Of a DNA stretch of 64,000 nucleotides, positions 1 to 64,000 are shown piece by piece. Made by a program: the position numbers and the translations under genes. A model generated the notes under the pieces. That model ran no database searches. It had not been told where the DNA came from and saw only the letters and a program-made list of their open reading frames with translations. The stretch is from Fibrobacter sp. UWR2 (lineage in GTDB: Bacteria > Fibrobacterota > Fibrobacteria > Fibrobacterales > Fibrobacteraceae), in assembly GCF_002210285.1 (NCBI RefSeq), contig NZ_MWQE01000006.1, positions 62,001 to 126,000 on the forward strand, written 5' to 3'. Positions within the stretch are counted from its first letter, which is position 1; each line of letters starts with the position of its first letter.

Positions 1-265
1 TGGAACGGCTTGCCATCTGCGTAAAGTGGGGAGTCTTCTTGCCGTCGGCGGGGTACGAGACCTTCCATTCGTCGGCGAGAGGCCCGAAGGCGAGGCCTGC
101 GGGGTTGTAGAACATGGCCGAAGCATCGTCGGCAAGTGCGGCACCCGCTTCGCCCATGCCGAGCTGGCGTGCGCCAACGGGCATTTCGAGGGTGATGATG
201 GCCGAACCTGCGGCTAGCGAGATTGCCGGTGCAAAAAGTAATGCAGAAAGTAGAGATTTACGCAA
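1..265 (-). CDS. PorV/PorQ-like outer-membrane protein, partial (N-terminus only)
   Basis: Only the first 88 codons lie in the window; the rest runs off the left edge. The N-terminus is a signal peptide (RKSLLSALLFAPAISLAAG) followed by a segment with GMGEAGAALADDASAMFYNPAGLA-type wording (residues about 35-60), the hallmark of the PorV/PorQ/UPF0164 group of outer-membrane barrels. Some members are components of type IX secretion, but many are not, so the role here is open. The best start is TTG at 265-263: a GGAGG lies just upstream, and this start overlaps the last 8 bases of the preceding gene, so translation is probably coupled to it. No ATG fits in this frame near the signal peptide. Confidence 0.7.
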   Translation of the reverse strand, partial: MRKSLLSALLFAPAISLAAGSAIITLEMPVGARQLGMGEAGAALADDASAMFYNPAGLAFGPLADEWKVSYPADGKKTPHFTQMASRS

Positions 266-824
266 GATGCCTCCAGTCGGGGACGTCGTAGGAGCTTCCG
301 TGGGTGGGGACGACCGCTTTCCAGCCGGACTTGCTCGGGTTTTCCCAGGGCTGCTTGGGCAAAAGCTTGCAGTCGCAGCCGAGCACGTATGGCGGCAGTA
401 TTTCCGCATGGTTGCGGATCTGTTCGCGGGTAATAAAGTTTTCTTCGTGGACGAACTTCACGTATTCCTTGCCCTTGGGGCCGAGTTCAATCCTGTAGGT
501 GACGGTGCCGTTCTGGTCGCCGTCGTCGATAGTCTTGATGGTTTCCTCGATGGAGGCGTTCCACTTGTCGAGATATTCCTTCCGCTGTTCGGGGGTGAGC
601 TGTTCCTGCGTCTCGAGCCAGGCGCGGATGGAATTTTCGGAGGGTTTCACGGCTGTGATGGATTCCCTGGCCGGGCGGACGACCACGGCGTATTTGCCGG
701 ACACGTCGATGACCGGCTTGACTTCCTCTTTTTCGTCGGCACTATGGATGACTACATAGGCTCCAATTCCTGCGAGGATGACGGACAGGATGATGATAAC
801 TATGACAATGATGACTGATAGCAT
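258..824 (-). CDS. hypothetical membrane-anchored protein
   Basis: A 188-residue protein with one strong N-terminal transmembrane segment (residues about 3-27, almost all I, V, L and A) and a hydrophilic, probably periplasmic remainder with a CDC pair near residue 150. I do not recognise the family. Its last 8 bases overlap the TTG start of the PorV/PorQ-like gene, so the two form an operon in which this gene is translated first. That coupling suggests a role linked to the outer-membrane protein, but nothing in the sequence gives a mechanism. Confidence 0.6.
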   Translation of the reverse strand: MLSVIIVIVIIILSVILAGIGAYVVIHSADEKEEVKPVIDVSGKYAVVVRPARESITAVKPSENSIRAWLETQEQLTPEQRKEYLDKWNASIEETIKTIDDGDQNGTVTYRIELGPKGKEYVKFVHEENFITREQIRNHAEILPPYVLGCDCKLLPKQPWENPSKSGWKAVVPTHGSSYDVPDWRHLA

Positions 825-900
825 AATCTTTTCCGTTCTATATTAGAATTCCTCTTTTCTCAAAAACTAGCATTTTCTATCTTGTGGGGTAGGAGTTTTT

Positions 901-2232
901 ATGTTAAAAATGAAGTTTTTTCTTGTTCTGTTGTTTTCTGGCATAGTATGGGCCATCCCTTTCAATGTAGAAGTGGTAAAAACAGGTGATGGCGACGAGA
1001 TTCGTGCGGGCCAGCTTATCAAGGTGCACTACAAGGGCTACCTCTATGCAGATATTGTAAAGTTCGATAGCCTGAAGGTCGTGGCGGATTCCATTGCCAA
1101 GGCCGATTCCGTAGCGAAGGCGGCGGCACCGAAGGCCGATGCAAAGAAGGGCTCGAAGAAGGCAGACAAGAAGGTTGAAGAGGTTAAGCCGGATTCCGCT
1201 GCCGTGGATAGCCTTGCAGAAGAGGCTCCGGTCGATACGCTTACCCCGTTTGCCGATACGTATGCAAGTGGCGATCCCCTGGAATTTACTATTGGCGTGG
1301 GCCAGGTGATTGCGGGCTGGGACAAGGGCATTGTCGGGATGAAGGTGGGCGAGGTCCGCAAGCTTACTATCCCTTACGTGATGGCATACGGCGAGAATTC
1401 GCTCGAAGGCATCCCCCCGTATTCCGACCTTTATTTCGAGGTGGAACTCGTGGCCGCAGAAAAGCCCATGGAACCGGACGTGTTCCCGGCTGATTTGAAC
1501 AAACTAAAATGGTCGGACAAGGGCAAGGGCCTCAAGATTTACGACGAGAAGGTCGGTTCGGGCAAACCGGCGATGATTGGCACGAACCTCAAGGTGCACT
1601 ACACGGGTTGGCTCGTTTCGGGCCGCAAGTTCGGCAGTTCCAAGGATATGGGCAAGCCGTTCGAGGTGGTGCTTGGCGCGGGCAAGATGATCAAGGGCTG
1701 GGAACAGGGCCTTGACGGCATGCGCGAAGGCGGTGTGCGTTGGCTGCGCGTGAGCCCCTCCATGGGTTACGGCGCGACCGCGTTCACGATGATTCCGCCG
1801 AACTCCACTCTCGTGTTCCGCGTCGAACTTGTAGAATCGATGGTCGACCCCGAGATTGCTGCCAAGATGGACTTTTTCCCGGATACGACAACGCTCGCCT
1901 TCGAGCACGGTTCCGAAGGACTGCGCTATGCGGTTATCCAGAAGGGCGAGGGTGAACCGGCCCGCGCTGGCGCGAACGTGAAGGTGCATTACACGGGCTG
2001 GCTCACGAACGGTTACAAGTTCGACAGTTCGCGCGACCGCGACCAGGCATTTGTGTTCCCGTTGGGCGGTGGTCGCGTGATTCGCGGCTGGGACCTCGGT
2101 GTGGCGGGCATGCTTCCGGGTGAAAAGCGCATATTGATTATCCCGCCGGGCCTCGGCTACGGCAGCCGCGGCGCGGGCCCCATTCCGGGCGGTGCAACCC
2201 TCATATTTGCAGTGGAGTACCTGGGCGAATAA
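901..2232 (+). CDS. exported triple-FKBP peptidyl-prolyl isomerase
   Basis: Predicted 443-residue exported protein: signal peptide at 1-18 (KFFLVLLFSGIVWA), then three FKBP domains at about 20-190, 200-315 and 340-443. Each has the family pattern: an opening VHYKGYL/VHYTGWL strand, a G-(V/A/G)-G-x-(V/M)-I-x-G-W-(D/E) segment and a closing IPP..G.L.F.VEL strand. The first domain is split by an Ala/Lys/Asp-rich insertion (about 45-115). FKBPs catalyse cis-trans isomerisation of prolyl bonds and assist folding, here probably in the periplasm. AGGAG sits just before the ATG. The stop overlaps the next ATG by one base (TAATG), so it heads the operon with DUF1538 and two P-II-like genes. Confidence 0.9.
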   Translation: MLKMKFFLVLLFSGIVWAIPFNVEVVKTGDGDEIRAGQLIKVHYKGYLYADIVKFDSLKVVADSIAKADSVAKAAAPKADAKKGSKKADKKVEEVKPDSAAVDSLAEEAPVDTLTPFADTYASGDPLEFTIGVGQVIAGWDKGIVGMKVGEVRKLTIPYVMAYGENSLEGIPPYSDLYFEVELVAAEKPMEPDVFPADLNKLKWSDKGKGLKIYDEKVGSGKPAMIGTNLKVHYTGWLVSGRKFGSSKDMGKPFEVVLGAGKMIKGWEQGLDGMREGGVRWLRVSPSMGYGATAFTMIPPNSTLVFRVELVESMVDPEIAAKMDFFPDTTTLAFEHGSEGLRYAVIQKGEGEPARAGANVKVHYTGWLTNGYKFDSSRDRDQAFVFPLGGGRVIRGWDLGVAGMLPGEKRILIIPPGLGYGSRGAGPIPGGATLIFAVEYLGE

Positions 2233-3764
2233 TGCTCAAGATTCTGGCCGAAAAACTTAGGGAGGCTTTTGCGTCGGTTTTGCCAGTGACGCTCATTGTG
2301 CTGGCGCTCTCGTTCACGCCTCTTGTTGACTTTACGGCCAAGGAACTTGTGATTTTTGCGGTGAGCGCGGTGTTCCTCGTGATGGGCATCGGGCTTTTCA
2401 ATTTGGGCGCCGACCTTGCCATGACCCCGATGGGCGAGCATGTAGGTTCGGGCCTTACCAAGTCGCGCAAGGTGCTGCTGCTCCTTTCTGTATGCTTCAT
2501 GATGGGTGTGCTCATCACTGTTGCCGAGCCCGACCTTTCGGTGCTGGCCGAACAAGTGAAGAACGCTGTTGAACCCATGTTGCTTATTGTGACGGTGGGC
2601 ATTGGTGTCGGCCTGTTCCTGTTGCTTGCCATCGTGAAGATTGTCTGGAAAAAGGACCTCTCCACGATTATCATATTCTTCTATATGGCGCTGTTCATGA
2701 TAGGCATGCTCATGCTTACGTTCGGCAAGGAGGCGTTCGTGCCGCTCGCCTTCGATTCGGGCGGCGTGACGACCGGCCCCATCACGGTGCCGTTCATCAT
2801 GGCACTCGGCGTCGGTGTCGCCGGCGCCATCGGCGGCAAGAACGCAAACGAGAACAGCTTCGGGCTTATCGCGCTCTGCTCCATCGGGCCTATCATTGCG
2901 CTCATGGGGCTTGTGCTCTTCTCGAAGGGCGACCTCACTTACCGCCTTGTGGAATCGAGCTATTCCATCGATGCCTTCCTCGGTGAAAACTTTATCCCGA
3001 CGGTAGCGGGTGTCGCGAAGGAAGTGCTCATCGCCCTCGGGCTCATCATCGTGTTCTTCCTTGCCCTCCAGTTCGTGGCGCTCAAGCTTTCGCGGGCGAA
3101 ACTCGCCCAGATGTCGTTCGGGATTTGCTATACGTTCATCGGGCTCGTCATCTTCCTTACGGCGGTGAAGGTCGGCTTTATGCCTGTTGGGTTCCAACTC
3201 GGGTGCGCTCTCGCGAAAATACCGCGGCTCCTCGTTGTTTCGGGTTTTGTCATCGGTATGGTGGTCGTGCTTGCCGAACCCGCGGTGCACGTGCTCAACA
3301 AGCAGGTCGAAGAAATCACCGGCGGGCTTGTTACCAAGCGCTCGATGCTCATCGCGCTTTCTGTGGGTGTGGGCATTTCCATCGGGCTTTCGATGTTGCG
3401 AATTTTCTACGGTTTCCCGCTTGTCTACTACCTCATTCCGGGCTACTTCATTTCGCTCGGGCTTTCGTTCTTCGTGCCCAAGCTTTATACGGCCATTGCC
3501 TTTGACTCCGGTGGAGTCGCGAGTGGGCCATTGACTTCGAGCTTTATTTTGCCGCTTGCCATCGGGGCGTGTTCCGTAATCCACGACGGCGGCGATTCCA
3601 TACTGAGTTACGCGTTCGGCATTGTGGCAATGGTCGCGATGACCCCGCTTATCACTATCCAGGTGCTCGGTTTCAAGGCAATCGCCTCGAAGAAGATAAA
3701 AAACCGCCTGATGATGCGCCGTATCCAGGATGCCGACGACGAACAGATTATAGATTTTGTGTAG
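2232..3764 (+). CDS. DUF1538 family multi-pass membrane protein
   Basis: 510 residues, hydrophobic throughout, an internally duplicated integral membrane protein. Both halves carry an AFDSGGV(T/A)(T/S)GP motif (about residues 173-183 and 422-432), the signature of DUF1538, and each half repeats a G-x-x-L..AEP segment. The family is thought to be a transporter of unknown substrate; the repeated re-entrant-looking glycine motifs fit that. It overlaps the FKBP gene by one base and is followed 8 bp later by two P-II-like genes. By analogy with AmtB-GlnK and SbtA-SbtB, the P-II-like proteins may gate this transporter; that is inference. Confidence 0.85.
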   Translation: MLKILAEKLREAFASVLPVTLIVLALSFTPLVDFTAKELVIFAVSAVFLVMGIGLFNLGADLAMTPMGEHVGSGLTKSRKVLLLLSVCFMMGVLITVAEPDLSVLAEQVKNAVEPMLLIVTVGIGVGLFLLLAIVKIVWKKDLSTIIIFFYMALFMIGMLMLTFGKEAFVPLAFDSGGVTTGPITVPFIMALGVGVAGAIGGKNANENSFGLIALCSIGPIIALMGLVLFSKGDLTYRLVESSYSIDAFLGENFIPTVAGVAKEVLIALGLIIVFFLALQFVALKLSRAKLAQMSFGICYTFIGLVIFLTAVKVGFMPVGFQLGCALAKIPRLLVVSGFVIGMVVVLAEPAVHVLNKQVEEITGGLVTKRSMLIALSVGVGISIGLSMLRIFYGFPLVYYLIPGYFISLGLSFFVPKLYTAIAFDSGGVASGPLTSSFILPLAIGACSVIHDGGDSILSYAFGIVAMVAMTPLITIQVLGFKAIASKKIKNRLMMRRIQDADDEQIIDFV

Positions 3765-3772
3765 GTTGGAAT

Positions 3773-4198
3773 ATGGCAGAAGCTAAAAGGACAGGAATTG
3801 CGAGAAGGCTATACGGGAAGGCGAGTGGGCGTTCGCGTGTTACCATGAACCGTCTCAAGATTCTCGTGACCATCGTGAACCGCGCGAAGGCGGATTTCTA
3901 CATGGACCATATCCAGTCCTTTGGCGTGAACATGCAGATGGTCGTGTTCGGGAAGGGTACCGCCCCGCGCGAGATCGCGACGGCGATGGGCCTCGCGGAT
4001 TCGGACCGTGCTGTAATCTTCAGCATTATTGGCGAGGACAAACTCCGTTCGGCGCTTGACAGCATCGAGGAAAAATTCAAGACCATCGTCGGTGGCAAGG
4101 GCATCGCCTATACAATTCCGATGTCGAGCATCATCGGCAAGTCCATTTTTAACTTCCTGAGCGACAACCGCGATGCGGTACGGAGGAACGAAGCATGA
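3773..4198 (+). CDS. P-II-like regulatory protein (first of two)
   Basis: A small P-II-superfamily-like protein. The core begins at MNRLKILVTIVNRAKADFY, with the P-II alternation of strand, helix, strand (FGVNMQMVVFGKGTA), a helix (LRSALDSIEEKF), and a final strand GKGIAYTIPMSSIIG that matches the P-II C-terminal pattern. I chose ATG 3773 (142 residues), just after the DUF1538 stop; ATG 3845 (118 residues) starts exactly at the fold and is an alternative, neither having a strong Shine-Dalgarno. No classical uridylylated-Tyr T-loop is evident. Its TGA overlaps the next ATG (ATGA). Confidence 0.72.
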   Translation: MAEAKRTGIARRLYGKASGRSRVTMNRLKILVTIVNRAKADFYMDHIQSFGVNMQMVVFGKGTAPREIATAMGLADSDRAVIFSIIGEDKLRSALDSIEEKFKTIVGGKGIAYTIPMSSIIGKSIFNFLSDNRDAVRRNEA

Positions 4199-4566
4199 GT
4201 GCAGTCAACCACGAAGTCATTTTCTGCATTGTGAACACCGGCTTTTCGGAAACCGTGATGGAAGCGGCGAAGGATGCCGGGGCGCGTGGCGGTACTATCC
4301 TGAATGCCCGCGGTACGGCGAACAAGGAGGCCGAATCGTTCTTCCACATAGCCATCCAGCCCGAAAAAGAGATCGTGATGATCCTAGTGGATGCCAAAAT
4401 CAAGGATGCGGTGCTCCATGCCCTCTACCAGAAGGCGGGACTTGACACCATGGGGCAGGGGATTGCGTTCTCGGTGCCCGTGGAGAATGTCGTGGGGCTT
4501 ACGCCGTGGAAGGCCGAAGAAAAGCCCGAGGCTGAAAAGCCTTCTAAAAAAGCCGAAACAAAATAA
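4195..4566 (+). CDS. P-II-like regulatory protein (second of two)
   Basis: 123 residues. Core features of P-II: N-terminal strand EVIFCIVNTGFS, helix VMEAAKDAGARGGTIL followed by NARGTA, the central strand EIVMILVDA, helix AVLHALYQKAGL and the C-terminal GQGIAFSVPVENVVGL strand. A Lys/Glu/Pro-rich tail (last 18 residues or so) is unusual for the family. A GGAGG lies 9 bases before the ATG, and the start overlaps the previous stop by ATGA. P-II proteins bind ATP/ADP and small metabolites and control transporters or enzymes by direct contact; the partner here is most simply the DUF1538 protein of the same operon. Confidence 0.8.
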   Translation: MSAVNHEVIFCIVNTGFSETVMEAAKDAGARGGTILNARGTANKEAESFFHIAIQPEKEIVMILVDAKIKDAVLHALYQKAGLDTMGQGIAFSVPVENVVGLTPWKAEEKPEAEKPSKKAETK

Positions 4567-4591
4567 CGGCACCCGCACAGGCATTGCCTGA

Positions 4592-4623
4592 GTAAACGAA
4601 TAAACGAATTCGTTTACTATATT
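4592..4623 (+). promoter_or_regulatory. palindromic operator-like site and -10 box before the spermidine-synthase-like gene
   Basis: The motif TAAACGAA occurs twice in direct orientation (ending 4600 and 4608) and once inverted (TTCGTTTA, 4609-4616), giving a perfect 16-base palindrome at 4601-4616. A TATATT box follows at 4618-4623, only 8 bases before the ATG at 4632. The palindrome lies where a repressor or activator would contact RNA polymerase. Regulator unknown. Confidence 0.45.
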
Positions 4624-4631
4624 ATTTCATT

Positions 4632-7600
4632 ATGAACATCCTGGTCTATTTCCTGTTTGCCCTTTCCGGGTTTGCTGGCCTCATTTACGAAGGCTCGTGG
4701 GCCCGCTACCTCAAACTCTTTCTCGGGCATTCCAGCTACGGCCAGGTGCTCACGCTCTGCATCTACATGGGTGGCCTTGCCATCGGTAGCTTTGTTGCAG
4801 GCAAGATGGTCGAGAAGGTCCGGCGCCCGCTGCTCGGGTATGCCGCGGTGGAACTAGCCATCGGTATAGGCGGTGTGGCATACCACCCGCTCTACAACTT
4901 GCTCACGGGATTCTTCTTCGATAGCGAATGGGTCGCGGGCCTCGGCTTTACCGGCGCTGAAGTCGCGAAGGTCGTGCTGGCTACGGGCTCTACGCTCCCG
5001 ATTGCGATTGCGGTGGGCATGACGTTCCCGTTCATTGCTGCTGGCCTTATGCGCAAAAGCGGTGCCGAAGTCTCGCTCCCGATGCTCTACTTCACGAACA
5101 GTTTCGGTTCTGCCATCGGCATCTTGGTCACAAGCTACATGCTCATTCCCGAACTCGGGAACCACGTTACGTTGTGTGTTGCCGCCTCCATAAACTTCTT
5201 GCTGGCGATGGTGTTCGGGTTTATCGGCTTCATGACATCGCCGACCCGCGAAGAGGATGAGGAAGACCTCCCGTTCGTGGGCGAGGGCAGCGCCGAACGC
5301 GAACCCCTGAACGAAGACTATGTGGCAGAACACAAGCTTGCGATGCCCCCGAAGAGCATGTGGTTCTGGATTGCGGGCATTACGGGCCTTACCTCGTTCA
5401 TTTATGAAATTGTCTGGATCCGCCTGCTCAGCCTGCTGATGGGTTCTTCGAGCCACAGCTTCGACCAGATGCTTTCGGCGTTCATCCTCGGGCTTGCCAT
5501 AGGCAGTGCCGTCTCGGGCAAGCTCCTCAAGAAGGATTCGCTCGTCGTGCTTTCGATGGCGCAGATCCTCATGGCGTTCTTCGCGCTGTGCACGCTGTAC
5601 TTCCACAAGCCCTTCTGGGGCATGATGAACGAGGCGAACCAGATATTCAACCCCACCAATGACGGCTATGTCTGCTGGAGCCTCTTCAAGTATGCGCTCT
5701 CCGTGCTGTGGATGGTGCCTACGAGTTTCTTTGCGGGCATGACGCTCCCGCTGATTACGATTATCCTCACGCGCGCCTTCAGGAGCGAGGCCCCCATCGG
5801 AAAGGTGTACGGTTGGAACACCGTCGGTTCCATTATCGGTTCTGCGGGTGGCGGACTGTTGCTGCTCCCGCTGTTGCAACTCAAGGGTGCTCTCGTGCTG
5901 GCTGCCGTACTCGACTTCGCGATAGGCTTTGCGCTGCTTGTCATCTACCGCAAGCGTTTCCGCTATAGCGTGCCGTTCTACGTGATATGCGCCTTCATGA
6001 TCTTGCCTTCCATCTTTATAGGCTTTGACCCGCACCTGATTACTTCGGGCGCCTTCCGCGCCTACAAGAACCTCCACCCGGACGAAAAAATCATAGTGCG
6101 CGACGGCAAGACGGCTACCATCAGTTTCCACGAATCCGAAGTGCATTACTATATCAAGACGAACGGCAAGGCGGATGCCAGCCTGGGCAAGAACCGTGAA
6201 AATCCCATCGAGGGTGACGAGCTCACGCAGGCTGCGACCGCGTTCATGCCGATGGCGGTAAAGACCGAACCCTACGACGCCGCGATGGTTGGGTTCGGAA
6301 GCGGCATGGGTGCGCACTACCTGCTCTCTGACCCGCTCTTGAAGGATTTCGACTGCGTAGAAATCGAGCAGGAGATGATGGACCTCGCGAAGGGGTTCTA
6401 CCCGTGGAACTCCCGCGGTTATGATGACCCGCGCATCCATATCTACATCGACGATGCGCAGACGTTCTTCCTCACGAACCGCCGCCAGTACGACCTGATG
6501 ATCAGCGTACCTAGCAACCCGTGGGTCTCCGGCGTGGCTAGCCTGTTCAGCCATGAGTTCTACACCAAGATGCGTCGCTACATCAAGCCGGGCGGACTCT
6601 GGGTGCAGTGGATCCAGACATACGAGTTCAACGACCAGCTGTTCCTGAACATCTTGAAGGCGCTCGACGTCGCATTCCCGTACGTGAGCCTCTACAAGGC
6701 GCCCGAAGAACCGGACATCATTATTATCGCAAGTGACGAGCCCGTATTCCAGAAGGGTATCGGGCGATTCAGTACCGACCCTGTCCTTGTGAAGGAATTC
6801 AACCGCATCCACCGTGACCCGGAATTTTTTGGCGAGCAGAACTTCTTGTTCACATCCAAGATGGTGAAGTCGCTACTGGACGGCGTGGCCCCGAACAGCA
6901 TCTTTACGCCTATCGTAGACAACAAGGCCGAAGAGGCGCGCTTCGTACATTCGCAGGCGCATATCGTGCAGGTGTTCGACAGCTGCGAAGTCTGCTGGCC
7001 CGAATATCTCGACTCTACAGAAAATGAACTTCGCCGCCCGTTCCGCGTGAAGCAGATGATGCAGGCCGGTGTCGATCCGTACAAGAAGCTTGGCTTGCTC
7101 GCTTACCTCGACAGGGTGCAGGCGCAGGTGGATTCTGCGGTTGCCGTGAATGCTGCAAAGCAGGCCCAGGAAGCCTCTCGCGCTCCGGCCGACTCGACCG
7201 CGGACAGCGTTGCGGTTGCCGACACGACAAGGCCCGCTCTGCACTTCATGGTGGCGGAACGTTCGCCGGAATGGGTCAAGTTCCGCATGGAATATATCGA
7301 GTGGATCCGTGGGGTTCCGATGGAGGCCCGCGACAGCAACGAGGTGTACAACCGCGTCCGCGACCTCGTGGATATGGGCGCCTTCCCGGCATCGTTCACC
7401 GACGAGTTCAACATCCTGGAGGTCGCCCGCGTCAAGGATTACCCGACGGCGTCGCGCCTTGTGGCGGACTTCTACGAGAAGTACGAGATCAAGGAAATGG
7501 ACGAGTTCTTCCTCAGGAACGTACTGCTCATCTCGCTCCTTGCTGGCGAACCCGAGCTCGCGAATGCCATCTACCAGGATGCCATCAAGAATCACGAGAG

Positions 7601-7673
7601 CTTCTTCCCGGTGGAGAAGTTCCTTATCGAGCGTGAGATCGTGAAACTCCGCCGCAGTTCTATCCGGAAATAA
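4632..7673 (+). CDS. fused membrane/spermidine-synthase-like protein
   Basis: 1013 residues. Two hydrophobic blocks (about 1-215 and 245-470), each with the repeated FAGLIYEGSWAR / TSFIYEIVWIRLL opening and GLAIGS motif of the fused MFS/spermidine synthase family, then a Rossmann methyltransferase-like domain (about 475-720) and a soluble C-terminal region with an Ala-rich linker (about 830-860). The SAM-type loop is G554-F-G-S-G558, followed by an acidic CVEIE strand. At the place where true aminopropyltransferases have the catalytic Asp (D-S/T-D-P), this protein reads SVPSNPW (625-631), so polyamine synthesis is doubtful. It is expressed from its own promoter; there is no Shine-Dalgarno and the message may be leaderless. 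Confidence 0.8.
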   Translation: MNILVYFLFALSGFAGLIYEGSWARYLKLFLGHSSYGQVLTLCIYMGGLAIGSFVAGKMVEKVRRPLLGYAAVELAIGIGGVAYHPLYNLLTGFFFDSEWVAGLGFTGAEVAKVVLATGSTLPIAIAVGMTFPFIAAGLMRKSGAEVSLPMLYFTNSFGSAIGILVTSYMLIPELGNHVTLCVAASINFLLAMVFGFIGFMTSPTREEDEEDLPFVGEGSAEREPLNEDYVAEHKLAMPPKSMWFWIAGITGLTSFIYEIVWIRLLSLLMGSSSHSFDQMLSAFILGLAIGSAVSGKLLKKDSLVVLSMAQILMAFFALCTLYFHKPFWGMMNEANQIFNPTNDGYVCWSLFKYALSVLWMVPTSFFAGMTLPLITIILTRAFRSEAPIGKVYGWNTVGSIIGSAGGGLLLLPLLQLKGALVLAAVLDFAIGFALLVIYRKRFRYSVPFYVICAFMILPSIFIGFDPHLITSGAFRAYKNLHPDEKIIVRDGKTATISFHESEVHYYIKTNGKADASLGKNRENPIEGDELTQAATAFMPMAVKTEPYDAAMVGFGSGMGAHYLLSDPLLKDFDCVEIEQEMMDLAKGFYPWNSRGYDDPRIHIYIDDAQTFFLTNRRQYDLMISVPSNPWVSGVASLFSHEFYTKMRRYIKPGGLWVQWIQTYEFNDQLFLNILKALDVAFPYVSLYKAPEEPDIIIIASDEPVFQKGIGRFSTDPVLVKEFNRIHRDPEFFGEQNFLFTSKMVKSLLDGVAPNSIFTPIVDNKAEEARFVHSQAHIVQVFDSCEVCWPEYLDSTENELRRPFRVKQMMQAGVDPYKKLGLLAYLDRVQAQVDSAVAVNAAKQAQEASRAPADSTADSVAVADTTRPALHFMVAERSPEWVKFRMEYIEWIRGVPMEARDSNEVYNRVRDLVDMGAFPASFTDEFNILEVARVKDYPTASRLVADFYEKYEIKEMDEFFLRNVLLISLLAGEPELANAIYQDAIKNHESFFPVEKFLIEREIVKLRRSSIRK

Positions 7674-7686
7674 GCCAAGGTCATTT

Positions 7687-7725
7687 CGCAGCCCCGTAGG
7701 GGCAAGAGTGTCCACTGGCGTTAAT
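7687..7725. repeat. structured 39-bp repeat, copy 1
   Basis: First of two 39-bp direct repeats 55 bp apart. It contains a perfect hairpin GCCCC-GTA-GGGGC followed by AAG, a second small inverted repeat AGTG-TC-CACT, and GCGTTAAT. Copy 2 differs in the stem by paired changes. Confidence 0.75.
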
Positions 7726-7741
7726 CTCCCTACGTCTCACG

Positions 7742-7780
7742 CGCAGTGCCGTAGGCACAAGAGTGCCCACTAGCGTTAAT
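7742..7780. repeat. structured 39-bp repeat, copy 2
   Basis: Second copy. The hairpin reads GTGCC-GTA-GGCAC: compared with copy 1, two stem positions differ on each arm, and both sides changed so that pairing is kept. The AGTG..CACT and GCGTTAAT parts are conserved. It lies at the end of the barrel gene on the minus strand and of the spermidine-synthase-like gene on the plus strand, with no T-tract, so it is not a typical terminator. Confidence 0.75.
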
Positions 7781-7796
7781 TATCCTGCAAAGCAGT

Positions 7797-8624
7797 TTAG
7801 AACAGGAAGCAGATGCCTACGGAGGCGTAGCTTGTAAGGAAGTTCGAGTCCTTGAAGGAGGCCTCTGCGTTCAGCGTCTGGTTCAGGAGGTTCGTGAACC
7901 CTTGTACCAGGCGGATATTCAACTGTACCCAGCGCGTAAGCATGTAGCCCAGGTCGACCGCCGCACCGAGTTCGAAGCCCGTTGTCGCGATGGTGTTGGA
8001 GCGGGTCTTGTCTTCGCCCAGGTCAAGGTTCTGGTTGAATTCGGAGGAACCGGAGAGCTTGAGGCCGAGGTTCAGGCCGAGGCCTACGAACATGTTGAGG
8101 TCCACAAACGTGTAGCGCACCACGAGCGGGATTTCGAACATCATGATGTCGATGCTGGCATCGTCGTCACCGAAGTCCGTCTCGTTCGCATAGCGGTAAT
8201 GGCGGTACGTGAACACCAGTTCGGGGACCATGTTCAGGTTCTTGACCCCGAGCGGCAGTGTCACCAGAAGGCCGGCGGATCCCTGGAAGCCGAGTCCCCA
8301 TCCCGAGGTCTCGTTGCCGATAAACGTGTTGACGCCGGCGCTAGCGCGAACGCCCAGCAAGATGGAACGCGCGAAACCTTCGGCACGCTGCTTGTTGATC
8401 TCGGCTTTCGAGGTCTTTTCTCTTCTGTATTGTGCATATTCGGCTGCGTATTCCGCGTCGTCGGCGAATTCGCTTGCTGCCGAACCGTCGTACGACTCCG
8501 AACTGCTCCTTTCGGTAGAGGTTGTCGTTTCGTCATTATCGAAATCGTCAAATTCGTCTGCGAGGGAAGGCACAGTTGCGGCGAGCATTGCCGCGGCCAG
8601 GAAAGGTACGATTCTCAGGTTCAT
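7797..8624 (-). CDS. outer-membrane beta-barrel protein, paralogue A
   Basis: 275 residues: signal peptide (residues 1-22, ending SLADE), an acidic Asp/Ser/Thr-rich low-complexity segment (about 23-60), then alternating amphipathic strands (GLGFQGSAGLLVTLP, VPELVFTYRHYRY, FVGLGLNLGLKLSGSSEF, TGFELGAAVDLGYML) ending in aromatic F (GICFLF). This is the pattern of a small OmpW/PorT-like barrel. It shares the 'LGLKLTGSSEF' and 'ELGAxxxxGY' segments with the next minus-strand gene, so the two are tandem paralogues. No Shine-Dalgarno is evident. Function unknown; the barrel placement is firm, the role is not. Confidence 0.75.
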   Translation of the reverse strand: MNLRIVPFLAAAMLAATVPSLADEFDDFDNDETTTSTERSSSESYDGSAASEFADDAEYAAEYAQYRREKTSKAEINKQRAEGFARSILLGVRASAGVNTFIGNETSGWGLGFQGSAGLLVTLPLGVKNLNMVPELVFTYRHYRYANETDFGDDDASIDIMMFEIPLVVRYTFVDLNMFVGLGLNLGLKLSGSSEFNQNLDLGEDKTRSNTIATTGFELGAAVDLGYMLTRWVQLNIRLVQGFTNLLNQTLNAEASFKDSNFLTSYASVGICFLF

Positions 8625-8751
8625 GCTTGAATTATAACAAAAGAAGGTTAAACACCTTCTCTATTATAAATATCTTTGCCGCAAAAAGACAGGGGGCAAA
8701 TTTTTTTTTACCTACGGACGGAACTTTTTATGCCGTTTTTTCGAGTTTTTC

Positions 8752-9798
8752 CTACAGGAACAGCGAGATGCCGATGGTCGCGTGCGTTCCCAACAACTTC
8801 GCATCCTTGACAGAGGATTCAAAGACTACGTCGCTGTTCAGGAGATTTGTAAAACGCTGTATGACACGCAAGTCCACGGAGACGTTCTTGTTCACGATGT
8901 AGCCGATCTCGAGGACCGCGCCCATCTCCAGTCCGGCGGTAGGGAGGGTGTTGTCGTGAGTATCGTCTTGTTCCGTAGTCGTACTCGTGTTGATGGTCTG
9001 GTCGAATTCCGAGGAGCCCGTGAGTTTGAGGCCCAGGTCGAACCCGAGACCGAGGGTGATATTGCCGCCGCCGATTGCGTACTTGATGATGACCGGGATC
9101 TCGAACAGTGCGACATTGACCTTGGCTTCGTCTTCTTCGCTGTAGTCGTCGAACTCGAAGTCTGCCTCGTAGCGGTAGCGGAAATAGCTGAAGGAAAGCC
9201 CGACTGATGCGAACAATCCTTCGATGCCGAGTTTTGTCTGTGCGATGATACCTGCCGTGGCCTCGTATCCGATTCTCCAGTCATCGGTCTCTTCGCCGAT
9301 GAAAAACAGGTTGAAACCGCCACCGAACCTGAACCCCAGGCTGAATCCGCTCGAAAATCCCTCACGGCTTGCGCGGCTGATGTCGGCGTTCTCGTTGGTG
9401 TAGCGGTCGTAGGTGTCGTCGTCGTCATCATCGTCGTCGCTGCTAGCGACCTTGGTCTCGGACGCGGAATCCTTGCATTCTGGGAGGAGCGAGTCTGCGG
9501 GGGTGCAGTCCTCTTCTTCGTCGGAATCGGCCCCTTCGTTTTTAGTTTTCTCCGCGGCTGATTCGGCTACGGCCTCGTTGCTGGCCTGCTCCGTGGTGGA
9601 TTCGGCAGTGGCCTCGCCGCAGCCATCCCCGATGCATTCGGGGTTCGGTTCGTCGGAACCGTCGTTCATTTCCGTGCTGCCACCGTTCTGCGAGGCAATC
9701 CATGCGGAATCCACGTCGGCCTCGTAGGAATCCTGTGCGAAGGCAGAACAGACAATCCCCGAAAAAATGATGGTGGTAAGTACCCTAAACAATTTCAT
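8752..9798 (-). CDS. outer-membrane beta-barrel protein, paralogue B
   Basis: 348 residues from ATG 9798, which begins the signal peptide MKLFRVLTTIIFSGIVCSAFA; the frame stays open for 31 codons upstream, but that part is not coding-like. After the signal come about 130 residues rich in E, D, S and A, including a run of seven Asp (GAC/GAT repeats around 9417-9440) that could slip during replication. The C-terminal 200 residues are a barrel like that of paralogue A (SLGFRFGGGFNLFFIG, LGLGFDLGLKLTGSSEF, LEMGAVLEIGYIV) with terminal FL. Tandem duplication with a hypervariable acidic N-terminal spacer is the main observation. Confidence 0.75.
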   Translation of the reverse strand: MKLFRVLTTIIFSGIVCSAFAQDSYEADVDSAWIASQNGGSTEMNDGSDEPNPECIGDGCGEATAESTTEQASNEAVAESAAEKTKNEGADSDEEEDCTPADSLLPECKDSASETKVASSDDDDDDDDTYDRYTNENADISRASREGFSSGFSLGFRFGGGFNLFFIGEETDDWRIGYEATAGIIAQTKLGIEGLFASVGLSFSYFRYRYEADFEFDDYSEEDEAKVNVALFEIPVIIKYAIGGGNITLGLGFDLGLKLTGSSEFDQTINTSTTTEQDDTHDNTLPTAGLEMGAVLEIGYIVNKNVSVDLRVIQRFTNLLNSDVVFESSVKDAKLLGTHATIGISLFL

Positions 9799-9949
9799 GG
9801 CGATGAATTTAGAAAAAAAGGAGGTGGTCAAGGGGGCGATTAAAGGAAACGGCCGCCAATTTCGCACATTTTTCTTACAAAGTACCCGCATAGGTGTCTT
9901 ATGGATAAATTTATTATATTGACAATTGTATTACAAGGGGACTTTCCGC

Positions 9950-10903
9950 ATGTCACTAACCTTCCGCAACATCCCTCTTTCGGCAATTGCCTTTGCAGTT
10001 GCCATGCCGCTTGCCCTTGTCGCCTGCGGCGACGATTCTTCGTCTTCTGCAAGCGATAACGAAGAACAGCCGGGCTCATCTGCAATCGAAGAAGAACAGC
10101 CGGGCTCTTCGAGTGATGAGACGCTCTTGTCCAGTTCCTCGAATGTCGACGAAGAAGATGAATTTGCTCGAATCGAGACGATGTGCATCACTGCCGGAAC
10201 GAAAATCGGTGGTGTATGCGGTGTTTATGGGTATATTCCTGTGACGGGGTCGGTTTTCAGAGATTGTTATCTCTATACTGAAGATGGATGGGTTTCCAAG
10301 GGCCGGTCTTTTTCGTACTGTAGTGAGTATTTAAGTAACTCAGAAGACTATACGGATGTGGGCGCGACTGAGGGATGTCCTGCCGAAAGCGAGGGTGTGT
10401 ACAAAACGGTGTTAGATACGATTGCCGTGTATGACAATGGGAACGTAATGGAATGGACTTCCTATTATCACTGTGAATCGGGAGAGTGGGTAAAGACTGA
10501 ATGCCGTGACCCGCTCGACGCGTGTACTGCGGACAATGAAGGAGAAATGAAGAATGTTGTATGCTCGCAGCAACCGGACAATCCTAAGGCCGCAAAGACC
10601 GAGTGGGACTTTGTATGTAAAGATAAAAAATGGGAAAAAATGTCTGCTGAAGAATCAAAGACGGCTCGAATCAATGCTCAATGCACTACGGCCGATACGA
10701 AAATCGGGGATGTTTGCAGTATCGTATCTGGTGGAAACGTGTCTTTCGGGATAATGCCCAACCTTCTAACTTGTTATGTCTATACCGAAGAGGGGTGGGT
10801 TTCGAAGGCTAGCGGCAGCGTTAGCTCAACTTGCGAGGAACTCTTGAACGCTCCGGCGGATTCTACGGAAACACCTGCGGATTCTACTGCCGCGGAAGAT
10901 TAG
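9950..10903 (+). CDS. Cys-rich surface lipoprotein with repeated modules
   Basis: 317 residues from ATG 9950, preceded by AAGGGG and a TATATT box at 9915-9920; an upstream TTG would add 8 residues. Lipobox LVAC with the acylated Cys followed by GDD and serine-rich linkers. Two copies of a Cys-containing module (C-x-T/I-A-x-T-K-I-G-x-V-C ... C-Y-x-Y-T-E-(D/E)-G-W-V-S-K) flank a different module of the type 'C-(P/T)-A-(E/D)-(S/N)-E-G ... C-x-x-x-x-W'. The second module recurs in the lipoprotein at 14020-16092. Probably surface-exposed; the paired cysteines suggest disulfides. No enzymatic motif seen. Confidence 0.75.
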   Translation: MSLTFRNIPLSAIAFAVAMPLALVACGDDSSSSASDNEEQPGSSAIEEEQPGSSSDETLLSSSSNVDEEDEFARIETMCITAGTKIGGVCGVYGYIPVTGSVFRDCYLYTEDGWVSKGRSFSYCSEYLSNSEDYTDVGATEGCPAESEGVYKTVLDTIAVYDNGNVMEWTSYYHCESGEWVKTECRDPLDACTADNEGEMKNVVCSQQPDNPKAAKTEWDFVCKDKKWEKMSAEESKTARINAQCTTADTKIGDVCSIVSGGNVSFGIMPNLLTCYVYTEEGWVSKASGSVSSTCEELLNAPADSTETPADSTAAED

Positions 10904-11073
10904 AATTAGCCGTAAAATGAGAATCTTTTTGTTTAAAAAAGATCGAATTTTGTTTATAATTTTGGATTTTTTTTAATTATTTTTCAAAAACTGCCTAAAT
11001 TCGCTCAAAAAGGCCATTTCTGTTTTTAAAATAGTATTGCGCTACGTGGCGCGTTTTTTTTATTTTTATTATC
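10904..11073 (+). other. AT-rich gap with weak hairpin before the TIGR02147 gene
   Basis: 170 bp, very AT-rich. At 11039-11060 a GCGC-tacgtg-GCGC inverted repeat is followed by eight T, which could act as a terminator for the lipoprotein gene or as an attenuator 14 bases before the next ATG. Nothing else seen. Confidence 0.35.
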
Positions 11074-11928
11074 ATGCAGCCTGTTACCGAATACAAAGAT
11101 TATCGTGAATATTTGTTGGATTATTATCGCGAACGAAAGCGCAGTTCCGCGTTTACGTGGCGCGAATTTGCAAAATTGGCGGGGTTTGCTTCGGGGGCTC
11201 ATTTGAAACTTGTTTGTGATGGCAAGATGCGGCTTCGCGAAGAAGGGGCGAAGAAAACCGCACAGGCAATGAACTTATCCGCGTTTGAGCAGGAATATTT
11301 TGTCTTGATGGTGCGTTACGAACGGGCGAAAACGGATCTCGAGAAGAAGAAATGTTTTGAAGAAATGCAAGCGCTCTGTGAAGCCAATCGTGTGAAAATT
11401 CTCGGAAGCGAACTTTATTCCTACTATGAAACATGGAAACATTCTGTCGTCCGTGAGCTTGCTGTAGCGATGCCGGGGGCAAAGCCGAGCGAAATCGCCA
11501 AAGCATGCAAGCCTCCGATTTCTGCTGCAGATGTCAGCGAAAGTTTGTATTTCCTGGTGAAGTCTGGGCTTTTGACGCGCGATATCAAGGGGAACTATCA
11601 CCAGACAAATCAATCGCTCTCGTCTGGACGCTTGAACGTTGTCGCTGTGGCGGTTCACTCGCTATTGCGCCAGATGGGCGAATTTGCTCTCGAGGCATTG
11701 GATAAATTGCCTATTTCGGAACGAAACTTTAGCGGTATTACCATGGGCGTGTCTGCAGAAGGTTATGCTAAAATTGTTGAAGAACTTGCCCAGTGTCGCA
11801 AACGCATTGTCTCGATTGTCACAGAAGACAAGAACGTGGAAAAAGTTTGTCGTTTGAACATGCAGCTTTTCCCGCTGACGGAAAATATTTGCAATGGTAC
11901 TTCTGTAAGAGGCCCCAAAATAAATTGA
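11074..11928 (+). CDS. TIGR02147 family regulator-like protein (DUF4423 type)
   Basis: 284 residues. Opens with YKDYREYLLDYYRERK, then a helix-turn-helix-like segment (about 25-65: FTWREFAKLAGFASGAHLKL..G..RL), a helical region (70-130), a winged-helix-like part (about 145-190: ...LYFLVKSGLLTRDIKGNYHQT) and a C-terminal domain (SERNFSGITMGVSAEGYAKI...CRLNMQLFPL). These match the TIGR02147/DUF4423 family, known mostly as many paralogues in Fibrobacter; function is unproven, DNA binding is inferred. It directly precedes two large lipoproteins, an arrangement repeated at 56.8-58.9 kb. Confidence 0.85.
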   Translation: MQPVTEYKDYREYLLDYYRERKRSSAFTWREFAKLAGFASGAHLKLVCDGKMRLREEGAKKTAQAMNLSAFEQEYFVLMVRYERAKTDLEKKKCFEEMQALCEANRVKILGSELYSYYETWKHSVVRELAVAMPGAKPSEIAKACKPPISAADVSESLYFLVKSGLLTRDIKGNYHQTNQSLSSGRLNVVAVAVHSLLRQMGEFALEALDKLPISERNFSGITMGVSAEGYAKIVEELAQCRKRIVSIVTEDKNVEKVCRLNMQLFPLTENICNGTSVRGPKIN

Positions 11929-11950
11929 TTTTAAGCGAGCGAGTGAGAAT

Positions 11951-14005
11951 ATGAAATATTTGTTTTTATTTTCAATTATAGCTTTATTTTTTGCCTGCTC
12001 CGAAAACAATATGGCAGGTGGCACAAGCGAAGAAGCCGAAGGCATTGTTGCGATTACGGATCGTGAAATTGCAGGTGTAACGCAGAAGGGACCTTTCTTG
12101 GTGGGGTCCTCGGTGACGATTCAGGAACTCGATGGAAAAACTTTAGTTCAAACAGGTAGAAGTTTCAAGACAAGCGTAAAAAGTGATTATGGCGATTTTT
12201 CTGTCAAGAGCGTGAATCTCGCATCGCAGTATGCCTTGCTTGAAGTGACCGGGTATTTTTATAACGAAGTTACTGGGAAAAAATCTGAGGGAATGATTTC
12301 CTTAAATGCCCTTACGGATTTGACAAACCGCAATAACGTTAATGTTAATGTGCTTACGCATTTAGAGGCGGATCGTGTTCTTAACCTCGTTCAGAAACAG
12401 GGACTGTCTTTTACAAAGGCAAAAAAACAGGCTGAGTCAGAAATTTTTTCGTCATTCCGTTTTACGGGTAATCTAGGGTCTCCAGAAGATATGGATATCT
12501 TCTCGGAGGAATCTGATGGGGCGTTGTATGCTTTGAGTGTGCTGATGCTGGGAGATGGCTCTGTAGCTGATTTTTCTGAGCGACTTGCTTTGGCTGCTCG
12601 TTCTTTTGCGGAAAAAGGTGAATGGCAAGGTGCAGAAAAAGATGAAGTGGCGGATTGGGCGTATCAGATTGAAAGTTCTGCAGACCGTTTGGAAGAGATT
12701 AATCGTAATTTGGCGGACTGGATGGAAGAAAAAGTGGGTGATAAAGATGCTTACATCAATCTACCTTATATAAATGAACTGCTTTATAGGTTTTGGACAA
12801 ATGAATATCACCTTGGACCATGTGATAGAGATCATTCTGGAGTTACGAAAAAAATCTCCAATATTCATAGCAAATACTATAATAAAGACTTTATATGCTA
12901 CTCCAATAGTGATGATACGTGTACTGATGATGGTTTCGGATGCCGGTGGTATTTTGCGGAGGAACCGATGGAATTTAATGATGATTCTACCGATTATCTT
13001 GGACACATGACGATTGGGGATGTTTTTTGGACGGCCAAAAATCTAGAATATGATTTTCATGATACGGTTAATGCGAAACAAGCGTGTTATCGCGATGTGC
13101 CTACGTATTGCAAAATGTACGGAATGCTCTACGACTATAGAACAGCTTTGAAAGCGTGCCCGGTTGGATATCGTTTGCCTAAATATGGTGAGGTTGAAAA
13201 TCTTTTGCAATATTATGGTGGCGCGGGCAAGAATGCTGCCGACTCTCTGCTTGTGATGAACGATTATGAACGTGGTATTTCTGGTTTTCAGGCTTTGCTT
13301 GGGGGGCATGGCGAATATGAAGGTTTGAATGAAAATACGGCGTTGTGGATTTCTTCGGACGATTCTATTGGTACAAGATATGTTTTATGGATTGATTCAT
13401 CTACGGCAGAAATTAGGCCATATTCATCTGAATTAGCCTACGTTCGTTGTGTCTTGGATATCGATAGTCTTGTTGCCTCGCAGGAATACGATGAGATGAG
13501 AGATTCTCGAGATAAACAATTGTACCATTATACCAATATTCCGTCGGAATTGCCCGGAAGTCTTTGGCGAGATATTCTGATCTTTGTTGAAAATGTGCAT
13601 TATGACGGTGATTCGCTCTATTCTTGGAACGATGCTGTGGAAGTTGCTTGTCCTGAAGGATGGCGACTGCCTACTATTGAGGAGTGGAAGGGTATTTTCA
13701 CATGGAATGGGGATAATCCTTCTAACGTTCTTTCTGGGGATAGTTCACAGAACGTGGAGTATTATAATGTTTCTAGAATAGATGATCCATTTTACGAATT
13801 GTTTGGGAAAGACAAAAAAAATACTTATTGGACAAGTTCTGCGGGGACCTTTGTAAATTCTTTGGGTGAGAATATCTCGGCAGGATATGCGGTGAACATG
13901 AATACAAATGAGCATAATAGATATGAAGTGAGAATATTGTTGGATGATAAACAGGAAAGACATTCTGTTCGTTGTGTTAAAGATGAAAAATTATATAACA
14001 TTTAA
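11951..14005 (+). CDS. lipoprotein with two Fibrobacter major paralogous (TIGR02145) domains
   Basis: 684 residues. Lipobox FFAC; an N-terminal domain (about 35-270) opening with G-V-T-Q-K-G-P-F-L-x-G-S-S-V and containing NVNVLTHLEADRV; then two copies of the TIGR02145 domain: one around 355-500 (GDVFWTAKNLEY ... YDYRTALKACPVGYRLPKYGEV ... YVRCV) and a second around 525-680 (W-N-D-A-V-E-V-A-C-P-E-G-W-R-L-P-T ... YWTSSA ... VRCVKDE). These domains resemble formylglycine-generating-enzyme/C-type-lectin-like folds and are typical of Fibrobacter surface proteins; binding partner unknown. Clearly more AT-rich than the housekeeping genes nearby. Follows the TIGR02147 gene by 22 bp, so probably one transcript. 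Confidence 0.85.
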   Translation: MKYLFLFSIIALFFACSENNMAGGTSEEAEGIVAITDREIAGVTQKGPFLVGSSVTIQELDGKTLVQTGRSFKTSVKSDYGDFSVKSVNLASQYALLEVTGYFYNEVTGKKSEGMISLNALTDLTNRNNVNVNVLTHLEADRVLNLVQKQGLSFTKAKKQAESEIFSSFRFTGNLGSPEDMDIFSEESDGALYALSVLMLGDGSVADFSERLALAARSFAEKGEWQGAEKDEVADWAYQIESSADRLEEINRNLADWMEEKVGDKDAYINLPYINELLYRFWTNEYHLGPCDRDHSGVTKKISNIHSKYYNKDFICYSNSDDTCTDDGFGCRWYFAEEPMEFNDDSTDYLGHMTIGDVFWTAKNLEYDFHDTVNAKQACYRDVPTYCKMYGMLYDYRTALKACPVGYRLPKYGEVENLLQYYGGAGKNAADSLLVMNDYERGISGFQALLGGHGEYEGLNENTALWISSDDSIGTRYVLWIDSSTAEIRPYSSELAYVRCVLDIDSLVASQEYDEMRDSRDKQLYHYTNIPSELPGSLWRDILIFVENVHYDGDSLYSWNDAVEVACPEGWRLPTIEEWKGIFTWNGDNPSNVLSGDSSQNVEYYNVSRIDDPFYELFGKDKKNTYWTSSAGTFVNSLGENISAGYAVNMNTNEHNRYEVRILLDDKQERHSVRCVKDEKLYNI

Positions 14006-14019
14006 GGAGCGCTAAGAAG

Positions 14020-16092
14020 ATGTGTTACAAAAAATTTATTGTGTCTAGCTTGATTCTTCTTGTTGGAACATTCTTTTGGGCATGTTCGTCCGAAAGTGCT
14101 TCTGGCGGTAACGAGCCCTTTGAGGGCTCAATTAACGGTGTTTCTCAGAAGGGGCCATTCTTGGAAGGTTCGTCGGTCGTGATGCAGGAACTTGAGGGGA
14201 AATCGCTTGCCCAGACAGGTAAAAGCTTTAGAGGGAAAGTGATAAATGACAGGGGCGATTTTTCTATCGAAAATATTGCCTTGGATTATCCCTATGTTTT
14301 GCTTGAAGTGAACGGCTATTACCGTAATGAGGTTACCGGTAAAAAGTCGAATGGCTCAATATTCATGAAGGCTATTGCTGATGTAAGTGGCCAGTCAAAA
14401 GTGAATATAAACCTGCTTACGCATCTTGAATATGAACGAGTTCAGACTTTAGTGGAACAAAACAACATGTCCATTGAAGAAGCAAAACGACAGGCGGATC
14501 GCGAAATTTTTGCAGCTTTTTATGCTGATGTCGATTATGATAAGGTAGAACACTTGAGCATCTTTGGAAATGGCGAAGGGGATGCTGCGCTCTTAGCAAT
14601 CAACGTTCTTTTACTTGGAAACGAGTCGGAAGCTGATTTCATGGCGCGTTTTGCTACGATGGGCCAAGATTTTGCGGCAGATGGCGTTTGGAATGATTCC
14701 TTGCTCAAGATTAAAATTGCAGATTTCGCTTGCGAAGCGAGCCGTTCGGGAAAGCTTGCTGAGATCCGTCGAAATATCGAATCGTGGAAAATTGCCGATG
14801 TCCCGCCATTTGAAACCTATGTGAATAGCTTTTGGGCAAATCAGTATCGCCTTGGCAAATGCGATGCTTCGAATCTTGGAATGAGAAAATTATTTGTTGA
14901 TAGTACAGAAAGTTCGGTTTTTCAAGATTCGGCGTTTAAATGTAGCGAAAACGGGTGGATCCCTTATACAAATGGTGAAGTCTATTCTAAATCAATTGCG
15001 GAGGAATGTACTGCAGAAAATGAAGGCGAGGTCAAAGTTGTGTGGGAAGGGAACCCCAAATACGGATACAATACTTACAATAGGTGTGAAAGCGGCTTGT
15101 GGGTTCGTGGGAATATTAGCCTCACTTGTGATACTGCTGGCGTGCAGGTGGGGGACCTTTGCCGAAAAACTGGAACGATAAACATATTCCAAGCTGGTAT
15201 GAATGTTACGCCTTCTGAAAGAACATTCGCTTATGTTGGCAACGGCGTTTGGGAAGAATGTGACGGCTTGACCAAAATAACCAAGGAATGCACCGCCGAA
15301 AACGTAGGAGATAAAGAAAAAATTGTTTATGGTCGTGATGATAATACATTGTCTATGTATTACCAGTGTTCTAGCGACGGGTGGACTGAAATAGATGAGG
15401 CTACTTTTTACAACTGTGCGGATTCTGTCTCAGTTAGTGGAACCTGCTCATTTGAAGTAGATGGAAAAATGGTGTACTATAAATACAATGATGAAAAATT
15501 TTGGGTTAATGGCAAGATGGTGGATAGCGGGTGGGTGAAAGCCGGCTACGATCCTGAATTAGGTTTTTGTCCAATGTACTATTCTTTGTCTTCCTCATAT
15601 AATCTGCCAAAATTGCTCGATTCCGGTTATTACTATTGCTGGGCCGGGCAATGGGAAAAAGTAAATCTTGTACCGAAGCAATATACGGACCCTCGAAAAG
15701 AAGGCTTGACAGACGAGGAATACGATGTCCTGGATTTGCCCAAGGATGCCAAGGTAGGCGACCGTGCCGGCGGTTTGCTGGAGACATGCGAGTATAATCA
15801 GGATTTATATACGGTAAATGGTTGGGAAGTGTATGATTATTGCATATCTCAAAATTATTACCGCTATCATGAAGATGGTTCTTGGGCAATAGAAACGACG
15901 GATGATTTTTTTGACGATATAAATTCCTCTAGTTTTGAATGTAACGCAGAAACAGAAGGCCAACAGAGGATTAGAATGCCGGACGAAGATCAACCAGGTA
16001 CAGTTTTGCAATGTGTTGCCGTTGATAATGGGACTATTGAATATGATGAAGTAATTGTTGAATACATCTTTAACCGGTACGAAAAGAAATGA
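14020..16092 (+). CDS. lipoprotein paralogue with Cys-rich modules
   Basis: 690 residues. Lipobox WAC; the first 250 residues are a diverged copy of the N-terminal domain of the preceding gene (G-V-S-Q-K-G-P-F-L-E-G-S-S-V, VNINLLTHLEYERV, QADREIFAAF). Instead of TIGR02145 domains the C-terminal part has several modules of the type C-T-A-E-N-(E/V)-G ... C-x-S-x-x-W and C-D-T-A-G-V-Q-V-G-D-L-C, as in the lipoprotein at 9950-10903. So the two large lipoproteins share one domain and swap the rest. AAGGAG precedes the ATG, 14 bp after the previous stop. Surface protein of unknown ligand, AT-rich. Confidence 0.8.
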   Translation: MCYKKFIVSSLILLVGTFFWACSSESASGGNEPFEGSINGVSQKGPFLEGSSVVMQELEGKSLAQTGKSFRGKVINDRGDFSIENIALDYPYVLLEVNGYYRNEVTGKKSNGSIFMKAIADVSGQSKVNINLLTHLEYERVQTLVEQNNMSIEEAKRQADREIFAAFYADVDYDKVEHLSIFGNGEGDAALLAINVLLLGNESEADFMARFATMGQDFAADGVWNDSLLKIKIADFACEASRSGKLAEIRRNIESWKIADVPPFETYVNSFWANQYRLGKCDASNLGMRKLFVDSTESSVFQDSAFKCSENGWIPYTNGEVYSKSIAEECTAENEGEVKVVWEGNPKYGYNTYNRCESGLWVRGNISLTCDTAGVQVGDLCRKTGTINIFQAGMNVTPSERTFAYVGNGVWEECDGLTKITKECTAENVGDKEKIVYGRDDNTLSMYYQCSSDGWTEIDEATFYNCADSVSVSGTCSFEVDGKMVYYKYNDEKFWVNGKMVDSGWVKAGYDPELGFCPMYYSLSSSYNLPKLLDSGYYYCWAGQWEKVNLVPKQYTDPRKEGLTDEEYDVLDLPKDAKVGDRAGGLLETCEYNQDLYTVNGWEVYDYCISQNYYRYHEDGSWAIETTDDFFDDINSSSFECNAETEGQQRIRMPDEDQPGTVLQCVAVDNGTIEYDEVIVEYIFNRYEKK

Positions 16093-16121
16093 ATCCCCCT
16101 CTTTTAAGGGCTTTGAACATC

Positions 16122-16148
16122 GGGATGGCTGACCGCCATCCCTTTTTC
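16122..16148 (+). terminator. rho-independent terminator of the lipoprotein operon
   Basis: Perfect 8-bp stem GGGATGGC / GCCATCCC with a 5-base loop, followed by TTTTT. It closes the TIGR02147-lipoprotein transcript. Confidence 0.85.
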
Positions 16149-16215
16149 TTTCTAAATTTAACCCCGAAAAATTTAATGAGGCCGCGGCGGCATAGCCGGG
16201 GCACTAGAGGATAAA

Positions 16216-18903
<2,688 letters not shown>

Positions 18904-18913
18904 ATTCGCAGCC

Positions 18914-19681
18914 ATGTTCCATCCGTCTGCCTTCGTAAGCCCGCAAGCCAAGGTCCATGAGTCTGCCGTTATTGGCCCGTGGTGCATTGTCGATGCCGGC
19001 GCGGAGGTGGGCGAGGGCGTGGTTCTCGAATCGCGCGTACACGTTTATGGCGGCGTCTCCATCGGGGCGCACACGCATGTGTACGACGGCGCCATCCTCG
19101 GCGCTCCTCCGCAAGATCTCAAGTATGCGGGCGAACCGACCCGCCTTGCCATAGGCGAAAACTGCACCATCCGCGAGTACGTGACAATCAACCGCGGCAC
19201 GGTCCAGGGCGGCGGTTGTACTCGTATTGCAGACAAAGTATTAATCATGGCGTATTCGCATGTCGCACACGATTGCGACATCCATGAGGGTGTTGTCATT
19301 GCGAACGGCTGCCAACTGGGCGGCCACGTGCGTATCGGGGAGTACGCCACCATCGGGGGCGTTACGGGAATCCAGCAGCGCAACCAGGTGGGCGCCTATG
19401 CCTTTGTGGGCGGCACCCACAAGGTAGACCGCGACGTGCCCCCTTGCGTCAAGGCTTCGGGTAACCCGCTCCGTGTGGGGGCACTGAACCTGCATGCACT
19501 CCGCCTGCACCCCGAAGAATTCCCGGAAGAGCGCATCCAGGCGCTCCAGCGTGCCTACCGTGAACTTTACCGCAGCGGCCGTACCATCGCCGATGTTGTC
19601 GAGGAACTGAAAAAAGGCCCGGAACCTCTGTTCCAAGCCTTTTTCGACGAGCACTGGGGCGGCACCTTGGTCCGCCCGTAG
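18914..19681 (+). CDS. lpxA: UDP-N-acetylglucosamine acyltransferase
   Basis: 255 residues, the usual LpxA length. First committed step of lipid A synthesis: transfers a 3-hydroxyacyl chain from ACP to UDP-GlcNAc. The protein starts HPSAFVSPQAKV and is a left-handed beta-helix of hexapeptide repeats (ESAVIGPWCIVDAGAEVGEG...), with the family segments GAPPQDLKY, IREYVTINRGT, MAYSHVAHDC, GGVTGIQQ and DVPPCVKASGNPLR(V), including the catalytic His in AHDC. Confirms a Gram-negative envelope. Lies downstream of leuS rather than with lpxD/fabZ. Confidence 0.96.
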   Translation: MFHPSAFVSPQAKVHESAVIGPWCIVDAGAEVGEGVVLESRVHVYGGVSIGAHTHVYDGAILGAPPQDLKYAGEPTRLAIGENCTIREYVTINRGTVQGGGCTRIADKVLIMAYSHVAHDCDIHEGVVIANGCQLGGHVRIGEYATIGGVTGIQQRNQVGAYAFVGGTHKVDRDVPPCVKASGNPLRVGALNLHALRLHPEEFPEERIQALQRAYRELYRSGRTIADVVEELKKGPEPLFQAFFDEHWGGTLVRP

Positions 19682-19696
19682 TGAGCATTAAGCTTA

Positions 19697-20869
19697 TTAC
19701 TGATTGAACAGCTTGCCCGTATAGCTGTCGAACACTTTCTTCATTTCGGGGAACCATTCGTCGTCACCCTGGTTGTACGCCTGGAATCCGCTTGTCTTGC
19801 CGAATGCCCAGTAGTGCCAGCTGATGCCGTAGTTCTCTGCGGCCTTGATGACGTAGTTCGTCCACTGGGCGCGCGAGGCTTCGCTCGGGGCTTCGCTGGC
19901 GCACTTCGAACCGGAGCGCCCGATGGCGCCGAATTCGCCCATGTTGACCGGCACGCTGTGCTTGCCGTCTACGTCGGGGAAGTAGGCCTTGATGGAATCC
20001 GCGTACTGCTTGAAGTCCGATGTAACCTTGCTCAGGTCGGAACTGGAGAGCGAGGCGCCACACGGGTACATGGTTGCCGTACCTTGGTGGGTGTATTCGT
20101 ACGGGTCGTAGTAGTGGCCGCTTACGATGATGTTGCCGTCCTGGGGTAGGTTGAGCTGCTTGATGGCCCCGAACTTGGAGTATCCGTTGGCTTCGAACAT
20201 CACGGTCTTGTTCGGCGCGACTGCACGGATGGCGGTGTAGCCTGCGGTCATGATGGCGTTCACCGTAGCGGCGCTCTTGATATCGTGCGGCTCGTTCATG
20301 ATCTCGAATACGATCATGCTGTCCGGGAAGTCGTTCAGGCCGGCGGCGATGTCGAGCCACATGACGGCGAAACGCTTCAGTTCATCGTCAAAACCCTGCG
20401 GGTCCTTTTCGTAGTTCACCGCTGCCGCGTTCAGCCCGACATGGTGATGGCAGTTGATGATGACAGGCATGCCGAGACTTATGGCGAGGGCTACGTCTTC
20501 ATGGACGCCGGCGAGGCGGTCTGTATCGATGTGCCCTTCGATATCGGCGTCGTTTTCCCAGCGCACGGGGATACGTACGGAGTTGAAGCCCGCAGCCTTA
20601 ACAATCTTGAGATCTTCGTCGCGCAGGCAGTTGCCCCACCCGCAGTCACCGTTGCCTCCGGTACCCACGGATTCCCAGGAGTTGCCCATGTTGATGCCGC
20701 GTCCGAGCCTCTTGTTCATGGCGCGTCCGAGCGAGTAGTCAACCTTGACGCGGTTGAGCCCCGGTTCGTCTTCGGGCGTAGTGGCCCTGGCGAGACCCTT
20801 GTTGCCGGAGTCGCAACTTACGAGGAGTACGGCGGCGGCGCAAATGGCGATGTTTTTCAATAAGTGCAT
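19697..20869 (-). CDS. GH5 family glycoside hydrolase, lipoprotein (endoglucanase-like)
   Basis: 390 residues. Lipobox LVSC with Cys19, then a GH5 barrel from about residue 40: RGINMGNSWES, VRIPVRW, INCHHH, the acid/base Glu193 in I-M-N-E-P-H, HYYDPYEYTHQG, and the nucleophile Glu312 in NMGEFGAIG. All catalytic elements of a retaining beta-glycanase are present; by the sequence around them a beta-1,4-glucanase is most likely, though a mannanase or xyloglucanase cannot be excluded. Anchored to the membrane by lipid, probably facing outward. AGGA precedes the ATG. Convergent with lpxA, 15 bp from its stop. Confidence 0.9.
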   Translation of the reverse strand: MHLLKNIAICAAAVLLVSCDSGNKGLARATTPEDEPGLNRVKVDYSLGRAMNKRLGRGINMGNSWESVGTGGNGDCGWGNCLRDEDLKIVKAAGFNSVRIPVRWENDADIEGHIDTDRLAGVHEDVALAISLGMPVIINCHHHVGLNAAAVNYEKDPQGFDDELKRFAVMWLDIAAGLNDFPDSMIVFEIMNEPHDIKSAATVNAIMTAGYTAIRAVAPNKTVMFEANGYSKFGAIKQLNLPQDGNIIVSGHYYDPYEYTHQGTATMYPCGASLSSSDLSKVTSDFKQYADSIKAYFPDVDGKHSVPVNMGEFGAIGRSGSKCASEAPSEASRAQWTNYVIKAAENYGISWHYWAFGKTSGFQAYNQGDDEWFPEMKKVFDSYTGKLFNQ

Positions 20870-21119
20870 AAGAATCCTGTCGTTTTCGTGTTACATATAG
20901 AAATTTAGACATATTTGCCCTGGTAGGCGCTCTTTTATAAAATAATTCGGTTACTATGGTAAACGAGTGAGATTTCGCAAATTGGCTGTTTTTTTTGTTT
21001 TTTGGCACATATTATAGCGATTTAGTACGTCTGTATACACCTTTTCGAAAAAAGTGGGAATACAATGCCCTAAAAACAAGTTATATTGTAAGCCATCGAA
21101 TTTGGAGATTTTGTACCTT
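20870..21119. promoter_or_regulatory. divergent promoter region between GH5 and the barrel operon
   Basis: 250 bp of AT-rich DNA between two divergent genes. On the plus strand a TATATT box at 21082-21087 fits as the -10 for the gene starting at 21120. Nothing gene-like is convincing in between. Confidence 0.5.
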
Positions 21120-21857
21120 ATGAAATCACATCTGCAGACCATCATCTGGAAGTGCGCCGTGGGCTCACTCCTTCTTGCGTCTTTCTCCTTTGCTAGTTTC
21201 AGCGATTATAGGGATAGGGACAATTCCCGCTTCGTCACGCGCGAAGCCAAGCCTTTCCGCCCGGATAAGGACGTGGTGAGCGTCGTTATGCGCGAAGCCA
21301 TCCCGCGTGGTGGTGGATACACCTACCAGTACCCGCGCGAGAACCCCGAACCGATTCTCACGGACAAGTATGCCATGGAAGGCGCCCTTTCCATGGAAAT
21401 TGAGCTTATTGCAAGCGACTACTCCGGTGTGGCTATCTGTATCGCCGGTTCTGTCGACCTGACGCCCTATTTCGAGGAAGGTGTCCTCGAGTTCTGGATC
21501 AAGGGCGAAAAGGGTGGCGAGAACGCCCTGTTCGTGCTCGTTGACGATGGCGTGAAGAGCAACGGCGAATCCCTCCAGGTGAAGCTGCGCTCCAAGAGCC
21601 TTGGTGAAATTACCACTGAATGGAAGCATTTCAGCATTCCTCTCAAGCTGTTCGGCAAGACCGGCGTGTACTGGGATGCGAAGAACACCCGCGAAGTCAT
21701 GCTCCCGTTTGCCTGGGAAAACTTCAAGGGTTTCCGTCTTGAAGTCCGCAAGGACGAAAACGAGTCCTTCAAGGTCTGGATTGACGATATTGTGATCAAG
21801 AAGCACGGCAAGCCTTACGAAGGGCCGGCCAACTACCCGTTCCGCAACGCGATTTAA
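21120..21857 (+). CDS. exported jelly-roll (CBM11-like) protein, first gene of the barrel operon
   Basis: 245 residues from ATG 21120, with GGAG upstream and a signal peptide (about 1-27, WKCAVGSLLLASFSFAS). The mature part looks like one carbohydrate-binding-type jelly roll: a strand-rich stretch 'GVLEFWIKG', 'W..FSIPL' and a final 'WIDDIVIKK', the usual close of CBM11/CIA30-like folds. No catalytic motif. It heads a run of six genes with gaps of 0-18 bp, so it is likely part of the same surface complex as the barrels. A binding role for glucans is inference; the fold assignment is moderate. Confidence 0.7.
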   Translation: MKSHLQTIIWKCAVGSLLLASFSFASFSDYRDRDNSRFVTREAKPFRPDKDVVSVVMREAIPRGGGYTYQYPRENPEPILTDKYAMEGALSMEIELIASDYSGVAICIAGSVDLTPYFEEGVLEFWIKGEKGGENALFVLVDDGVKSNGESLQVKLRSKSLGEITTEWKHFSIPLKLFGKTGVYWDAKNTREVMLPFAWENFKGFRLEVRKDENESFKVWIDDIVIKKHGKPYEGPANYPFRNAI

Positions 21858-21866
21858 GAGGTTCCC

Positions 21867-24413
21867 ATGCGTAAATTACCGATACTCTTTACGACTTTGC
21901 TTTGCACTTCCCTGGCCTTTGCTCAGGAAGAAGAAGCCGCATTAGATGCCTCCGCACCTGAAACTGAAGCGGTGGAAGAAGCCCCTGCTGCCGAACCGGC
22001 TAGCGAAGAACAGGCTGCTCCCGAAGAACCCGCTCCTGCGGAGGAGACCGTTTCTGAAGCCGCTCCGGCCGAACCGGCAGCGGAGGAAAGCGCTCCTGTG
22101 GAAGAAGCCGCTGCCGAACCGGTGGCCGAAGAACCCGCAGAAGCCCCTGCTGAAGAAGCTGCCCCGAAGAAGGAATTCGCCTCTGCCGCTCCGGTCAATA
22201 CACCGGCTCCGGTGGTCGATGCCCCTGCGACACTCGCCGCCGACAAGCAGCTCGAAGTTGCCGAAGGCAACATGGATAATATCGCCGATAACCTCGAGTC
22301 CACGCTCATGGGCAAGGACGACGCTCCTCTCGCCGTGTCCGGCTTCATGGCCTTCCGCGTCAAGGATTTCAGATACCCGAAGGCCTCTGAATACCTCGCC
22401 AGCGATAAGGCCCGTACCTCGGTCGACGCTATGTTCAAGGCGAACATCGTCGCCATGCCGAACTCCTACATGACCCTCTGGACCAACCTCACGTTCCCGT
22501 TCGACCTTACGGGTCTGTTCGTCAACAACCTGGGTACCCAGCCGACGAACGTGCCGACTTCCAACGAGCGCGTGCTGTTCGACCACTCCACCGACTACTA
22601 CTCCTCGACTATCGACGAAGAAATGAACTTCGGTATCGATATCCGTGCGGGCGTGTTCGGCGCCTATGTTACGGCCGGCGGCGTCATCTGGGCGAACTCC
22701 TCTCCGCTCACCATGTGGGAACGCGAGACCATGCCCCGCTTTGCCTGGGTGTACGAGACCTTCGAAGACGAAAAGACTGTAAGTACCTACTACAAGGAAA
22801 AGGTGTTCAAGCCGGTGAAGGAAGGCGGACGTGCCTTCTGGACCAACCGCTCCTTCGGTGGCGTGTTCGTGAGCGCCTACCAGCTCCCGTTTGACATGAC
22901 CGCTCAGGCAATGGTGTCCCAGCCGGCCGACATGGACGTCGGTACCCGTGACGGTCTGCGTATGTACGGTGGCCAGCCGGGCGAACTCGAAATGTCCGGT
23001 GACTACGATCTCCGCGGCGCCGTGTACCACGGCCGCCTTGCCAAGAACAAGATCGCCGACAACCTGAGCGTTGGCCTTAACTACATGGGCATCGTCTTCG
23101 ACGAGGCTCTCGTCTATGAAAGTGAATTCTACGGCCAGTACAACAAGCTGAGCGTCGACCCGACCATCATGAACACCCATGTGGCGTCTGTCGACTTCAG
23201 GGGTAACATTACTCCGAAGCTCTACTTGATGGCCGATGTGGCCTTGAGCATGACGGATTCCCTCAACTACTACAAGACGGGCCTTTCCAAGCACGGCTCT
23301 AGCTACGAGAAGAACTCCTACGATTCCGAATGGAGCATGCCGCAGGTCGGTGTGTACGTGAAGGCCCAGAGCAAGTACCTCGAAGGCTGGCCGATGACTC
23401 TCGAAGCCATCTTCCTCCAGAAGGACTTCTACTCTCCGTTCTCCATGAGCAACCCCTCGCGCTACGTTGCCTGGCGCAGGGATGAATTCGCCCTCAATGC
23501 GGGTTCCATGCGCTACACCCCGAACATGGCGGGTATCAACCTGAAGATCGAACCGGAATTCAACCGCGGTCACCTCGACATCCAGTACGGCCTGCATAGC
23601 CAGGTCGAGGAAGGTGCCGACGTGCTCCTCTTCAACTACCGCCTCAATGGCCGTAACCTTTGGGAATCCACGAACTCCTGGACCAAGCACAAGCCGATCT
23701 TCTGGGCAGACTCGGGTAACGCCCGCTACAACGGCTACGTGGAACGTGCCGGTGTGCTTACCCCGGGTATTGGCCTCAAGATGAACCGCCAGCAGGGTGG
23801 TCTCCGTGGTGGTACGTGGGAAATGTGGGAAACCTTCACCGCATACGAGAATGCCCAGCAGATTCAGGATAGCGTAGTCCCGACCCACACCAAGTGGTCG
23901 ACCTACCTCTCCCTCGCCGGTGGTTACGATATCGGACACTGGTTCGGCACCGACAGGAACATCGTGATGAGCGGCTACGCCTCCATCTCGGGTGTCGCCA
24001 AGTCGTTCGCCCCGATTGCCTACAGCGAATCCCAGAGCGACATGCTCCTGTGGAGCTTTTACGGTCAGCTTGAACCGGCAATCGCCATTACGCCGACCTT
24101 CCACCTCGTCGGTATCCTCGGCCTCGAGAGCTTCCGTTCTGAATACGGCTACCTCATCGACTATATCGAGAACAACATCGACAAGTCTACTGATACGAAG
24201 CCCACGCACTATGGCGATGTGAACACTATGATGTTCCGCAAGGCTCCCATCAACTACCTGGAAACGGCCCTCGGTATCGGTTTCGACTGGAACTTCGCCG
24301 ACCGTGCCGGTATTCACGTGCGTTACAAGTGGGCTACCCATTCCGACGAAACCGTGCCTGATAATGACTGGTCTGGTCATTACATCTACGCCGAAACTAA
24401 AGTATGGTTCTAA
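21867..24413 (+). CDS. large outer-membrane barrel protein 1 with Ala/Pro/Glu-rich spacer
   Basis: 848 residues. Signal peptide 1-19 (ending LAFAQ), then about 110 residues of Ala-Pro-Glu repeats (AAPEEPAPAEE type), a linker, and about 700 residues of short amphipathic strands rich in Tyr, Trp, Gly and Asn, ending ...YIYAETKVWF with the terminal Phe typical of outer-membrane barrels. The acidic Pro-rich spacer may span or bind peptidoglycan in the periplasm. I do not recognise a named family. AGAGG lies before the ATG, 9 bp after the preceding stop. Shares overall design, not obvious sequence identity, with the next two genes. Confidence 0.72.
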   Translation: MRKLPILFTTLLCTSLAFAQEEEAALDASAPETEAVEEAPAAEPASEEQAAPEEPAPAEETVSEAAPAEPAAEESAPVEEAAAEPVAEEPAEAPAEEAAPKKEFASAAPVNTPAPVVDAPATLAADKQLEVAEGNMDNIADNLESTLMGKDDAPLAVSGFMAFRVKDFRYPKASEYLASDKARTSVDAMFKANIVAMPNSYMTLWTNLTFPFDLTGLFVNNLGTQPTNVPTSNERVLFDHSTDYYSSTIDEEMNFGIDIRAGVFGAYVTAGGVIWANSSPLTMWERETMPRFAWVYETFEDEKTVSTYYKEKVFKPVKEGGRAFWTNRSFGGVFVSAYQLPFDMTAQAMVSQPADMDVGTRDGLRMYGGQPGELEMSGDYDLRGAVYHGRLAKNKIADNLSVGLNYMGIVFDEALVYESEFYGQYNKLSVDPTIMNTHVASVDFRGNITPKLYLMADVALSMTDSLNYYKTGLSKHGSSYEKNSYDSEWSMPQVGVYVKAQSKYLEGWPMTLEAIFLQKDFYSPFSMSNPSRYVAWRRDEFALNAGSMRYTPNMAGINLKIEPEFNRGHLDIQYGLHSQVEEGADVLLFNYRLNGRNLWESTNSWTKHKPIFWADSGNARYNGYVERAGVLTPGIGLKMNRQQGGLRGGTWEMWETFTAYENAQQIQDSVVPTHTKWSTYLSLAGGYDIGHWFGTDRNIVMSGYASISGVAKSFAPIAYSESQSDMLLWSFYGQLEPAIAITPTFHLVGILGLESFRSEYGYLIDYIENNIDKSTDTKPTHYGDVNTMMFRKAPINYLETALGIGFDWNFADRAGIHVRYKWATHSDETVPDNDWSGHYIYAETKVWF

Positions 24414-24431
24414 TGGAGGCGCGAGAAGAGT

Positions 24432-26711
24432 ATGAATTTTAACAAAAGTGCTTCAAAAATGATGACTAGAACTTTGAGTGTCCTTGCGCTTACCGCAGGT
24501 GTCGCTGCCGCTTCCGTGGCCGACAACAAGGACCTGATTGAAAGCAAGGTCGATTCCGCCAACGCTCACCGCGGCCTCGAGGTCACGGGTGCCATCCGCG
24601 GCGTTGCCCAGGCATCTTATTACGGCAACTCATCGTATTTCGGAACCGACGGCGATGCCTACGCCTCCCAGACGATGCCCGATGTCGAAAGGGACGAGTT
24701 CGTCAACGCGGACTTCAACTTCGGCTTCCGCCCCTGGGAAAGCGTCCGTGCGAACGCGATGCTGCGCCTCTACGCCGGCATGCAGGACTACTTCGCCTCG
24801 GCCGCCAAGATTATTGAGGTCCCCTGGATCAATGTCGAAGGCCAGATCGGCAACAACTTCCACTGGATCGTGGGTGATTTCCGCCAGCAGTACTCTCCGC
24901 TGACGTTGTTCGCCCCGGATGTCGACATCATGTACGAACCGCAGGTGTTCGCCCGCAAGCGCCACATGGCCGAAAAGCAGCAGCTCCTCGAGGGCAACCA
25001 GAGGAACCTGCAGGGTGCGAACCTCCAGTTCCGTATGGACCTGAACGACATCTTTGGCCAGGTCCGTGCCGAAGGTATCTTCGCCCGAGTGAACCGCGCC
25101 CAGGCTCTTGACCTTTCCGGTGCCGAAGGCAACATCCTTCCGAACGAAACCATTCCGGGTGCGACTCAGGCTGCCAACATGGACAAGTTCCTCATTGCCG
25201 GTAACCTGGAACTCCTCCCGCTCAGGAAGAACGCCTACCTCGCCGGTACGATGATGTACATCTTCGACAACGAGGATTCGCGAGCCTACACCTACCGCCA
25301 CTACAATGCGGACGGTGAACTGAGCCTCAACACGAAGGATCCCTACCAGATATCCGCCATCAATCCGTACGAACTCGACCCCCAGAAGACCCTCGTCCTC
25401 GCTGGCCGCGTGGGTGGCGATGTCGCAGGCATGATGAATAACAGGGGGCTCATCCTTGACGCTACGGCGGAACTCGCCATGTCGATGGACGATGTCATCA
25501 ACCGTGATTACGTCGTCACGACGGCTGACGACCCGCTCGCATTCACGCTCGACGGAATGACCTTCTATAAGAGTGTCGAAAATACGGAAACCAACAACGG
25601 CCTTGCGGTCAATGCGACCCTCAATGCCGGATACAAGACCGATTCCTGGAGCGTCAAGCTCGTCGGCGACATTATCTTCAACGATAGCGCATGGTTCAAC
25701 AACCTTGCTCAGTCGCCCAAGTTCTTTGCCCAGCGCATCCTGAATTCTGACTACGACGGCGAGACTGTCAAACACAGCGTAAAGTCTCCGCTTTACTCGA
25801 CCTTCGACGCTCTCTACAATTTCGCCCCGAAGTTCTCTCCGGCTCCCATTACCATGAGAACGGATGACAACGGCTTCAAGCAGCAGCCGTCCAGCTACAA
25901 CATTGCCCCGTACAACAAGAACTCCTGGACTGGCAACGTCTACTCCAAGGCTCAGATTGCCCTCCTCAATGCGATGGCCGATCCGAACATCCAGATGGTC
26001 CTCCCGAACGGCATGGCTTCTGCGAACCGCGAAGGTGGCCGCGCGAACCTCATCGGCAACGTGGGTGAATGGTTCGAGGCTCAGGCCCTGTTCGGCATCT
26101 ACACGCAGGTCGCCCCGCTCTACGGGTTCACCGATATCTCCTACACGGAATATGGTGCTGGCCTCAAGGCCGACATCTTCAAGGTGCTCGGGTTCTCCAA
26201 GCCTCTCGAGATTTCCGGTTCTTACAAGCATTCCGAACGTACCATGGAATTCGACCCGACGCTCCCCTTCATGGGTACCCCGGTCGACGGCAAGGCCGAG
26301 TTCAAGACGGACTTCATCAATGCCGGCCTCTACGTGCAGTACCTGCCGCGCCTTGGTGTGACTGCCGGCTTCCAGATGATCAACATGGAAATGAACGACC
26401 TCCAGCAGAAGCAGAGCGTTGCCGAATACGCCGGCATCGCAGCGACGGTCCCGATGGTCAAGGGTAAGCAGATGCAGTGGATGGTCGGCCTCGACTACAC
26501 GCTCGACAAGAGCGCCTGGCTCTCCCTGAACCTCGGCATGGTGACGGTTGAAAATACCTACAACACCGATCCGGCGCTCTATGCTGCCGATGGTGCGGTG
26601 AACTTGCCTGCCCATGCAGAGGATGTGAAGGTCGGTGGCGTCTGGCCAACGGAATTCACGAACAAGTTTACACAACTTATTGTTGAAGCCTCCATTAACG
26701 TGGAATTTTAA
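24432..26711 (+). CDS. large outer-membrane barrel protein 2
   Basis: 759 residues. Signal peptide about 1-27 (TLSVLALTAGVAAAS), then a continuous strand-rich protein with segments such as WINVEGQIGNNFHWIVGDFRQ and FAPDVDIMYEPQVFARKR, ending ASINVEF. The segment 'PLT(L/I)....V(D/E)I(M/L)(Y/Q)EP(Q/E)(V/I)FA(R/Q)' also occurs in barrel protein 3, so these two are paralogues. Predicted porin-like outer-membrane protein. Follows barrel 1 by 18 bp; GGAGG is present in the gap. Confidence 0.72.
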   Translation: MNFNKSASKMMTRTLSVLALTAGVAAASVADNKDLIESKVDSANAHRGLEVTGAIRGVAQASYYGNSSYFGTDGDAYASQTMPDVERDEFVNADFNFGFRPWESVRANAMLRLYAGMQDYFASAAKIIEVPWINVEGQIGNNFHWIVGDFRQQYSPLTLFAPDVDIMYEPQVFARKRHMAEKQQLLEGNQRNLQGANLQFRMDLNDIFGQVRAEGIFARVNRAQALDLSGAEGNILPNETIPGATQAANMDKFLIAGNLELLPLRKNAYLAGTMMYIFDNEDSRAYTYRHYNADGELSLNTKDPYQISAINPYELDPQKTLVLAGRVGGDVAGMMNNRGLILDATAELAMSMDDVINRDYVVTTADDPLAFTLDGMTFYKSVENTETNNGLAVNATLNAGYKTDSWSVKLVGDIIFNDSAWFNNLAQSPKFFAQRILNSDYDGETVKHSVKSPLYSTFDALYNFAPKFSPAPITMRTDDNGFKQQPSSYNIAPYNKNSWTGNVYSKAQIALLNAMADPNIQMVLPNGMASANREGGRANLIGNVGEWFEAQALFGIYTQVAPLYGFTDISYTEYGAGLKADIFKVLGFSKPLEISGSYKHSERTMEFDPTLPFMGTPVDGKAEFKTDFINAGLYVQYLPRLGVTAGFQMINMEMNDLQQKQSVAEYAGIAATVPMVKGKQMQWMVGLDYTLDKSAWLSLNLGMVTVENTYNTDPALYAADGAVNLPAHAEDVKVGGVWPTEFTNKFTQLIVEASINVEF

Positions 26712-26726
26712 TGGGAGGGATGAAAG

Positions 26727-28877
26727 ATGATGAATAACAAGAAGACCACGCTCATTTTTGCGACCGCTCTTATGTTCTCTGCAACGGCGGCCTTCGCTGA
26801 AGCCGATTCCTCGGTTGTCACGAAGCAGACCTCGTTCCTGCAGAAACTTGATTCCTTGAACAAGTCCATCCTGGGCCTCCGTTTGGGCGGAACCGCCAAG
26901 GCCGGCGCCCTCACCTCCATGGCGACTTCCGACCAGTTCCTTGACAATTCCGCCACTCAGGAAAACCAGGCCTTTACCGACGTGAACCTCAAGTTCCTCG
27001 CCCAGCCCTCTTCCGAGACCCGCCTCGACGTGCAGGTCCGCCTCCACAAGGATTGGCAGAGCGGCGTCGACGAGAACAACAACCCGGTTATCGGTCACTG
27101 GTTCAGCTACGATGGCAAGATCCTGAACAACCATGTCGATTTCAACTTGGGATACATGCGTGTCGGTTACACCCCGCTCACCATCAATACCCCGCAGGTT
27201 GAAATCCTCCAGGAGCCCGAGATCTTCGCTCAGAACCGAGTCGAGGCTCTGTCCTACCGCAATCTCGACACGACGTCCCGCCGACTCATGCAGGGCCTGA
27301 ATGCCGAGTTCCATAGTGGTAACGTGGGCGCCCTCGACGATATCTATGCACAGGCGACTGGTGCGCGTCTGCGCAACACCGCGAAGAAGAACGACCAGGT
27401 GTTCTTCGACTTCGACTGGGCCGACCGCTATGCCTACGGTCTCCGTACCGGTCTTAGCGCCTTCGGTGCCAATCTCGGTGCGAACTTTGTCGGTGCGCTT
27501 GACCGCCGCCTCACCACTCGCTCCCGTGACCTCGGTCTGAAGGATACCATCTTCTACGACAACAACAGCGTCCTCTCTGTTGAACTGGGATTCAACTCGA
27601 AGAAGCTCCTCCCGCATCTGCCGGTTAACTTCGGCCTCAATGGGGAATATGCGATGTCCTGGTGGGAAGTCGATGCCGAATACATGGACACTGACCCCTC
27701 CTTCGATACGCAGATCAAGGAAGCCCCCGTTCCCGATGGCGATGTCATGACGAGCATTGTGTACGTGTCTTCGACCGTGAATGCCAAGGACGCCGAAAGG
27801 ACTACGGTTGACCTGATGGACGACAAGGGCACGGCCCTGAACGTGCGCCCCTTCGTGGAAGGTTCTGTTGCCGGCGTTAACTTCAAGGTGGACGGCATGT
27901 ACCTCATGAACGATAAGGAGTTCTGGTCCGACCTCGCTTCTTCGCCGAACTACATGAACAATGGGATTATCTTCAACGCGAACGCCCTCTATGGCGATGC
28001 CGACCAGGAAGTGGCAAAGAACTTTGCCTCGGGTAACCTCGAGAACCTCTACTTCATGGTCTACAACACCGACCTCCTGACGGCCGCGACGCTCATGTCT
28101 TCCGGTACCAAGACGGTTCTTTCGGGTTCTTCCGAAGCCGTGGAACTCTACTACCGCCTGTACAACAACTACAAGCTCGCTCACTTCTACCGCAACGCTT
28201 ACGATGCCAACACGATGAAGAAGCTCGAGGCCGCCCAGGCGCTCCTCCTGATGGACCCGTCCGTGAACCTCGCCATGCCTTACGGCCTCGCGACGCCTGA
28301 CCGCAAGGGATTCGCCGCATCGATCGATGCAGATTGGAACGATGCCGTTGAAGTCAATGTCCGCTTCTCCCAGTACACTGCCGAAGCTTCCGACAACAAG
28401 TACACGACAATCGGTGCCGGCCTCGGCGTCGACGTCGGCCGCCTTGTTCCGTCGCTTGACCGCAAGATCAAGGTTTCCGGCTCCTTCGAGAAGGCTACCG
28501 AGGATTCCTACCTGCAGCGCTCTTCGCAGCGAATCGTAGGTGGCTTCTCTGCCGATATCTGGGGCCCGATTGCTTTGGAATTCGGTGCCCAGATGCTTAA
28601 CAAGAAGTTCGAGGGCAACGTGTTCGGTATCGCGGGTCTCCCTGTCGGGATGTCCTTCATCCAGAAGGTTGACGAAATGCTCATCCTTGCTGGTCCGCGC
28701 GTCCGCATCGCTCCGGAATCCTACATCACTGTCCGCTACGGCATGCTGAAGAACACCGTGGGCTACAAGACCCCGAACGCTGCCGCAGCCCTGGATGCTA
28801 CCTTACCCCCGTACGTGGATAAAGAACTCTCTGTCGACAAGAACATTATCTCCGCCGATGTGACGGTTAATTTCTAG
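26727..28877 (+). CDS. large outer-membrane barrel protein 3
   Basis: 716 residues. Signal peptide about 1-25 (IFATALMFSATAAFAE), then a strand-rich barrel-like body ending SADVTVNF. It shares with barrel 2 the motif around residues 150-168 (PLTINTPQVEILQEPEIFAQ), a 'LxxAxxLLxMDPSVxLAMPYGLATPDR'-like helix, and the end 'KNxxSADVTVNF/EASINVEF', so duplication of one ancestral gene is likely. GGGAGGG sits before tandem ATG codons. A predicted outer-membrane protein without a recognised family. Confidence 0.72.
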   Translation: MMNNKKTTLIFATALMFSATAAFAEADSSVVTKQTSFLQKLDSLNKSILGLRLGGTAKAGALTSMATSDQFLDNSATQENQAFTDVNLKFLAQPSSETRLDVQVRLHKDWQSGVDENNNPVIGHWFSYDGKILNNHVDFNLGYMRVGYTPLTINTPQVEILQEPEIFAQNRVEALSYRNLDTTSRRLMQGLNAEFHSGNVGALDDIYAQATGARLRNTAKKNDQVFFDFDWADRYAYGLRTGLSAFGANLGANFVGALDRRLTTRSRDLGLKDTIFYDNNSVLSVELGFNSKKLLPHLPVNFGLNGEYAMSWWEVDAEYMDTDPSFDTQIKEAPVPDGDVMTSIVYVSSTVNAKDAERTTVDLMDDKGTALNVRPFVEGSVAGVNFKVDGMYLMNDKEFWSDLASSPNYMNNGIIFNANALYGDADQEVAKNFASGNLENLYFMVYNTDLLTAATLMSSGTKTVLSGSSEAVELYYRLYNNYKLAHFYRNAYDANTMKKLEAAQALLLMDPSVNLAMPYGLATPDRKGFAASIDADWNDAVEVNVRFSQYTAEASDNKYTTIGAGLGVDVGRLVPSLDRKIKVSGSFEKATEDSYLQRSSQRIVGGFSADIWGPIALEFGAQMLNKKFEGNVFGIAGLPVGMSFIQKVDEMLILAGPRVRIAPESYITVRYGMLKNTVGYKTPNAAAALDATLPPYVDKELSVDKNIISADVTVNF

Positions 28878-28888
28878 TGAGGTCGAAA

Positions 28889-29665
28889 ATGAAGAATATA
28901 AAGATTTCTCTTCTTGCTGCCGGCGCTACCATCGCGCTCCTGGCTTGCTCCTCCTTGGAAGTCAGCAATCCGGAATCCGAGAACTACCCGGAAGGCTGGT
29001 CTACTGCTGAATACATAAGCATTAACCCCGACCTCCGTGCACTCCAGATTGCGGACCAGGTCAACATCATGAACACCCTTTCCGGTGCGGCGTCTGACGA
29101 AGCCGACTTTACGGCCGATACCGTGCTGATGACGAAGATTGCGCTTGAGTATGCAGCCTTCACCGAGAAGAATCTCGACTTTAGCGACAAGTCGAAGATG
29201 AAGTACCTCAAGCAGTTCAATATCAATGGCGTGAGCAACGAGCCTGCCGTGTTCGACACGCTCACCCTCGACTCGTCCGTGTTCGCAAGGCAGTTCCTGG
29301 TATATGGCAAGGTCGAAGGCCGTCCGTACCGCAAGTGCAAGGACAGCGAGAGCAACCTCGTTAAGAAGGGCTCCTGCCAGTCCGACGAGGCTAATGCGAA
29401 TATCGGCTATATGGCGCACCTCTACTGCTCCAATGCCGGTGTCACGTACTGCATCGACTGCGCCGTTACGGATGAATGCCCCGAAGTCATTATCGACGAG
29501 CCGGAAAGCTCTAGCTCCGAGGCCGCTCCGGAATCTTCCGAGACGGCGGGTGAAGGCGATTCTAGCTCCAGCGAGGGCGCCGAACCCGAATCTAGCGAAG
29601 CTACTGCCGACAGCTCGAGCAGCGAAGCGGCTGGCGATGAAAGTTCAAGTTCTGTTGCTGAATAA
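28889..29665 (+). CDS. lipoprotein with serine-rich tail
   Basis: 258 residues from ATG 28889, which has GAGG 6 bases upstream; an in-frame GTG at 28877 overlapping the previous stop is a weaker start. Lipobox LLAC. The body (about 25-205) has four to six Cys in the second half, with no family I recognise. The last 55 residues are a Glu/Ser/Ala low-complexity tail with repeated SSSS blocks, as in linkers of Fibrobacter surface proteins but here at the C-terminus. Placed between the barrels and the GH18-like gene, it may be the lipid-anchored part of the same complex. Confidence 0.7.
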   Translation: MKNIKISLLAAGATIALLACSSLEVSNPESENYPEGWSTAEYISINPDLRALQIADQVNIMNTLSGAASDEADFTADTVLMTKIALEYAAFTEKNLDFSDKSKMKYLKQFNINGVSNEPAVFDTLTLDSSVFARQFLVYGKVEGRPYRKCKDSESNLVKKGSCQSDEANANIGYMAHLYCSNAGVTYCIDCAVTDECPEVIIDEPESSSSEAAPESSETAGEGDSSSSEGAEPESSEATADSSSSEAAGDESSSSVAE

Positions 29666-29679
29666 AAGGTGGGATTACT

Positions 29680-30735
29680 ATGAAACTCAAACTTTTTGTA
29701 ACGACTCTTGCGGTTGCCTGCGTGGCGATGTCCCAGGCTGCAGCCGACAAGGTGATTGGCTATTTCCCCTACTGGAGCCAGTATTCCCAGTTCTACCCGA
29801 AGGATATCCGCTATAACACGGTTACCCACATTCACTATTCTTCGCTCATGCCTGCCGAAGACGGCTCGCTCGCTTTCCCCGACGAAAACGACGCTCCTAA
29901 CTACGACTCGCTCGCGGCCATGTGCGCTGCTAACAACGTGCAGCTCGTGGTCTCCGTGGGTGGCATGGAAGCCGAAGGCAACCTGAAGGCTATCGCCGGT
30001 TCCGACGAAACGCTTGCTGCCTTTGTCAACAACCTCAAGACTTGGGTTGGCGAACACAATGCCAAGGGCATTGAACTCGACTGGCAGAACATGGCGGCTG
30101 AAGATGCCGAAGGCTATGCCAAGATGGTGAATGCCCTTACGGATGCCTTCTCTGGCTCCATTGTGGCTTCTACCATGTACCCCTTCGTCGCGATGGAACC
30201 GTACACCGCCGAAGTGATGAACAAGCTCTCCTACATCAACGTGTTTATCCCTGACCAGATGAACGAAGACAACTCTACGCTCGTTCCGAACCAGGGCGGC
30301 AAGATTATTGCCGAAACGCTCGATAAGGCTGCAGGCGCAGGCATCCAGAAGGATCTCCTGGTGCCGGTGGTCTACTTCTACGGCAAGTCCTTCCTCGGTG
30401 CGACCGGCTTCGGCTCTTCTCACCAAGGTGTGGGCAGCGGTAACGAAGGTTACCTCCCGTACAAGGAACTCATGAGCAAGTTCGATACTCCGGACTACAA
30501 GGTGACCTTCGATTCCGAATCGCAGTCTGAACTTGCTGTGAGCAAGGAAGAGGCGATTGTGTTCATGGGCATTCCTTCCGTGAAGGCTGTGGCCGAGAAC
30601 GTGAAGAACAACGGCTTTGCCGGTGTGGCGGTCTACGACGTGTCGCAGGACCATCACGAACCCATTGTCTCCGTGCTCGTGACCATCGGTTTGGAACTCC
30701 GCCCCGGTGTGAACTACAAGACCGCGAAGAAGTAA
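29680..30735 (+). CDS. secreted GH18-fold protein, probably inactive chitinase-like lectin
   Basis: 351 residues. Signal peptide about 1-22 (VACVAMSQAAAD), then a GH18 barrel: KVIGYFPYWSQYSQFYP, THIHYSSLMP, VVSVGG, then the active-site strand reads KGIELDWQN (129-137). Compared with the GH18 motif D-G-x-D-x-D-x-E, the first Asp is Lys129, the second is Glu132 and the catalytic Glu is Gln136; only Asp134 of the triad is kept. The later segments VPVVYFYGK and GFAGVAVYDVSQD keep the fold. Loss of the proton donor is seen in chitinase-like lectins such as concanavalin B, so binding rather than hydrolysis is expected. AGGTGG precedes the ATG; last gene of the barrel operon. Confidence 0.85.
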   Translation: MKLKLFVTTLAVACVAMSQAAADKVIGYFPYWSQYSQFYPKDIRYNTVTHIHYSSLMPAEDGSLAFPDENDAPNYDSLAAMCAANNVQLVVSVGGMEAEGNLKAIAGSDETLAAFVNNLKTWVGEHNAKGIELDWQNMAAEDAEGYAKMVNALTDAFSGSIVASTMYPFVAMEPYTAEVMNKLSYINVFIPDQMNEDNSTLVPNQGGKIIAETLDKAAGAGIQKDLLVPVVYFYGKSFLGATGFGSSHQGVGSGNEGYLPYKELMSKFDTPDYKVTFDSESQSELAVSKEEAIVFMGIPSVKAVAENVKNNGFAGVAVYDVSQDHHEPIVSVLVTIGLELRPGVNYKTAKK

Positions 30736-30759
30736 TCCTTACGTAGGTGATGAATTTAG

Positions 30760-30787
30760 GAAGGCGCCCAATGGGCGCCTTCTTTTT
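30760..30787 (+). terminator. terminator of the barrel operon
   Basis: Perfect 10-bp stem GAAGGCGCCC / GGGCGCCTTC with a 3-base loop and TTTTT. It ends the six-gene run that starts at 21120. Confidence 0.9.
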
Positions 30788-30823
30788 ACGTCATGGCGGG
30801 CTTGACCCGCCATCTCCTTGCAT
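30788..30823. repeat. palindromic repeat (CGTCATGGCGGG type), copy R1
   Basis: CGTCATGGCGGG-CTTGA-CCCGCCATCTCC: an 8-bp perfect stem (30793-30800 with 30806-30813) flanked by CGTC and CTCC. Related copies at 31121, 46480, 56152 and 60134 keep the flanks and loop type but change the stem on both arms. Confidence 0.7.
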
Positions 30824-30848
30824 AATTATGTAAGTGAGACCACGGTAA

Positions 30849-30904
30849 CGTCATGGCGGACCTGATCGCAATAGCCACTTGCAGTTCTACTGCTTAGTGG
30901 CTAT
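30849..30904. repeat. half palindromic repeat R2 fused to another inverted repeat
   Basis: Starts like the other repeats (CGTCATGGCGGA) but the second arm is missing. It runs into a separate inverted repeat with 9-bp arms ATAGCCACT (30871-30879) and AGTGGCTAT (30896-30904). Looks like a truncated or recombined element. Confidence 0.5.
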
Positions 30905-30928
30905 GATCCTCGGCAACGGGGACGCCAT

Positions 30929-31063
30929 CTATAAAGAAGAAATCGGAAGGTTGCCTATGGGGTTGCCTTCCTCGAGTTTCTTGAACAAATCGGCGGTTAC
31001 GCCAATGTACATTACTTTGCCGTTATTGTTTGTTAAGATGTATGTGTAGCTTTTGTTCTGCAT
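30929..31063 (-). pseudogene. remnant of a small GIY-YIG endonuclease
   Basis: A 44-codon reading frame starting MQNKSYTYILTNNNGKVMYI and continuing GVTADLFKKLEEGNP before a stop. The first 30 residues match the start of the small single-domain GIY-YIG family (COG2827 type: Y-x-Y-I-L-T-N-x-x-G-x-(V/L)-(M/L)-Y-I-G-V-T-x-D-L), but the expected catalytic Arg and Glu that follow are gone, as normal members have about 80-100 residues. A GTCATA-T-TATGAC palindrome at 31101-31113 lies upstream. Palindromic repeats lie on both sides (R1/R2 and R3), suggesting a decayed mobile unit. Confidence 0.65.
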
Positions 31064-31120
31064 AGAAGTTGTTCCTGCAGTAAATCTAACATAATGGTTT
31101 GTCATATTATGACATCAGGG

Positions 31121-31149
31121 AGATGGCGGCTCGTGGGCCGCCATGACGT
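31121..31149. repeat. palindromic repeat R3, inverted relative to R1
   Basis: AGATGGCGGC-TCGTGG-GCCGCCATGACGT: 8-bp stem at 31123-31130 with 31137-31144. Read on the minus strand it gives ACGTCATGGCGGC...GCCGCCATCT, the same element as R1 in the opposite direction, about 330 bp away. Confidence 0.7.
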
Positions 31150-31154
31150 AAACG

Positions 31155-31184
31155 AAAAAAATCCCCGGACGATTGTCCGGGGAT
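31155..31184 (-). terminator. terminator of the secreted GH5 gene
   Basis: On the minus strand, a 10-bp stem ATCCCCGGAC / GTCCGGGGAT with a 4-base loop followed by a run of T. Lies 26 bp past the stop of the GH5 gene. Confidence 0.9.
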
Positions 31185-31209
31185 TGGAATTTCTAACAGC
31201 TAGCCAGGA

Positions 31210-33399
31210 TTACTTGACCTTGATGCTTACGCTCTGGATCTTGCTTCCCTGCTTCACGCGGACAATGTACTTGCCTGCGCTGAGTTCCGACATCGGGATC
31301 CAGTTGCTGCCTGCGCCGAGTTCCGATTGCATGCTCTTCGCAATCTGGCCGAGGGTCGTAATCACCTGGATGGAAGCCTTGCCGCTCTGGCTGGTGGTCA
31401 GGAGCAGCCCGCCGTTCACGAACTTGGCGCTGAATACGTTCTGCGGCTTCTGGAGCATGATCGGCGTGCCGTTGCCGCTACCGATGGTGATAATAATCGT
31501 GGAGTCGATGCCTGCCCATTCATCCGTTTCCTGGGTCGTAGCCCTGATGGTCACGGTGGCGTCCACATCGCCGGCGCAGAGGAATCCGTTGAAGTTGATG
31601 GCGTATGGAGAGACCTCGGCACCGTCAAAGGTGTAGGTGATCGGGGACTTCGCCATAGGAGTCTGTTCGATGAACACGTTCTCGGTGCTAGAACCCTTCT
31701 CGACGGTCATCGACCTGAAGTTCTTGCCCAGTTCGTCCATCATCTTGCCGTATTCGACGGTGATGGTGTCGCTCATGGCGATGTAGCCGGTCGTTGCCGG
31801 TGCGGTCGCTACGATTTTTGCGGTGCCGATTGTACCGGTAAACTGGTACATGTAAACGGTAGCTCCATCAGCCTTGCCGAAGCATGCCGCGGAGTTAGAG
31901 CACTTGGCCTTCTTGATCTTGACGATTTCGGGGTTGAGCGATGTGACCGTGATGGTCGAACCCTGGTCCGTCTGACCAGTTGCAGATACGATAACTTCGT
32001 CCTTGGTGCCGTCCTTGTCCAGGTCTCTCATGCTCTTGCTCTTGGTGCAGGAGCCGCCGATGAAGCACTTGAAGTCTTCGAAGTCGCTGATAGTCTGTCT
32101 CGGTTCGGCGGTCACGGTGATGATGGACTGGGAACCGTCGTTGCCGGTCATGATGACAAAACCCGGGTTCTTGACGGCGCCTGCAGAGGTCACGACGGTT
32201 TCGTCGCTGGAGGTGTAGGTACAGCCGGACTTGAATGCGCTAGAGGCACTGCCTGCGGTTTCCTTGACGGTAGTCGGAGTGAAGGAGCAACTGCCGCTCT
32301 TAAGTGTCGCGGTGAATTGGCTTGTCCAGTCCGTGGCGTTCTTGGTGAGGTAGCTCTTTACAAAGTTGCCCGAAGCAGTGTAGCTTGCGCTAGCGAGCTC
32401 GGACTGCTTGGTGAGGGCCTTGTCGCCGGAGAACAAGGCGGAGCCTTCATCGGAAGCGTTTCCAATCTTGGTCACCTTTTGGCGGAGGCTCCAGTTGCAG
32501 TTGCTAATCTTGTTGCTTTCCATGAAGCTCGTCCATTCGGAGGACGGACCCGTTTGGGCATCGCTCTTACCGTCGGCGGTAGTGGTACCCCATTCGGTAA
32601 TGAATACGGCGTTGCCGCTATTCTTTGCGCTAGTGATTTTAGAACCAAATTGACCGACCGTATGTGTTCCTGCATAGAAGTGGAATACGTAACCAACGTT
32701 TGTTCCGCTTACACCACCATATTGGTCGAGCTGAGACCAGCTAGGTGTGCCGACTAGTACCAGGTTTTGGGACTTTGCGCGAATTCCTGAAATAACGGCG
32801 TTAGCATAGTTCTTAATACTGCCCCAGTCCTGGCCTTGACGGGGTTCGTTAAACACTTCCCAGATGATGTTGGGGACGTTTGCATATTTTGCAGCCATTT
32901 CTGTAAAGAACGGCTTTGCGAGGTCTTGTTCGTAGTCGGCTCTATGACTGTGCCAGTCGATGATGATATAGATGTCGTTTTCAATGGCGGCTTCCACCAT
33001 GATGTCGATCTTGCTCTTCTGCGTGTCAGGGTTACCCTTATAGGAGTAGCCTGCATCGAGCTTGTTGCTTGTACCGCCATCGCTGTCGTAATATTCGATA
33101 CCCATGGCGTAGCGGAACACGTCGATCTTCAGGTTGTCGACGGCCCACTTAATCACTTCCTTGTTGTAGTACTGAATGCCGGTAGCATCGGACCAGAACA
33201 TGCTCATGCCGCGGATCATTGCTTCCTTGCCGCTTTTCTGGCCCACGATCTTGCCGCCGTCAGTTCCTAGGGCGCCGTGGACCTGCACGGGACCTACGCG
33301 GAGGGGTTTGGCCGTGGATGCAGCCGCATTGGCCTCCATCGCGCCCAAGAGGAGCGCGCCTGCGGCCAGTGCCTTTATCGTATTGCTAATCCTAGTCAT
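31210..33399 (-). CDS. secreted GH5 cellulase with accessory domains and C-terminal sorting module
   Basis: 729 residues from ATG 33399, which has GGAGTC 7 bases upstream. Signal peptide 1-25 (ALAAGALLLGAMEANAA), GH5 barrel about 35-315: HGALGTDGGKIV, RYAMG, IIIDWHSH, acid/base Glu185 in EVFNEPRQG, HFYAGTH, nucleophile Glu269 in FITEWGTT. This wording is that of subfamily-2-like endoglucanases. After it come Ser/Thr-rich, strand-rich regions (about 345-640) with CTYTSSDETVVTSAGA-like and Cys-pair repeats, then about 75 residues ending GKYIVRVKQGSKIQSVSIKVK-like, a type IX-like sorting tail. Predicted extracellular or cell-surface cellulase. Transcribed alone. Confidence 0.9.
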   Translation of the reverse strand: MTRISNTIKALAAGALLLGAMEANAAASTAKPLRVGPVQVHGALGTDGGKIVGQKSGKEAMIRGMSMFWSDATGIQYYNKEVIKWAVDNLKIDVFRYAMGIEYYDSDGGTSNKLDAGYSYKGNPDTQKSKIDIMVEAAIENDIYIIIDWHSHRADYEQDLAKPFFTEMAAKYANVPNIIWEVFNEPRQGQDWGSIKNYANAVISGIRAKSQNLVLVGTPSWSQLDQYGGVSGTNVGYVFHFYAGTHTVGQFGSKITSAKNSGNAVFITEWGTTTADGKSDAQTGPSSEWTSFMESNKISNCNWSLRQKVTKIGNASDEGSALFSGDKALTKQSELASASYTASGNFVKSYLTKNATDWTSQFTATLKSGSCSFTPTTVKETAGSASSAFKSGCTYTSSDETVVTSAGAVKNPGFVIMTGNDGSQSIITVTAEPRQTISDFEDFKCFIGGSCTKSKSMRDLDKDGTKDEVIVSATGQTDQGSTITVTSLNPEIVKIKKAKCSNSAACFGKADGATVYMYQFTGTIGTAKIVATAPATTGYIAMSDTITVEYGKMMDELGKNFRSMTVEKGSSTENVFIEQTPMAKSPITYTFDGAEVSPYAINFNGFLCAGDVDATVTIRATTQETDEWAGIDSTIIITIGSGNGTPIMLQKPQNVFSAKFVNGGLLLTTSQSGKASIQVITTLGQIAKSMQSELGAGSNWIPMSELSAGKYIVRVKQGSKIQSVSIKVK

Positions 33400-33781
33400 A
33401 AAAGACTCCTTTATATGCCAAAAAAAATAGATTATGTTCACCCATCCAGGCTGTAAAATATAGTTTCGTTGTTTACTTGTGTATCCGCGAAACTATTCCC
33501 GAATAAAAGATATTTATAGTTCGTAATCTTTCCTTGTAAAGATGTTTTTACAGTGATGCAGGTCGCACGGAATGGAAACCGGCGGTGGAGGTTCGGAACG
33601 GAATGTCCCTATTTTGGGGTGGAGTGGCCTGCTATTGAAAAAGTGTGACGAATCGAACTGTTTTTCGAAAAAAGTGTTTTTTTTACTTTTTGTTCTTGCT
33701 TATCGCGAAAAAAAAGATATATTTGCGTTAAACCATGTCCCCTCCGGGGGGCTTTCACAAATAAAAAAAGAGAGAGATACT
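33400..33781. other. intergenic region between secreted GH5 and the module genes
   Basis: 382 bp. The side next to 33399 carries the GH5 promoter (AT-rich, no clear boxes chosen). The side next to 33782 carries a good promoter (see 33696-33723) and a leader with a GC-rich hairpin CCCC-TCC-GGGG around 33738-33748. No gene seen in the middle. Confidence 0.5.
33696..33723 (+). promoter_or_regulatory. promoter of the first module gene
   Basis: TTGCTT at 33696-33701, a 16-base spacer and TATATT at 33718-33723; with the next two bases the box reads TATATTTG, which also fits the TAnnTTTG form known from Bacteroidota. About 50 bases of leader follow before the ATG. Confidence 0.6.
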
Positions 33782-34705
33782 ATGAACAAGAAAATTACAC
33801 TCGCTGCTCTTGCCGGCGCTGCCATGGCTTTTGCTCAGGGTCCCGTTGATCCGGAGTTCCTTTGGGACGGTGCTACTGACACCCAGGGCCAGGTGATTAC
33901 CGGCTCTACCGAAACCAAGACTTCTGGTTACTGGTACGATTACAACGATAAGAACGACGGTGGTTCTTCTGCCTTCACGTTCCCCGCCGGAATCGAAGCC
34001 AACACCTACGGTAACTTCTACGGCCCGCTCGTTGAAGCCTACTACGGTATCAAGGCTACCATCACGATGGGCGAAGGCTACGACTATCCGTATGCCGGTA
34101 TCGGCTTCAACATTTGGAGCGAAGACCAGGAAGGTGTTGACATTTCCGCATGGGGCGGCATCTGCTTGGCTTACGAATCCACCATCGGTTTCGGCATCGA
34201 ACTCGGTGTTGAAGACGAAAAGAACGTGACTGGCTACGATAACTACAAGGCTACCGTTGCTAAGTCCCCGAGCGCAACTATGGCCAACTTCGCATGGGCC
34301 AAGTTCAGCCAGGGTGAATGGGGTAAGGTCGTCTCTATCGACGACGTCCTCGCCAAGACTGCTGCCATCAAGCTGAAGTTCGAAGGCACCGCTGGTACTT
34401 CCGGTAACTTCCGTATCTGCCAGATCGGTTCTCTCAACAAGTGCACCAAGTGCGAAGCTGAACCGATCGGTGCAATCAAGTCTGTCGCAGCTGCTAGCTC
34501 CGTCAAGGCTCAGCTCTCTGGCCGCGTCCTCTCCTTCCAGGGCATCTCTTCTGCCAAGGCCGAAGTGATCAACCTCCAGGGCCAGGTCGTGAAGTCCGCC
34601 ACTGTTAGCACCTCCATGGACCTCTCCAGCCTCGACGCTGGCATCTACATGGTCCGCGTTGCTGGCAAGAACGTGAACCTCGCTCAGAAGATTGTCCTCA
34701 AGTAA
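33782..34705 (+). CDS. secreted single-module binding protein with C-terminal sorting tail
   Basis: 307 residues from ATG 33782 (GAGAGAG upstream; the frame is open further left but not coding-like). Signal peptide 1-18 (ALAGAAMAFAQ). One jelly-roll-type module (about 19-215) with the landmarks EFLWDGATDTQGQV, TSGYWYDYND, GNFYGPLVEAYYGIKA, YPYAGIGFNIWSEDQEGVD, WAKFSQGEWG and FEGTAGTSGNFRI. Then a Cys-bearing linker (CTKCE) and a sorting tail (about 240-307) ending MVRVAGKNVNLAQKIVLK. Same module occurs once in the next gene and three times in the third. Likely a cellulose or hemicellulose binder at the surface; family not certain (CBM11-like). Confidence 0.8.
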   Translation: MNKKITLAALAGAAMAFAQGPVDPEFLWDGATDTQGQVITGSTETKTSGYWYDYNDKNDGGSSAFTFPAGIEANTYGNFYGPLVEAYYGIKATITMGEGYDYPYAGIGFNIWSEDQEGVDISAWGGICLAYESTIGFGIELGVEDEKNVTGYDNYKATVAKSPSATMANFAWAKFSQGEWGKVVSIDDVLAKTAAIKLKFEGTAGTSGNFRICQIGSLNKCTKCEAEPIGAIKSVAAASSVKAQLSGRVLSFQGISSAKAEVINLQGQVVKSATVSTSMDLSSLDAGIYMVRVAGKNVNLAQKIVLK

Positions 34706-34726
34706 TCTGCTGACTGTAGAAATTCG

Positions 34727-34758
34727 ACACCCTGACCTTCGGGTCGGGGTGTTTTTTT
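34727..34758 (+). terminator. terminator after the first module gene
   Basis: 11-bp stem ACACCCTGACC / GGTCGGGGTGT (one G-T pair) with a TTCG loop, then seven T. Confidence 0.9.
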
Positions 34759-34790
34759 ATGCGAAGGAACAAGGGATTCTGTATAAGGTA

Positions 34791-34819
34791 TTGCATTTGT
34801 AAAACGATGAGTTTATATT
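34791..34819 (+). promoter_or_regulatory. promoter of the second module gene
   Basis: TTGCAT at 34791-34796, a 17-base spacer and TATATT at 34814-34819. ATG at 34859 with GGGAGG 9 bases before it. Confidence 0.65.
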
Positions 34820-34858
34820 CACGTTGAGGTGGTCCACGATTTAGGGAGGAATTCGATC

Positions 34859-35800
34859 ATGAAAAAATGGAATGTGTTTGCAGCTGTCGTTTTTACGGCC
34901 GTGAGCATCTTTGCTCAGGGTCCCGTTGATTCGAAATTCCTTTGGGATGGCGATACTGACACCCTGGGCCAGGTGATCACCGGCTCAACCGAAACCAAGA
35001 CTTCCGGTTACTGGTACGATTTCACCGATAAAGGTGATAGCGGTACCTCTGTTATTACATACCCTGCAGGAATCGAAGCCAACTCCTACGGTAACTTCTA
35101 CGGCCCGCTCGTTGAAGCCTATGGTGGCATCAAGGCTTCCATTACGATGGGCGAAGGCTACGAATATCCGTATGCCGGTATCGGCTTCAACATCTGGAGC
35201 GAAGACCAGGAAGGTGTTGACATTTCCGAGTGGGGTGGCATCTGCTTGGCTTACGAATCCACCATCAGCTTCGGCATCGAACTCGCTGTTGAAAACGAAA
35301 AGACCGTGACTGGCTACGATAACTACAAGGCTACCGTTGTCAAGTACCCGAGTAGCCCTGCTATCAACTACCCATGGTCTAAGTTCAGCCAGGGTGGCTG
35401 GGGTACTGAAGTTCCTATCGATGACGTTCTTGCCAAGACTTATGCCATCAAGCTGAAGTTCGAAGGCACCGCCGGTACTTCTGGTAATTTCCTCATTTGC
35501 CAGATTGGTTCTCTTAACCAGTGTACTAGGTGTAGGCAAATATGTTGCCTTCCTCCTGATACTTCGATTAGCGTTCCGGTCCGGGCGGCCAGTTCCGTCA
35601 AGATGTCGCTTAATGGACGCATGCTCTCTTTTGAAGGGATTGCTCTTGCGAAGGCCGAAGTGGTTGACCTGCAGGGCCGCGTCGTAAAGTCCGCTACAAT
35701 CAGCACTACCATGGATCTTGCTGGCCTCGATGCGGGAATTTACATATTGCGTGTTTCAAGTCACGGGTTTTTGCAGACAAAGAAAATTTTCCTCAAGTGA
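34859..35800 (+). CDS. secreted single-module binding protein, duplicate of the preceding gene
   Basis: 313 residues from ATG 34859 (GGGAGGAATTC upstream). Signal peptide 1-18 (FTAVSIFAQ), one module (about 19-218) nearly identical in landmarks to the gene before it (SKFLWDGDTDTLGQV, NFYGPLVEAYGGIKA, YPYAGIGFNIWSEDQEGVD), then a longer Cys-rich linker (CTRCRQICC) and the same sorting tail ending ILRVSSHGFLQTKKIFLK. Long stretches are also identical in DNA, so the duplication is recent. It has its own promoter and terminator, so expression can differ from the first copy. Confidence 0.8.
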   Translation: MKKWNVFAAVVFTAVSIFAQGPVDSKFLWDGDTDTLGQVITGSTETKTSGYWYDFTDKGDSGTSVITYPAGIEANSYGNFYGPLVEAYGGIKASITMGEGYEYPYAGIGFNIWSEDQEGVDISEWGGICLAYESTISFGIELAVENEKTVTGYDNYKATVVKYPSSPAINYPWSKFSQGGWGTEVPIDDVLAKTYAIKLKFEGTAGTSGNFLICQIGSLNQCTRCRQICCLPPDTSISVPVRAASSVKMSLNGRMLSFEGIALAKAEVVDLQGRVVKSATISTTMDLAGLDAGIYILRVSSHGFLQTKKIFLK

Positions 35801-35821
35801 TTTTCTAGTGGCAATTTTTTG

Positions 35822-35854
35822 ACACCTTGATTTATGAATCAAGGTGTTTTTTTT
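35822..35854 (+). terminator. terminator after the second module gene
   Basis: Perfect 11-bp stem ACACCTTGATT / AATCAAGGTGT with a TATG-type loop and seven or eight T. Confidence 0.9.
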
Positions 35855-35937
35855 GTATGTAAAATAAAATTTCTTTTTAGAACAAACGAATGTATATTAG
35901 AGTTAGGGTTAAACTTTTTTATCAGGGGAGGTTCATT

Positions 35938-38199
35938 ATGAACAAACGAAGTACTCTCGGCATATTAGCCTGTGCAGCGACCGCTGCAATTGCCGCAGGG
36001 AATGTATCCAGTGGTCTTTATTGGAATGGCGCAATCGATACTGATGGTCGTGTCAATACGGGGTCAAATGACTTGACATCCGGTTATTGGTATAACTACA
36101 GCGATGACAATGATGGTGGTACATCTAGATTGGTTTTCCCGGCAGATGTCGAAGCGAATACCTATGGTAATTTCTTCGGGCCGCTTATCGAAGCCTATAG
36201 TGGCATCAAGGCGCACGTTTCGCTCGGTGACGGCTACGATTATCCGTACGCTGGTCTCGGCTTTAACATCTGGAGTGAAAACCAGGAAGGTGTAGATATC
36301 TCTTCTTGGGGTGGCATCGTAATCGGGTATGAATCTAGCCTTGGTTTTAACACCATAATCAGTGTTGAAGACGAAAAGAGCGTGACTGGCTACGATAATT
36401 ACAGGGCGCGCGCACCCAAGGCTCCGAGCGGCAATCAACTGGTACTGCCGTGGTCGGAATTCAAGCAGCAAGGCTGGGGTACTCCGGCTGACCTGAATTA
36501 TGTCCTTACTCGTGCTAACGCTATTAGACTGCAGTTCGAAGGCACTGCAGGTACGAGCGGTGACTTCCGTATAACCAGCATCAGGTCTATCGAGGGTACT
36601 CCCGGTACCCAGATTGTGCCGCCCGATACAGGGGTCGTTCCTCCTGTTATCCCGCCGGTCATTCCGCCTGTATCGCAGTTTGCTTCCGATACGCTCTACT
36701 GGGATGGATCCGTGGATATGGACGGCCGTGTCAATACGGGGTCGGATGATTTGACTGCCGGTTACTGGTACGAGTATACCGATGAAAATGATGCTGGCAC
36801 ATCCAAATTCATATACCCGTCGGATGTCGAAGAAAATGAATACGGTAATTTCTTTGGCCCGCTGGTTGAGGCTTATGGTGGCGTCAAGGCTCATGTTTCG
36901 CTCGGTGATGGTTACGACTATCCGTATGCCGGTGTCGGATTCAATATCTGGAGCGAAAACCAGGAAGGCGTAGATGTCACCTCTTGGGGCGGCATCGTAC
37001 TAGAATACGAGTCTACGAGCTCCTTTACGCTGCAAATTGTGACCGACAACGAAAAGGATCTGGGGTACGACAATTTCAAGGTGTATGTTCCCAAGTCCAC
37101 TACCGTTCGTGAAATTGAATTCCCCTGGTCGGCGTTCAAGCAGAGTGGTTGGGGTGAGGAATTCGATAGGGATTCTGCCCTTGCACGTATTGCCGCTGTC
37201 CGCATTCAGTTTGAAGGCACTGCCGGTATGCAGGCTGATTTCCGTATAACCAAGATCAGGTCGATTACGAGCGGCTCTGGCACGGTTGTTCCGCCCACTC
37301 CGATTGTAACGGAACTTGTATCCAACTCGATCTTCTGGGATGGTGCACAGGACGATATCGGCAGGGTCAGCACGGGTTCGGATGAACTGACTTCCGGTTA
37401 CTGGTACCAGGAAACCGACGAAGACGTGCATGGTCGTTCCAAGTTCGTATGGCCGGCTAATGTCCATGAAGACGAGTACGGTAACTTCTTCGGCCCGCTC
37501 GTCAAGGCTTATAACGGTGTCAAGGGCCGTGTGAAGCTGAAAAATGGTGCTCGCCATCCGTATGCAAGCCTTGGCTTCAACATCTGGAGCGAAGAGCAGG
37601 AAGGCGTTGATGTCTCTGCCTGGGGCGGCCTCGTCATTGAATACGAATCCACTATCGACTTCTCTGTAGAACTCGTGACTGACGACAACAAGAAGGCTCC
37701 CTACTACGGTACCTACGTGGCGTCTGCACCCAAGTCCCGCCACCATGTCCGCCAGCTGGTGATTCCTTGGTCGAAGTTCAAGCGTTCTACGGGTTGGGGC
37801 CTCGCTGTTAACAAGACTTCTGCCCTTAAGCACATTGCAGCAATCAAGTTCAAGTTCGAAGGCCATGCCGGTACTGTCGGTGACTTCCGCATAACCAAGA
37901 TCAGGTCGATCAACAACGGCTATGCAGTTGCCATTAACAAGCCTGAAGCGGTCGAAGTTGCTGCCGTGGAACCGGTGAGCCGTCCGGCGGCAGATGCGAA
38001 GGTGATCCTCTCCGATCGTACGCTCTCGTTCGAGGGAGTCACTTCCGGCAAGGCCCAGGTGGTCAACCTCCGCGGCCAGGTCGTGAAATCCTTCGACGTC
38101 GGCGCTTCGGCGGACCTCTCGAATCTCGATGCCGGTGCCTACATGGTCCGCGTTGTAGGTCAAGGGGTTTCGATGACAAAGAAGATTGTGCTGAAATAA
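35938..38199 (+). CDS. secreted three-module binding protein with C-terminal sorting tail
   Basis: 753 residues from ATG 35938 (GGGGAGG upstream, TATATT at 35893-35898). Signal peptide 1-20. Three copies of the module found singly in the two genes before it, at about 25-220, 247-446 and 459-659, each with YWDG/FWDG, (T/S)GYWY, GNFFGPL, (Y/H)PYA.(L/V)GFNIWSE(N/E)QEGVD and FEG.AG..(A/G)DFRIT. Proline-rich linkers (VPPVIPPVIPPV; VVPPTPIV) separate them. A Val/Ala/Pro linker leads to the sorting tail (686-753) ending MVRVVGQGVSMTKKIVLK. Multivalent binding protein without a catalytic domain, scaffold or adhesin-like by design. Confidence 0.82.
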   Translation: MNKRSTLGILACAATAAIAAGNVSSGLYWNGAIDTDGRVNTGSNDLTSGYWYNYSDDNDGGTSRLVFPADVEANTYGNFFGPLIEAYSGIKAHVSLGDGYDYPYAGLGFNIWSENQEGVDISSWGGIVIGYESSLGFNTIISVEDEKSVTGYDNYRARAPKAPSGNQLVLPWSEFKQQGWGTPADLNYVLTRANAIRLQFEGTAGTSGDFRITSIRSIEGTPGTQIVPPDTGVVPPVIPPVIPPVSQFASDTLYWDGSVDMDGRVNTGSDDLTAGYWYEYTDENDAGTSKFIYPSDVEENEYGNFFGPLVEAYGGVKAHVSLGDGYDYPYAGVGFNIWSENQEGVDVTSWGGIVLEYESTSSFTLQIVTDNEKDLGYDNFKVYVPKSTTVREIEFPWSAFKQSGWGEEFDRDSALARIAAVRIQFEGTAGMQADFRITKIRSITSGSGTVVPPTPIVTELVSNSIFWDGAQDDIGRVSTGSDELTSGYWYQETDEDVHGRSKFVWPANVHEDEYGNFFGPLVKAYNGVKGRVKLKNGARHPYASLGFNIWSEEQEGVDVSAWGGLVIEYESTIDFSVELVTDDNKKAPYYGTYVASAPKSRHHVRQLVIPWSKFKRSTGWGLAVNKTSALKHIAAIKFKFEGHAGTVGDFRITKIRSINNGYAVAINKPEAVEVAAVEPVSRPAADAKVILSDRTLSFEGVTSGKAQVVNLRGQVVKSFDVGASADLSNLDAGAYMVRVVGQGVSMTKKIVLK

Positions 38200-38224
38200 T
38201 CGGGTGATTTCGTTCACATAGAGG

Positions 38225-38255
38225 GCCCGGAGCGTGTGCTCCGGGCTTTTTTTTT
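38225..38255 (+). terminator. terminator after the three-module gene
   Basis: Perfect 9-bp stem GCCCGGAGC / GCTCCGGGC with a GTGT loop and nine T. Confidence 0.92.
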
Positions 38256-38288
38256 GATTATTTCGTAGATAAATGCCGAATAGAAAGG

Positions 38289-38294
38289 TATATT
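38289..38294 (+). promoter_or_regulatory. -10 box that decides the start of the GH8 gene
   Basis: TATATT directly abuts an in-frame ATG at 38295, so transcription would begin after that ATG. The next good start is ATG 38322, which has GAGG 9 bases upstream. No clear -35 seen. Confidence 0.45.
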
Positions 38295-38321
38295 ATGGGA
38301 AAAATGACGAGGAATTCTCAG

Positions 38322-39716
38322 ATGAAGAAAAATTGGCTTTTCCCGGCGCTCGCTATCGGCGCCGCCGTGATGCTTTCTGCTTGTGGCGATGATCCTTCTT
38401 CGCCGACTCCTGCTCCAGTTCCCCCGGCAAGTAGCGCCGTTGTTCCTGTGCCTACTTCGTCTGCCGGTGGCAGTGGCACCGTACAGACCCCTTATGGAAC
38501 CCTGCCCACGACGGCGGATCCCAATGCCGCCTACACCTGGTACGGTGTCTGGAAGGGCATCTACTACAAGACTCTCCCGGAAGAGGCTGCGCTTTACCCC
38601 ACGCTCGCGAACGACTGGAATGTCGTTTTCGGCAACTACATCGCTGCCGGCATGTACCCGGCCCGTATCGTTTGGGATACGCAGAACGATTCCTACTGCC
38701 TCATAGACGAGTGCACGAACGGCTACAAGAAGCGCGGATGTACCGTGTCTGAAGGCATCGGCTACGGCATGCTGCTTGCGTTCTTTATGGGCGATATGGA
38801 CGCCCTCAATTCCCTCTGGTACTACAGCAAGGGCTATCGCGAATATCAGGCCGGCCCGAATCTGACTCCGTGGAAGGTGGGGACGTATTCCTATGAATCC
38901 CTCGTGATGCCGTCCAACGCTTCGTCGGCGACGGATGCCGACTTGGACATTGCGACGGCCTTGATTCTCGCCTATTACAAGACGGGTAACGAGGTGTACC
39001 TCTCCGATGCCCTCCTGATTGCGGGCTCCATCTGGCAATATGAAATCAGCCCGACGGGATTGATCTATTCCGGCAACATGGCGATGTGGAAAAAGGACGG
39101 GAGCGCGTACAACCCGAGCTATTTCTCACCGATTGCGCTTAGGCTGTTTGCCCTTGTGGACAAGTCTCACGACTGGATGGGCGTGCTCAACACGATGTAC
39201 AACTACATGCTGGGCGTGCAGGCGAAGGGCCCTGGGCTTCTTCCGGACTGGAGCGATGCGAATGGCAACGCTGTTGACCCGAAGAACGGCAGTGCTCCCT
39301 TTACTTACTACAGGTTCTTCCATGAAGCCGTGCGCGTGCCGTGGCGTATTGCATGGGACTACTACTGGACGCAGGACCCGCGTGCTCTGCAATTGCTCAA
39401 GGGCATGAACGACTTCATTGTGGGCAAGACGAATGGCAATCCGGACAACCTCCCGACCACTGCGGGTGCGATGATCTACTCTGCGGTGACGGGCATGCCG
39501 GACAGTACGCTCAAGAGCGCGAACCTGCAGCCGCATTTCCATGGCGCATGGTGCCTCACGGGTATGGGTGTCAACCAGGCTTGGGTGAGTGCTTGTACCC
39601 AGGCGTTCAACCAGAAGACCATCAGCGGGTTCAGCTACTTCCCGCACATCCTCATGACGATGTTTGGCGAACTGCTGAACGGGTACTTCATCAAGCCCGA
39701 ACTGCTCCCGCTGTAA
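38322..39716 (+). CDS. GH8 family endoglucanase-like lipoprotein
   Basis: 464 residues from ATG 38322. Lipobox LSAC with Cys21, then a Pro/Ser/Val linker (24-55) and a GH8 (alpha/alpha)6 barrel: acid Glu144 in VSEGIGYGMLLAF, the SATDADLDIATAL signature (202-214), LLPDWSDANG and FTYYRFFHEAVRVPWRIAWDY. GH8 enzymes cut beta-1,4-glucans with inversion; BcsZ of bacterial cellulose synthase operons belongs here. Two genes downstream is a GH5-GT2 fusion with a cellulose-synthase-like domain, so a role in glucan synthesis is as likely as plant cellulose digestion. Has its own terminator. Confidence 0.88.
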   Translation: MKKNWLFPALAIGAAVMLSACGDDPSSPTPAPVPPASSAVVPVPTSSAGGSGTVQTPYGTLPTTADPNAAYTWYGVWKGIYYKTLPEEAALYPTLANDWNVVFGNYIAAGMYPARIVWDTQNDSYCLIDECTNGYKKRGCTVSEGIGYGMLLAFFMGDMDALNSLWYYSKGYREYQAGPNLTPWKVGTYSYESLVMPSNASSATDADLDIATALILAYYKTGNEVYLSDALLIAGSIWQYEISPTGLIYSGNMAMWKKDGSAYNPSYFSPIALRLFALVDKSHDWMGVLNTMYNYMLGVQAKGPGLLPDWSDANGNAVDPKNGSAPFTYYRFFHEAVRVPWRIAWDYYWTQDPRALQLLKGMNDFIVGKTNGNPDNLPTTAGAMIYSAVTGMPDSTLKSANLQPHFHGAWCLTGMGVNQAWVSACTQAFNQKTISGFSYFPHILMTMFGELLNGYFIKPELLPL

Positions 39717-39738
39717 CGGTCGGCTTTCATAGGCATTT

Positions 39739-39767
39739 AACGCTCCGCAACCTTGCGGGGCGTTTTT
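39739..39767 (+). terminator. terminator after the GH8 gene
   Basis: 10-bp stem AACGCTCCGC / GCGGGGCGTT (one T-G pair) with a 6-base loop and seven T. Separates GH8 from the next gene at the transcript level. Confidence 0.88.
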
Positions 39768-39783
39768 TTGTAGATTTGCATGT

Positions 39784-40671
39784 ATGGAAAATGATTCTTT
39801 GAATACGGAAACCGTGTTGAACGATTCTGCAAGCGCTGTGCCGGATGGTGCGGCGAACATGCCGGATAGTGCTGCGCCGGCGATGAACATGCCTACGCCC
39901 GAGCAGTTGGGCATTACGGTGAAGGCCGGGCCCGAGGGCGGCATGCCCACGGTTACGGTGGGCGATACGTTTGAATTTCCGGTTACGGTGAGCTGGAGCG
40001 TGCAGGGTAGCGCCCTCTTGGTGGTGCCCGCAGGCTCCGCGAACGCGAAGGGCCTTACGCAGGTGGCCATGTCGCAGGAGTCGGCGCGGTCCGTGAAGGA
40101 CGGCGCCGAGGTGGCCTCGATTACCTTTACGTACAAGATCCTGGCGGCCGATACGGGCAATTTGCATATTCCTGCCATGCGGTTCGAGATTCCGACGCAA
40201 ATGGGGCAACCGCTCGATTTGCGGAGCGAGAGCGTGGATGTGCGCGTGAACGAGCCCTTTAACCCGCTCCCGCTCGTGGTGGGCCTGGTGGTGGCTGTCT
40301 GCGTGCTCTGTGCGGGCCTGTGGCGTGCCAAAAGGCGTGCTGCGGCGAAGGCGGCTGTTGCCGCAAGGAATGCCGCACAAGATGCCCTGCGCGAAAAGAT
40401 GATGGTCCTGAAGCAGCGCGTGAATACGGCCGATAGTCGCGAGTGGCTGCTGGAACTGGAAGGCGTCTGCAAGGAATTTGTCGCGGAAAAGTTCGGGATT
40501 TCCGCGGTCAACCTGGAAACTCTGGTAAAGGACGGCAAGCTCGAGGGCTGGGAAGGCCTCGTGGAGGAATTCGCGCATGCCCGCTATGGCGGCGGCAAGC
40601 GCGACGGCTTCGAGAACAGGGAAACTTGGAAAACCGCCGTGAAACTTATGGGAATCTCGGAAGAAGATTAG
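39784..40671 (+). CDS. BatD-like membrane protein
   Basis: 295 residues. An acidic, Ala/Met/Pro-rich N-terminus without a clear signal peptide, a beta-sandwich-like domain (about 42-158: TVKAGPEGG...VTVGDTFEFPVTVSW... FTYKILAADTGNLHIPAM), one transmembrane segment (about 163-183) and a cytoplasmic helical tail with VCKEFVAEKFGIS. The layout resembles shortened BatD / oxygen-tolerance proteins, which work with MoxR ATPases. A TAGATTTG box (39771-39778) lies only 6 bases before the ATG and there is no Shine-Dalgarno, so the transcript may be leaderless. The next gene starts 34 bp on. Confidence 0.6.
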   Translation: MENDSLNTETVLNDSASAVPDGAANMPDSAAPAMNMPTPEQLGITVKAGPEGGMPTVTVGDTFEFPVTVSWSVQGSALLVVPAGSANAKGLTQVAMSQESARSVKDGAEVASITFTYKILAADTGNLHIPAMRFEIPTQMGQPLDLRSESVDVRVNEPFNPLPLVVGLVVAVCVLCAGLWRAKRRAAAKAAVAARNAAQDALREKMMVLKQRVNTADSREWLLELEGVCKEFVAEKFGISAVNLETLVKDGKLEGWEGLVEEFAHARYGGGKRDGFENRETWKTAVKLMGISEED

Positions 40672-40705
40672 GTTTTGGCGTCTGTAGATTTCATATCTTT
40701 CAGAT

Positions 40706-43700
40706 ATGGCCTCTTCAAAATCCCTTGTTGCTTTTTTAGCCCTGTTCCTGGTGCTTTCGTCCTTTGCGTTTGCGGGGAACCCGGTCGCTCGCCCCTCGAC
40801 GAGCGGCAAGTTGCATGTAGTGGGCACGGAACTCTACGACGAGAACGGTAAACTCGTGATGCTCCGCGGGCCGAGTACGCATGGCCTCACGTGGTACCCG
40901 CAGTATGTGAACAAGAAGCTTTTCCACCAGCTGAGTACGGAATGGAATACGAACTTGATAAGGCTTGCGATGTATTCCGACGACTACGTGAACGGCGACC
41001 GCGAAAAGAACCTGGAAATCTTGCGCAGGGGTGTGGAGTACGCGATTGCAAGCGACATGTACGTGATGGTGGACTGGCATATCCTTACGGACAACAACCC
41101 TAACGAGAATTTGGCCGAGGCGATTGCGTTTTTTAACCAGATGGCAAAGGAATATGCGGATATCCCGAACGTGATTTTTGAAATCTGCAACGAGCCCAAC
41201 GGCGACTGTACCTGGGAAGACATCAAGGAATATTCGAACATCATCATTCCCGTTATCCGCAGGCACAAGCCCGATGCGTTAATCCTTATCGGCACGCCGA
41301 ATTATGACCGTGAAATTCAGTTCCCGGCGAAGGACCCGGTGGAGTTTGAGAACGTGATGTACTCGTTCCATTTCTATGCGACCTCGCATAAGGAAGATTA
41401 CCGCGCGAAGTTGCGAGAAGTCGTCGGGAGCGGCACTCCGATTTTTATTACCGAAAGCGGCCTCTGCGAAGCCTCGGGCGACGGCAAGATTGATTTCGAG
41501 AGCGTGAAAATCTGGTACGCGCTGCTCGATTCGCTCCACCTGAGTTATACCATTTGGAGCCTCTCGAACAAGGAGGAAGAATCCGCGATGGTGAAGGACG
41601 ATTCGCCGGCGGAAGAATTCCTGACGGACGAAGACCTCACGCTTTCGGGCCAGTTCGCGAAGCATATCTTCCAGGGCAAGGACATTGCAGAAATCTCGCT
41701 TGTCTATACGCCTGCGACGGACTTCAAGATTATCGCCCGCAGCAGGCCGTACATTGCCTGGTGCATATTTGCGGCCCCGGTATTTGTTTTGCTGTTTATC
41801 ATATTCGCGGTGCAGAAGATCAAGAAGCGGCTCAAGCAGAAGCATATCCGGACATACGACCAACTTCTCCAATACAGTAACAGGGAAGAGGCCGGAAGGT
41901 TCAATTCTAGGCCGGGCCAGGTCATTTTCGGCGACTTGCTTTTGTTCCTGAGTGCGTTCGCGACCCTGATATACCTCTGCTGGCGTGTGACCTGCTCCAT
42001 CCCGTATGCTTACGGCTGGATTGCGGTGGCCGGGAGCATTGTTTTGCTGGTGGTCGAAATTTTCGGGTTTGTCGAATCGCTCATTCACAATAGTGCCATC
42101 CTCAAGTTGCGTGAACATCCGCTCCCGCATATCGAGGATGCGGACTTCCCGGACGTGGACGTGTTCGTATCGACCTACAACGAGCCAACGGAACTTTTGC
42201 GCAAGACTCTTGTCGGCTGCAAGCACATGGATTACCCGGACAAGTCGAAGGTGCATATCTACCTGTGCGATGACCATCGCCGGCCTGAGATGCGTGCGCT
42301 GGCCGAGGAACTTGGCGTGAACTATTTCGACAGGCCCGACAACGAGGGAGCGAAGGCGGGCAACCTGAATGCGGCGCTGGCCCGCAGCAGTTCGCCCTAC
42401 GTGGTCACTTTCGATGCCGACATGATTCCGCAGCGCAAGTTCTTGCTCAAGACCATCCCGTATTTTGTGGATGCGGAACGCATCAATGCGACCCTGCCCG
42501 AAGAACGCCGCCGCCCGCTCGGTTTTATCCAGACTCCGCAGAGTTTCTACACGCCCGATGTGTTCCAGCATAACCTCTATGCCGAAAAGAACGTCCCCAA
42601 TGAGCAGGATTATTTTTACGACGTAATCGAGGCCGCGAAGACCTCTACCAACAGCGTCATCTACGGCGGTTCCAATACGGTCATTTCGCGCAAGGCGCTC
42701 GAGGCGATTGGCGGTTTTTACACGAAATCCATTACCGAGGATTTTGCGACGGGTATGCTGATAGAATCGGCAGGCTTCGTGAGCCTCGGGCTTTCGGAAC
42801 CGCTCGCTTCGGGCATCGCGCCTTCGTCTTTCCGCGAACACGTGCAGCAGCGCACCCGCTGGGGCCGCGGCGTGATTGCGACGGCGAAGCAGTTGAAGTT
42901 CCTGCGCAACCGCAAGCTGAACCTTTCGCAAAAGCTGAGCTACCTGAATTCGGTTGTCTACTGGTTCTCTCCGGTCAAGAATTTGGTCTATCTCGTTTCA
43001 CCGCTGATGTTCGCTGTTTTCTGCATCCCGATTTTCAAGTGCACGCTGATTGACTTGGCTCTTTTCTGGCTGCCGATGCACTTGCTGCAGATGGTCGCCC
43101 TCAGGGTAAGCAGCCAGGGCAAAATATGTGCCCGCTGGAGCGGCATTTACGAGACCTCGGTCATGCCGTTCCTGCTCTTGCCCATTGTCAAGGAATCCCT
43201 GGGTATATCGCTCTCTACGTTCAAGGTGACCAGGAAGGACAAGCCCGGCGCAAAGAGGAGTATCGACAAACGGAGCCTTGTGCCGTTCATCATTCTGCTC
43301 TCGCTTACCCTTGCCGGCCTTGTCCGCATGACGTATATGCTCACCGTGCTGGAATATGTCGGCGTGCTCGCGGTGATGTTCTGGCTGTTGCGCAATGCGT
43401 ACTACCTGACGATGTGCCTGTTCCTCGGGCTCGGCCGCGATACCGATGGCGAAAACGTCAAGGTGTTCGCCGCCGAAAATATAGCGCTCACGAAAAATGA
43501 CGGGCAACGTTTCGAGGGAATTACGACCAAGTTAACGGAACATTCCGTCGACATCTTTACCGACGAGATGGATGTCCTCTATCTGGGTGAAGCCGCCCGG
43601 CTCGAGATAGTCAAGAAACATTACCGTTTGGAACTCAGGGGAACTGTAGTCTCTATCCGTCATTCGTGCAGCGAGAATGTCCCGAGCGTGTACACGTTCG

Positions 43701-43846
43701 AGATCCTGGACTTCGGCGAGAATAGGGACGAATACATCCAGATGCTCTACGACCGCACACCTACCTTGCCGCAGCGCTTGCGCCTGGGCGACGGCTATAT
43801 CAGGAACTTCTGGAAGAATTTCAGTCAGCGCATCGCTGTGAAGTAG
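40706..43846 (+). CDS. GH5 endoglucanase fused to a GT2 cellulose-synthase-like glycosyltransferase
   Basis: 1046 residues. Signal peptide 1-23 (FLVLSSFAFAG), an exported GH5 domain (about 30-325) with Glu163 in FEICNEPNG and Glu250 in PIFITESGL, a membrane segment (349-370), two more at about 408-455, and a cytoplasmic GT2 domain with all processive-synthase landmarks: VFVSTYNEP, D522-D523, D570-A-D572, T-E678-D679 and Q715-R-T-R-W719. Further membrane segments follow (about 750-925). The C-terminal 100 residues sit where BcsA has PilZ, but lack the RxxxR and D-x-S-x-x-G c-di-GMP motifs. It is like a cellulose synthase carrying its own glucanase, analogous in design to GH17-GT2 proteins. Product unknown. 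Confidence 0.88.
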   Translation: MASSKSLVAFLALFLVLSSFAFAGNPVARPSTSGKLHVVGTELYDENGKLVMLRGPSTHGLTWYPQYVNKKLFHQLSTEWNTNLIRLAMYSDDYVNGDREKNLEILRRGVEYAIASDMYVMVDWHILTDNNPNENLAEAIAFFNQMAKEYADIPNVIFEICNEPNGDCTWEDIKEYSNIIIPVIRRHKPDALILIGTPNYDREIQFPAKDPVEFENVMYSFHFYATSHKEDYRAKLREVVGSGTPIFITESGLCEASGDGKIDFESVKIWYALLDSLHLSYTIWSLSNKEEESAMVKDDSPAEEFLTDEDLTLSGQFAKHIFQGKDIAEISLVYTPATDFKIIARSRPYIAWCIFAAPVFVLLFIIFAVQKIKKRLKQKHIRTYDQLLQYSNREEAGRFNSRPGQVIFGDLLLFLSAFATLIYLCWRVTCSIPYAYGWIAVAGSIVLLVVEIFGFVESLIHNSAILKLREHPLPHIEDADFPDVDVFVSTYNEPTELLRKTLVGCKHMDYPDKSKVHIYLCDDHRRPEMRALAEELGVNYFDRPDNEGAKAGNLNAALARSSSPYVVTFDADMIPQRKFLLKTIPYFVDAERINATLPEERRRPLGFIQTPQSFYTPDVFQHNLYAEKNVPNEQDYFYDVIEAAKTSTNSVIYGGSNTVISRKALEAIGGFYTKSITEDFATGMLIESAGFVSLGLSEPLASGIAPSSFREHVQQRTRWGRGVIATAKQLKFLRNRKLNLSQKLSYLNSVVYWFSPVKNLVYLVSPLMFAVFCIPIFKCTLIDLALFWLPMHLLQMVALRVSSQGKICARWSGIYETSVMPFLLLPIVKESLGISLSTFKVTRKDKPGAKRSIDKRSLVPFIILLSLTLAGLVRMTYMLTVLEYVGVLAVMFWLLRNAYYLTMCLFLGLGRDTDGENVKVFAAENIALTKNDGQRFEGITTKLTEHSVDIFTDEMDVLYLGEAARLEIVKKHYRLELRGTVVSIRHSCSENVPSVYTFEILDFGENRDEYIQMLYDRTPTLPQRLRLGDGYIRNFWKNFSQRIAVK

Positions 43847-43850
43847 GTGT

Positions 43851-44282
43851 ATGAAGATTGTCCGAGTAACGAGGGAAAGTGAACGCGCGGGAGCGTACTA
43901 CGTGCGCATCCAGGCGATGATGCGCAAGCACCAGATTCCGCTTGATGCCGAAATCGATTCGCGTGACGGCGCGGACTGCCATTACGTTCTGGCGCTGGAC
44001 GACATTTACCCGGTGGCCACCTGCCGCTGGTTTGAAGTTCGTGAGGGCGTTGCCGAAATCGGGCGCGTCGTGGTGCTGCCGGAATACCGCGGGCAGCACT
44101 TGGGCCGGGCCGTCGTCGCCGAGGCCGAAAAGTGGATGCGCGAGGCCGGCTTCAGGAAGGTCGAGATTTCGAGCCGCGTGAACGTCGCGGACTTCTACGA
44201 AAAAATGGGCTACCGCTTCAACGAAAACGGTAAAGCCCATCATGACACGTTCGAGTGCGTGTACATGGAAAAGGTTCTGTAA
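43851..44282 (+). CDS. GNAT family N-acetyltransferase
   Basis: 143 residues, the usual size. Motif A reads GRVVVLPEYRGQHLGRAVV (about 73-91) with the R-G-x-x-L-G acetyl-CoA loop, and the C-terminal FYEKMGYRF segment supplies the usual Tyr. Substrate unknown. It starts 4 bp after the GH5-GT2 stop, so it is probably translated from the same message, and its stop is 3 bp from the convergent Dcu gene. Confidence 0.88.
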   Translation: MKIVRVTRESERAGAYYVRIQAMMRKHQIPLDAEIDSRDGADCHYVLALDDIYPVATCRWFEVREGVAEIGRVVVLPEYRGQHLGRAVVAEAEKWMREAGFRKVEISSRVNVADFYEKMGYRFNENGKAHHDTFECVYMEKVL

Positions 44283-44284
44283 GC

Positions 44285-45655
44285 CTAGTAGAATACTTTT
44301 ACGAGCAGTGTGCCCACGATTGTCGAGACGATGACGCTCACGAGGCCCGGTCGCATGAAGCTGTGGTTCAGCAGGTACTTGCCGATGACGGTAGTGCCCG
44401 AACGGTCGAAGTTCACGGTCGCGATGTCGGAGGGGTAGTTCGGGATAAAGAAGTACCCGTACACGCTCGGGAGTACGCCCAGGAGCACGGGGCCCGGGAT
44501 GCCGAGGCTGTAGGCGAGCGGGAGCATGGCCACCACGACGGCGCCCTGCGAGTTGATAAGCACGCTCACTGCGAAGAAGGCGAACGCGATGGCCCACGGG
44601 TAGTGCTGCACGATATCCTTGAGGCCGCCCTGCATCACGTCGAGGTAGTTCGCGAAGTAGGTGTCGGCAAGCCACGCGATTCCGTAAATCGCGACGACGG
44701 CCACCATGCCGCTCTGCCACACGGCGCCTGCCACGGCCTTCTTGGGGTTCGCCTTGCAGAAGATAACCATGAACGCGGCAGCCGAAATCATCACAATCTG
44801 GATGATGATGTTCATGGCGAGCGGCTTTACCTGTGCCACGCCGTCGACGACCTTGCCGGTGGGGAATTGCGGGCGGATATCGTGTCCGATAATCTGGAAC
44901 ACGGAGAAGAGTACGATGACAGCGAGGGCGCCGAGGAAGATGAATACGGCGCGCTTGGCTTCCTTGGAGACTTCCTTGTCGAGCACGGAGGCGGTGCTGC
45001 CGTACATGTATTCCTTCATCTGCGGGTCCTTGAGACGGGCCTGGAAGGCGGGATCCTTGTCGAGGTCAAGCCCGCGCTTGTACGAGACGGCGGCCGCGGC
45101 CATGAGGCCGCAGAGGCAGGCGGGGATCGTAACCGCGATGACCTGCAGGTTGTTGATTTCGAAACCGTTCGCATTCGAGATGATGACAAACGAAGCAACT
45201 GCGGCGGCAATCGGCGAACAAGTGATGCCCACCTGCGAGGCGATAGAGGCTACACCGCACGGGCGTTCCGGACGGATGCCCTTCTTGAGCGAGATGTCGC
45301 AGATGATTGGCATTAGGGTGTAGACCACGTGGCCGGTACCCACGAGCACCGTGAGGAAGAACGTGCAGAGCGGGGCGAGGATCGTAATGTGGTTCGGGTG
45401 CTTGCGCAAGAGCCGCTCTGCAATCTGGATAAGCCAATCCATGCCGCCCGATGCCTGCAATATGCCGGCACAGGTTACCGCCGCGATGATGATGTAGATG
45501 ACGTCGGTAGGGGGCTTGCCCGGCTGCAGGCCGAAGCCGAGCACGAGAATCGCAAGGCCGATTCCGGAAATGGCACCGAGGGCGAGACTCCCGTAGCGGG
45601 AACCCACGTAAAGCGCGAGAAGTACGACTAGGAGCTGGATAATCATCAGTGCCAT
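44285..45655 (-). CDS. anaerobic C4-dicarboxylate transporter of the Dcu family
   Basis: 456 residues from ATG 45655, which has GGAGG 5 bases upstream (an upstream ATG at 45667 lacks one). Integral membrane protein with DcuA/DcuB-type segments: GVASIASQVGITCSPIAAAV, GTGHVVYTLMPIICDI, LINSQGAVVVAMLPLAYSLG and FIPNYPSDIATVNFDRSGTTVIGKYLLNHSFMRPGL (parts). Dcu carriers exchange fumarate, malate, aspartate and succinate; in a succinate-producing anaerobe, succinate export is the likely job. Transcribed alone. Confidence 0.94.
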   Translation of the reverse strand: MALMIIQLLVVLLALYVGSRYGSLALGAISGIGLAILVLGFGLQPGKPPTDVIYIIIAAVTCAGILQASGGMDWLIQIAERLLRKHPNHITILAPLCTFFLTVLVGTGHVVYTLMPIICDISLKKGIRPERPCGVASIASQVGITCSPIAAAVASFVIISNANGFEINNLQVIAVTIPACLCGLMAAAAVSYKRGLDLDKDPAFQARLKDPQMKEYMYGSTASVLDKEVSKEAKRAVFIFLGALAVIVLFSVFQIIGHDIRPQFPTGKVVDGVAQVKPLAMNIIIQIVMISAAAFMVIFCKANPKKAVAGAVWQSGMVAVVAIYGIAWLADTYFANYLDVMQGGLKDIVQHYPWAIAFAFFAVSVLINSQGAVVVAMLPLAYSLGIPGPVLLGVLPSVYGYFFIPNYPSDIATVNFDRSGTTVIGKYLLNHSFMRPGLVSVIVSTIVGTLLVKVFY

Positions 45656-45719
45656 GGGGGCCTCCATTTCGGTTTATCTTAATAAAGATTAATAAAAAAA
45701 ATGGAGAGGTCCAATGAAT

Positions 45720-46052
45720 CTAGTGGATATCCATCTTCGAAAACAGGTTCAGGACCGCCACACCGGAGATGATCAGGATAAGCCCTACGATGGCGCCCAG
45801 GTCGGGCGTCTGCTTGAAAAAGAAGATTCCGCTGATGGTTATAAGCGCGATGCCGAGTGCCGACCAGGTGGCATATGCGATGCCGATGGGGATGGTGCGC
45901 AGGCAAAGGCTCAGCAGGTACAGCGACGCCACGTAGCAGACGAGCGACGCGATGGACGGGACGAGTTTGGTGAACTGTTCCGACATCTTGAGGAGCGTGG
46001 TGCCGGCGGCTTCTGCGACAATGGCGAGGATAAGGAATACGTAGTTGAGCAT
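45720..46052 (-). CDS. small multidrug resistance (SMR) family protein
   Basis: 110 residues from ATG 46052, the standard SMR length, with four transmembrane helices. The family Glu is present in helix 1 (AIVAEAAGTTLLKMSE, Glu about 13), and GIAYATWSALGIALI matches the helix 3 pattern G-(I/V)-A-Y-A-(I/V/T)-W. Drug/proton antiporter of the EmrE/QacE/Gdx type; substrate not predictable. A TATATT box lies 6 bases before the ATG and no Shine-Dalgarno is seen, so a leaderless transcript is possible. Confidence 0.92.
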   Translation of the reverse strand: MLNYVFLILAIVAEAAGTTLLKMSEQFTKLVPSIASLVCYVASLYLLSLCLRTIPIGIAYATWSALGIALITISGIFFFKQTPDLGAIVGLILIISGVAVLNLFSKMDIH

Positions 46053-46111
46053 AGGGAGAATATACAAATTAATTTTTTATATTACAATATAAAATACGTC
46101 AAGGGGTATAA

Positions 46112-46450
46112 ATGCCGAGATCTGAAAAGTTCCGTGACCACGTTTTGGAGCAGTTCAATGGGAAACTGCTTGAAGGTGGTTTCCGCGTGACGACCCGCAA
46201 GATGATGGGCGAGTACATTCTGTATGCCGACGGGAAAGTCTTCGGCGGAATTTACGATGACCGCCTGCTGGTGAAGCCCGTGCCTGCGGCGCTTAAGCTG
46301 TTGCCGAACGCGAAAAAGCAGCTACCCTACGAAGGTGCAAAGCCCATGCTCCGCGTAACCAACGAACAGATTGCCGACAGCAAGTTCTTGGCGAAACTCC
46401 TGGACGCGATGCTTCCCGAACTCCCCGCCGCAAAAGCGAAGAAGAAATAA
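46112..46450 (+). CDS. TfoX/Sxy N-terminal domain protein
   Basis: 112 residues. Matches the TfoX N-terminal domain in full: R-K-M-M-G-E-Y-I-L-Y-A-D-G-K-V-F-G-G-I-Y (residues about 29-48), D-x-L-L-V-K-P and PYEGAKPML, with a Lys-rich end. Stand-alone copies of this domain are common; in gamma-proteobacteria the longer protein activates competence, but no such role follows here. AAGGGG lies before the ATG and TATATT at 46078-46083. Divergent from the SMR gene. Confidence 0.88.
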   Translation: MPRSEKFRDHVLEQFNGKLLEGGFRVTTRKMMGEYILYADGKVFGGIYDDRLLVKPVPAALKLLPNAKKQLPYEGAKPMLRVTNEQIADSKFLAKLLDAMLPELPAAKAKKK

Positions 46451-46479
46451 ACGACGGGTTGTCATCTCCGGCTTGCGCA

Positions 46480-46514
46480 ACGTCATGCCGCATTTGATGC
46501 GGCATCTCCTTGCA
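46480..46514. repeat. palindromic repeat R4
   Basis: CGTCATGCCGCAT-TTG-ATGCGGCATCTCC: 9-bp perfect stem ATGCCGCAT / ATGCGGCAT. Flanks CGTC and CTCCTTGCA are the same as R1, the stem differs on both arms. A degenerate half copy (GTCATCTCCGGCTTG) lies just before it. Confidence 0.7.
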
Positions 46515-46632
46515 ATAAATAATCCCGACGAACGCACGGAATTCGCAGATAACCAACGCTCGTTTTCAAGCGCAATAGTATATCTTCATGTATATGGAGA
46601 TGTTGCATTAGAGTAAAATGTAGGGGTTAGGT

Positions 46633-47358
46633 ATGTTCTCGCCGAAACACAATTTGCGGATGATTCTGGCATGCGTGTGCATGCTGGTTTTACCGGCGTG
46701 GGCGGAACCTTCGAAATCGCGCAGCGATGATGATAAGCCTTCCGTGCTGGAGGTGATTTGGGGTGTTGTCGATATGGCGACTTCGTGCAGAGACGACGAT
46801 TATGATTGCAAAAAGCGCCAAGGTGAATATCACAAGCGCGAAAATGAGGAGAATGCGCGCCGTGCCAAGGAAAACCAGAAAAAATGGCGCGAGAAGAATC
46901 GAAAGTACAAGACGGGCTACTTGGGAATTGCACTGACCATGCCTTTCTTTGCTGAAGAAAAAGATGTGGCGGGCGGTGCGGATCTTGTTTGGGGCTTTGT
47001 TTCTCGGTTTGGAGAGCTTTTTATGTCGTTTGGTGGCGGCACTAATTTATCGATGGCATTTGTCGATGCAAACGCCTTTTACAGGCCGCCAATCGACATG
47101 AACGGTATTTGGAAAATTGCGCCCGAAGTCGGTATTGGCGTCACATCCTATGAGCCGTTTGAAAGCGAAGAGTATGTTGAACCGTTGTTCCACTACTCGC
47201 TGGGCGTCCGTTACGAGCATACCCTGCAAAGCCGCAAGAACATCATCGAGGACGAGGACGTGCTTATCAATGGCGTGAGCGTCGGGTGCGCCGTGTGGAT
47301 GAACTATGCGGAATTCGCGGGCTTCAAGTGCGACGTCCGATTTGGACTGTATTTGTAG
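46633..47358 (+). CDS. exported outer-membrane-like hypothetical protein
   Basis: 241 residues. Signal peptide about 1-24 (ACVCMLVLPAWAE), a charged helix (about 60-92, rich in K, R and E, likely coiled coil) followed by short strands (YLGIALTMPFF, ELFMSFGGGTNLSMAFVDANAFY, APEVGIGVTSYE, YSLGVRYEH) ending CDVRFGLYL. The end suggests a small eight-stranded barrel. No named family recognised. Convergent with the YhcG-like gene. Confidence 0.65.
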   Translation: MFSPKHNLRMILACVCMLVLPAWAEPSKSRSDDDKPSVLEVIWGVVDMATSCRDDDYDCKKRQGEYHKRENEENARRAKENQKKWREKNRKYKTGYLGIALTMPFFAEEKDVAGGADLVWGFVSRFGELFMSFGGGTNLSMAFVDANAFYRPPIDMNGIWKIAPEVGIGVTSYEPFESEEYVEPLFHYSLGVRYEHTLQSRKNIIEDEDVLINGVSVGCAVWMNYAEFAGFKCDVRFGLYL

Positions 47359-47393
47359 GGACCATTTTGTTGGCGTCAGCAATATGGTCGGCT

Positions 47394-48587
47394 TTATTTA
47401 GGAGAATCGCGGTTTTCGTTGACTTCTTTTTTGAGCCATCGGGTGAGTTCATCTTCGGCGGGGAGGTTCAACTTGTATTTTTGCACAAAAAGAGATTCCT
47501 CGATTCCCGCTGTTGCGTATTCCACAAGTTCCTTGCCTGCCTTGGTACACATTAAAATCCCTACAGGGGGATTGTCTCCCTTTTCCATTACGTTCTTCCG
47601 GTAATAGGCTAGGTACAGATTCATCTGCGCAATGTCGTCGTACTTGATTTTTGTGGCTTTCAAGTCGATTAACACATGACATTTGAGAATCCTGTGGTAA
47701 AAAACTAGGTCGCAGAAAAAGTAGTCATCATCAACGAGTATGCGCTTTTGCCGTGTCTCGAAACAGAATCCATTGCCCAACTCCAACAAGAACTCTTCAA
47801 GGTGGTTCATCAAAGCGTTTTCCAAATCGGATTCTTCGACAACGTCTTTGTTGCTGAGTCCGATAAATTCGTAGACATACGGACTTTTGACCAAATCTTT
47901 TAAGGCCGGAGTATGTCCTGTCTGGGCAATACGGGACTGGACGATTGCACTCATTTTTGCAGGGTTCTTGCTCAGGGCAGTGCGCTCGAAATAGTTGGAG
48001 TCGATTTGGCGCTTGAGTTCACGAGAACTCCATACACCTTTTATTGTTTCAAGTTCGTAAAATGTCCGGGCCAATGGGTTTTCCAAGGCCATGATAAGGG
48101 ACAAGTGGGTGAACGGGAGCTTATTAAAGAGTGTTTCAGGCGGAATTTCGATCTTTTCAGATTGGGCAAGCACTGCTTGCCCAATTTGGCAATCACCGCT
48201 TGCCAAATCTGAACCCATAGGGGACAATGCCTCCAGATTGGCACCCATATCGGCTGTTGGTAGCCTGTTTGAGCCGAATTCTGAAGCCGTGAATTCAAGA
48301 ACCGGACGCGCCAAATTCTTGAATTCCATGTAGAATTGGCGGTAAAGACGCAAATTCCTGTAAGAAAGTGATTTCTTGTTTAGGCGTTCCGCTAGTTTTT
48401 GGAGCGTTTTAGCTCCGTACGTTGCCCTGTCGTTGCCGTTCTGCTCGTAATGCACAATGTAGTAGCCGGTAAGCCAGTTGCGGGCGGTCACGTTCTTGTT
48501 GATTGCCTTGGCGGTGTTTTCGACAAAGGCCTCGTCGATTTGCGCGATAGCGTTACAGAGTCCGTTGAAATCGATATTTTTAGCCAT
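47394..48587 (-). CDS. YhcG/DUF1016 family PDDEXK nuclease
   Basis: 397 residues. N-terminal DUF1016 helical domain (about 15-110: ARNWLTGYYIVHYEQNG, YGAKTLQKLAERL, Y-R-Q-F-Y), a middle part, and the C-terminal YhcG nuclease domain (about 225-390) with Asp293 in YFFCDLVFYHRILKCHVLIDLK and D308-L-K310 in place of the more usual E-L-K, plus the Q-M-N-x-Y-L-x-Y-Y motif. These proteins are metal-dependent nucleases often found as lone accessory genes or beside restriction systems; the target is unknown. Residues 124-146 are encoded by two perfect palindromes (48161-48208). Neighbours are not defence genes. AGGAG precedes the ATG. Confidence 0.88.
   Translation of the reverse strand: MAKNIDFNGLCNAIAQIDEAFVENTAKAINKNVTARNWLTGYYIVHYEQNGNDRATYGAKTLQKLAERLNKKSLSYRNLRLYRQFYMEFKNLARPVLEFTASEFGSNRLPTADMGANLEALSPMGSDLASGDCQIGQAVLAQSEKIEIPPETLFNKLPFTHLSLIMALENPLARTFYELETIKGVWSSRELKRQIDSNYFERTALSKNPAKMSAIVQSRIAQTGHTPALKDLVKSPYVYEFIGLSNKDVVEESDLENALMNHLEEFLLELGNGFCFETRQKRILVDDDYFFCDLVFYHRILKCHVLIDLKATKIKYDDIAQMNLYLAYYRKNVMEKGDNPPVGILMCTKAGKELVEYATAGIEESLFVQKYKLNLPAEDELTRWLKKEVNENRDSPK
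48161..48208. repeat. two adjoining perfect palindromes inside the YhcG-like gene
   Basis: Palindrome 1: ATTGGGCAAGC (48161-48171), loop ACT, GCTTGCCCAAT (48175-48185). Palindrome 2: ATTTGGCAA (48184-48192), loop TCACCGC, TTGCCAAAT (48200-48208). They sit in the variable linker between the two protein domains and keep the frame. Confidence 0.75.
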
Positions 48588-49016
48588 GATATGCTCCTGT
48601 TTTTTTTGCGGTTTGCAAACGGGAGATATGCATGTAGAGCGCAGAACACCGGTTCACAAACCTGTTAATGACAGATTGATGATCCCACAAAATGTGGGGG
48701 TGCTCTACGTTGATAGCCGTGGGGCCGGTTCCCCACAGGGCAACTGTCTTGATTCGCGATGTTGTCGATTTCGCGAAGGAAGACGACCTCAAGCAGATAG
48801 TTGAACTTCCCGCCCTGAGTTTATCGGTGTCGGCGGGGTTAATTGCTACTACTATGGGAAAATATACAAAAAATCCTGCGGATAATGACTCTTCTTATAA
48901 ATGAGGTATGGATCATTTTCCCCGCGCCGGGAATATGGTCTTTTTATTTGATGAAGTCCACGAATTGGTGGATGGAATGAATCCGGGTTTTGCCTAGATA
49001 TTCTATTTTATAGATA
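48588..49016. other. 429-bp intergenic region with several inverted repeats
   Basis: No gene I can support. It contains a CCCACA-AAA-TGTGGG hairpin (48684-48698), arms GTAGAGC (about 48633) and GCTCTAC (about 48702) that could pair around it, and GGGGCCGGTTCCCC (48721-48734). These lie upstream of the YhcG-like gene on its strand and may shape its leader. A 70-codon frame at 48692-48904 looks accidental or a remnant. Confidence 0.35.
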
Positions 49017-49658
49017 ATGGCTCGCGGAATTTTATGGATTGTGTTGATGGTGTGCGCCCTGCTGCTTGCGGGGTGCTCAAGTCATCCGCCTTCTGCAGCG
49101 CAGTTTATGAATGTGAAAGAAGACGGAACTGCTATTGTTATCGGAGGGACTGCTAAAGTCGGTGGCCTCCATCGAGGCAAGAATCGGTTGCAGAGTGACT
49201 ATTCTGATGTAGAACTCTTTGGTGATTTAGATGTTTCTCTTTTGTTTAGATACAGCCATTTGGTTCTGGGATTTTATTCGGAAAATCTTTATTCGATAAG
49301 CGGCCTTGCTGGTTCCCGATGGGAATACGTAGGCGTTCAAGGCTGGTTCGGTATGTCTGTTTTAGTGGTTGACAAGCAAGTCCCTATTTACGGCGGATTG
49401 ATGTTAATCGAAGAATATCCTGTAAGTAAAAATCTTAGAGTGGGGCTAAGTGAACACATTTCGCGTAATGCCCACGGTGTAGATAAGAATGAAGCTGGTT
49501 TAGGTTCTCCGGCTACGGGTTTTTATCATGAGTTTGGTACCGGAATTTATCTGGCGTATAAGGATTTTTCAGCAGAGTTTCGGTATGGACGGGAAATTGA
49601 TGAACCGAGAAATCGCTTTTATTTTATGATAAATTATGGCTTTGATTCTGATGGCTAG
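49017..49658 (+). CDS. lipoprotein with barrel-like body
   Basis: 213 residues. Lipobox LLAGC with Cys about 20, then short amphipathic strands (DVSLLFRYSHLVLGFYSE, YVGVQGWFGMSVLVV, FGTGIYLAYKDFSAEFRYG, RFYFMINYGF). Resembles small Fibrobacter lipoproteins of unknown role. A TATTTTATA stretch lies close to the ATG and no Shine-Dalgarno is visible. AT-rich. Confidence 0.65.
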   Translation: MARGILWIVLMVCALLLAGCSSHPPSAAQFMNVKEDGTAIVIGGTAKVGGLHRGKNRLQSDYSDVELFGDLDVSLLFRYSHLVLGFYSENLYSISGLAGSRWEYVGVQGWFGMSVLVVDKQVPIYGGLMLIEEYPVSKNLRVGLSEHISRNAHGVDKNEAGLGSPATGFYHEFGTGIYLAYKDFSAEFRYGREIDEPRNRFYFMINYGFDSDG

Positions 49659-49692
49659 TTTTTTAAAAAGGGCGGTTCCCCCGTCTATGCCT

Positions 49693-50325
49693 TTACGAAA
49701 AACAGCTTTTGACGCATGCTTCGAGGATTGCGGCGAAGGCGAGCAGGGTTATGCCGTACTTGGGGCGGAGCCTCTTGATTAAGGGGAAGAATGCGTTGAT
49801 GATGTACAAAGTAGATGCGACCAGGTAGCCTAGCGCGATGATGTATGCAGGCTGGCCCAGGCCGGAATAGAACAGGCCGTTGTATTCCCCGCGGGCGAAA
49901 GTTTCTAGGGAAAAGAAGAAAAAGAACGAGGCGATGCTTAGGGCAATCTTGAAGTTCCTGAGCCAGAAATCTTTGGGAGGGAGGTTCGCTGACGGATCCT
50001 TGTCTTTCCAGATGTGCTTATTGAAAAAGGGGATGCATGTCGAATACCAGATGAAAATCCCGATTGCGGGGAGGAACTTGGCAAATTCGAAAACGTGCCA
50101 AAGTTGAAGGCTATTGATTACGGAGGGGTCGCTGGCGATGGTGAACAGTAAACCGTCTTCAGGGCGGCCGCGTGGTCCGCGAAGTAAAACGAGAACGTAG
50201 ATTACCAATACGATTCCGATGAGTATCAGGAATTGCTTAAATCCCCTTTTGTCGGGCAGGGGCTGCGGCTGCTTGAGGATTTTTTCTTCGTAATTTTTGA
50301 GTTCTTCTTCGGTAAAACGTGCCAT
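49693..50325 (-). CDS. hypothetical membrane protein with four or five helices
   Basis: 210 residues from ATG 50325. A soluble N-terminus (MARFTEEELKNYEEKILKQ) and hydrophobic segments at about 33-50, 82-98, 128-145, 158-178 and 187-203. No family recognised. A role cannot be given. Divergent from the MoxR ATPase, with about 95 bp between. Confidence 0.6.
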   Translation of the reverse strand: MARFTEEELKNYEEKILKQPQPLPDKRGFKQFLILIGIVLVIYVLVLLRGPRGRPEDGLLFTIASDPSVINSLQLWHVFEFAKFLPAIGIFIWYSTCIPFFNKHIWKDKDPSANLPPKDFWLRNFKIALSIASFFFFFSLETFARGEYNGLFYSGLGQPAYIIALGYLVASTLYIINAFFPLIKRLRPKYGITLLAFAAILEACVKSCFS

Positions 50326-50420
50326 ATTCTGCAATAAATGTAACATAAAGGGGCGTAATTTGTTTTTCTCGGGGCAATTTTTGTATTTTAATGTCCGTAA
50401 AAATCATAGAGGTTAACTAA

Positions 50421-51404
50421 ATGGATATTCAGGAACTTTCGGAAAAGGTGCGCCAGCAGAGCGCATTCTGCATGAACTTGCTGCGTGAAGTGGAAGGGAC
50501 GGTGATTGGCCAGAAGGCTCTGGTGGAAAGCATTTTGACGGGTATTTTGGCCGACGGTCACGTGCTGCTGGAAGGCTTGCCGGGCCTTGCCAAGACGACC
50601 GCGGTGAAGGCTTTTGCCGATGCCGTGTCGCTCGACTTTAAGCGCATCCAGTTCACTCCCGACCTGTTGCCGGCCGACTTGCTGGGTACCACGATTTACA
50701 ACGCGAAGGAAGCGAAGTTCGAGACTCGCAAGGGCCCGCTCTTCACGAACCTCGTGCTCGCCGACGAAATTAACCGTGCTCCGTCGAAGGTGCAGAGCGC
50801 CTTGCTCGAAGCCATGCAGGAACGCCATATCACCATCGGTGACGAGACGTTCAAGCTGGATGAGCCGTTCCTGGTGCTCGCTACGCAGAACCCGATTGAA
50901 CAGGAAGGTACGTATCCGCTGCCCGAAGCCCAGGTGGACCGTTTCCTCTTGAAGGTGAAGGTCAGCTACCCGAACAAGGCCGACGAAATGAAGATCCTCG
51001 ACGCCGTTGCCGGTGCGGGCCTCCGTCAGCCGCAGGCTGTCGCCACGAAGGAAGACATCCTGGCCGCCCGCCAGTTGGTGAAGCAGGTGTACGTGGACGA
51101 ACGCGTGCGCGAATACATCGTGAACCTCGTGCTTGCGACCCGCGATCCGGGCAGCATCAAGCGTAGCGAACTGGTTGGCTTTGTGGAAGTGGGCGCCTCT
51201 CCGCGTGCTTCTATTGGCCTTGCCCAGGCTTCGAAGGCTCATGCATTCATTCAGGGCCGCGCCTACGTGACGCCGGAAGACGTGAAGGCCGTCGCCATGG
51301 AAGTGCTCCGTCACCGCATTATCCTGAGCTACGAAGCCGAAGCGGAAGAAGTCTCTGCCGAAACCGTGGTGCAGAAGATTCTCGACAGCGTCGAAGTGCC
51401 GTAA
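50421..51404 (+). CDS. MoxR family AAA+ ATPase
   Basis: 327 residues, usual length. Walker A GLPGLAKT (about 52-59), Walker B LVLADEINRAP (about 111-121) followed by QSALLEAMQERH, sensor 1 LATQNPIEQEGTYPLPEAQ-type segment and the C-terminal AAA lid with SPRASIGL. MoxR ATPases act as chaperones that insert metal or assemble complexes, normally with DUF58 and Bat proteins encoded next door. Here no such partner follows; the only Bat-like gene in the window is 10 kb upstream. AGAGG precedes the ATG. Confidence 0.93.
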   Translation: MDIQELSEKVRQQSAFCMNLLREVEGTVIGQKALVESILTGILADGHVLLEGLPGLAKTTAVKAFADAVSLDFKRIQFTPDLLPADLLGTTIYNAKEAKFETRKGPLFTNLVLADEINRAPSKVQSALLEAMQERHITIGDETFKLDEPFLVLATQNPIEQEGTYPLPEAQVDRFLLKVKVSYPNKADEMKILDAVAGAGLRQPQAVATKEDILAARQLVKQVYVDERVREYIVNLVLATRDPGSIKRSELVGFVEVGASPRASIGLAQASKAHAFIQGRAYVTPEDVKAVAMEVLRHRIILSYEAEAEEVSAETVVQKILDSVEVP

Positions 51405-51454
51405 TCGAAAACGGTACGAGTGTCGCGGGTTGCGCAACCCAATTGTCAACCCCA

Positions 51455-51485
51455 TTAAAAAACGCTCCTTACGGGGCGTTCTTTT
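51455..51485. terminator. bidirectional terminator between moxR-like and RDD genes
   Basis: 8-bp stem AACGCTCC / GGGGCGTT with a TTAC loop, T-rich on both sides in the right orientation, between two convergent genes. Confidence 0.8.
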
Positions 51486-51873
51486 ATTTTGCGATGACGT
51501 CTGTCTTGGCGATTCTGTCACCAATGCGTTTTCTCGTGATGATGAACGCGAATATCTCGATCCAGTTCAGTAGCCAGGGGACGTTGCGCAGGATTCTCCT
51601 GCCGGCGGATACGGGTACCTTCGTCTCGGCGTCGACGACTTTCAGCTTCATTACCATTTTTCCGATGCTGCCACCGCTCGGCAGGTCGCGGAAGATAAGG
51701 TAGAGCATGGCAATCATGCTTGCGATAAGTGCCCTCGACATGAGTTCGGTAGGGTCCTTGAGGCCGTTGTCCTGCATGGACGGCAGGATGATCAGGAAGA
51801 AGAACGGGATATTGTTTATCAGTGCCGTTATGACGAGGTCGATGAGGATTGCGGCGAGTCTTTTGGAATCCAT
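51484..51873 (-). CDS. RDD family membrane protein
   Basis: 129 residues from ATG 51873 (AAGGAA upstream). Starts MDSKRLAAILIDLVITALI, with the Arg and Asp pattern that names the RDD family, two or three membrane helices and GGSIGKMVMKLKVVDAETK followed by LRNVPW, both typical. Function of the family is varied and mostly unknown. Directly downstream of the GT2 gene, likely one transcript. Confidence 0.88.
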   Translation of the reverse strand: MDSKRLAAILIDLVITALINNIPFFFLIILPSMQDNGLKDPTELMSRALIASMIAMLYLIFRDLPSGGSIGKMVMKLKVVDAETKVPVSAGRRILRNVPWLLNWIEIFAFIITRKRIGDRIAKTDVIAK

Positions 51874-51895
51874 CTTGTTTCCTTTTTTTGCGTTT

Positions 51896-52999
51896 TTATT
51901 TCCAGCGGAACATGCCGGTGATGCCTGCGGGCACGGCGAACACAATCATCGGAATCTGGATGAGTTCTGTCGGCAAGAAGGCGAGCATGCGGCGCTTGGA
52001 ATGCAGCTTCCAGGAGGCAATCATCAGGAATACAAAGTCCACGACAATCTTCGGCAAGATGCTGAAGGCGCACCACTGCCACGGGCAATCCAGGAATGCG
52101 ACGCACCATGGGCTGATAAACATCCAGATGTAGTACGTATAAATTAATGTCAAGAGCAGAACGTATGCCTTGCTCTCGTAGTTCGTGCCGTTGCTGCTCC
52201 AGCGGGCGCGCTGGTTGAATAGCTGCTTCCAGGTATGCACCGGCGCGGTCTCGATAACGGCGTCGCGGTCCAGGTTGTAGCAGACCTTCGTGCCCGGGAT
52301 TTTCATCATCTTGTGGATGAGCATGTCGTCATCGCCGCTCGAGAGGTTGATGAGGTCGCCGAAGCCGCCGACTTCGAAGAACAGGTCCTTCTTGTAGGCA
52401 AGGCAGGCGGCTGAGGCGACAATCGGGTGCCCGAGGCTAAAGCCGGCGGCCTCCATCGCGGTGTACCCGAGGGTCTCCAGCTTTTGGTACAGGTGGGGCA
52501 TGGAACGCGAGCCGTTGTTCTGCTTGGGCCCCTGCACGATGCAGATGCCGTCCACGAATCGGCCCGCCATGGCGGTAATCCAGCTCTTGCGCGGGATGCA
52601 GTCCGCGTCCATCGTGAGCAGCACATCGTTTTTCGCGATCTTGAATGCGCTTTCGAGGGCGCGCTTCTTGGGGCTTGCTATTACGGGCAGGTCCTGCGGC
52701 AGCGAGAGCACGCGGAACTTCGGGTGCGTCGCGGCGAACTTCTCGAGGATTTCGCGGGTGGAGTCCGTCGAGCGGTCGTCTACGCAGATGACTTCCCACT
52801 CGCCGGCATAATCCTGCTCGGCAAGCGCTTCCAAAGTACGTTGTGCGAATTCCTCTTCGTTCCTCATCGGTACGACGACCGATACGCTCGGGGTGGCCTT
52901 CGGGCCCTTGTAACGGTGCGTGCGGACAAGCCCTATTATGAAGAACAGGAACAGGAGCACGTAGAGCGTGGTCAGGCTTGCGACGATAATGCCACCCAT
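51896..52999 (-). CDS. membrane-anchored GT2 family glycosyltransferase
   Basis: 367 residues from ATG 52999; ATG 53041 would add 14 residues but that stretch looks non-coding. N-terminal helix (about 3-25), GT2 catalytic domain with VSVVVPMRNEEE, CVDDRSTDST, a D-A-D motif in LLTMDADCIP, a GDDD-type acidic segment and Q-R-A-R-W near residue 265, then three C-terminal helices. The motifs are those of processive or lipid-linked sugar transferases; donor and acceptor unknown. Divergent from a GGDEF gene. Confidence 0.88.
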   Translation of the reverse strand: MGGIIVASLTTLYVLLFLFFIIGLVRTHRYKGPKATPSVSVVVPMRNEEEFAQRTLEALAEQDYAGEWEVICVDDRSTDSTREILEKFAATHPKFRVLSLPQDLPVIASPKKRALESAFKIAKNDVLLTMDADCIPRKSWITAMAGRFVDGICIVQGPKQNNGSRSMPHLYQKLETLGYTAMEAAGFSLGHPIVASAACLAYKKDLFFEVGGFGDLINLSSGDDDMLIHKMMKIPGTKVCYNLDRDAVIETAPVHTWKQLFNQRARWSSNGTNYESKAYVLLLTLIYTYYIWMFISPWCVAFLDCPWQWCAFSILPKIVVDFVFLMIASWKLHSKRRMLAFLPTELIQIPMIVFAVPAGITGMFRWK

Positions 53000-53103
53000 G
53001 TGCGAAAATGTAGAAAAAATCGTCGTTTTTCCCTGCTTCATTTGTGTGTTTAGGAAAATTCTGTGTGCAGCGGCGTAGAAATGGAGTTATTTTTATTGGT
53101 AGG

Positions 53104-54786
53104 ATGTCTAATAAGTTAAAGAGAATAATAGCTTGGACTTTGGCCGTCTGTTTCTTGGTCTGCGCGCTGGTTGCGTTCCTGATGGTTCGCGGGTGCGGCA
53201 TTTCGCCATCGATTACCCGCCTGGACAACCGCGGGGTGGCGTTCTTTAGAGGCGATACGCTCGAAGTCCCCTCCATTTCGAATTACATGTCCCCGACTGG
53301 CACCCGCTATGGCGATTCCATTGCCCTGCGGTTCGACCTGCCCGAGTTTACCGGCCCGACAATGACCCTGCGCTTCCGTTCGGTGCATGTGGCCTTCGAT
53401 GTGTTCCAGGGCGGCGAGAGGATCTATACCTATGGCCACGACCGCGCCTCCCGCGGCAAGTTCATCGGCAGCGGATTCCACTATGTGCCTCTCTTCCATT
53501 CCGCATCGGGCAAGCCTATCGAGTTGCGGGCATTCTACGCTATCGATGACAACCGCAAGGCGTTCTACGATTTTGACTTGCTCCCTTCTGAATATGCGAA
53601 TAGCGACTACTATGCGCGCCATGTGTTCGCCCTCGTGGTGGGCGCGTTCCTGACCCTGTTCGGAATACTCGCCCTGCTTGTCGGTGTCGCGACCGCCTTC
53701 TATGGCATCTCGGCCTCGCGCCCCATGATGATAGGCCTCCTCTCTACGTCGCTTGGCCTGTGGACGCTCTGCTACATGAAGCTTTTCCAGATTATCTCCT
53801 TCAACCTGACTCTCAATTCGGCAATAGAGTACATGAGCCTTTACTTTGCTCCGCTTCCGTTCTGCCTTCTGCTTATGAATATGCGCAAGGGAAAGATAAC
53901 CGCCTGGAGGTGGTGGGGTATCCTTGTCGTCGTCATTATCGGAGCGATACTGCTGATTGTCAATTCTATCCTCCACTTTACGGGTGTTGCTCCATTCCCC
54001 AAGACGCTCCCGCTCTTCCACTTTTATGTGGGTGTCGGCATGGTGTACCTGGTCGCCTCGGGTGCGCTGTACAGTTCGAAGATGGAACTCTCGGGCAAGG
54101 TGCTCACGCTGGGAGTCGTTTTCTTTGCCGTGGTCACGGCGTTCGACCTGGTCCGCTACAACCTGTGCCTGCGCTACTCGGTGGGGCATTCGCTGCTCGA
54201 GATGACATGGCTGCCTTTCGCGGCACTCGTGTTTGTGATGATGCTTATGGCGAGCTACCTGATTTACCTGTTCCATATCCTCGAGGACAAGGCTGAGAAG
54301 GATGTGCTTTCGACCATGGCGTACGTGGATTCGCTGACGGGACTTTTCAACCGCGCGAAGTGCCAGCAGATTTTCGGGTTCCTGGACAAGTCCACCGCCG
54401 ATTTCGCGATTGTGAGCATCGACCTGAACGGGCTGAAGATGGTGAACGACCATTACGGCCATGCCGTGGGCGACAACCTGATAAAGGCCTTCGCCTCCGT
54501 GCTCAAGCAGGCCTTCGCAGGCCTGGGAACCGCTATACGCATGGGCGGAGACGAATTCCTGGCCATTGTACGTAACGAGCACGTCGCGGACCTGCCTGCC
54601 GCAATCGACAAGATGCTCGACCTGCAGAAGAACTGCAGGCAGGAACTGCCTATCCCGCTGGAAGCGGCCTACGGGATTGCCTACCGCAGCGAGTCGGGCG
54701 GGAATGCCGATACCGTCTACCGCGCTGCCGATAAGCGCATGTACGATATGAAATCGACGATGAAGTCCAAGCTTGTTCGCAAATAA
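53104..54786 (+). CDS. diguanylate cyclase with 7TM receptor-type sensor
   Basis: 560 residues from ATG 53104. One N-terminal helix, an extracytoplasmic beta-rich domain (about 45-160, like the 7TMR-DISM ligand domain), seven membrane helices (about 170-395) and a GGDEF domain (about 405-560): DSLTGLFNRAKC, VSIDLNGLKMVNDHYGHAVGDNL and an intact RMGGDEF at 479-485. Predicted to make c-di-GMP in response to an envelope signal. Divergent from the GT2 gene at 51896. It is the only c-di-GMP gene seen here. Confidence 0.92.
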   Translation: MSNKLKRIIAWTLAVCFLVCALVAFLMVRGCGISPSITRLDNRGVAFFRGDTLEVPSISNYMSPTGTRYGDSIALRFDLPEFTGPTMTLRFRSVHVAFDVFQGGERIYTYGHDRASRGKFIGSGFHYVPLFHSASGKPIELRAFYAIDDNRKAFYDFDLLPSEYANSDYYARHVFALVVGAFLTLFGILALLVGVATAFYGISASRPMMIGLLSTSLGLWTLCYMKLFQIISFNLTLNSAIEYMSLYFAPLPFCLLLMNMRKGKITAWRWWGILVVVIIGAILLIVNSILHFTGVAPFPKTLPLFHFYVGVGMVYLVASGALYSSKMELSGKVLTLGVVFFAVVTAFDLVRYNLCLRYSVGHSLLEMTWLPFAALVFVMMLMASYLIYLFHILEDKAEKDVLSTMAYVDSLTGLFNRAKCQQIFGFLDKSTADFAIVSIDLNGLKMVNDHYGHAVGDNLIKAFASVLKQAFAGLGTAIRMGGDEFLAIVRNEHVADLPAAIDKMLDLQKNCRQELPIPLEAAYGIAYRSESGGNADTVYRAADKRMYDMKSTMKSKLVRK

Positions 54787-54827
54787 ATTTTATATATATT
54801 CATGATAAACGATTCGGGTGGTTGACA

Positions 54828-56030
54828 ATGAAAAAGACAACGGTTTTGGCAATTGCGGGAGTATCGCTTGCCTTCTGGGCCTGCGCAAAGACGGCTCTTC
54901 TCCAGGACGAGGCTGTATTCAAGGGCAAGACAGGCGTTATTGGCGTCTTCCGCCAGCCTGCGTTCTACTGTAGCGAGGCGACCCCGCACTACATGAAACT
55001 CGGCGATTCCACGTTCGTGGTGAAGCCCACGTGGAGCACGGAACAGGACAACGTGTTCTTTGCACCGCTCAAGCCGGGTCCGGCGACGCTCTACAGCTAC
55101 AGTTACGACTGCGGCGAGAACGAGAACAAGTTCGTGCTCGATACGACCGCTGCGAACAAGGGCGCCTCGGGCCTGATTATTCCCGAACAGGGCCTTTGCA
55201 AGATTGTCATCTCCTTCGTGCAGGGCGACAAGCTCTTTATGCACGATGATGTGCTGATTGATGAGGAATTCAAGAAGGCGGATGTTGCGGTCAAGGCGTC
55301 GGACATCCCATATTGCGAGGTGCTGAAGGGCGACGGTACAAAGCTGAGCTTTGCCAACCGCGATTCCCTGCTGCGCGAGCAGTTCAAGGCGGCGGTCGAA
55401 GCGGCGAAGGACGGTGGCTGCGAACAGGTCCGCCCGCTGGTCGTAATAGACTCGACTTCGGACAAGGTAACTTGGAACGGGGAGAAGGACAAGGTGCTGA
55501 TGGTCGCCGCCCATGCGACTCCCGACCTGTATGAGAATGGCATGCCCGTAACGATCGACGGCGAGATGCGCGTGTATTCTGACCGCGAGATTCTCGACTG
55601 GTACAAGATGAACGGCAAGAGCGTGCGCAACTGGCCCCTGAGACTGCGCCAGCTGCTTGGGCTCCCGCGCGACGCGAAGATTACGCACTTCACCACGTTC
55701 TGGGTCGACCCCAAGAACATGATCCGTCCGGCGTACACTCCGGATATCACGAGTTCCGAGATGGCCTGCCGCTTTGAAGAAGACGACGATTCCCAGTTGG
55801 ATTCGCTTGGCATGTGGCTCAGGAACTGGTTCGACAAGGCCTGGAGTACGAACTACAAGAGCGAAGGTGGCTACCCGTGGACCCGCCTTGGGTATACCTA
55901 TGACTGGGGTGCCGATGGCATCGACAAGTACGGGCTCTCGGAGTTCCTGCTGATGAACGAGTCTAAGGTCGTGGTACAGACGACGAAGGACCTGAAGTCG
56001 TTCGTAAGGTGGCTTGGCGACCGCCGGTAG
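54828..56030 (+). CDS. lipoprotein of unknown function
   Basis: 400 residues from ATG 54828 (GGGTGG upstream, TATATATT about 25 bases further left). Lipobox FWAC with Cys about 19. The mature part is a mix of strands and helices with several Cys, no repeats and no motif I recognise. It follows the GGDEF gene by 41 bp and may share its transcript, but a promoter of its own is also plausible. Convergent with trmB. Confidence 0.65.
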   Translation: MKKTTVLAIAGVSLAFWACAKTALLQDEAVFKGKTGVIGVFRQPAFYCSEATPHYMKLGDSTFVVKPTWSTEQDNVFFAPLKPGPATLYSYSYDCGENENKFVLDTTAANKGASGLIIPEQGLCKIVISFVQGDKLFMHDDVLIDEEFKKADVAVKASDIPYCEVLKGDGTKLSFANRDSLLREQFKAAVEAAKDGGCEQVRPLVVIDSTSDKVTWNGEKDKVLMVAAHATPDLYENGMPVTIDGEMRVYSDREILDWYKMNGKSVRNWPLRLRQLLGLPRDAKITHFTTFWVDPKNMIRPAYTPDITSSEMACRFEEDDDSQLDSLGMWLRNWFDKAWSTNYKSEGGYPWTRLGYTYDWGADGIDKYGLSEFLLMNESKVVVQTTKDLKSFVRWLGDRR

Positions 56031-56036
56031 GATAGT

Positions 56037-56792
56037 TTATTTGTGATGGATGGAAACCCGCCACAGTTGCTGGCGGGCTTCTTTGTATTTGCGCTCGAAC
56101 GCGGTAATGGGCCGCTCCGGCTCGAACGCTTCGCAGCTGATTGTGCCCGTATTGTCATCCCCGCATAGGCAGGGATCTTTTCCGACCTGCGCCGCTTCCG
56201 CGAATTCCCTAGCATATATTTCCCAGTTGGTGCGCATCTCGATGGTATCGCCCAGTTGCAGGAGCGTCGGAAAAATCGGGTGCAGGTGGAACCTGCGCGT
56301 GGCCTCGCTCTGCTTGGGCCACGGGTTCGGGTAGTAGAGCGCGTGGTAGGGGATATGCCAGCGGCCAGCCTGTACAGCCTCGAGGGCGAGCCGCCAGAAG
56401 TCGAGGAGTTCTGCACGTACGAGGAATGCGTTTTGCGGGAAGGCGCTTGCGCCGCTAACGCCTGCGCCGCCGGCTTTTGTGAGGCGGGCTGCCGACTTGT
56501 CTATCCCGATGACGGGAATGTCCGGGTGCTGGCGGGCGATATTCAGCGTGCTTTCGCCCGTCCCGCAACCTGAATCTAGAATTACTTTATATGAAGAGTG
56601 GCCGGCGGGGATCTTATTATAAAAGTCTTCGACAAACTTTTCCGCTTCTGCAAACGCCTTGCGCGTATGCTCCGCGATAGGCCGTAAGTAATCGGTCGTC
56701 GCATACTTGCGTACGACCTCTTCCAGTTTATCGTATATGTCGGCTTGGTTCGTGGTGACGGCGCGTGCGCCCGCGATATGCGATTCCTGCAT
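56037..56792 (-). CDS. trmB: tRNA (guanine-N7)-methyltransferase TrmB with in-frame repeat insertion
   Basis: 251 residues. SAM loop ILDSGCGTGESTLNIA (71-86), GIDKS (96-100), and the TrmB signature YYPNPWPKQ(S) (153-162) followed by RRFHLHPIFPTLL. It methylates G46 of tRNA. Residues about 203-216 (VGKDPCLCGDDNTG) are encoded by a palindromic repeat element (R6) and interrupt the region before the last helix and strand. The start overlaps the stop of the upstream lipoprotein gene by one base, so the two are coupled. Confidence 0.85.
   Translation of the reverse strand: MQESHIAGARAVTTNQADIYDKLEEVVRKYATTDYLRPIAEHTRKAFAEAEKFVEDFYNKIPAGHSSYKVILDSGCGTGESTLNIARQHPDIPVIGIDKSAARLTKAGGAGVSGASAFPQNAFLVRAELLDFWRLALEAVQAGRWHIPYHALYYPNPWPKQSEATRRFHLHPIFPTLLQLGDTIEMRTNWEIYAREFAEAAQVGKDPCLCGDDNTGTISCEAFEPERPITAFERKYKEARQQLWRVSIHHK
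56152..56180. repeat. palindromic repeat R6 inside trmB
   Basis: TGTCATCCCCGC-ATAG-GCAGGGATCTT: stem ATCCCCGC / GCAGGGAT with one C-A mismatch. It is the GTCATCCCCGC...GCGGGGATC type of element, decayed at one position, lying within a coding region in frame. Confidence 0.65.
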
Positions 56793-58036
56793 TACCGCTT
56801 CCAGATGCTCAGGCGCTTGCCACCGATAAGTTCGATGTCGTCCAGCCAGAAGTCGACTGTCCTTTCGTTAGCGCTGACCTCGAAGTCCCACACGAGCTGG
56901 TTCACGCAGGTGTAAGAGAATCCGTCTTTCAGTATATCGGCGAGCGGTACGAGTACGCGTTCCCAGTTTTCGGACAAGTTAAACTTGCGTTGGGCGATGT
57001 TCTGGTTGCCGGATTTCTGAGTCTCGTCGATAACGCCGAACTTGAATGCTCCCATTCCCCTGACGCGGAATGCTACCGTGTCTACGGACGAGATGTCGTT
57101 GCAGAGCGTCTTGTCGCTCTTGCCGAGTTCAATGCCGACTGTTGCCCAGGGCCACAGCTTTTCGCCGGAAGAAGAATCCTTGAGAGTCTCGCCGAAAGTT
57201 GCTTCTACATGAGCCACGATGTTGCCGTCTTTCTCGGTGACGAGGGTAAAACGGTGCCACCCGTCGTCGGTGATGAATTTGGGCGTAACGTTCTCTTCGG
57301 AGTAGTCGAAGTACCACCAGCCACCTTCGTAGAATTGTGCCGGCATAAAGCGGTTCTGGTAGTTGGAATCCTGGAAGTCGTCGAGCAGGAGCGCGCGGCT
57401 TTCTTCGGCGAACGTGCTTACGGTCGAAGTTTCACCGGCGACGACCTTCAGGTAGGTGCTGCTGGTGTCGTTCTTCTTGTTGCTCGGAATGAACACGAGG
57501 CTCAAGGGGCCTGCCGGCAGGGAGTCGAGCGTGAACTTGCCGTCGACAACTTCTGCTTCGTGGGCCATGCCGCGCACCATCACCTTGCCGGACTGTTCCT
57601 GGACGGAACCGGAAATGGAGACGGTCTTCGTGAGGCTATCCTTGCCAAGGTCGACGTCTTCGCCTTTGACGAGGACTTCCTTCTGCAGGGCCTTGTCGCC
57701 CATGACGGCTTCGAAAATGTATTCGCCGTCGGCGATGTTTTCAAATGTGATGACGCCCTTGGAATCCGTGCTCGCGATGTAGGCGGAATCAGGGTTGATA
57801 CTTTCAGTTTCGGTGAGGCGTACGGTTACCTGCGCCGCGGGCTTACCCGCAGAGACAAGTTGGGCCGTGATGGCATTACCGGCATCGGTACCGCTGGGGC
57901 CGCCGCCCGCCATCTTTTCGGAATCGGAACATGCCGAAAGGGCCGCTGCTGTCGAAAGCGCGATCAGTCCCAGGCCGAATGTCGAAATATTCCGCTGCAC
58001 CTTGGAAAGATACATATTTTTGAAAAGTCCGCGCAT
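56792..58036 (-). CDS. lipoprotein with CBM11-like C-terminal domain
   Basis: 414 residues. Lipobox LSAC (Cys about 36), a Gly/Ser linker, two carboxypeptidase-regulatory-like small beta domains (about 55-200: VTVRLTETES..., S-T-D-S-K-G-V-I-T-F-E-N-I-A-D-G-E-Y) and a C-terminal jelly-roll domain (about 220-410) opening LLLDDFQDSNYQNRF and closing VDFWLDDIELIGG, the frame of CBM11/CIA30-like domains. Predicted surface carbohydrate binder or sensor. It starts 3 bp after the TIGR02147 gene (GGAGGG in its end) and overlaps trmB by one base. Confidence 0.8.
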   Translation of the reverse strand: MRGLFKNMYLSKVQRNISTFGLGLIALSTAAALSACSDSEKMAGGGPSGTDAGNAITAQLVSAGKPAAQVTVRLTETESINPDSAYIASTDSKGVITFENIADGEYIFEAVMGDKALQKEVLVKGEDVDLGKDSLTKTVSISGSVQEQSGKVMVRGMAHEAEVVDGKFTLDSLPAGPLSLVFIPSNKKNDTSSTYLKVVAGETSTVSTFAEESRALLLDDFQDSNYQNRFMPAQFYEGGWWYFDYSEENVTPKFITDDGWHRFTLVTEKDGNIVAHVEATFGETLKDSSSGEKLWPWATVGIELGKSDKTLCNDISSVDTVAFRVRGMGAFKFGVIDETQKSGNQNIAQRKFNLSENWERVLVPLADILKDGFSYTCVNQLVWDFEVSANERTVDFWLDDIELIGGKRLSIWKR

Positions 58037-58039
58037 CGC

Positions 58040-58912
58040 CTAGCCCTCCTTTTTCGGGGCCGGATTGCTGGAATCGGTCGTGGCCGGGTCTTCGACCCTG
58101 TCGGAAAGCGGGAACATCGCGATATTCATGGCGTACACGCGGTCGGCGCGCTCGCTCTTGCGGGCAAACTGCAGGAGCCCGCGGCGGAATTCCTCGATGC
58201 GGTGCTTGATTTCGGGCAGGTCCTCCTCGGCCGCGGTAAACACCACGCTCGAGATGTCGCGTTCTTCGGGCTTGTGCCTGTCGATAGATTCCTGCGCGAG
58301 TTCAATAGTATGCCTATGGAAGTTGCGGACGGCCTGGCTCTTGACTTCGCCGCCGGTAGAAAGAATCTGGTCGGTGATGTTCCAGCCGCCGTTGCCGTCG
58401 GGAGCGACAAGCCCGAGCTTCTTCAAAATTTCAAGCGCACTGCGCGCCTCGTCTTGCGAAATAGGCGGGTTCAGGTGGCTTGCAAGTTCCGGAATATTGC
58501 TCGTGTCTTTCGTGATGCCGATGAGGGCGCGGAGCGCGGAGCAGCTCCAGCTACCGAAGTAGGCAAGTTCAGGCTCGGTAAGCACGCGCGTTTCCATTTC
58601 GCGCAGTTCCATGAGCCTGTAGTAAAGTTCGCTGAGGGCCTGCTTGGCCTTCGTCTTGTTAAAGCGGTAAAGCGTCTTGAAGTACTCCGCCCTGCGGTCG
58701 TCGAGTTTGCAGAGGCGAATGAATACCGGGAGCGAATCCTCGTTCAGGTGCCCGCCCTTCTGGAATACACGTACGAGCCAGGCCGGATCCACGCCGGTCT
58801 TTTGGCTCAGGTAGCGATAGCTGGTGAACGGGTTGTCTTTTTTGCTCTCGGCAAACCAGTCCTTCAAGAAATCGCGGTATTCTAGGTATTCGAGTACGTC
58901 AACCATGCTCAT
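58040..58912 (-). CDS. TIGR02147 family regulator-like protein (second copy)
   Basis: 290 residues. Same plan as the protein at 11074-11928: YLEYRDFLKDWFAESKK, helix-turn-helix-like YRYLSQKTGVDPAWLVRVFQ, the helical middle, ALEILKKLGLVAPDGNGGW, ERDISSVVFTAAEEDLPEIKHRI and YAMNIAMFPLSDR, ending in a Pro/Ser/Lys tail. Two ATG codons 6 bases apart can start it; no Shine-Dalgarno is seen. Cotranscribed with the downstream lipoprotein, 3 bp away. Confidence 0.88.
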   Translation of the reverse strand: MSMVDVLEYLEYRDFLKDWFAESKKDNPFTSYRYLSQKTGVDPAWLVRVFQKGGHLNEDSLPVFIRLCKLDDRRAEYFKTLYRFNKTKAKQALSELYYRLMELREMETRVLTEPELAYFGSWSCSALRALIGITKDTSNIPELASHLNPPISQDEARSALEILKKLGLVAPDGNGGWNITDQILSTGGEVKSQAVRNFHRHTIELAQESIDRHKPEERDISSVVFTAAEEDLPEIKHRIEEFRRGLLQFARKSERADRVYAMNIAMFPLSDRVEDPATTDSSNPAPKKEG

Positions 58913-59073
58913 AATTTACCTAAATGGCGGCTAGAGCGGTACAGGCCCGCTGCCCCAAGGTAAAGTTTCTGTTGCATTTTGTTCAACGAAGGGGTGTGGC
59001 GGGTGTATATTGCTGGCCGTGGCGGGGGTGTCGCTGGCCAAGAATTGCCGATTTTTGCTTAAAAAAGGCGAGT

Positions 59074-60114
59074 TTAGGACTGCGTCAGTCCGAACTTCTT
59101 TGCCTTGTAGTGCATCATGCGGGGGCTTACCGAAAGATCGCGGCCGGCGGCGCTCAAGTTCCCGTTGTTGCGGCGGAGCGCCTCGGTGAGGATTTCCCTC
59201 TCGTAGCTTTCGAGGAGCGTCTCGAGCGAGGCGTTCCCTTCGGGGATGATGGATGTCTTGCTGGTGACGTCGGTCTGCAGCGTGGGTGGCAGGTCGTGCG
59301 AATGGATGCAGTCGTCGGTGGTGGCGAGCGCCGCGCGTTCGATGCAGTTCTCGAGTTCTTGCACGTTGCCCGGCCAGTGGTAGCTCATGAGCATGTCGAT
59401 GGCGGGCGTGGAAAGGCGCGTCACGTGCTTGCCGTACTTGAGGTTCACCTGCGCGATGAAGTGTTCTGCCAACAGCAAGATGTCGCTCTTGCGCTGCGCT
59501 AGGTCGGGGAGCGTAATCTGCACGATGTTCAGACGGTAGAATAGGTCTTCGCGAAAGAGTTTCTGTTGCATCATCTCTTCGAGGTTCTTGCTTGACGATG
59601 CGATGATGCGTACATCGGAATGGAGCTGCATGTTGCCGCCGAGGCGGTTGAAGGTTTGTCCCTGCATAAAGCGCAGCAGTTTCTCTTGGTCGGGGAGGCC
59701 GAGCGCCGAGACGTCGTCGAGGAATAGCGTGCCGCCGTTGGCGACTTCCGCCTTGCCGATATGGCGTGTGTTCGCGCCGAGGAATGCGCCGCGTTCGTAA
59801 CCGAAGAGTTCGCTTTCGAAGGCGCTCGCCGGGTTCCCGAAGCTTTCGCGGAGGTTCGCACACCCGAGTACGGTGAACGGGCCCCCTTTGCGCGGGGAGA
59901 GTTCCGCGATGGTGCGGGCGGTGAGCTCCTTGCCGGTGCCGTCGTTGCCGTAAATAAGCGCGGGCGCGTCGTTGCCGGCGCAGGCTTTAATTTGCTTGTA
60001 AACGCTGCGCATCTCGCCGCTGTTCCCGACCATCTTGCCGGGCTTCTCGTCGATGATATCGCGCAAGGCCTTGATTTCGGCTTTCAGCCGTTCTATTTCT
60101 TCGGTTTCTTTCAA
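59074..60114 (-). CDS. sigma54-type AAA+ transcription activator with altered GAFTGA loop
   Basis: From TTG 60114 it has 346 residues; an ATG at 60159 would add 15 residues encoded by a palindromic repeat (R5), so the true start is uncertain. No receiver domain: a short coiled coil (about 3-22), the AAA+ domain, and a Fis-type helix-turn-helix (last 45 residues, ESYEREILTEALRRNNGNLS...). Walker A is GNDGTGKE; the loop normally GAFTGA reads GAFLGA; Walker B is GTLFLDDV with Asp for Glu. The sensor and arginine-finger segments (FREDLFYRLNIVQITLPDL) are normal. It lies divergent from glutamine synthetase III, so nitrogen control is a fair guess. Confidence 0.85.
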   Translation of the reverse strand: MKETEEIERLKAEIKALRDIIDEKPGKMVGNSGEMRSVYKQIKACAGNDAPALIYGNDGTGKELTARTIAELSPRKGGPFTVLGCANLRESFGNPASAFESELFGYERGAFLGANTRHIGKAEVANGGTLFLDDVSALGLPDQEKLLRFMQGQTFNRLGGNMQLHSDVRIIASSSKNLEEMMQQKLFREDLFYRLNIVQITLPDLAQRKSDILLLAEHFIAQVNLKYGKHVTRLSTPAIDMLMSYHWPGNVQELENCIERAALATTDDCIHSHDLPPTLQTDVTSKTSIIPEGNASLETLLESYEREILTEALRRNNGNLSAAGRDLSVSPRMMHYKAKKFGLTQS

Positions 60115-60133
60115 ATTGCCATCCCCGACTTGC

Positions 60134-60164
60134 TCGTCATGCCGGGCTTGACCCGGCATCTCTT
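60134..60164. repeat. palindromic repeat R5 at the start of the activator gene
   Basis: CGTCATGCCGGG-CTTGA-CCCGGCATCTC: perfect 8-bp stem. Same loop as R1. Its right arm contains, on the minus strand, an ATG in frame with the activator gene. Confidence 0.75.
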
Positions 60165-60252
60165 TTCATGCGTCGCGTCCTGTAAATTTTACATTTATGT
60201 AATAATATACATCTTTTTTACAAAAATGTAATGAAATTTCGGAAAAACACCC

Positions 60253-60268
60253 CGAAAAACGCGTGCCA
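60253..60268 (-). promoter_or_regulatory. possible sigma54 promoter for the activator gene
   Basis: Minus strand reads TGGCACGCGTTTTTCG: it fits TGGCACGNNNNTTGCW at the first seven positions and at TT and C of the second part, with G missing at the key -12 pair. About 90 bases before repeat R5. Weak. Confidence 0.25.
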
Positions 60269-60343
60269 ACCCCCGTTTTTATTCCTAATTTCTTTTTCAT
60301 AAAGTGAAAAACGCCCCTTTAGGGGCAAAAAATGAGGTTCAAG

Positions 60344-62464
60344 ATGAGCGTAAGCTACCGCAAAAAGACAATCAACGAAATCGCGAAGGAGCCGACTGCG
60401 CCTGTCAAGCCGGCCGCCCCGGTCAATGTCGATTTCTACGGCGAAGACGTTTTCAATATCGAGGCCATGCGCGAATACCTGCCCAAGGACGTCTGCGAAA
60501 AGCTGATTGCGACCATCAACGAGGGTGCCGCCCTTGACCCCTCCATCGCTGCCGACGTGGCCCACGCTATGAAGAAGTGGGCGATGGACCGCGGTGCCAC
60601 GCACTTTACGCACTGGTTCCAGCCGCTCACCGGCTCTACCGCCGAGAAGCACGATTCCTTCCTGGAACCGGACGGTTGCCGCGCCATCATGGCGTTCAGC
60701 GGCAAGAACCTCATCGTCGGCGAACCGGACGCATCCAGTTTCCCGAGCGGCGGTCTGCGCTCCACGTTCGAGGCCCGCGGCTATACCGCCTGGGACCCGA
60801 CGTCTCCTGCCTTCATCAAGCGTCACGGCAATGGTGCCACGCTCTGCATCCCGACGGCGTTCTGCAGCTACACCGGCGAAGCTCTCGACAAGAAAACTCC
60901 GCTCCTGCGCAGCCTGCAGGCCCTTTCCAAGTCTACCCGCCGTCTTATGACCTGCTTCAAGGCGGGCCCCAAGAAGACGACCGTCACGCTCGGTGCCGAA
61001 CAGGAATACTTCCTCATCGACAAGCGCTTCTACCTGCAACGCCCCGACCTGTACCAGGCCGGCCGCACGCTGTTCGGTGCTGCTCCCGCGAAGCACCAAC
61101 AGATGGATGACCATTACTTTGGTAGCATTCCGGCGCGCATCCTCAACTTCATGAACGAAGTCGAAACCGAACTCTGGAAGCTCGGCATTCCGGCGAAGAC
61201 CCGCCACAATGAAGTCGCGCCCGCGCAGTTCGAACTCGCCCCGATGTTCGAAGAAGTGAACCTCGCCTGCGACCACAACATGATGATTATGGAAGTGCTC
61301 CGCAACGTGGCCGACAAGAACGGCCTCGTGTGCCTGCTGCACGAAAAGCCCTTCGCCGGCGTGAACGGATCCGGCAAGCACAACAACTGGTCCGTGTCTT
61401 ACGGCAAGGGCAACTTGCTCAACCCAGGCAAGGACCCGCACCAGAACGCCGTGTTCCTCACCACGCTCTGCGCCATTATTTACGCTGTCGATACTCACGC
61501 CGACTTGCTCCGCATGACGACCGCTGGCGCCGGCAACGACCACCGCCTCGGTGCAAACGAAGCTCCTCCGGCAATCGTCTCCATGTTCCTCGGCGATCAG
61601 CTGATGGACGTGATTGAACAGATTGAACAAGGCGTGCCGAAGTCCAGCAAGCAAGCAGGCGCGCTCCGCATCGGTGCCGACATGTTGCCCGCCCTCCCGC
61701 GCGACGCTACTGACCGTAACAGGACTTCTCCGTTCGCCTTCACCGGCAACAAGTTCGAATTCCGCGCTCCGGGCTCTAGCCAGAGCTGCTCCGAACCGAA
61801 CGTGGTCTTGAATACCATCGTGGCCGAAGCGTTCGACATGATTTCGGAACAGCTCGAAAAACTCGACGAGAAGAACTTCCACACGGGCCTGCAAAAGATT
61901 TTGCAGAAGATCGTGAAGGAACACAAGCGCGTCATCTTCAACGGCAACGGCTATACCGACGAATGGATTGCCGAAGCCGAGCGCCGTGGCCTCCCGAATA
62001 TTCGCACCTCCGTGGAAGCCCTCAAGGCCCTCACCAAGGAAGAGAATATTCAGTTGTTCGAAAAGTATGGCGTGATGAACCGCCGCGAAATGGAATCCCG
62101 CTACGAAATCAACGTCGAGGATTTCCACAAGCGCATTCACATCGAAGGCGAAGTCTGCCGCGACATGGCCAAAAACATCATCTTGCCGAAGGTGGTGGAG
62201 GCTTACTCCAGCGCCTTGAAGACAAACGAAATGGCTCTGAACCAGGGCTTCCCCGGCGTCGATGCCTACGTGAAGTCGCTCGGCGAAGGGGTCAAGAACC
62301 TGAGTGCCGCCATCGCCACGATGGAAAACTCGCTCGAAGGCGAACACGAAGGAATCATCGATGCGATGGCCGCTTTGCGCAAGGTTGTCGATGGCCTCGA
62401 GAAGGTTGTGCCCGACGAGATGTGGCCTTTGCCGAAGTACAGAGAAATGTTGTTTATTTACTAA
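60344..62464 (+). CDS. glnN: glutamine synthetase type III
   Basis: 706 residues from ATG 60344, which has GAGG 6 bases before it (ATG 60332 would add 4 residues). Length and sequence are those of type III GS, known from Bacteroides and Fibrobacter: [94 protein letters not shown] (in parts) and [11 protein letters not shown]. It makes glutamine from glutamate, ammonia and ATP. A GCCCC-TTTA-GGGGC hairpin (about 60312-60325) lies just before the start and could affect translation. Confidence 0.97.
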
Positions 62465-62475
62465 TAAACAGCATC

Positions 62476-62500
62476 GGCCGCACGTCGCAGGTGTGCGGCC
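62476..62500. other. GC-rich hairpin after glnN
   Basis: Stem GGCCGCAC / GTGCGGCC, 9-base loop, no T-tract. A second, true terminator follows at 62563-62590. Confidence 0.5.
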
Positions 62501-62562
62501 AAATGCCAGTTTATCTATTAATGAATAACGCTTTTGATTAGAAATAGAAGTTGTAGTCGTTG

Positions 62563-62590
62563 GTCCCGGCGTGCCCGGGGCTTTTTTTTT
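62563..62590 (+). terminator. terminator downstream of glnN
   Basis: 7-bp stem GTCCCGG / CCGGGGC with one T-G pair, 5-base loop, then nine T. Confidence 0.8.
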
Positions 62591-62713
62591 GTGAAAGCAC
62601 ACCCTATTGCTTTTTGCTCTCATTGTTTGTATATTTTGAACAATGGAACCGACTTGACAGGTTGCCGCCTGGCCTCTGGCTAGTTTTCTATATGGTATAA
62701 CAGAAGAGGAAAA

Positions 62714-62932
62714 ATGGCTCGCGAAATTCGAGAGACCCCGATTTTGTTCGGCGAGGATGCTCGCCGGTTTCTAGCCCGTATGGAAGAGCGGCACCCGGAA
62801 CCTCCGGAAGTTCGTGCCCGCATCCAGCGGAATTACGAACTCATGAAAAAGGCCTACGAGCGTGGCATGGCAGAACAGCGTGCCCGCGAAGCGGCCAACG
62901 GAGGATTAGACCCTTGGTTCAAACACGTGTAG
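62714..62932 (+). CDS. small antitoxin-like protein upstream of GNAT gene
   Basis: 72 residues, charged and helical (ARRFLARMEERHPEPPEVRARIQRNYELMKKAYERGMAEQ in outline), ending DPWFKHV. No family recognised; it is not the usual DUF1778 partner. GAGGA precedes the ATG. Its last 19 bases overlap the next gene. Size, charge and overlap fit an antitoxin, which is inference. Confidence 0.6.
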   Translation: MAREIRETPILFGEDARRFLARMEERHPEPPEVRARIQRNYELMKKAYERGMAEQRAREAANGGLDPWFKHV

Positions 62933-63471
62933 ATAGGGAACATTTAAGTTTCATTAGATTGAAACCTTCCTATTCTGTTGAAAATTTTAGTTGCGGCGAT
63001 GATGATTTGGATGATTTTATCCTTCATCGTGCTTCAACTTTTCAAAAGCACCTGCTTTCGGTTAGCTATGCCTATGTAGATGGCGATTCAGGTAAGGTTT
63101 TGGCTTATTGTAGCCTTGCCAATGACAAGGTCGCCATAACGGATTTCAAGGACAAGGCGGAATTCAACCGTTTCCGCAAGAAGCGGGGCTTTCCGAATGA
63201 AAAGCGCCTGAAGAGTTATCCTGCGGTCAAATTGTGTCGCCTTGGTGTTGACGAGTCAGTCAAAGGTCAACAAATTGGAACGATTATTATAGACTATATC
63301 AAGTGGATGTACATGAATAACAACAGGGCCGGTTGTCGCTTCCTCACTGTTGACGCCTATTTGGATGCGGTTCCGTTCTACGAAAAGAATGGATTCCGCT
63401 TCATGAACGCCGAGGACAACGATCCTCATACGCGTCTCATGTATTACGACCTGATGGATATCGTGGCGTAG
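62914..63471 (+). CDS. GNAT acetyltransferase, toxin-like (TacT/AtaT type layout)
   Basis: 185 residues from TTG 62914, with GGAGG 9 bases upstream; no ATG fits. The N-terminal F-S-C-G-D-D-D-L-D-D-F-I (25-36) and the following 'LLSVSYAYVDGDSGKVLAYCSLAN' correspond to the F-D-C-G-x-x-x-L-D-x-(W/F)-L and G-Y-(Y/F)-x-L segments of the TacT/AtaT tRNA-acetylating toxins. Acetyl-CoA loop RLGVDESVKGQQIGT (109-123) with Q-Q-I-G, and Tyr156 in PFYEKNGFRF. Overlap with a small upstream gene fits a toxin-antitoxin pair; a bacterial housekeeping GNAT is the alternative. Confidence 0.8.
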   Translation: MVQTRVDREHLSFIRLKPSYSVENFSCGDDDLDDFILHRASTFQKHLLSVSYAYVDGDSGKVLAYCSLANDKVAITDFKDKAEFNRFRKKRGFPNEKRLKSYPAVKLCRLGVDESVKGQQIGTIIIDYIKWMYMNNNRAGCRFLTVDAYLDAVPFYEKNGFRFMNAEDNDPHTRLMYYDLMDIVA

Positions 63472-63593
63472 TTTTGCTTAATTGTGGATAGTCCCAAAAT
63501 AAGCTTGTTGATGAGAATGTCGCAGATTCCGCAAAAATTTTTACTCTTTTGTAAAAGAATAGGATATATTTCTTTTCATAGCGAAGGAAAGAT

Positions 63594-63953
63594 ATGGATA
63601 AAGAACCCGAAATCATTGATGTGGAAGTTATTGAGAAGGAAGTTGTCGAGAAAAATGGCGCGTCTGATTTCCAGAAGGGGCTCGCGGTTTTCTTCGTCAT
63701 TATGTCGCTTCTGTACACCGCGTCGCCCATCGACCTTGCACCTGATGCAATTCCTGTAATTGGCTGGCTTGATGATGCGGGATTCCTTATTACAGCAACA
63801 ATGAATGCTGTTCAGCAGTTTACAAAAGACCAGAATTCCTCGATGGTAAAAATCCTGAAATACACCAAGTGGCTCTTGATTATAGCGACCGTTATTGCTG
63901 CGCTGTTGCTGGGTGGGTTGATTGCTGCGATTGTGGCTCTGATTGTAAAATGA
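63594..63953 (+). CDS. DUF1232 (YkvA-like) membrane protein
   Basis: 119 residues. An acidic start, one hydrophobic segment (about 28-42) leading into Y-T-A-S-P-I-D-L-A-P-D-A-I-P-V-I-G-W-L-D-D, the diagnostic DUF1232 motif, and a strong C-terminal helix (about 93-118). Function unknown in the family. AAGGAA precedes the ATG, TATATT at 63565-63570. The last 47 bases of the window hold no further gene I can call. Confidence 0.9.
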   Translation: MDKEPEIIDVEVIEKEVVEKNGASDFQKGLAVFFVIMSLLYTASPIDLAPDAIPVIGWLDDAGFLITATMNAVQQFTKDQNSSMVKILKYTKWLLIIATVIAALLLGGLIAAIVALIVK

Positions 63954-64000
63954 AGAATTCTAAATTTAATCCTGTCATGTTTTTCAGGAAACATCTGGGG

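Follow-up and report, generated by a model that had tools for sequence, protein, structure and literature searches.

A six-gene operon conserved in Fibrobacter encodes three large predicted barrels, a CBM30 protein and a GH18 pseudoenzyme and is a candidate non-Sus system for cello-oligosaccharide uptake

How do the products of cellulose breakdown cross the outer membrane of Fibrobacter, a major rumen cellulose degrader that works without cellulosomes or secreted cellulase activity? Published work calls the cellodextrin transport mechanism unknown, and models of cellulolysis in the genus have proposed the import of chains, with the parts not named. A locus of Fibrobacter sp. UWR2 bears on this question. 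Six ORFs, all on the + strand, occupy positions 21120-30735 of the window (the whole 64,000-nucleotide stretch of DNA that was analysed), and encode an exported single-domain CBM30 protein (gene 1), three large barrels termed A, B and C (genes 2 to 4), a lipoprotein (gene 5) and an exported GH18-fold pseudoenzyme (gene 6). The intergenic gaps from gene 1 to gene 6 are 9, 18, 15, 11 and 14 bp; the short gaps of an earlier, sequence-only reading thus hold, with 18 bp replacing its upper figure of 20 bp. That reading had also described co-directional genes ending at one strong terminator, and both were seen again in the ORF coordinates and by hairpin folding. The intrinsic terminator, GGAAGGCGCCCAATGGGCGCCTTCTTTTT (about 30758..30787, + strand), has a 12-bp stem with a T tail and folds at -27.7 kcal/mol (z -6.05); it was located by reading and folding, and is absent from the output of the promoter/terminator scan. 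All six products start with a signal peptide-like segment and gene 5 also has a lipobox, in agreement with the export signals proposed for them.

A GH5 cellulase with a lipoprotein-like start is encoded divergently to the operon at 19697-20869 (- strand), and because an upstream GH5 on the opposite strand is found in 61 of the related loci, the conserved neighbourhood extends past the six genes. On the other side, at 31210-33441 (- strand) and 33572-35800 (+ strand), lie a GH5 cellulase with a type IX tail and then a tandem pair of similar secreted proteins that have such tails too. An inverted repeat (TTTTACGTCATGGCGG... / ...CCGCCATGACGTAAAC) was spotted by eye at about 30785-31155, and encloses a short GIY-YIG-like nuclease fragment on the - strand (about 30940-31065).

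The first gene (21120..21857, + strand, 245 aa) provides a link to cellulose. Its product matched CBM30 in Pfam at 4.3e-18 (66.3 bits, against a curated cut-off of 27) and the CBM30 structures 1wmx and 2c24 by phmmer, and is 34% identical to the CBM30 of Cel51A. The earlier description of this protein as exported was right, and missed its identity as CBM30. Binding of beta-1,4-glucan is reported for the CBM30 family in papers on F. succinogenes S85. The protein is the best-conserved member of the operon, with a mean pairwise identity of 83% in Fibrobacteraceae and 121 of its 245 positions at least 95% conserved among 74 sequences. Gene 5 (28889..29665, + strand, 258 aa) is the opposite extreme, a fast-evolving gene that is the least conserved of the six (32% mean pairwise identity). 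Its lipobox, LLAC-S, places the lipid-accepting cysteine at Cys20, and the C-terminus is acidic and Ser-rich. Of 68 loci, 58 showed a lipoprotein ORF in the interval from gene 4 to gene 6, and in 51 serine follows the cysteine.

Gene 6 (29680..30735, + strand, 351 aa) covers the whole GH18 profile (Pfam 8.7e-31; 108 bits, against a cut-off of 29.6). At aa 132-136 (30073..30087, + strand) the degenerate motif ELDWQ stands for DxDxE, so that the catalytic Glu is replaced by Gln. None of the operon GH18 copies has a catalytic Glu: most read ELDWQ and others ELDWI/V/L or ELDGG, and GH18s outside the operon position keep the residue. The GH18 fold without a catalytic Glu, already recognized from the letters of this one gene, is therefore a property of every operon copy. 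The best PDB sequence match of gene 6 is YKL-40 (chitinase-3-like protein 1), one of the chi-lectins, in which a GH18 fold without the catalytic Glu is likewise used for binding. Those are animal proteins with chitin or other ligands, however, their loss was independent, and the ligand reported for the protein discussed here is cellulose.

The three large proteins between these genes were expected to be outer-membrane barrels from their Phe-terminated ends, and this phenylalanine is retained in 74/74 homologues of A, 70/71 of B and 69/71 of C (C-termini VWF, VEF and VNF, respectively); the terminal WF of A is invariant among its homologues. Structures had been suggested as a check, and AlphaFold2 was run for A and B as single chains, with alignments of 52 and 57 rows. 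Barrel A (21867..24413, + strand, 848 aa; pLDDT 77.8) is predicted to consist of a signal peptide, about 100 aa rich in Ala, Glu and Pro, and a plug-less barrel of about 22-24 strands. The Ala/Glu/Pro-rich stretch (window 21927-22230) is missing in many relatives, whose protein begins near residue 114-128. Barrel B (24432..26711, + strand, 759 aa; pLDDT 83.8) is modelled as a plug-less barrel with 22 transmembrane strands. Its loop L7 (aa 418-532; 25683..26027, + strand) is a helical insertion of about 115 aa after strand 13, extracellular or luminal, and is the most conserved loop of the protein (mean top-residue frequency 0.69, versus 0.48 in the other loops). Barrel C (26727..28877, + strand, 716 aa) is a paralogue of B (BLASTP 6e-18), as the sequence-only reading had noticed, and the B/C profile matches only these two proteins in their own genome. 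A as a remote homologue of B and C was considered, and the relation is not demonstrable (hhalign 37%). In two related assemblies A appears in longer reading frames: in L041 (10001-14905) it lacks its last residues and reads in frame into B, and in G151:C15 it lies inside a 1638-aa frame; these are either natural fusions or assembly errors. Conserved acidic residues in the strands point inward far more often than outward (14 versus 2 in A, 17 versus 1 in B), a count that is partly circular and not sugar-specific because the sides were assigned by hydrophobicity. Inward acidic residues are common to many water-filled pores.

Can the barrels be assigned to a family? That none could be named from the sequence was borne out: A, B and C gave no match above the cut-offs of Pfam and NCBIfam, and profiles of A and of B/C found no sequence relative in the PDB. 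Foldseek and VIA-align returned general large-barrel matches with tied scores, among them ushers, the SusC barrel, TonB-dependent transporters, AlgE and OccK. As the Z values are tied and no particular sugar porin is resembled, we claim no specific family by fold. Chitoporin, LamB, AlgE and other channels share with A, B and C that they are large or oligosaccharide-conducting barrels that turn up as general fold matches, but they have 16-18 strands versus about 22 here, and no sequence relation to them was found. The PopA-type porins named by a paper in S85 were ruled out: the PopA radial-oligomer superfamily has a 16-strand barrel (PMC12228718), as against 22 strands in the model of B and about 22-24 in that of A, and the genes are different.

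The closest functional parallel is with the Sus systems and PULs of Bacteroidota, which also co-encode outer-membrane barrels, surface glycan-binding proteins and a lipoprotein; here the CBM30 protein, the lipoprotein and the GH18 pseudoenzyme take the place of the glycan-binding proteins. Relatives of the operon add a surface endo-glycanase and downstream catabolism, and the role that we infer, capture followed by import, is the same. The parts differ. The operon barrels have no plug and lie outside Pfam, and the deep loci that were read completely pair them with an ABC importer. At E values up to 1, Pfam and NCBIfam showed no plug family in any of the three barrels, and three plug-bearing proteins occur elsewhere in the genome. 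SusD (PF07980) is absent from the 31 genomes searched and was found in the Bacteroides control.

Absence of a plug and of a family assignment would also suit general porins that adjoin carbohydrate genes by chance, a reading whose consequences can be followed across relatives. We scanned 84,980 species, one genome per species, with the barrel A alignment. All 80 loci kept belong by name to Fibrobacter or to other Fibrobacteres/Fibrobacteria, most of them in metagenome-assembled genomes, and in 68 of the 80 genes 1, 2, 3, 4 and 6 follow in order on one strand. The order, which the sequence-only reading had proposed to look for in other genomes, is conserved throughout Fibrobacteraceae, almost all Fibrobacter genomes have the six genes side by side, and the 68 recurrences of the order in other loci are more than chance; unrelated porins were expected to have other neighbours in most relatives, and the opposite is seen. 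Among 167 Fibrobacterota genomes, barrel A is found in 145 and CBM30 in 147: both are present in 143, neither in 18, A alone in two and CBM30 alone in four (Fisher 2e-18, a p value that is too small since the genomes share ancestry). A and CBM30 are jointly missing in G046 and G077, and both are present in their congeners G045 and G076. GH9 was tried as a cellulose marker for correlation and was useless, being nearly universal in the phylum. With the family-wide gene order, the phylum-wide linkage of A, B and CBM30 and their joint absence, a chance neighbourhood of general porins is very improbable.

Outside Fibrobacteraceae the usual module is reduced to A, one barrel of the B/C family and a CBM30 protein whose length varies between about 420 and 1,070 aa; several of these proteins start lipobox-like. 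In L126 and L127 the order is SBP_bac_5-permease-permease-ATPase-ATPase-A-B-Cel51A-like-GH94, and L123 has the same arrangement with a second SBP. Among the 23 deep loci, Opp-type components adjoin A in 12 and GH94 in six; in L110 a sugar ABC of the CUT1 type lies upstream. The long, Cel51A-like form comprises two CBM30s, a CBM11 and a GH51-like part, in that order, and its full length shows 40-46% identity to the Cel51A of Fibrobacter sp. UWR2. Cel51A of F. succinogenes (endoglucanase F, Fisuc_3111; CBM30-CBM30-CBM11-GH51) has its CBM30 in common with gene 1, and its homologue in deep lineages follows A and B as third gene; in Fibrobacter, by contrast, its gene lies outside the operon, which retains only the stand-alone CBM30. 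In L129 and L130 the CBM30/CBM11 protein that follows A and a B/C-family barrel is without the GH51 part, so the constant element is the binding part and not catalysis. The deep-locus neighbours are the parts that a pathway of cello-oligosaccharide uptake requires. Linkage to an importer and to cello-oligosaccharide catabolism is a feature of the deep relatives and only occasional in Fibrobacteraceae, where ABC genes are mostly not adjacent to the operon; L045, L049 and L053 have Opp-type genes no more than about 10 kb away from it.

The same loci bear on whether the barrels might serve secretion or display, that is, export or hold the CBM30 protein or Cel51A, which have a signal peptide but lack a type IX sorting domain. 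Throughout the phylum A and B are accompanied by CBM30, however variable the remainder of that protein is; Cel51A is listed in S85 without a type IX signal, and pilus ushers are among the top fold matches, with Z near that of other barrels. These usher-like matches tie with transporters and porins, however, and the lipobox-like starts of several deep CBM30 proteins would supply a surface route of their own. Uptake is preferred because ABC and GH94 neighbours are not what one would expect of a secretion system, and we regard secretion or display as quite unlikely.

Loci of another lineage hint at the origin of the pseudoenzyme. In a midpoint-rooted tree of 24 GH18s all 15 operon copies form one clade (support 100/99), and its sister is a divergent GH18 adjoining CBM30 in L104 and L105 (91/86). 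There, CBM30-A-B-C lies beside GH18s with an intact DxDWE, and in L105 also beside GH20. In L106, A-B-C lies beside active GH18s; that contig begins inside A and carries no CBM30. By their gene content, these three loci are a probable chitin-directed version. Since the L105 barrels adjoin GH20 and active GH18s, the neighbours seem to vary with the likely substrate; L105 and L110 are contigs of one isolate, RYN_349, which carries a chitin-type and a Cel51A-type copy. The simplest reading of the tree is a single catalytic loss in a chitinase-type partner that was afterwards kept for binding, and its ligand would then have switched from that of its chitin-type origin.

The cellulose link, and orthologues in F. 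succinogenes S85, had been missed in the sequence-only reading, whose link to a glycan is supported. Judged only by numbering, size and annotation, the operon corresponds in S85 to Fisuc_1525/FSU_2007 (CBM30) through Fisuc_1530/FSU_2012 (GH18), downstream of the GH5 Fisuc_1523. In papers on S85, the GH18 protein appears in a table as a binder of cellulose (cellulose-binding protein 1, an entry that follows Mitsumori 1996); its expression is high and stable, its abundance in the extracellular medium is about 6-fold that in the outer membrane, and its envelope level is 1.3-fold lower on cellulose, which therefore indicates no cellulose induction. The CBM30 protein was present in the envelope on all substrates, glucose and cellulose included, and is listed as unique to the extracellular medium in the comparison with the outer membrane. 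Extracellular recovery and an uninduced GH18 do not fit well with a simple stable outer-membrane complex. In the open literature searched we found no mention of the S85 barrel locus tags and no description of the six-gene set as such: the CBM30 protein and the GH18 are known singly.

Two of the six products being cellulose-binding or CBM30 proteins in S85, the barrels might instead anchor these two proteins as a platform for fibre attachment, with no transport. Adherence is essential to cellulose degradation in F. succinogenes, and the GH18 is predicted to be non-catalytic in every operon copy. Yet anchoring needs fewer than three barrels, and the ABC importer and GH94 linkage in relatives is what an uptake system predicts; for this linkage uptake is preferred, and adhesion alone is unlikely. 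Several observations count against uptake as well: the presence of much of the CBM30 protein and the GH18 in the extracellular medium of S85, the GH18 level that cellulose does not raise, the lack of likeness to a specific sugar porin, the rarity of adjacent ABC genes in Fibrobacteraceae and the fact that no energy source is evident.

On balance, we think it fairly likely that the operon encodes an outer-membrane system, specific to Fibrobacterota and unlike Sus in its parts, for capturing and importing cello-oligosaccharides or chain ends. The Sus-like role without Sus parts that had been proposed earlier stands as far as a glycan system is concerned, given the synteny, the lack of SusD and of a plug, and the ABC/GH94 linkage; assembly into one complex, with whatever oligomeric state, sugar passage through the barrels, the energy source and the length of the glucan imported are what we infer. 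The CBM30 protein and the GH18 pseudoenzyme would hold cellulose chains or cello-oligosaccharides on the cell surface, the lipoprotein may anchor or organise these two, and the plug-less barrels A, B and C would let the glucan, as oligosaccharides or chain ends, through the outer membrane; cellulases in the periplasm, an Opp-type ABC importer and GH94 phosphorylases would then take over. More speculative, and doubtful at present, is a phylum-specific mechanism in which cellulose chains or long cellodextrins are drawn through the outer membrane for periplasmic digestion by several plug-less 22-strand barrels acting together with CBM30 and a catalytically dead GH18 lectin.

The gene set is single-copy and conserved over most of the phylum, and gene 6 of this putative transport locus clearly illustrates how a chitinase-type fold has become a binding protein. 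The operon is probably the entry point for cellulose pieces in Fibrobacter, and with this concrete set of genes the question of how these bacteria bring cellulose products across the outer membrane becomes testable.

Follow-up and report, generated by a model that had tools for sequence, protein, structure and literature searches.

A predicted clostridial-type beta-1,4-glucan synthase of Fibrobacter, fused to a GH5_2 endoglucanase and lacking the c-di-GMP motifs of PilZ

What does a protein make when it carries a glucan synthase and a glucan-cleaving enzyme in one polypeptide, and how is it controlled? The question is raised by an open reading frame in Fibrobacter sp. UWR2, in a stretch of 64,000 nucleotides of contig NZ_MWQE01000006.1 that was analysed as a whole (the window). 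The frame (40706-43846, forward strand) starts with ATG and encodes 1046 amino acids, arranged as a hydrophobic leader, a GH5_2-type endoglucanase, a membrane anchor, a GT2 domain of the BcsA/CcsA type and a degenerate PilZ domain. We propose that this protein is a clostridial-type beta-1,4-glucan synthase whose product would be trimmed by its own GH5_2 domain and which would not be under c-di-GMP control through PilZ. The probability of this reading is estimated at roughly two in three.

An endoglucanase and a synthase in one conserved frame

The features of the locus are as follows, with the support for each in parentheses.

40706..43846, +: GH5-TM-GT2-degenerate PilZ fusion gene (Pfam and NCBIfam matches; single frame kept in three phyla)
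40706..40774, +: putative signal peptide or N-terminal hydrophobic helix, aa 1-23 (sequence; model helix 2-21)
40838..41572, +: GH5 (GH5_2-type) endoglucanase domain, aa 45-289 (PF00150, E 1.1e-56; TM-score of the model to Bacillus Cel5A-type structures 0.93-0.95)
41747..41815, +: membrane anchor between GH5 and GT2, aa 348-370 (hydrophobic stretch; model helix 348-377)
41936..43375, +: BcsA/CcsA-type GT2 core and translocation channel, aa 411-890 (NCBIfam CelA, E 7e-109; BcsA structures 4p00, 4hg6 and 9b8v; motifs)
43433..43750, +: degenerate PilZ-like domain, aa 910-1015 (GRDxDxE for RxxxR and TTxLxEH for DxSxxG; profile comparison and model)
40672..43850, +: inserted segment (BatD-like stop to GNAT start only about 8-16 bp in relatives)
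38295..39716, +: GH8 lipoprotein gene, outside the system (PF01270, E 4.5e-26; beside BatD in genomes without a fusion here)
39784..40671, +: BatD-like gene that bounds the insertion site on the left, outside the system (PF13584; 79 of 80 genomes of the genus have it)
43851..44282, +: GNAT acetyltransferase gene that bounds the insertion site on the right, outside the system (PF00583; directly behind BatD in relatives)

The GT2 domain (Pfam match at residues 482-722) contains all the motifs of a processive enzyme, DD, DxD, TED, QxxRW and FxVTxK. Those listed in an earlier reading made from the sequence only were found where it had placed them (D522-D523; DAD, 570-572; TED, 677-679; QRTRW, 715-719), and the gating-loop motif FxVTxK is at residue 839. 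The NCBIfam CelA model spans residues 411-972; its score of 365 bits is below the cut-off of 699 for the BcsA equivalog (TIGR03030). The GH5 domain is closest in both sequence and fold to GH5_2 endoglucanases and has its catalytic residues. Among solved structures, GH5_2-type endoglucanases (6gjf, 4xzw, 3pzt and 1a3h) come closest to the first half of the protein and the BcsA proteins of E. coli and R. sphaeroides to the second. The structure of C. difficile CcsZ, which we take to be 6uje/6ujf, is a distant match to the fused GH5 (31 bits), which is of the GH5_2 type.

An AlphaFold2 model of the fused protein, for which 24 locus sequences were used (mean pLDDT 79, pTM 0.62), predicted a TIM barrel, a long anchor helix at residues 348-377, glycosyltransferase and membrane parts like those of BcsA, and a C-terminal domain rich in strands at residues 919-1002. 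In Foldseek comparisons the GH5 part superimposed on Bacillus Cel5A with TM-scores of 0.93-0.95 (target length), and an alignment of 726 columns covered the 728 residues of BcsA in 4p00 with a TM-score of 0.67 on BcsA length. Since the pTM is 0.62, the position of GH5 relative to the channel is unsure in the model.

The GH5-TM-GT2 order was searched for across Fibrobacterota. Among 168 genomes of the phylum, the full-length fused protein is confined to the genus of the window, where 23 of 80 genomes have the gene; it is uninterrupted in 21, interrupted in one (G135) and split over contigs in another (G065). Full-length homologues at 49-79% identity occur in three phyla, which excludes a chance effect. 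They include proteins of rumen Treponema at 68-69% identity (intact in C6A8, interrupted in JC4 and RUI115) and of Butyrivibrio and other Lachnospiraceae at about 50%, several of them intact. The genome G060 has, besides a full copy, a second and truncated one (L128, C2:96390-97631; aa 633-1046) with 75% identity to the window protein. Plasmids gave only matches of less than 60% identity that covered at most about 60% of the fused protein; among the matches listed, this was its GT2 part.

The residues R86, H125, E163, H222, E250 and W284 of the GH5 domain are invariant in 17 fused sequences, in agreement with the sequence-only reading of an intact GH5 with Glu163 and Glu250. The dN/dS ratios, given where dS could be estimated since dS is saturated in distant pairs, were about 0.04-0.11 for GH5, 0.04-0.08 for GT2 and 0.11-0.14 for the PilZ-like part. 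Both catalytic domains, whose catalytic motifs do not vary among the fused proteins, are thus maintained by purifying selection. These data also bear on whether the gene might be an artefact or a frameshifted join of two genes. Interrupted copies do exist (L018, L023, L093 and L017), but the single frame in 21 Fibrobacter genomes, the intact copies in Treponema C6A8 and Lachnospiraceae and the selection on both domains indicate a genuine fusion. This conservation refutes the artefact, to which we assign a negligible probability.

The fused gene of the window lies exactly between the stop of the BatD-like gene and the start of the GNAT gene, as a clean insertion. In relatives (L142-L148, L150 and L154) only about 8-16 bp separate the BatD-like gene from the GNAT gene behind it, and a GH8 gene lies upstream; two genomes (G131 and G136) keep GH8 and BatD as an intact pair and carry the fusion on a different contig. 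Comparison of these loci shows that the fused gene was inserted into an older GH8-BatD-GNAT arrangement. The sequence-only reading had noted a GH8 gene 1.1 kb upstream. The gene is indeed present; 0.99 kb separates it from the fusion, and the BatD-like gene lies in this space. Because GH8-BatD-GNAT is kept in genomes without the fusion, and no GH8 neighbour was found beside the other fused copies among the loci examined, the GH8 gene is an old neighbour and not a partner.

Farther upstream, the window contains three adjacent, related genes (33572-38199), 49-73% alike, for secreted proteins that have sorting tails and CIA30/CBM11-like domains; the third has three CIA30-type stretches. They were considered as a stand-in for CcsB, a subunit of the Ccs system described below, and rejected since no homologue lies beside other fused copies. 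The reverse strand at 31210-33441 encodes a secreted GH5 cellulase that bears a sorting tail at its C-terminus; it belongs to the Fibrobacter GH5 clade and is only 31% like the fused GH5.

A single origin and movement between phyla

In a GT2 tree, constructed without C. difficile CcsA and without the Romboutsia sequence, the fused proteins formed one clade (support 100/100). Its sister is the CcsA of locus L081 (100/97), deep within CcsA-type proteins of Lachnospiraceae. The fused domains also formed one clade in the GH5 tree (support 99), next to GH5_2 enzymes of Lachnospiraceae and GH5 of ccs operons and far from the Fibrobacter cellulases; row L017 of that tree, displayed as Lachno, is an interrupted Fibrobacter fusion. 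The fusion arose once, and most simply in Lachnospiraceae, since the fused proteins are single clades nested there in both trees. The same trees rule out a Bcs derivative of the Fibrobacter lineage. They indicate instead that the gene is a clostridial-type ccsA joined to a Lachnospiraceae-type GH5_2, and that Fibrobacter and Treponema received it by horizontal transfer as a single gene. The trees disagree on the direction of transfer between these two genera.

The unfused GT2 relatives (35-46% identity) are found in Clostridia, in operons of the order VTC, DUF4956, CotH and CcsA with MBOAT, DHHW-type and often GH5 genes. These operons are related to the ccsZABHI system (Scott et al. 2020, PMC7710045), which likewise has a GT2-PilZ synthase and a GH5 endoglucanase, there as separate genes of one operon. 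The fused protein differs in being one polypeptide, in having lost the c-di-GMP motifs and in its neighbours. Fused genes stand alone at differing sites, with no adjacent ccsB, MBOAT (ccsH), DHHW (ccsI) or separate ccsZ. By descent the protein is of the CcsA lineage, yet it is no standard Ccs system. In the scenario we propose, a Lachnospiraceae ccsA and a Lachnospiraceae GH5_2 gene would have fused once, leaving the other ccs subunits behind, and the product would have moved into Fibrobacter and Treponema.

Several features of the clostridial loci were recorded in addition. The ccs operons (L025-L029 and L080-L094) often start with VTC, DUF4956 and CotH kinase genes, which are unnamed in ccsZABHI, and in L026 a GGDEF gene is directly behind the GH5 gene. 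The 534-aa gene that precedes CcsA was considered as CcsB; Pfam gives CotH for it. In L091 (G621; 5846-8719) a separate GH5 gene lies 30 bp upstream of a GT2 gene without PilZ, with no other ccs genes, and the GT2 gene is followed by one for a 1628-aa leucine-rich-repeat protein of the BspA type. This pair was considered as a pre-fusion intermediate and set aside as a separate case, as both halves branch elsewhere in the GT2 and GH5 trees.

The PilZ-like domain and c-di-GMP

Whether the synthase responds to c-di-GMP was approached by aligning 25 fused proteins with 25 unfused clostridial ones. RxxxR and [DN]xSxxG are both lost in all 25 fused proteins, which have GRDxDxE-type and TTxLxEH-type sequences where these motifs stood, whereas both are kept in 24 of the 25 unfused CcsA proteins (as RKTER and DISETG, for example). 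The exception is the protein of L091, in which the PilZ domain is missing altogether. The alignment confirms the earlier statement that the C-terminal segment is without RxxxR and DxSxxG. Profile comparison and structure prediction refined it, as the segment does have a PilZ fold. The fused C-terminus matched the motif-bearing PilZ of its unfused sisters with an hhalign probability of 99.8 (E 1e-30), and Pfam recognised PilZ in 11 of 11 unfused proteins and weakly in 5 of 13 fused ones. A profile search of the C-terminus against the PDB gave no significant match, and the isolated domain, folded without an alignment, reached a pLDDT of only 35. Taken together, the profiles and the full-length model indicate that the C-terminus is a PilZ by descent that has kept its fold and has lost its motifs.

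The host genome encodes 13 GGDEF proteins, so c-di-GMP is very probably made there. In R. sphaeroides BcsA, the R580A substitution results in a constitutively active enzyme (PMC5567048), and the fused family naturally lacks the arginine equivalent to R580. Judging from these sequences, the synthase is most likely not controlled by c-di-GMP through PilZ. Loss of the motifs is no proof of this, because BgsA binds c-di-GMP although it is without PilZ motifs (PMC5567048). Moreover, the gating logic of BcsA may not carry over, since clostridial CcsA proteins do not conserve E371, the residue that completes the salt bridge in BcsA. We infer on good grounds that the protein is regulated differently from Bcs; with a PilZ fold that has no c-di-GMP site, its activity would be set by expression or by another signal.

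Such a signal could act on the domain itself. The TTxLxEH segment (window 43517-43546, aa about 938-947) does not vary among the 13 aligned fused proteins, and a degenerate PilZ that retained its fold might have been re-purposed through it as a sensor of another ligand or partner. The catalytic domains evolve more slowly than the PilZ-like domain, however, and structural constraint alone could hold the invariant residues. We therefore regard re-purposing as rather unlikely.

Product, trimming and relation to known synthases

BcsA-type GT2 enzymes extrude beta-1,4-glucan. By analogy, the fused GT2 would polymerise UDP-glucose in the cytoplasm and push the chain through its own membrane channel, and the N-terminal GH5_2, held by its tether next to the channel exit on the outer side of the inner membrane, would cleave the emerging chain. 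The GH5_2 would thus take the job of a separate BcsZ or CcsZ, and the glucans would come out short or would not jam. Secretion depends on BcsZ being active as a cellulase, and BcsZ can be exchanged for unrelated cellulases (PMC11379886). That the protein trims its own product, as the sequence-only reading proposed, is in our view a well-founded inference.

The GH5 could also have a different use. E. coli BcsZ has been proposed to act by clearing jammed or stray chains (PMC11379886), and the fused GH5 might do only this, with long cellulose for surface adhesion or biofilm as the product. However, neither a BcsB homologue (PF03170) nor a BcsC C-domain was matched in the genome. Long chains would then accumulate in the periplasm of a diderm, and the tether sets the cutter 1:1 with the synthase. 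We consider this alternative improbable, though less so than re-purposing of PilZ. The lack of these matches leaves outer-membrane export without an explanation and favours short or periplasmic products in diderm hosts.

GH5_2 enzymes can also cleave mixed-linkage glucan, and GH5 cellulases of this kind often can, so the product is not fixed by the GH5 domain. A mixed-linkage (1,3;1,4)-beta-glucan, lichenan-like and trimmed by GH5, is conceivable because a characterised Gram-positive relative, RiGT2 (Cgs) of Romboutsia ilealis, makes such a glucan (PMC10374906). RiGT2 shares with the fused protein a Clostridia-type GT2 and a PilZ fold; it requires its PilZ domain and works in yeast without BcsB and without c-di-GMP. 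It differs, by its description, in having kept the PilZ motifs and in the absence of a GH fusion. The closest unfused relatives of the fused GT2, on the other hand, are in ccs-type operons with MBOAT and DHHW genes, which are proposed to make acetylated cellulose (PMC7710045). A mixed-linkage product therefore seems doubtful, and beta-1,4-glucan is the linkage we favour.

Compared with Bcs (BcsA-BcsB-BcsZ-BcsC), the fused protein shares the GT2 core, the channel, the gating-loop motif, the position of PilZ and an associated cellulase; it differs in that this cellulase is GH5 instead of GH8 and covalently joined, that RxxxR and DxSxxG are absent, and that BcsB and BcsC have no match. GH17-GT2 fusions of the NdvB type also carry an N-terminal extracytoplasmic glycoside hydrolase on a processive GT2, but GH17 acts on beta-1,3 glucan and the GT2 is of a different lineage.

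The same order of endoglucanase, TM, GT2 and PilZ, with GH8 instead of GH5, was found in two Fibrobacterota genomes of another family (L126:3819-7235 in G015 and L127:3166-6594 in G020). These proteins of 1138-1142 aa are 61% identical to each other, have intact c-di-GMP motifs and are directly followed by a gene for an outer-membrane protein with TPR and BCSC_C; no BcsB gene was seen in the flanks read. The two genes appear to form a compact cellulose-secretion system. The GT2 of the GH8 fusion falls in the outgroup part of the GT2 tree, in a clade separate from that of the GH5 fusion. At least two independent endoglucanase-synthase fusions thus support a working relation of the two activities. 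In the open-licence papers searched, with CAZy outside the search, no description of GH5-GT2 or GH8-GT2 synthase fusions was found, and the term cellulose synthase is absent from the genome and expression papers of F. succinogenes S85.

The gene could, tentatively, be a single-gene maker of short cello-oligosaccharides, independent of c-di-GMP, which would polymerise beta-1,4-glucan and cut it at once on the outer side of the inner membrane. With it, cellulose-degrading gut bacteria would make and release cellodextrins, or else a periplasmic cello-glucan; we would not rate this stronger claim as likely. Fibrobacter makes and loses cellodextrins (PMC4432691, citing Wells 1995), and that review calls their synthesis intracellular. 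A link between the fused gene, which is patchy in the genus, and this loss is possible. If true, a maker of short cello-oligosaccharides has passed from phylum to phylum in the rumen and might be one of the sources of the cellodextrin efflux of Fibrobacter, and the gene may offer a one-gene tool for producing such oligosaccharides.

The retention of a cellulase beside cellulose synthases is a recognised puzzle, and with a natural 1:1 covalent fusion it can be tested in a single protein. The family is also a natural case of synthases without the c-di-GMP switch that their sisters have kept, and of a polysaccharide synthase that has moved as a single gene among Bacillota, Spirochaetota and Fibrobacterota of the gut.
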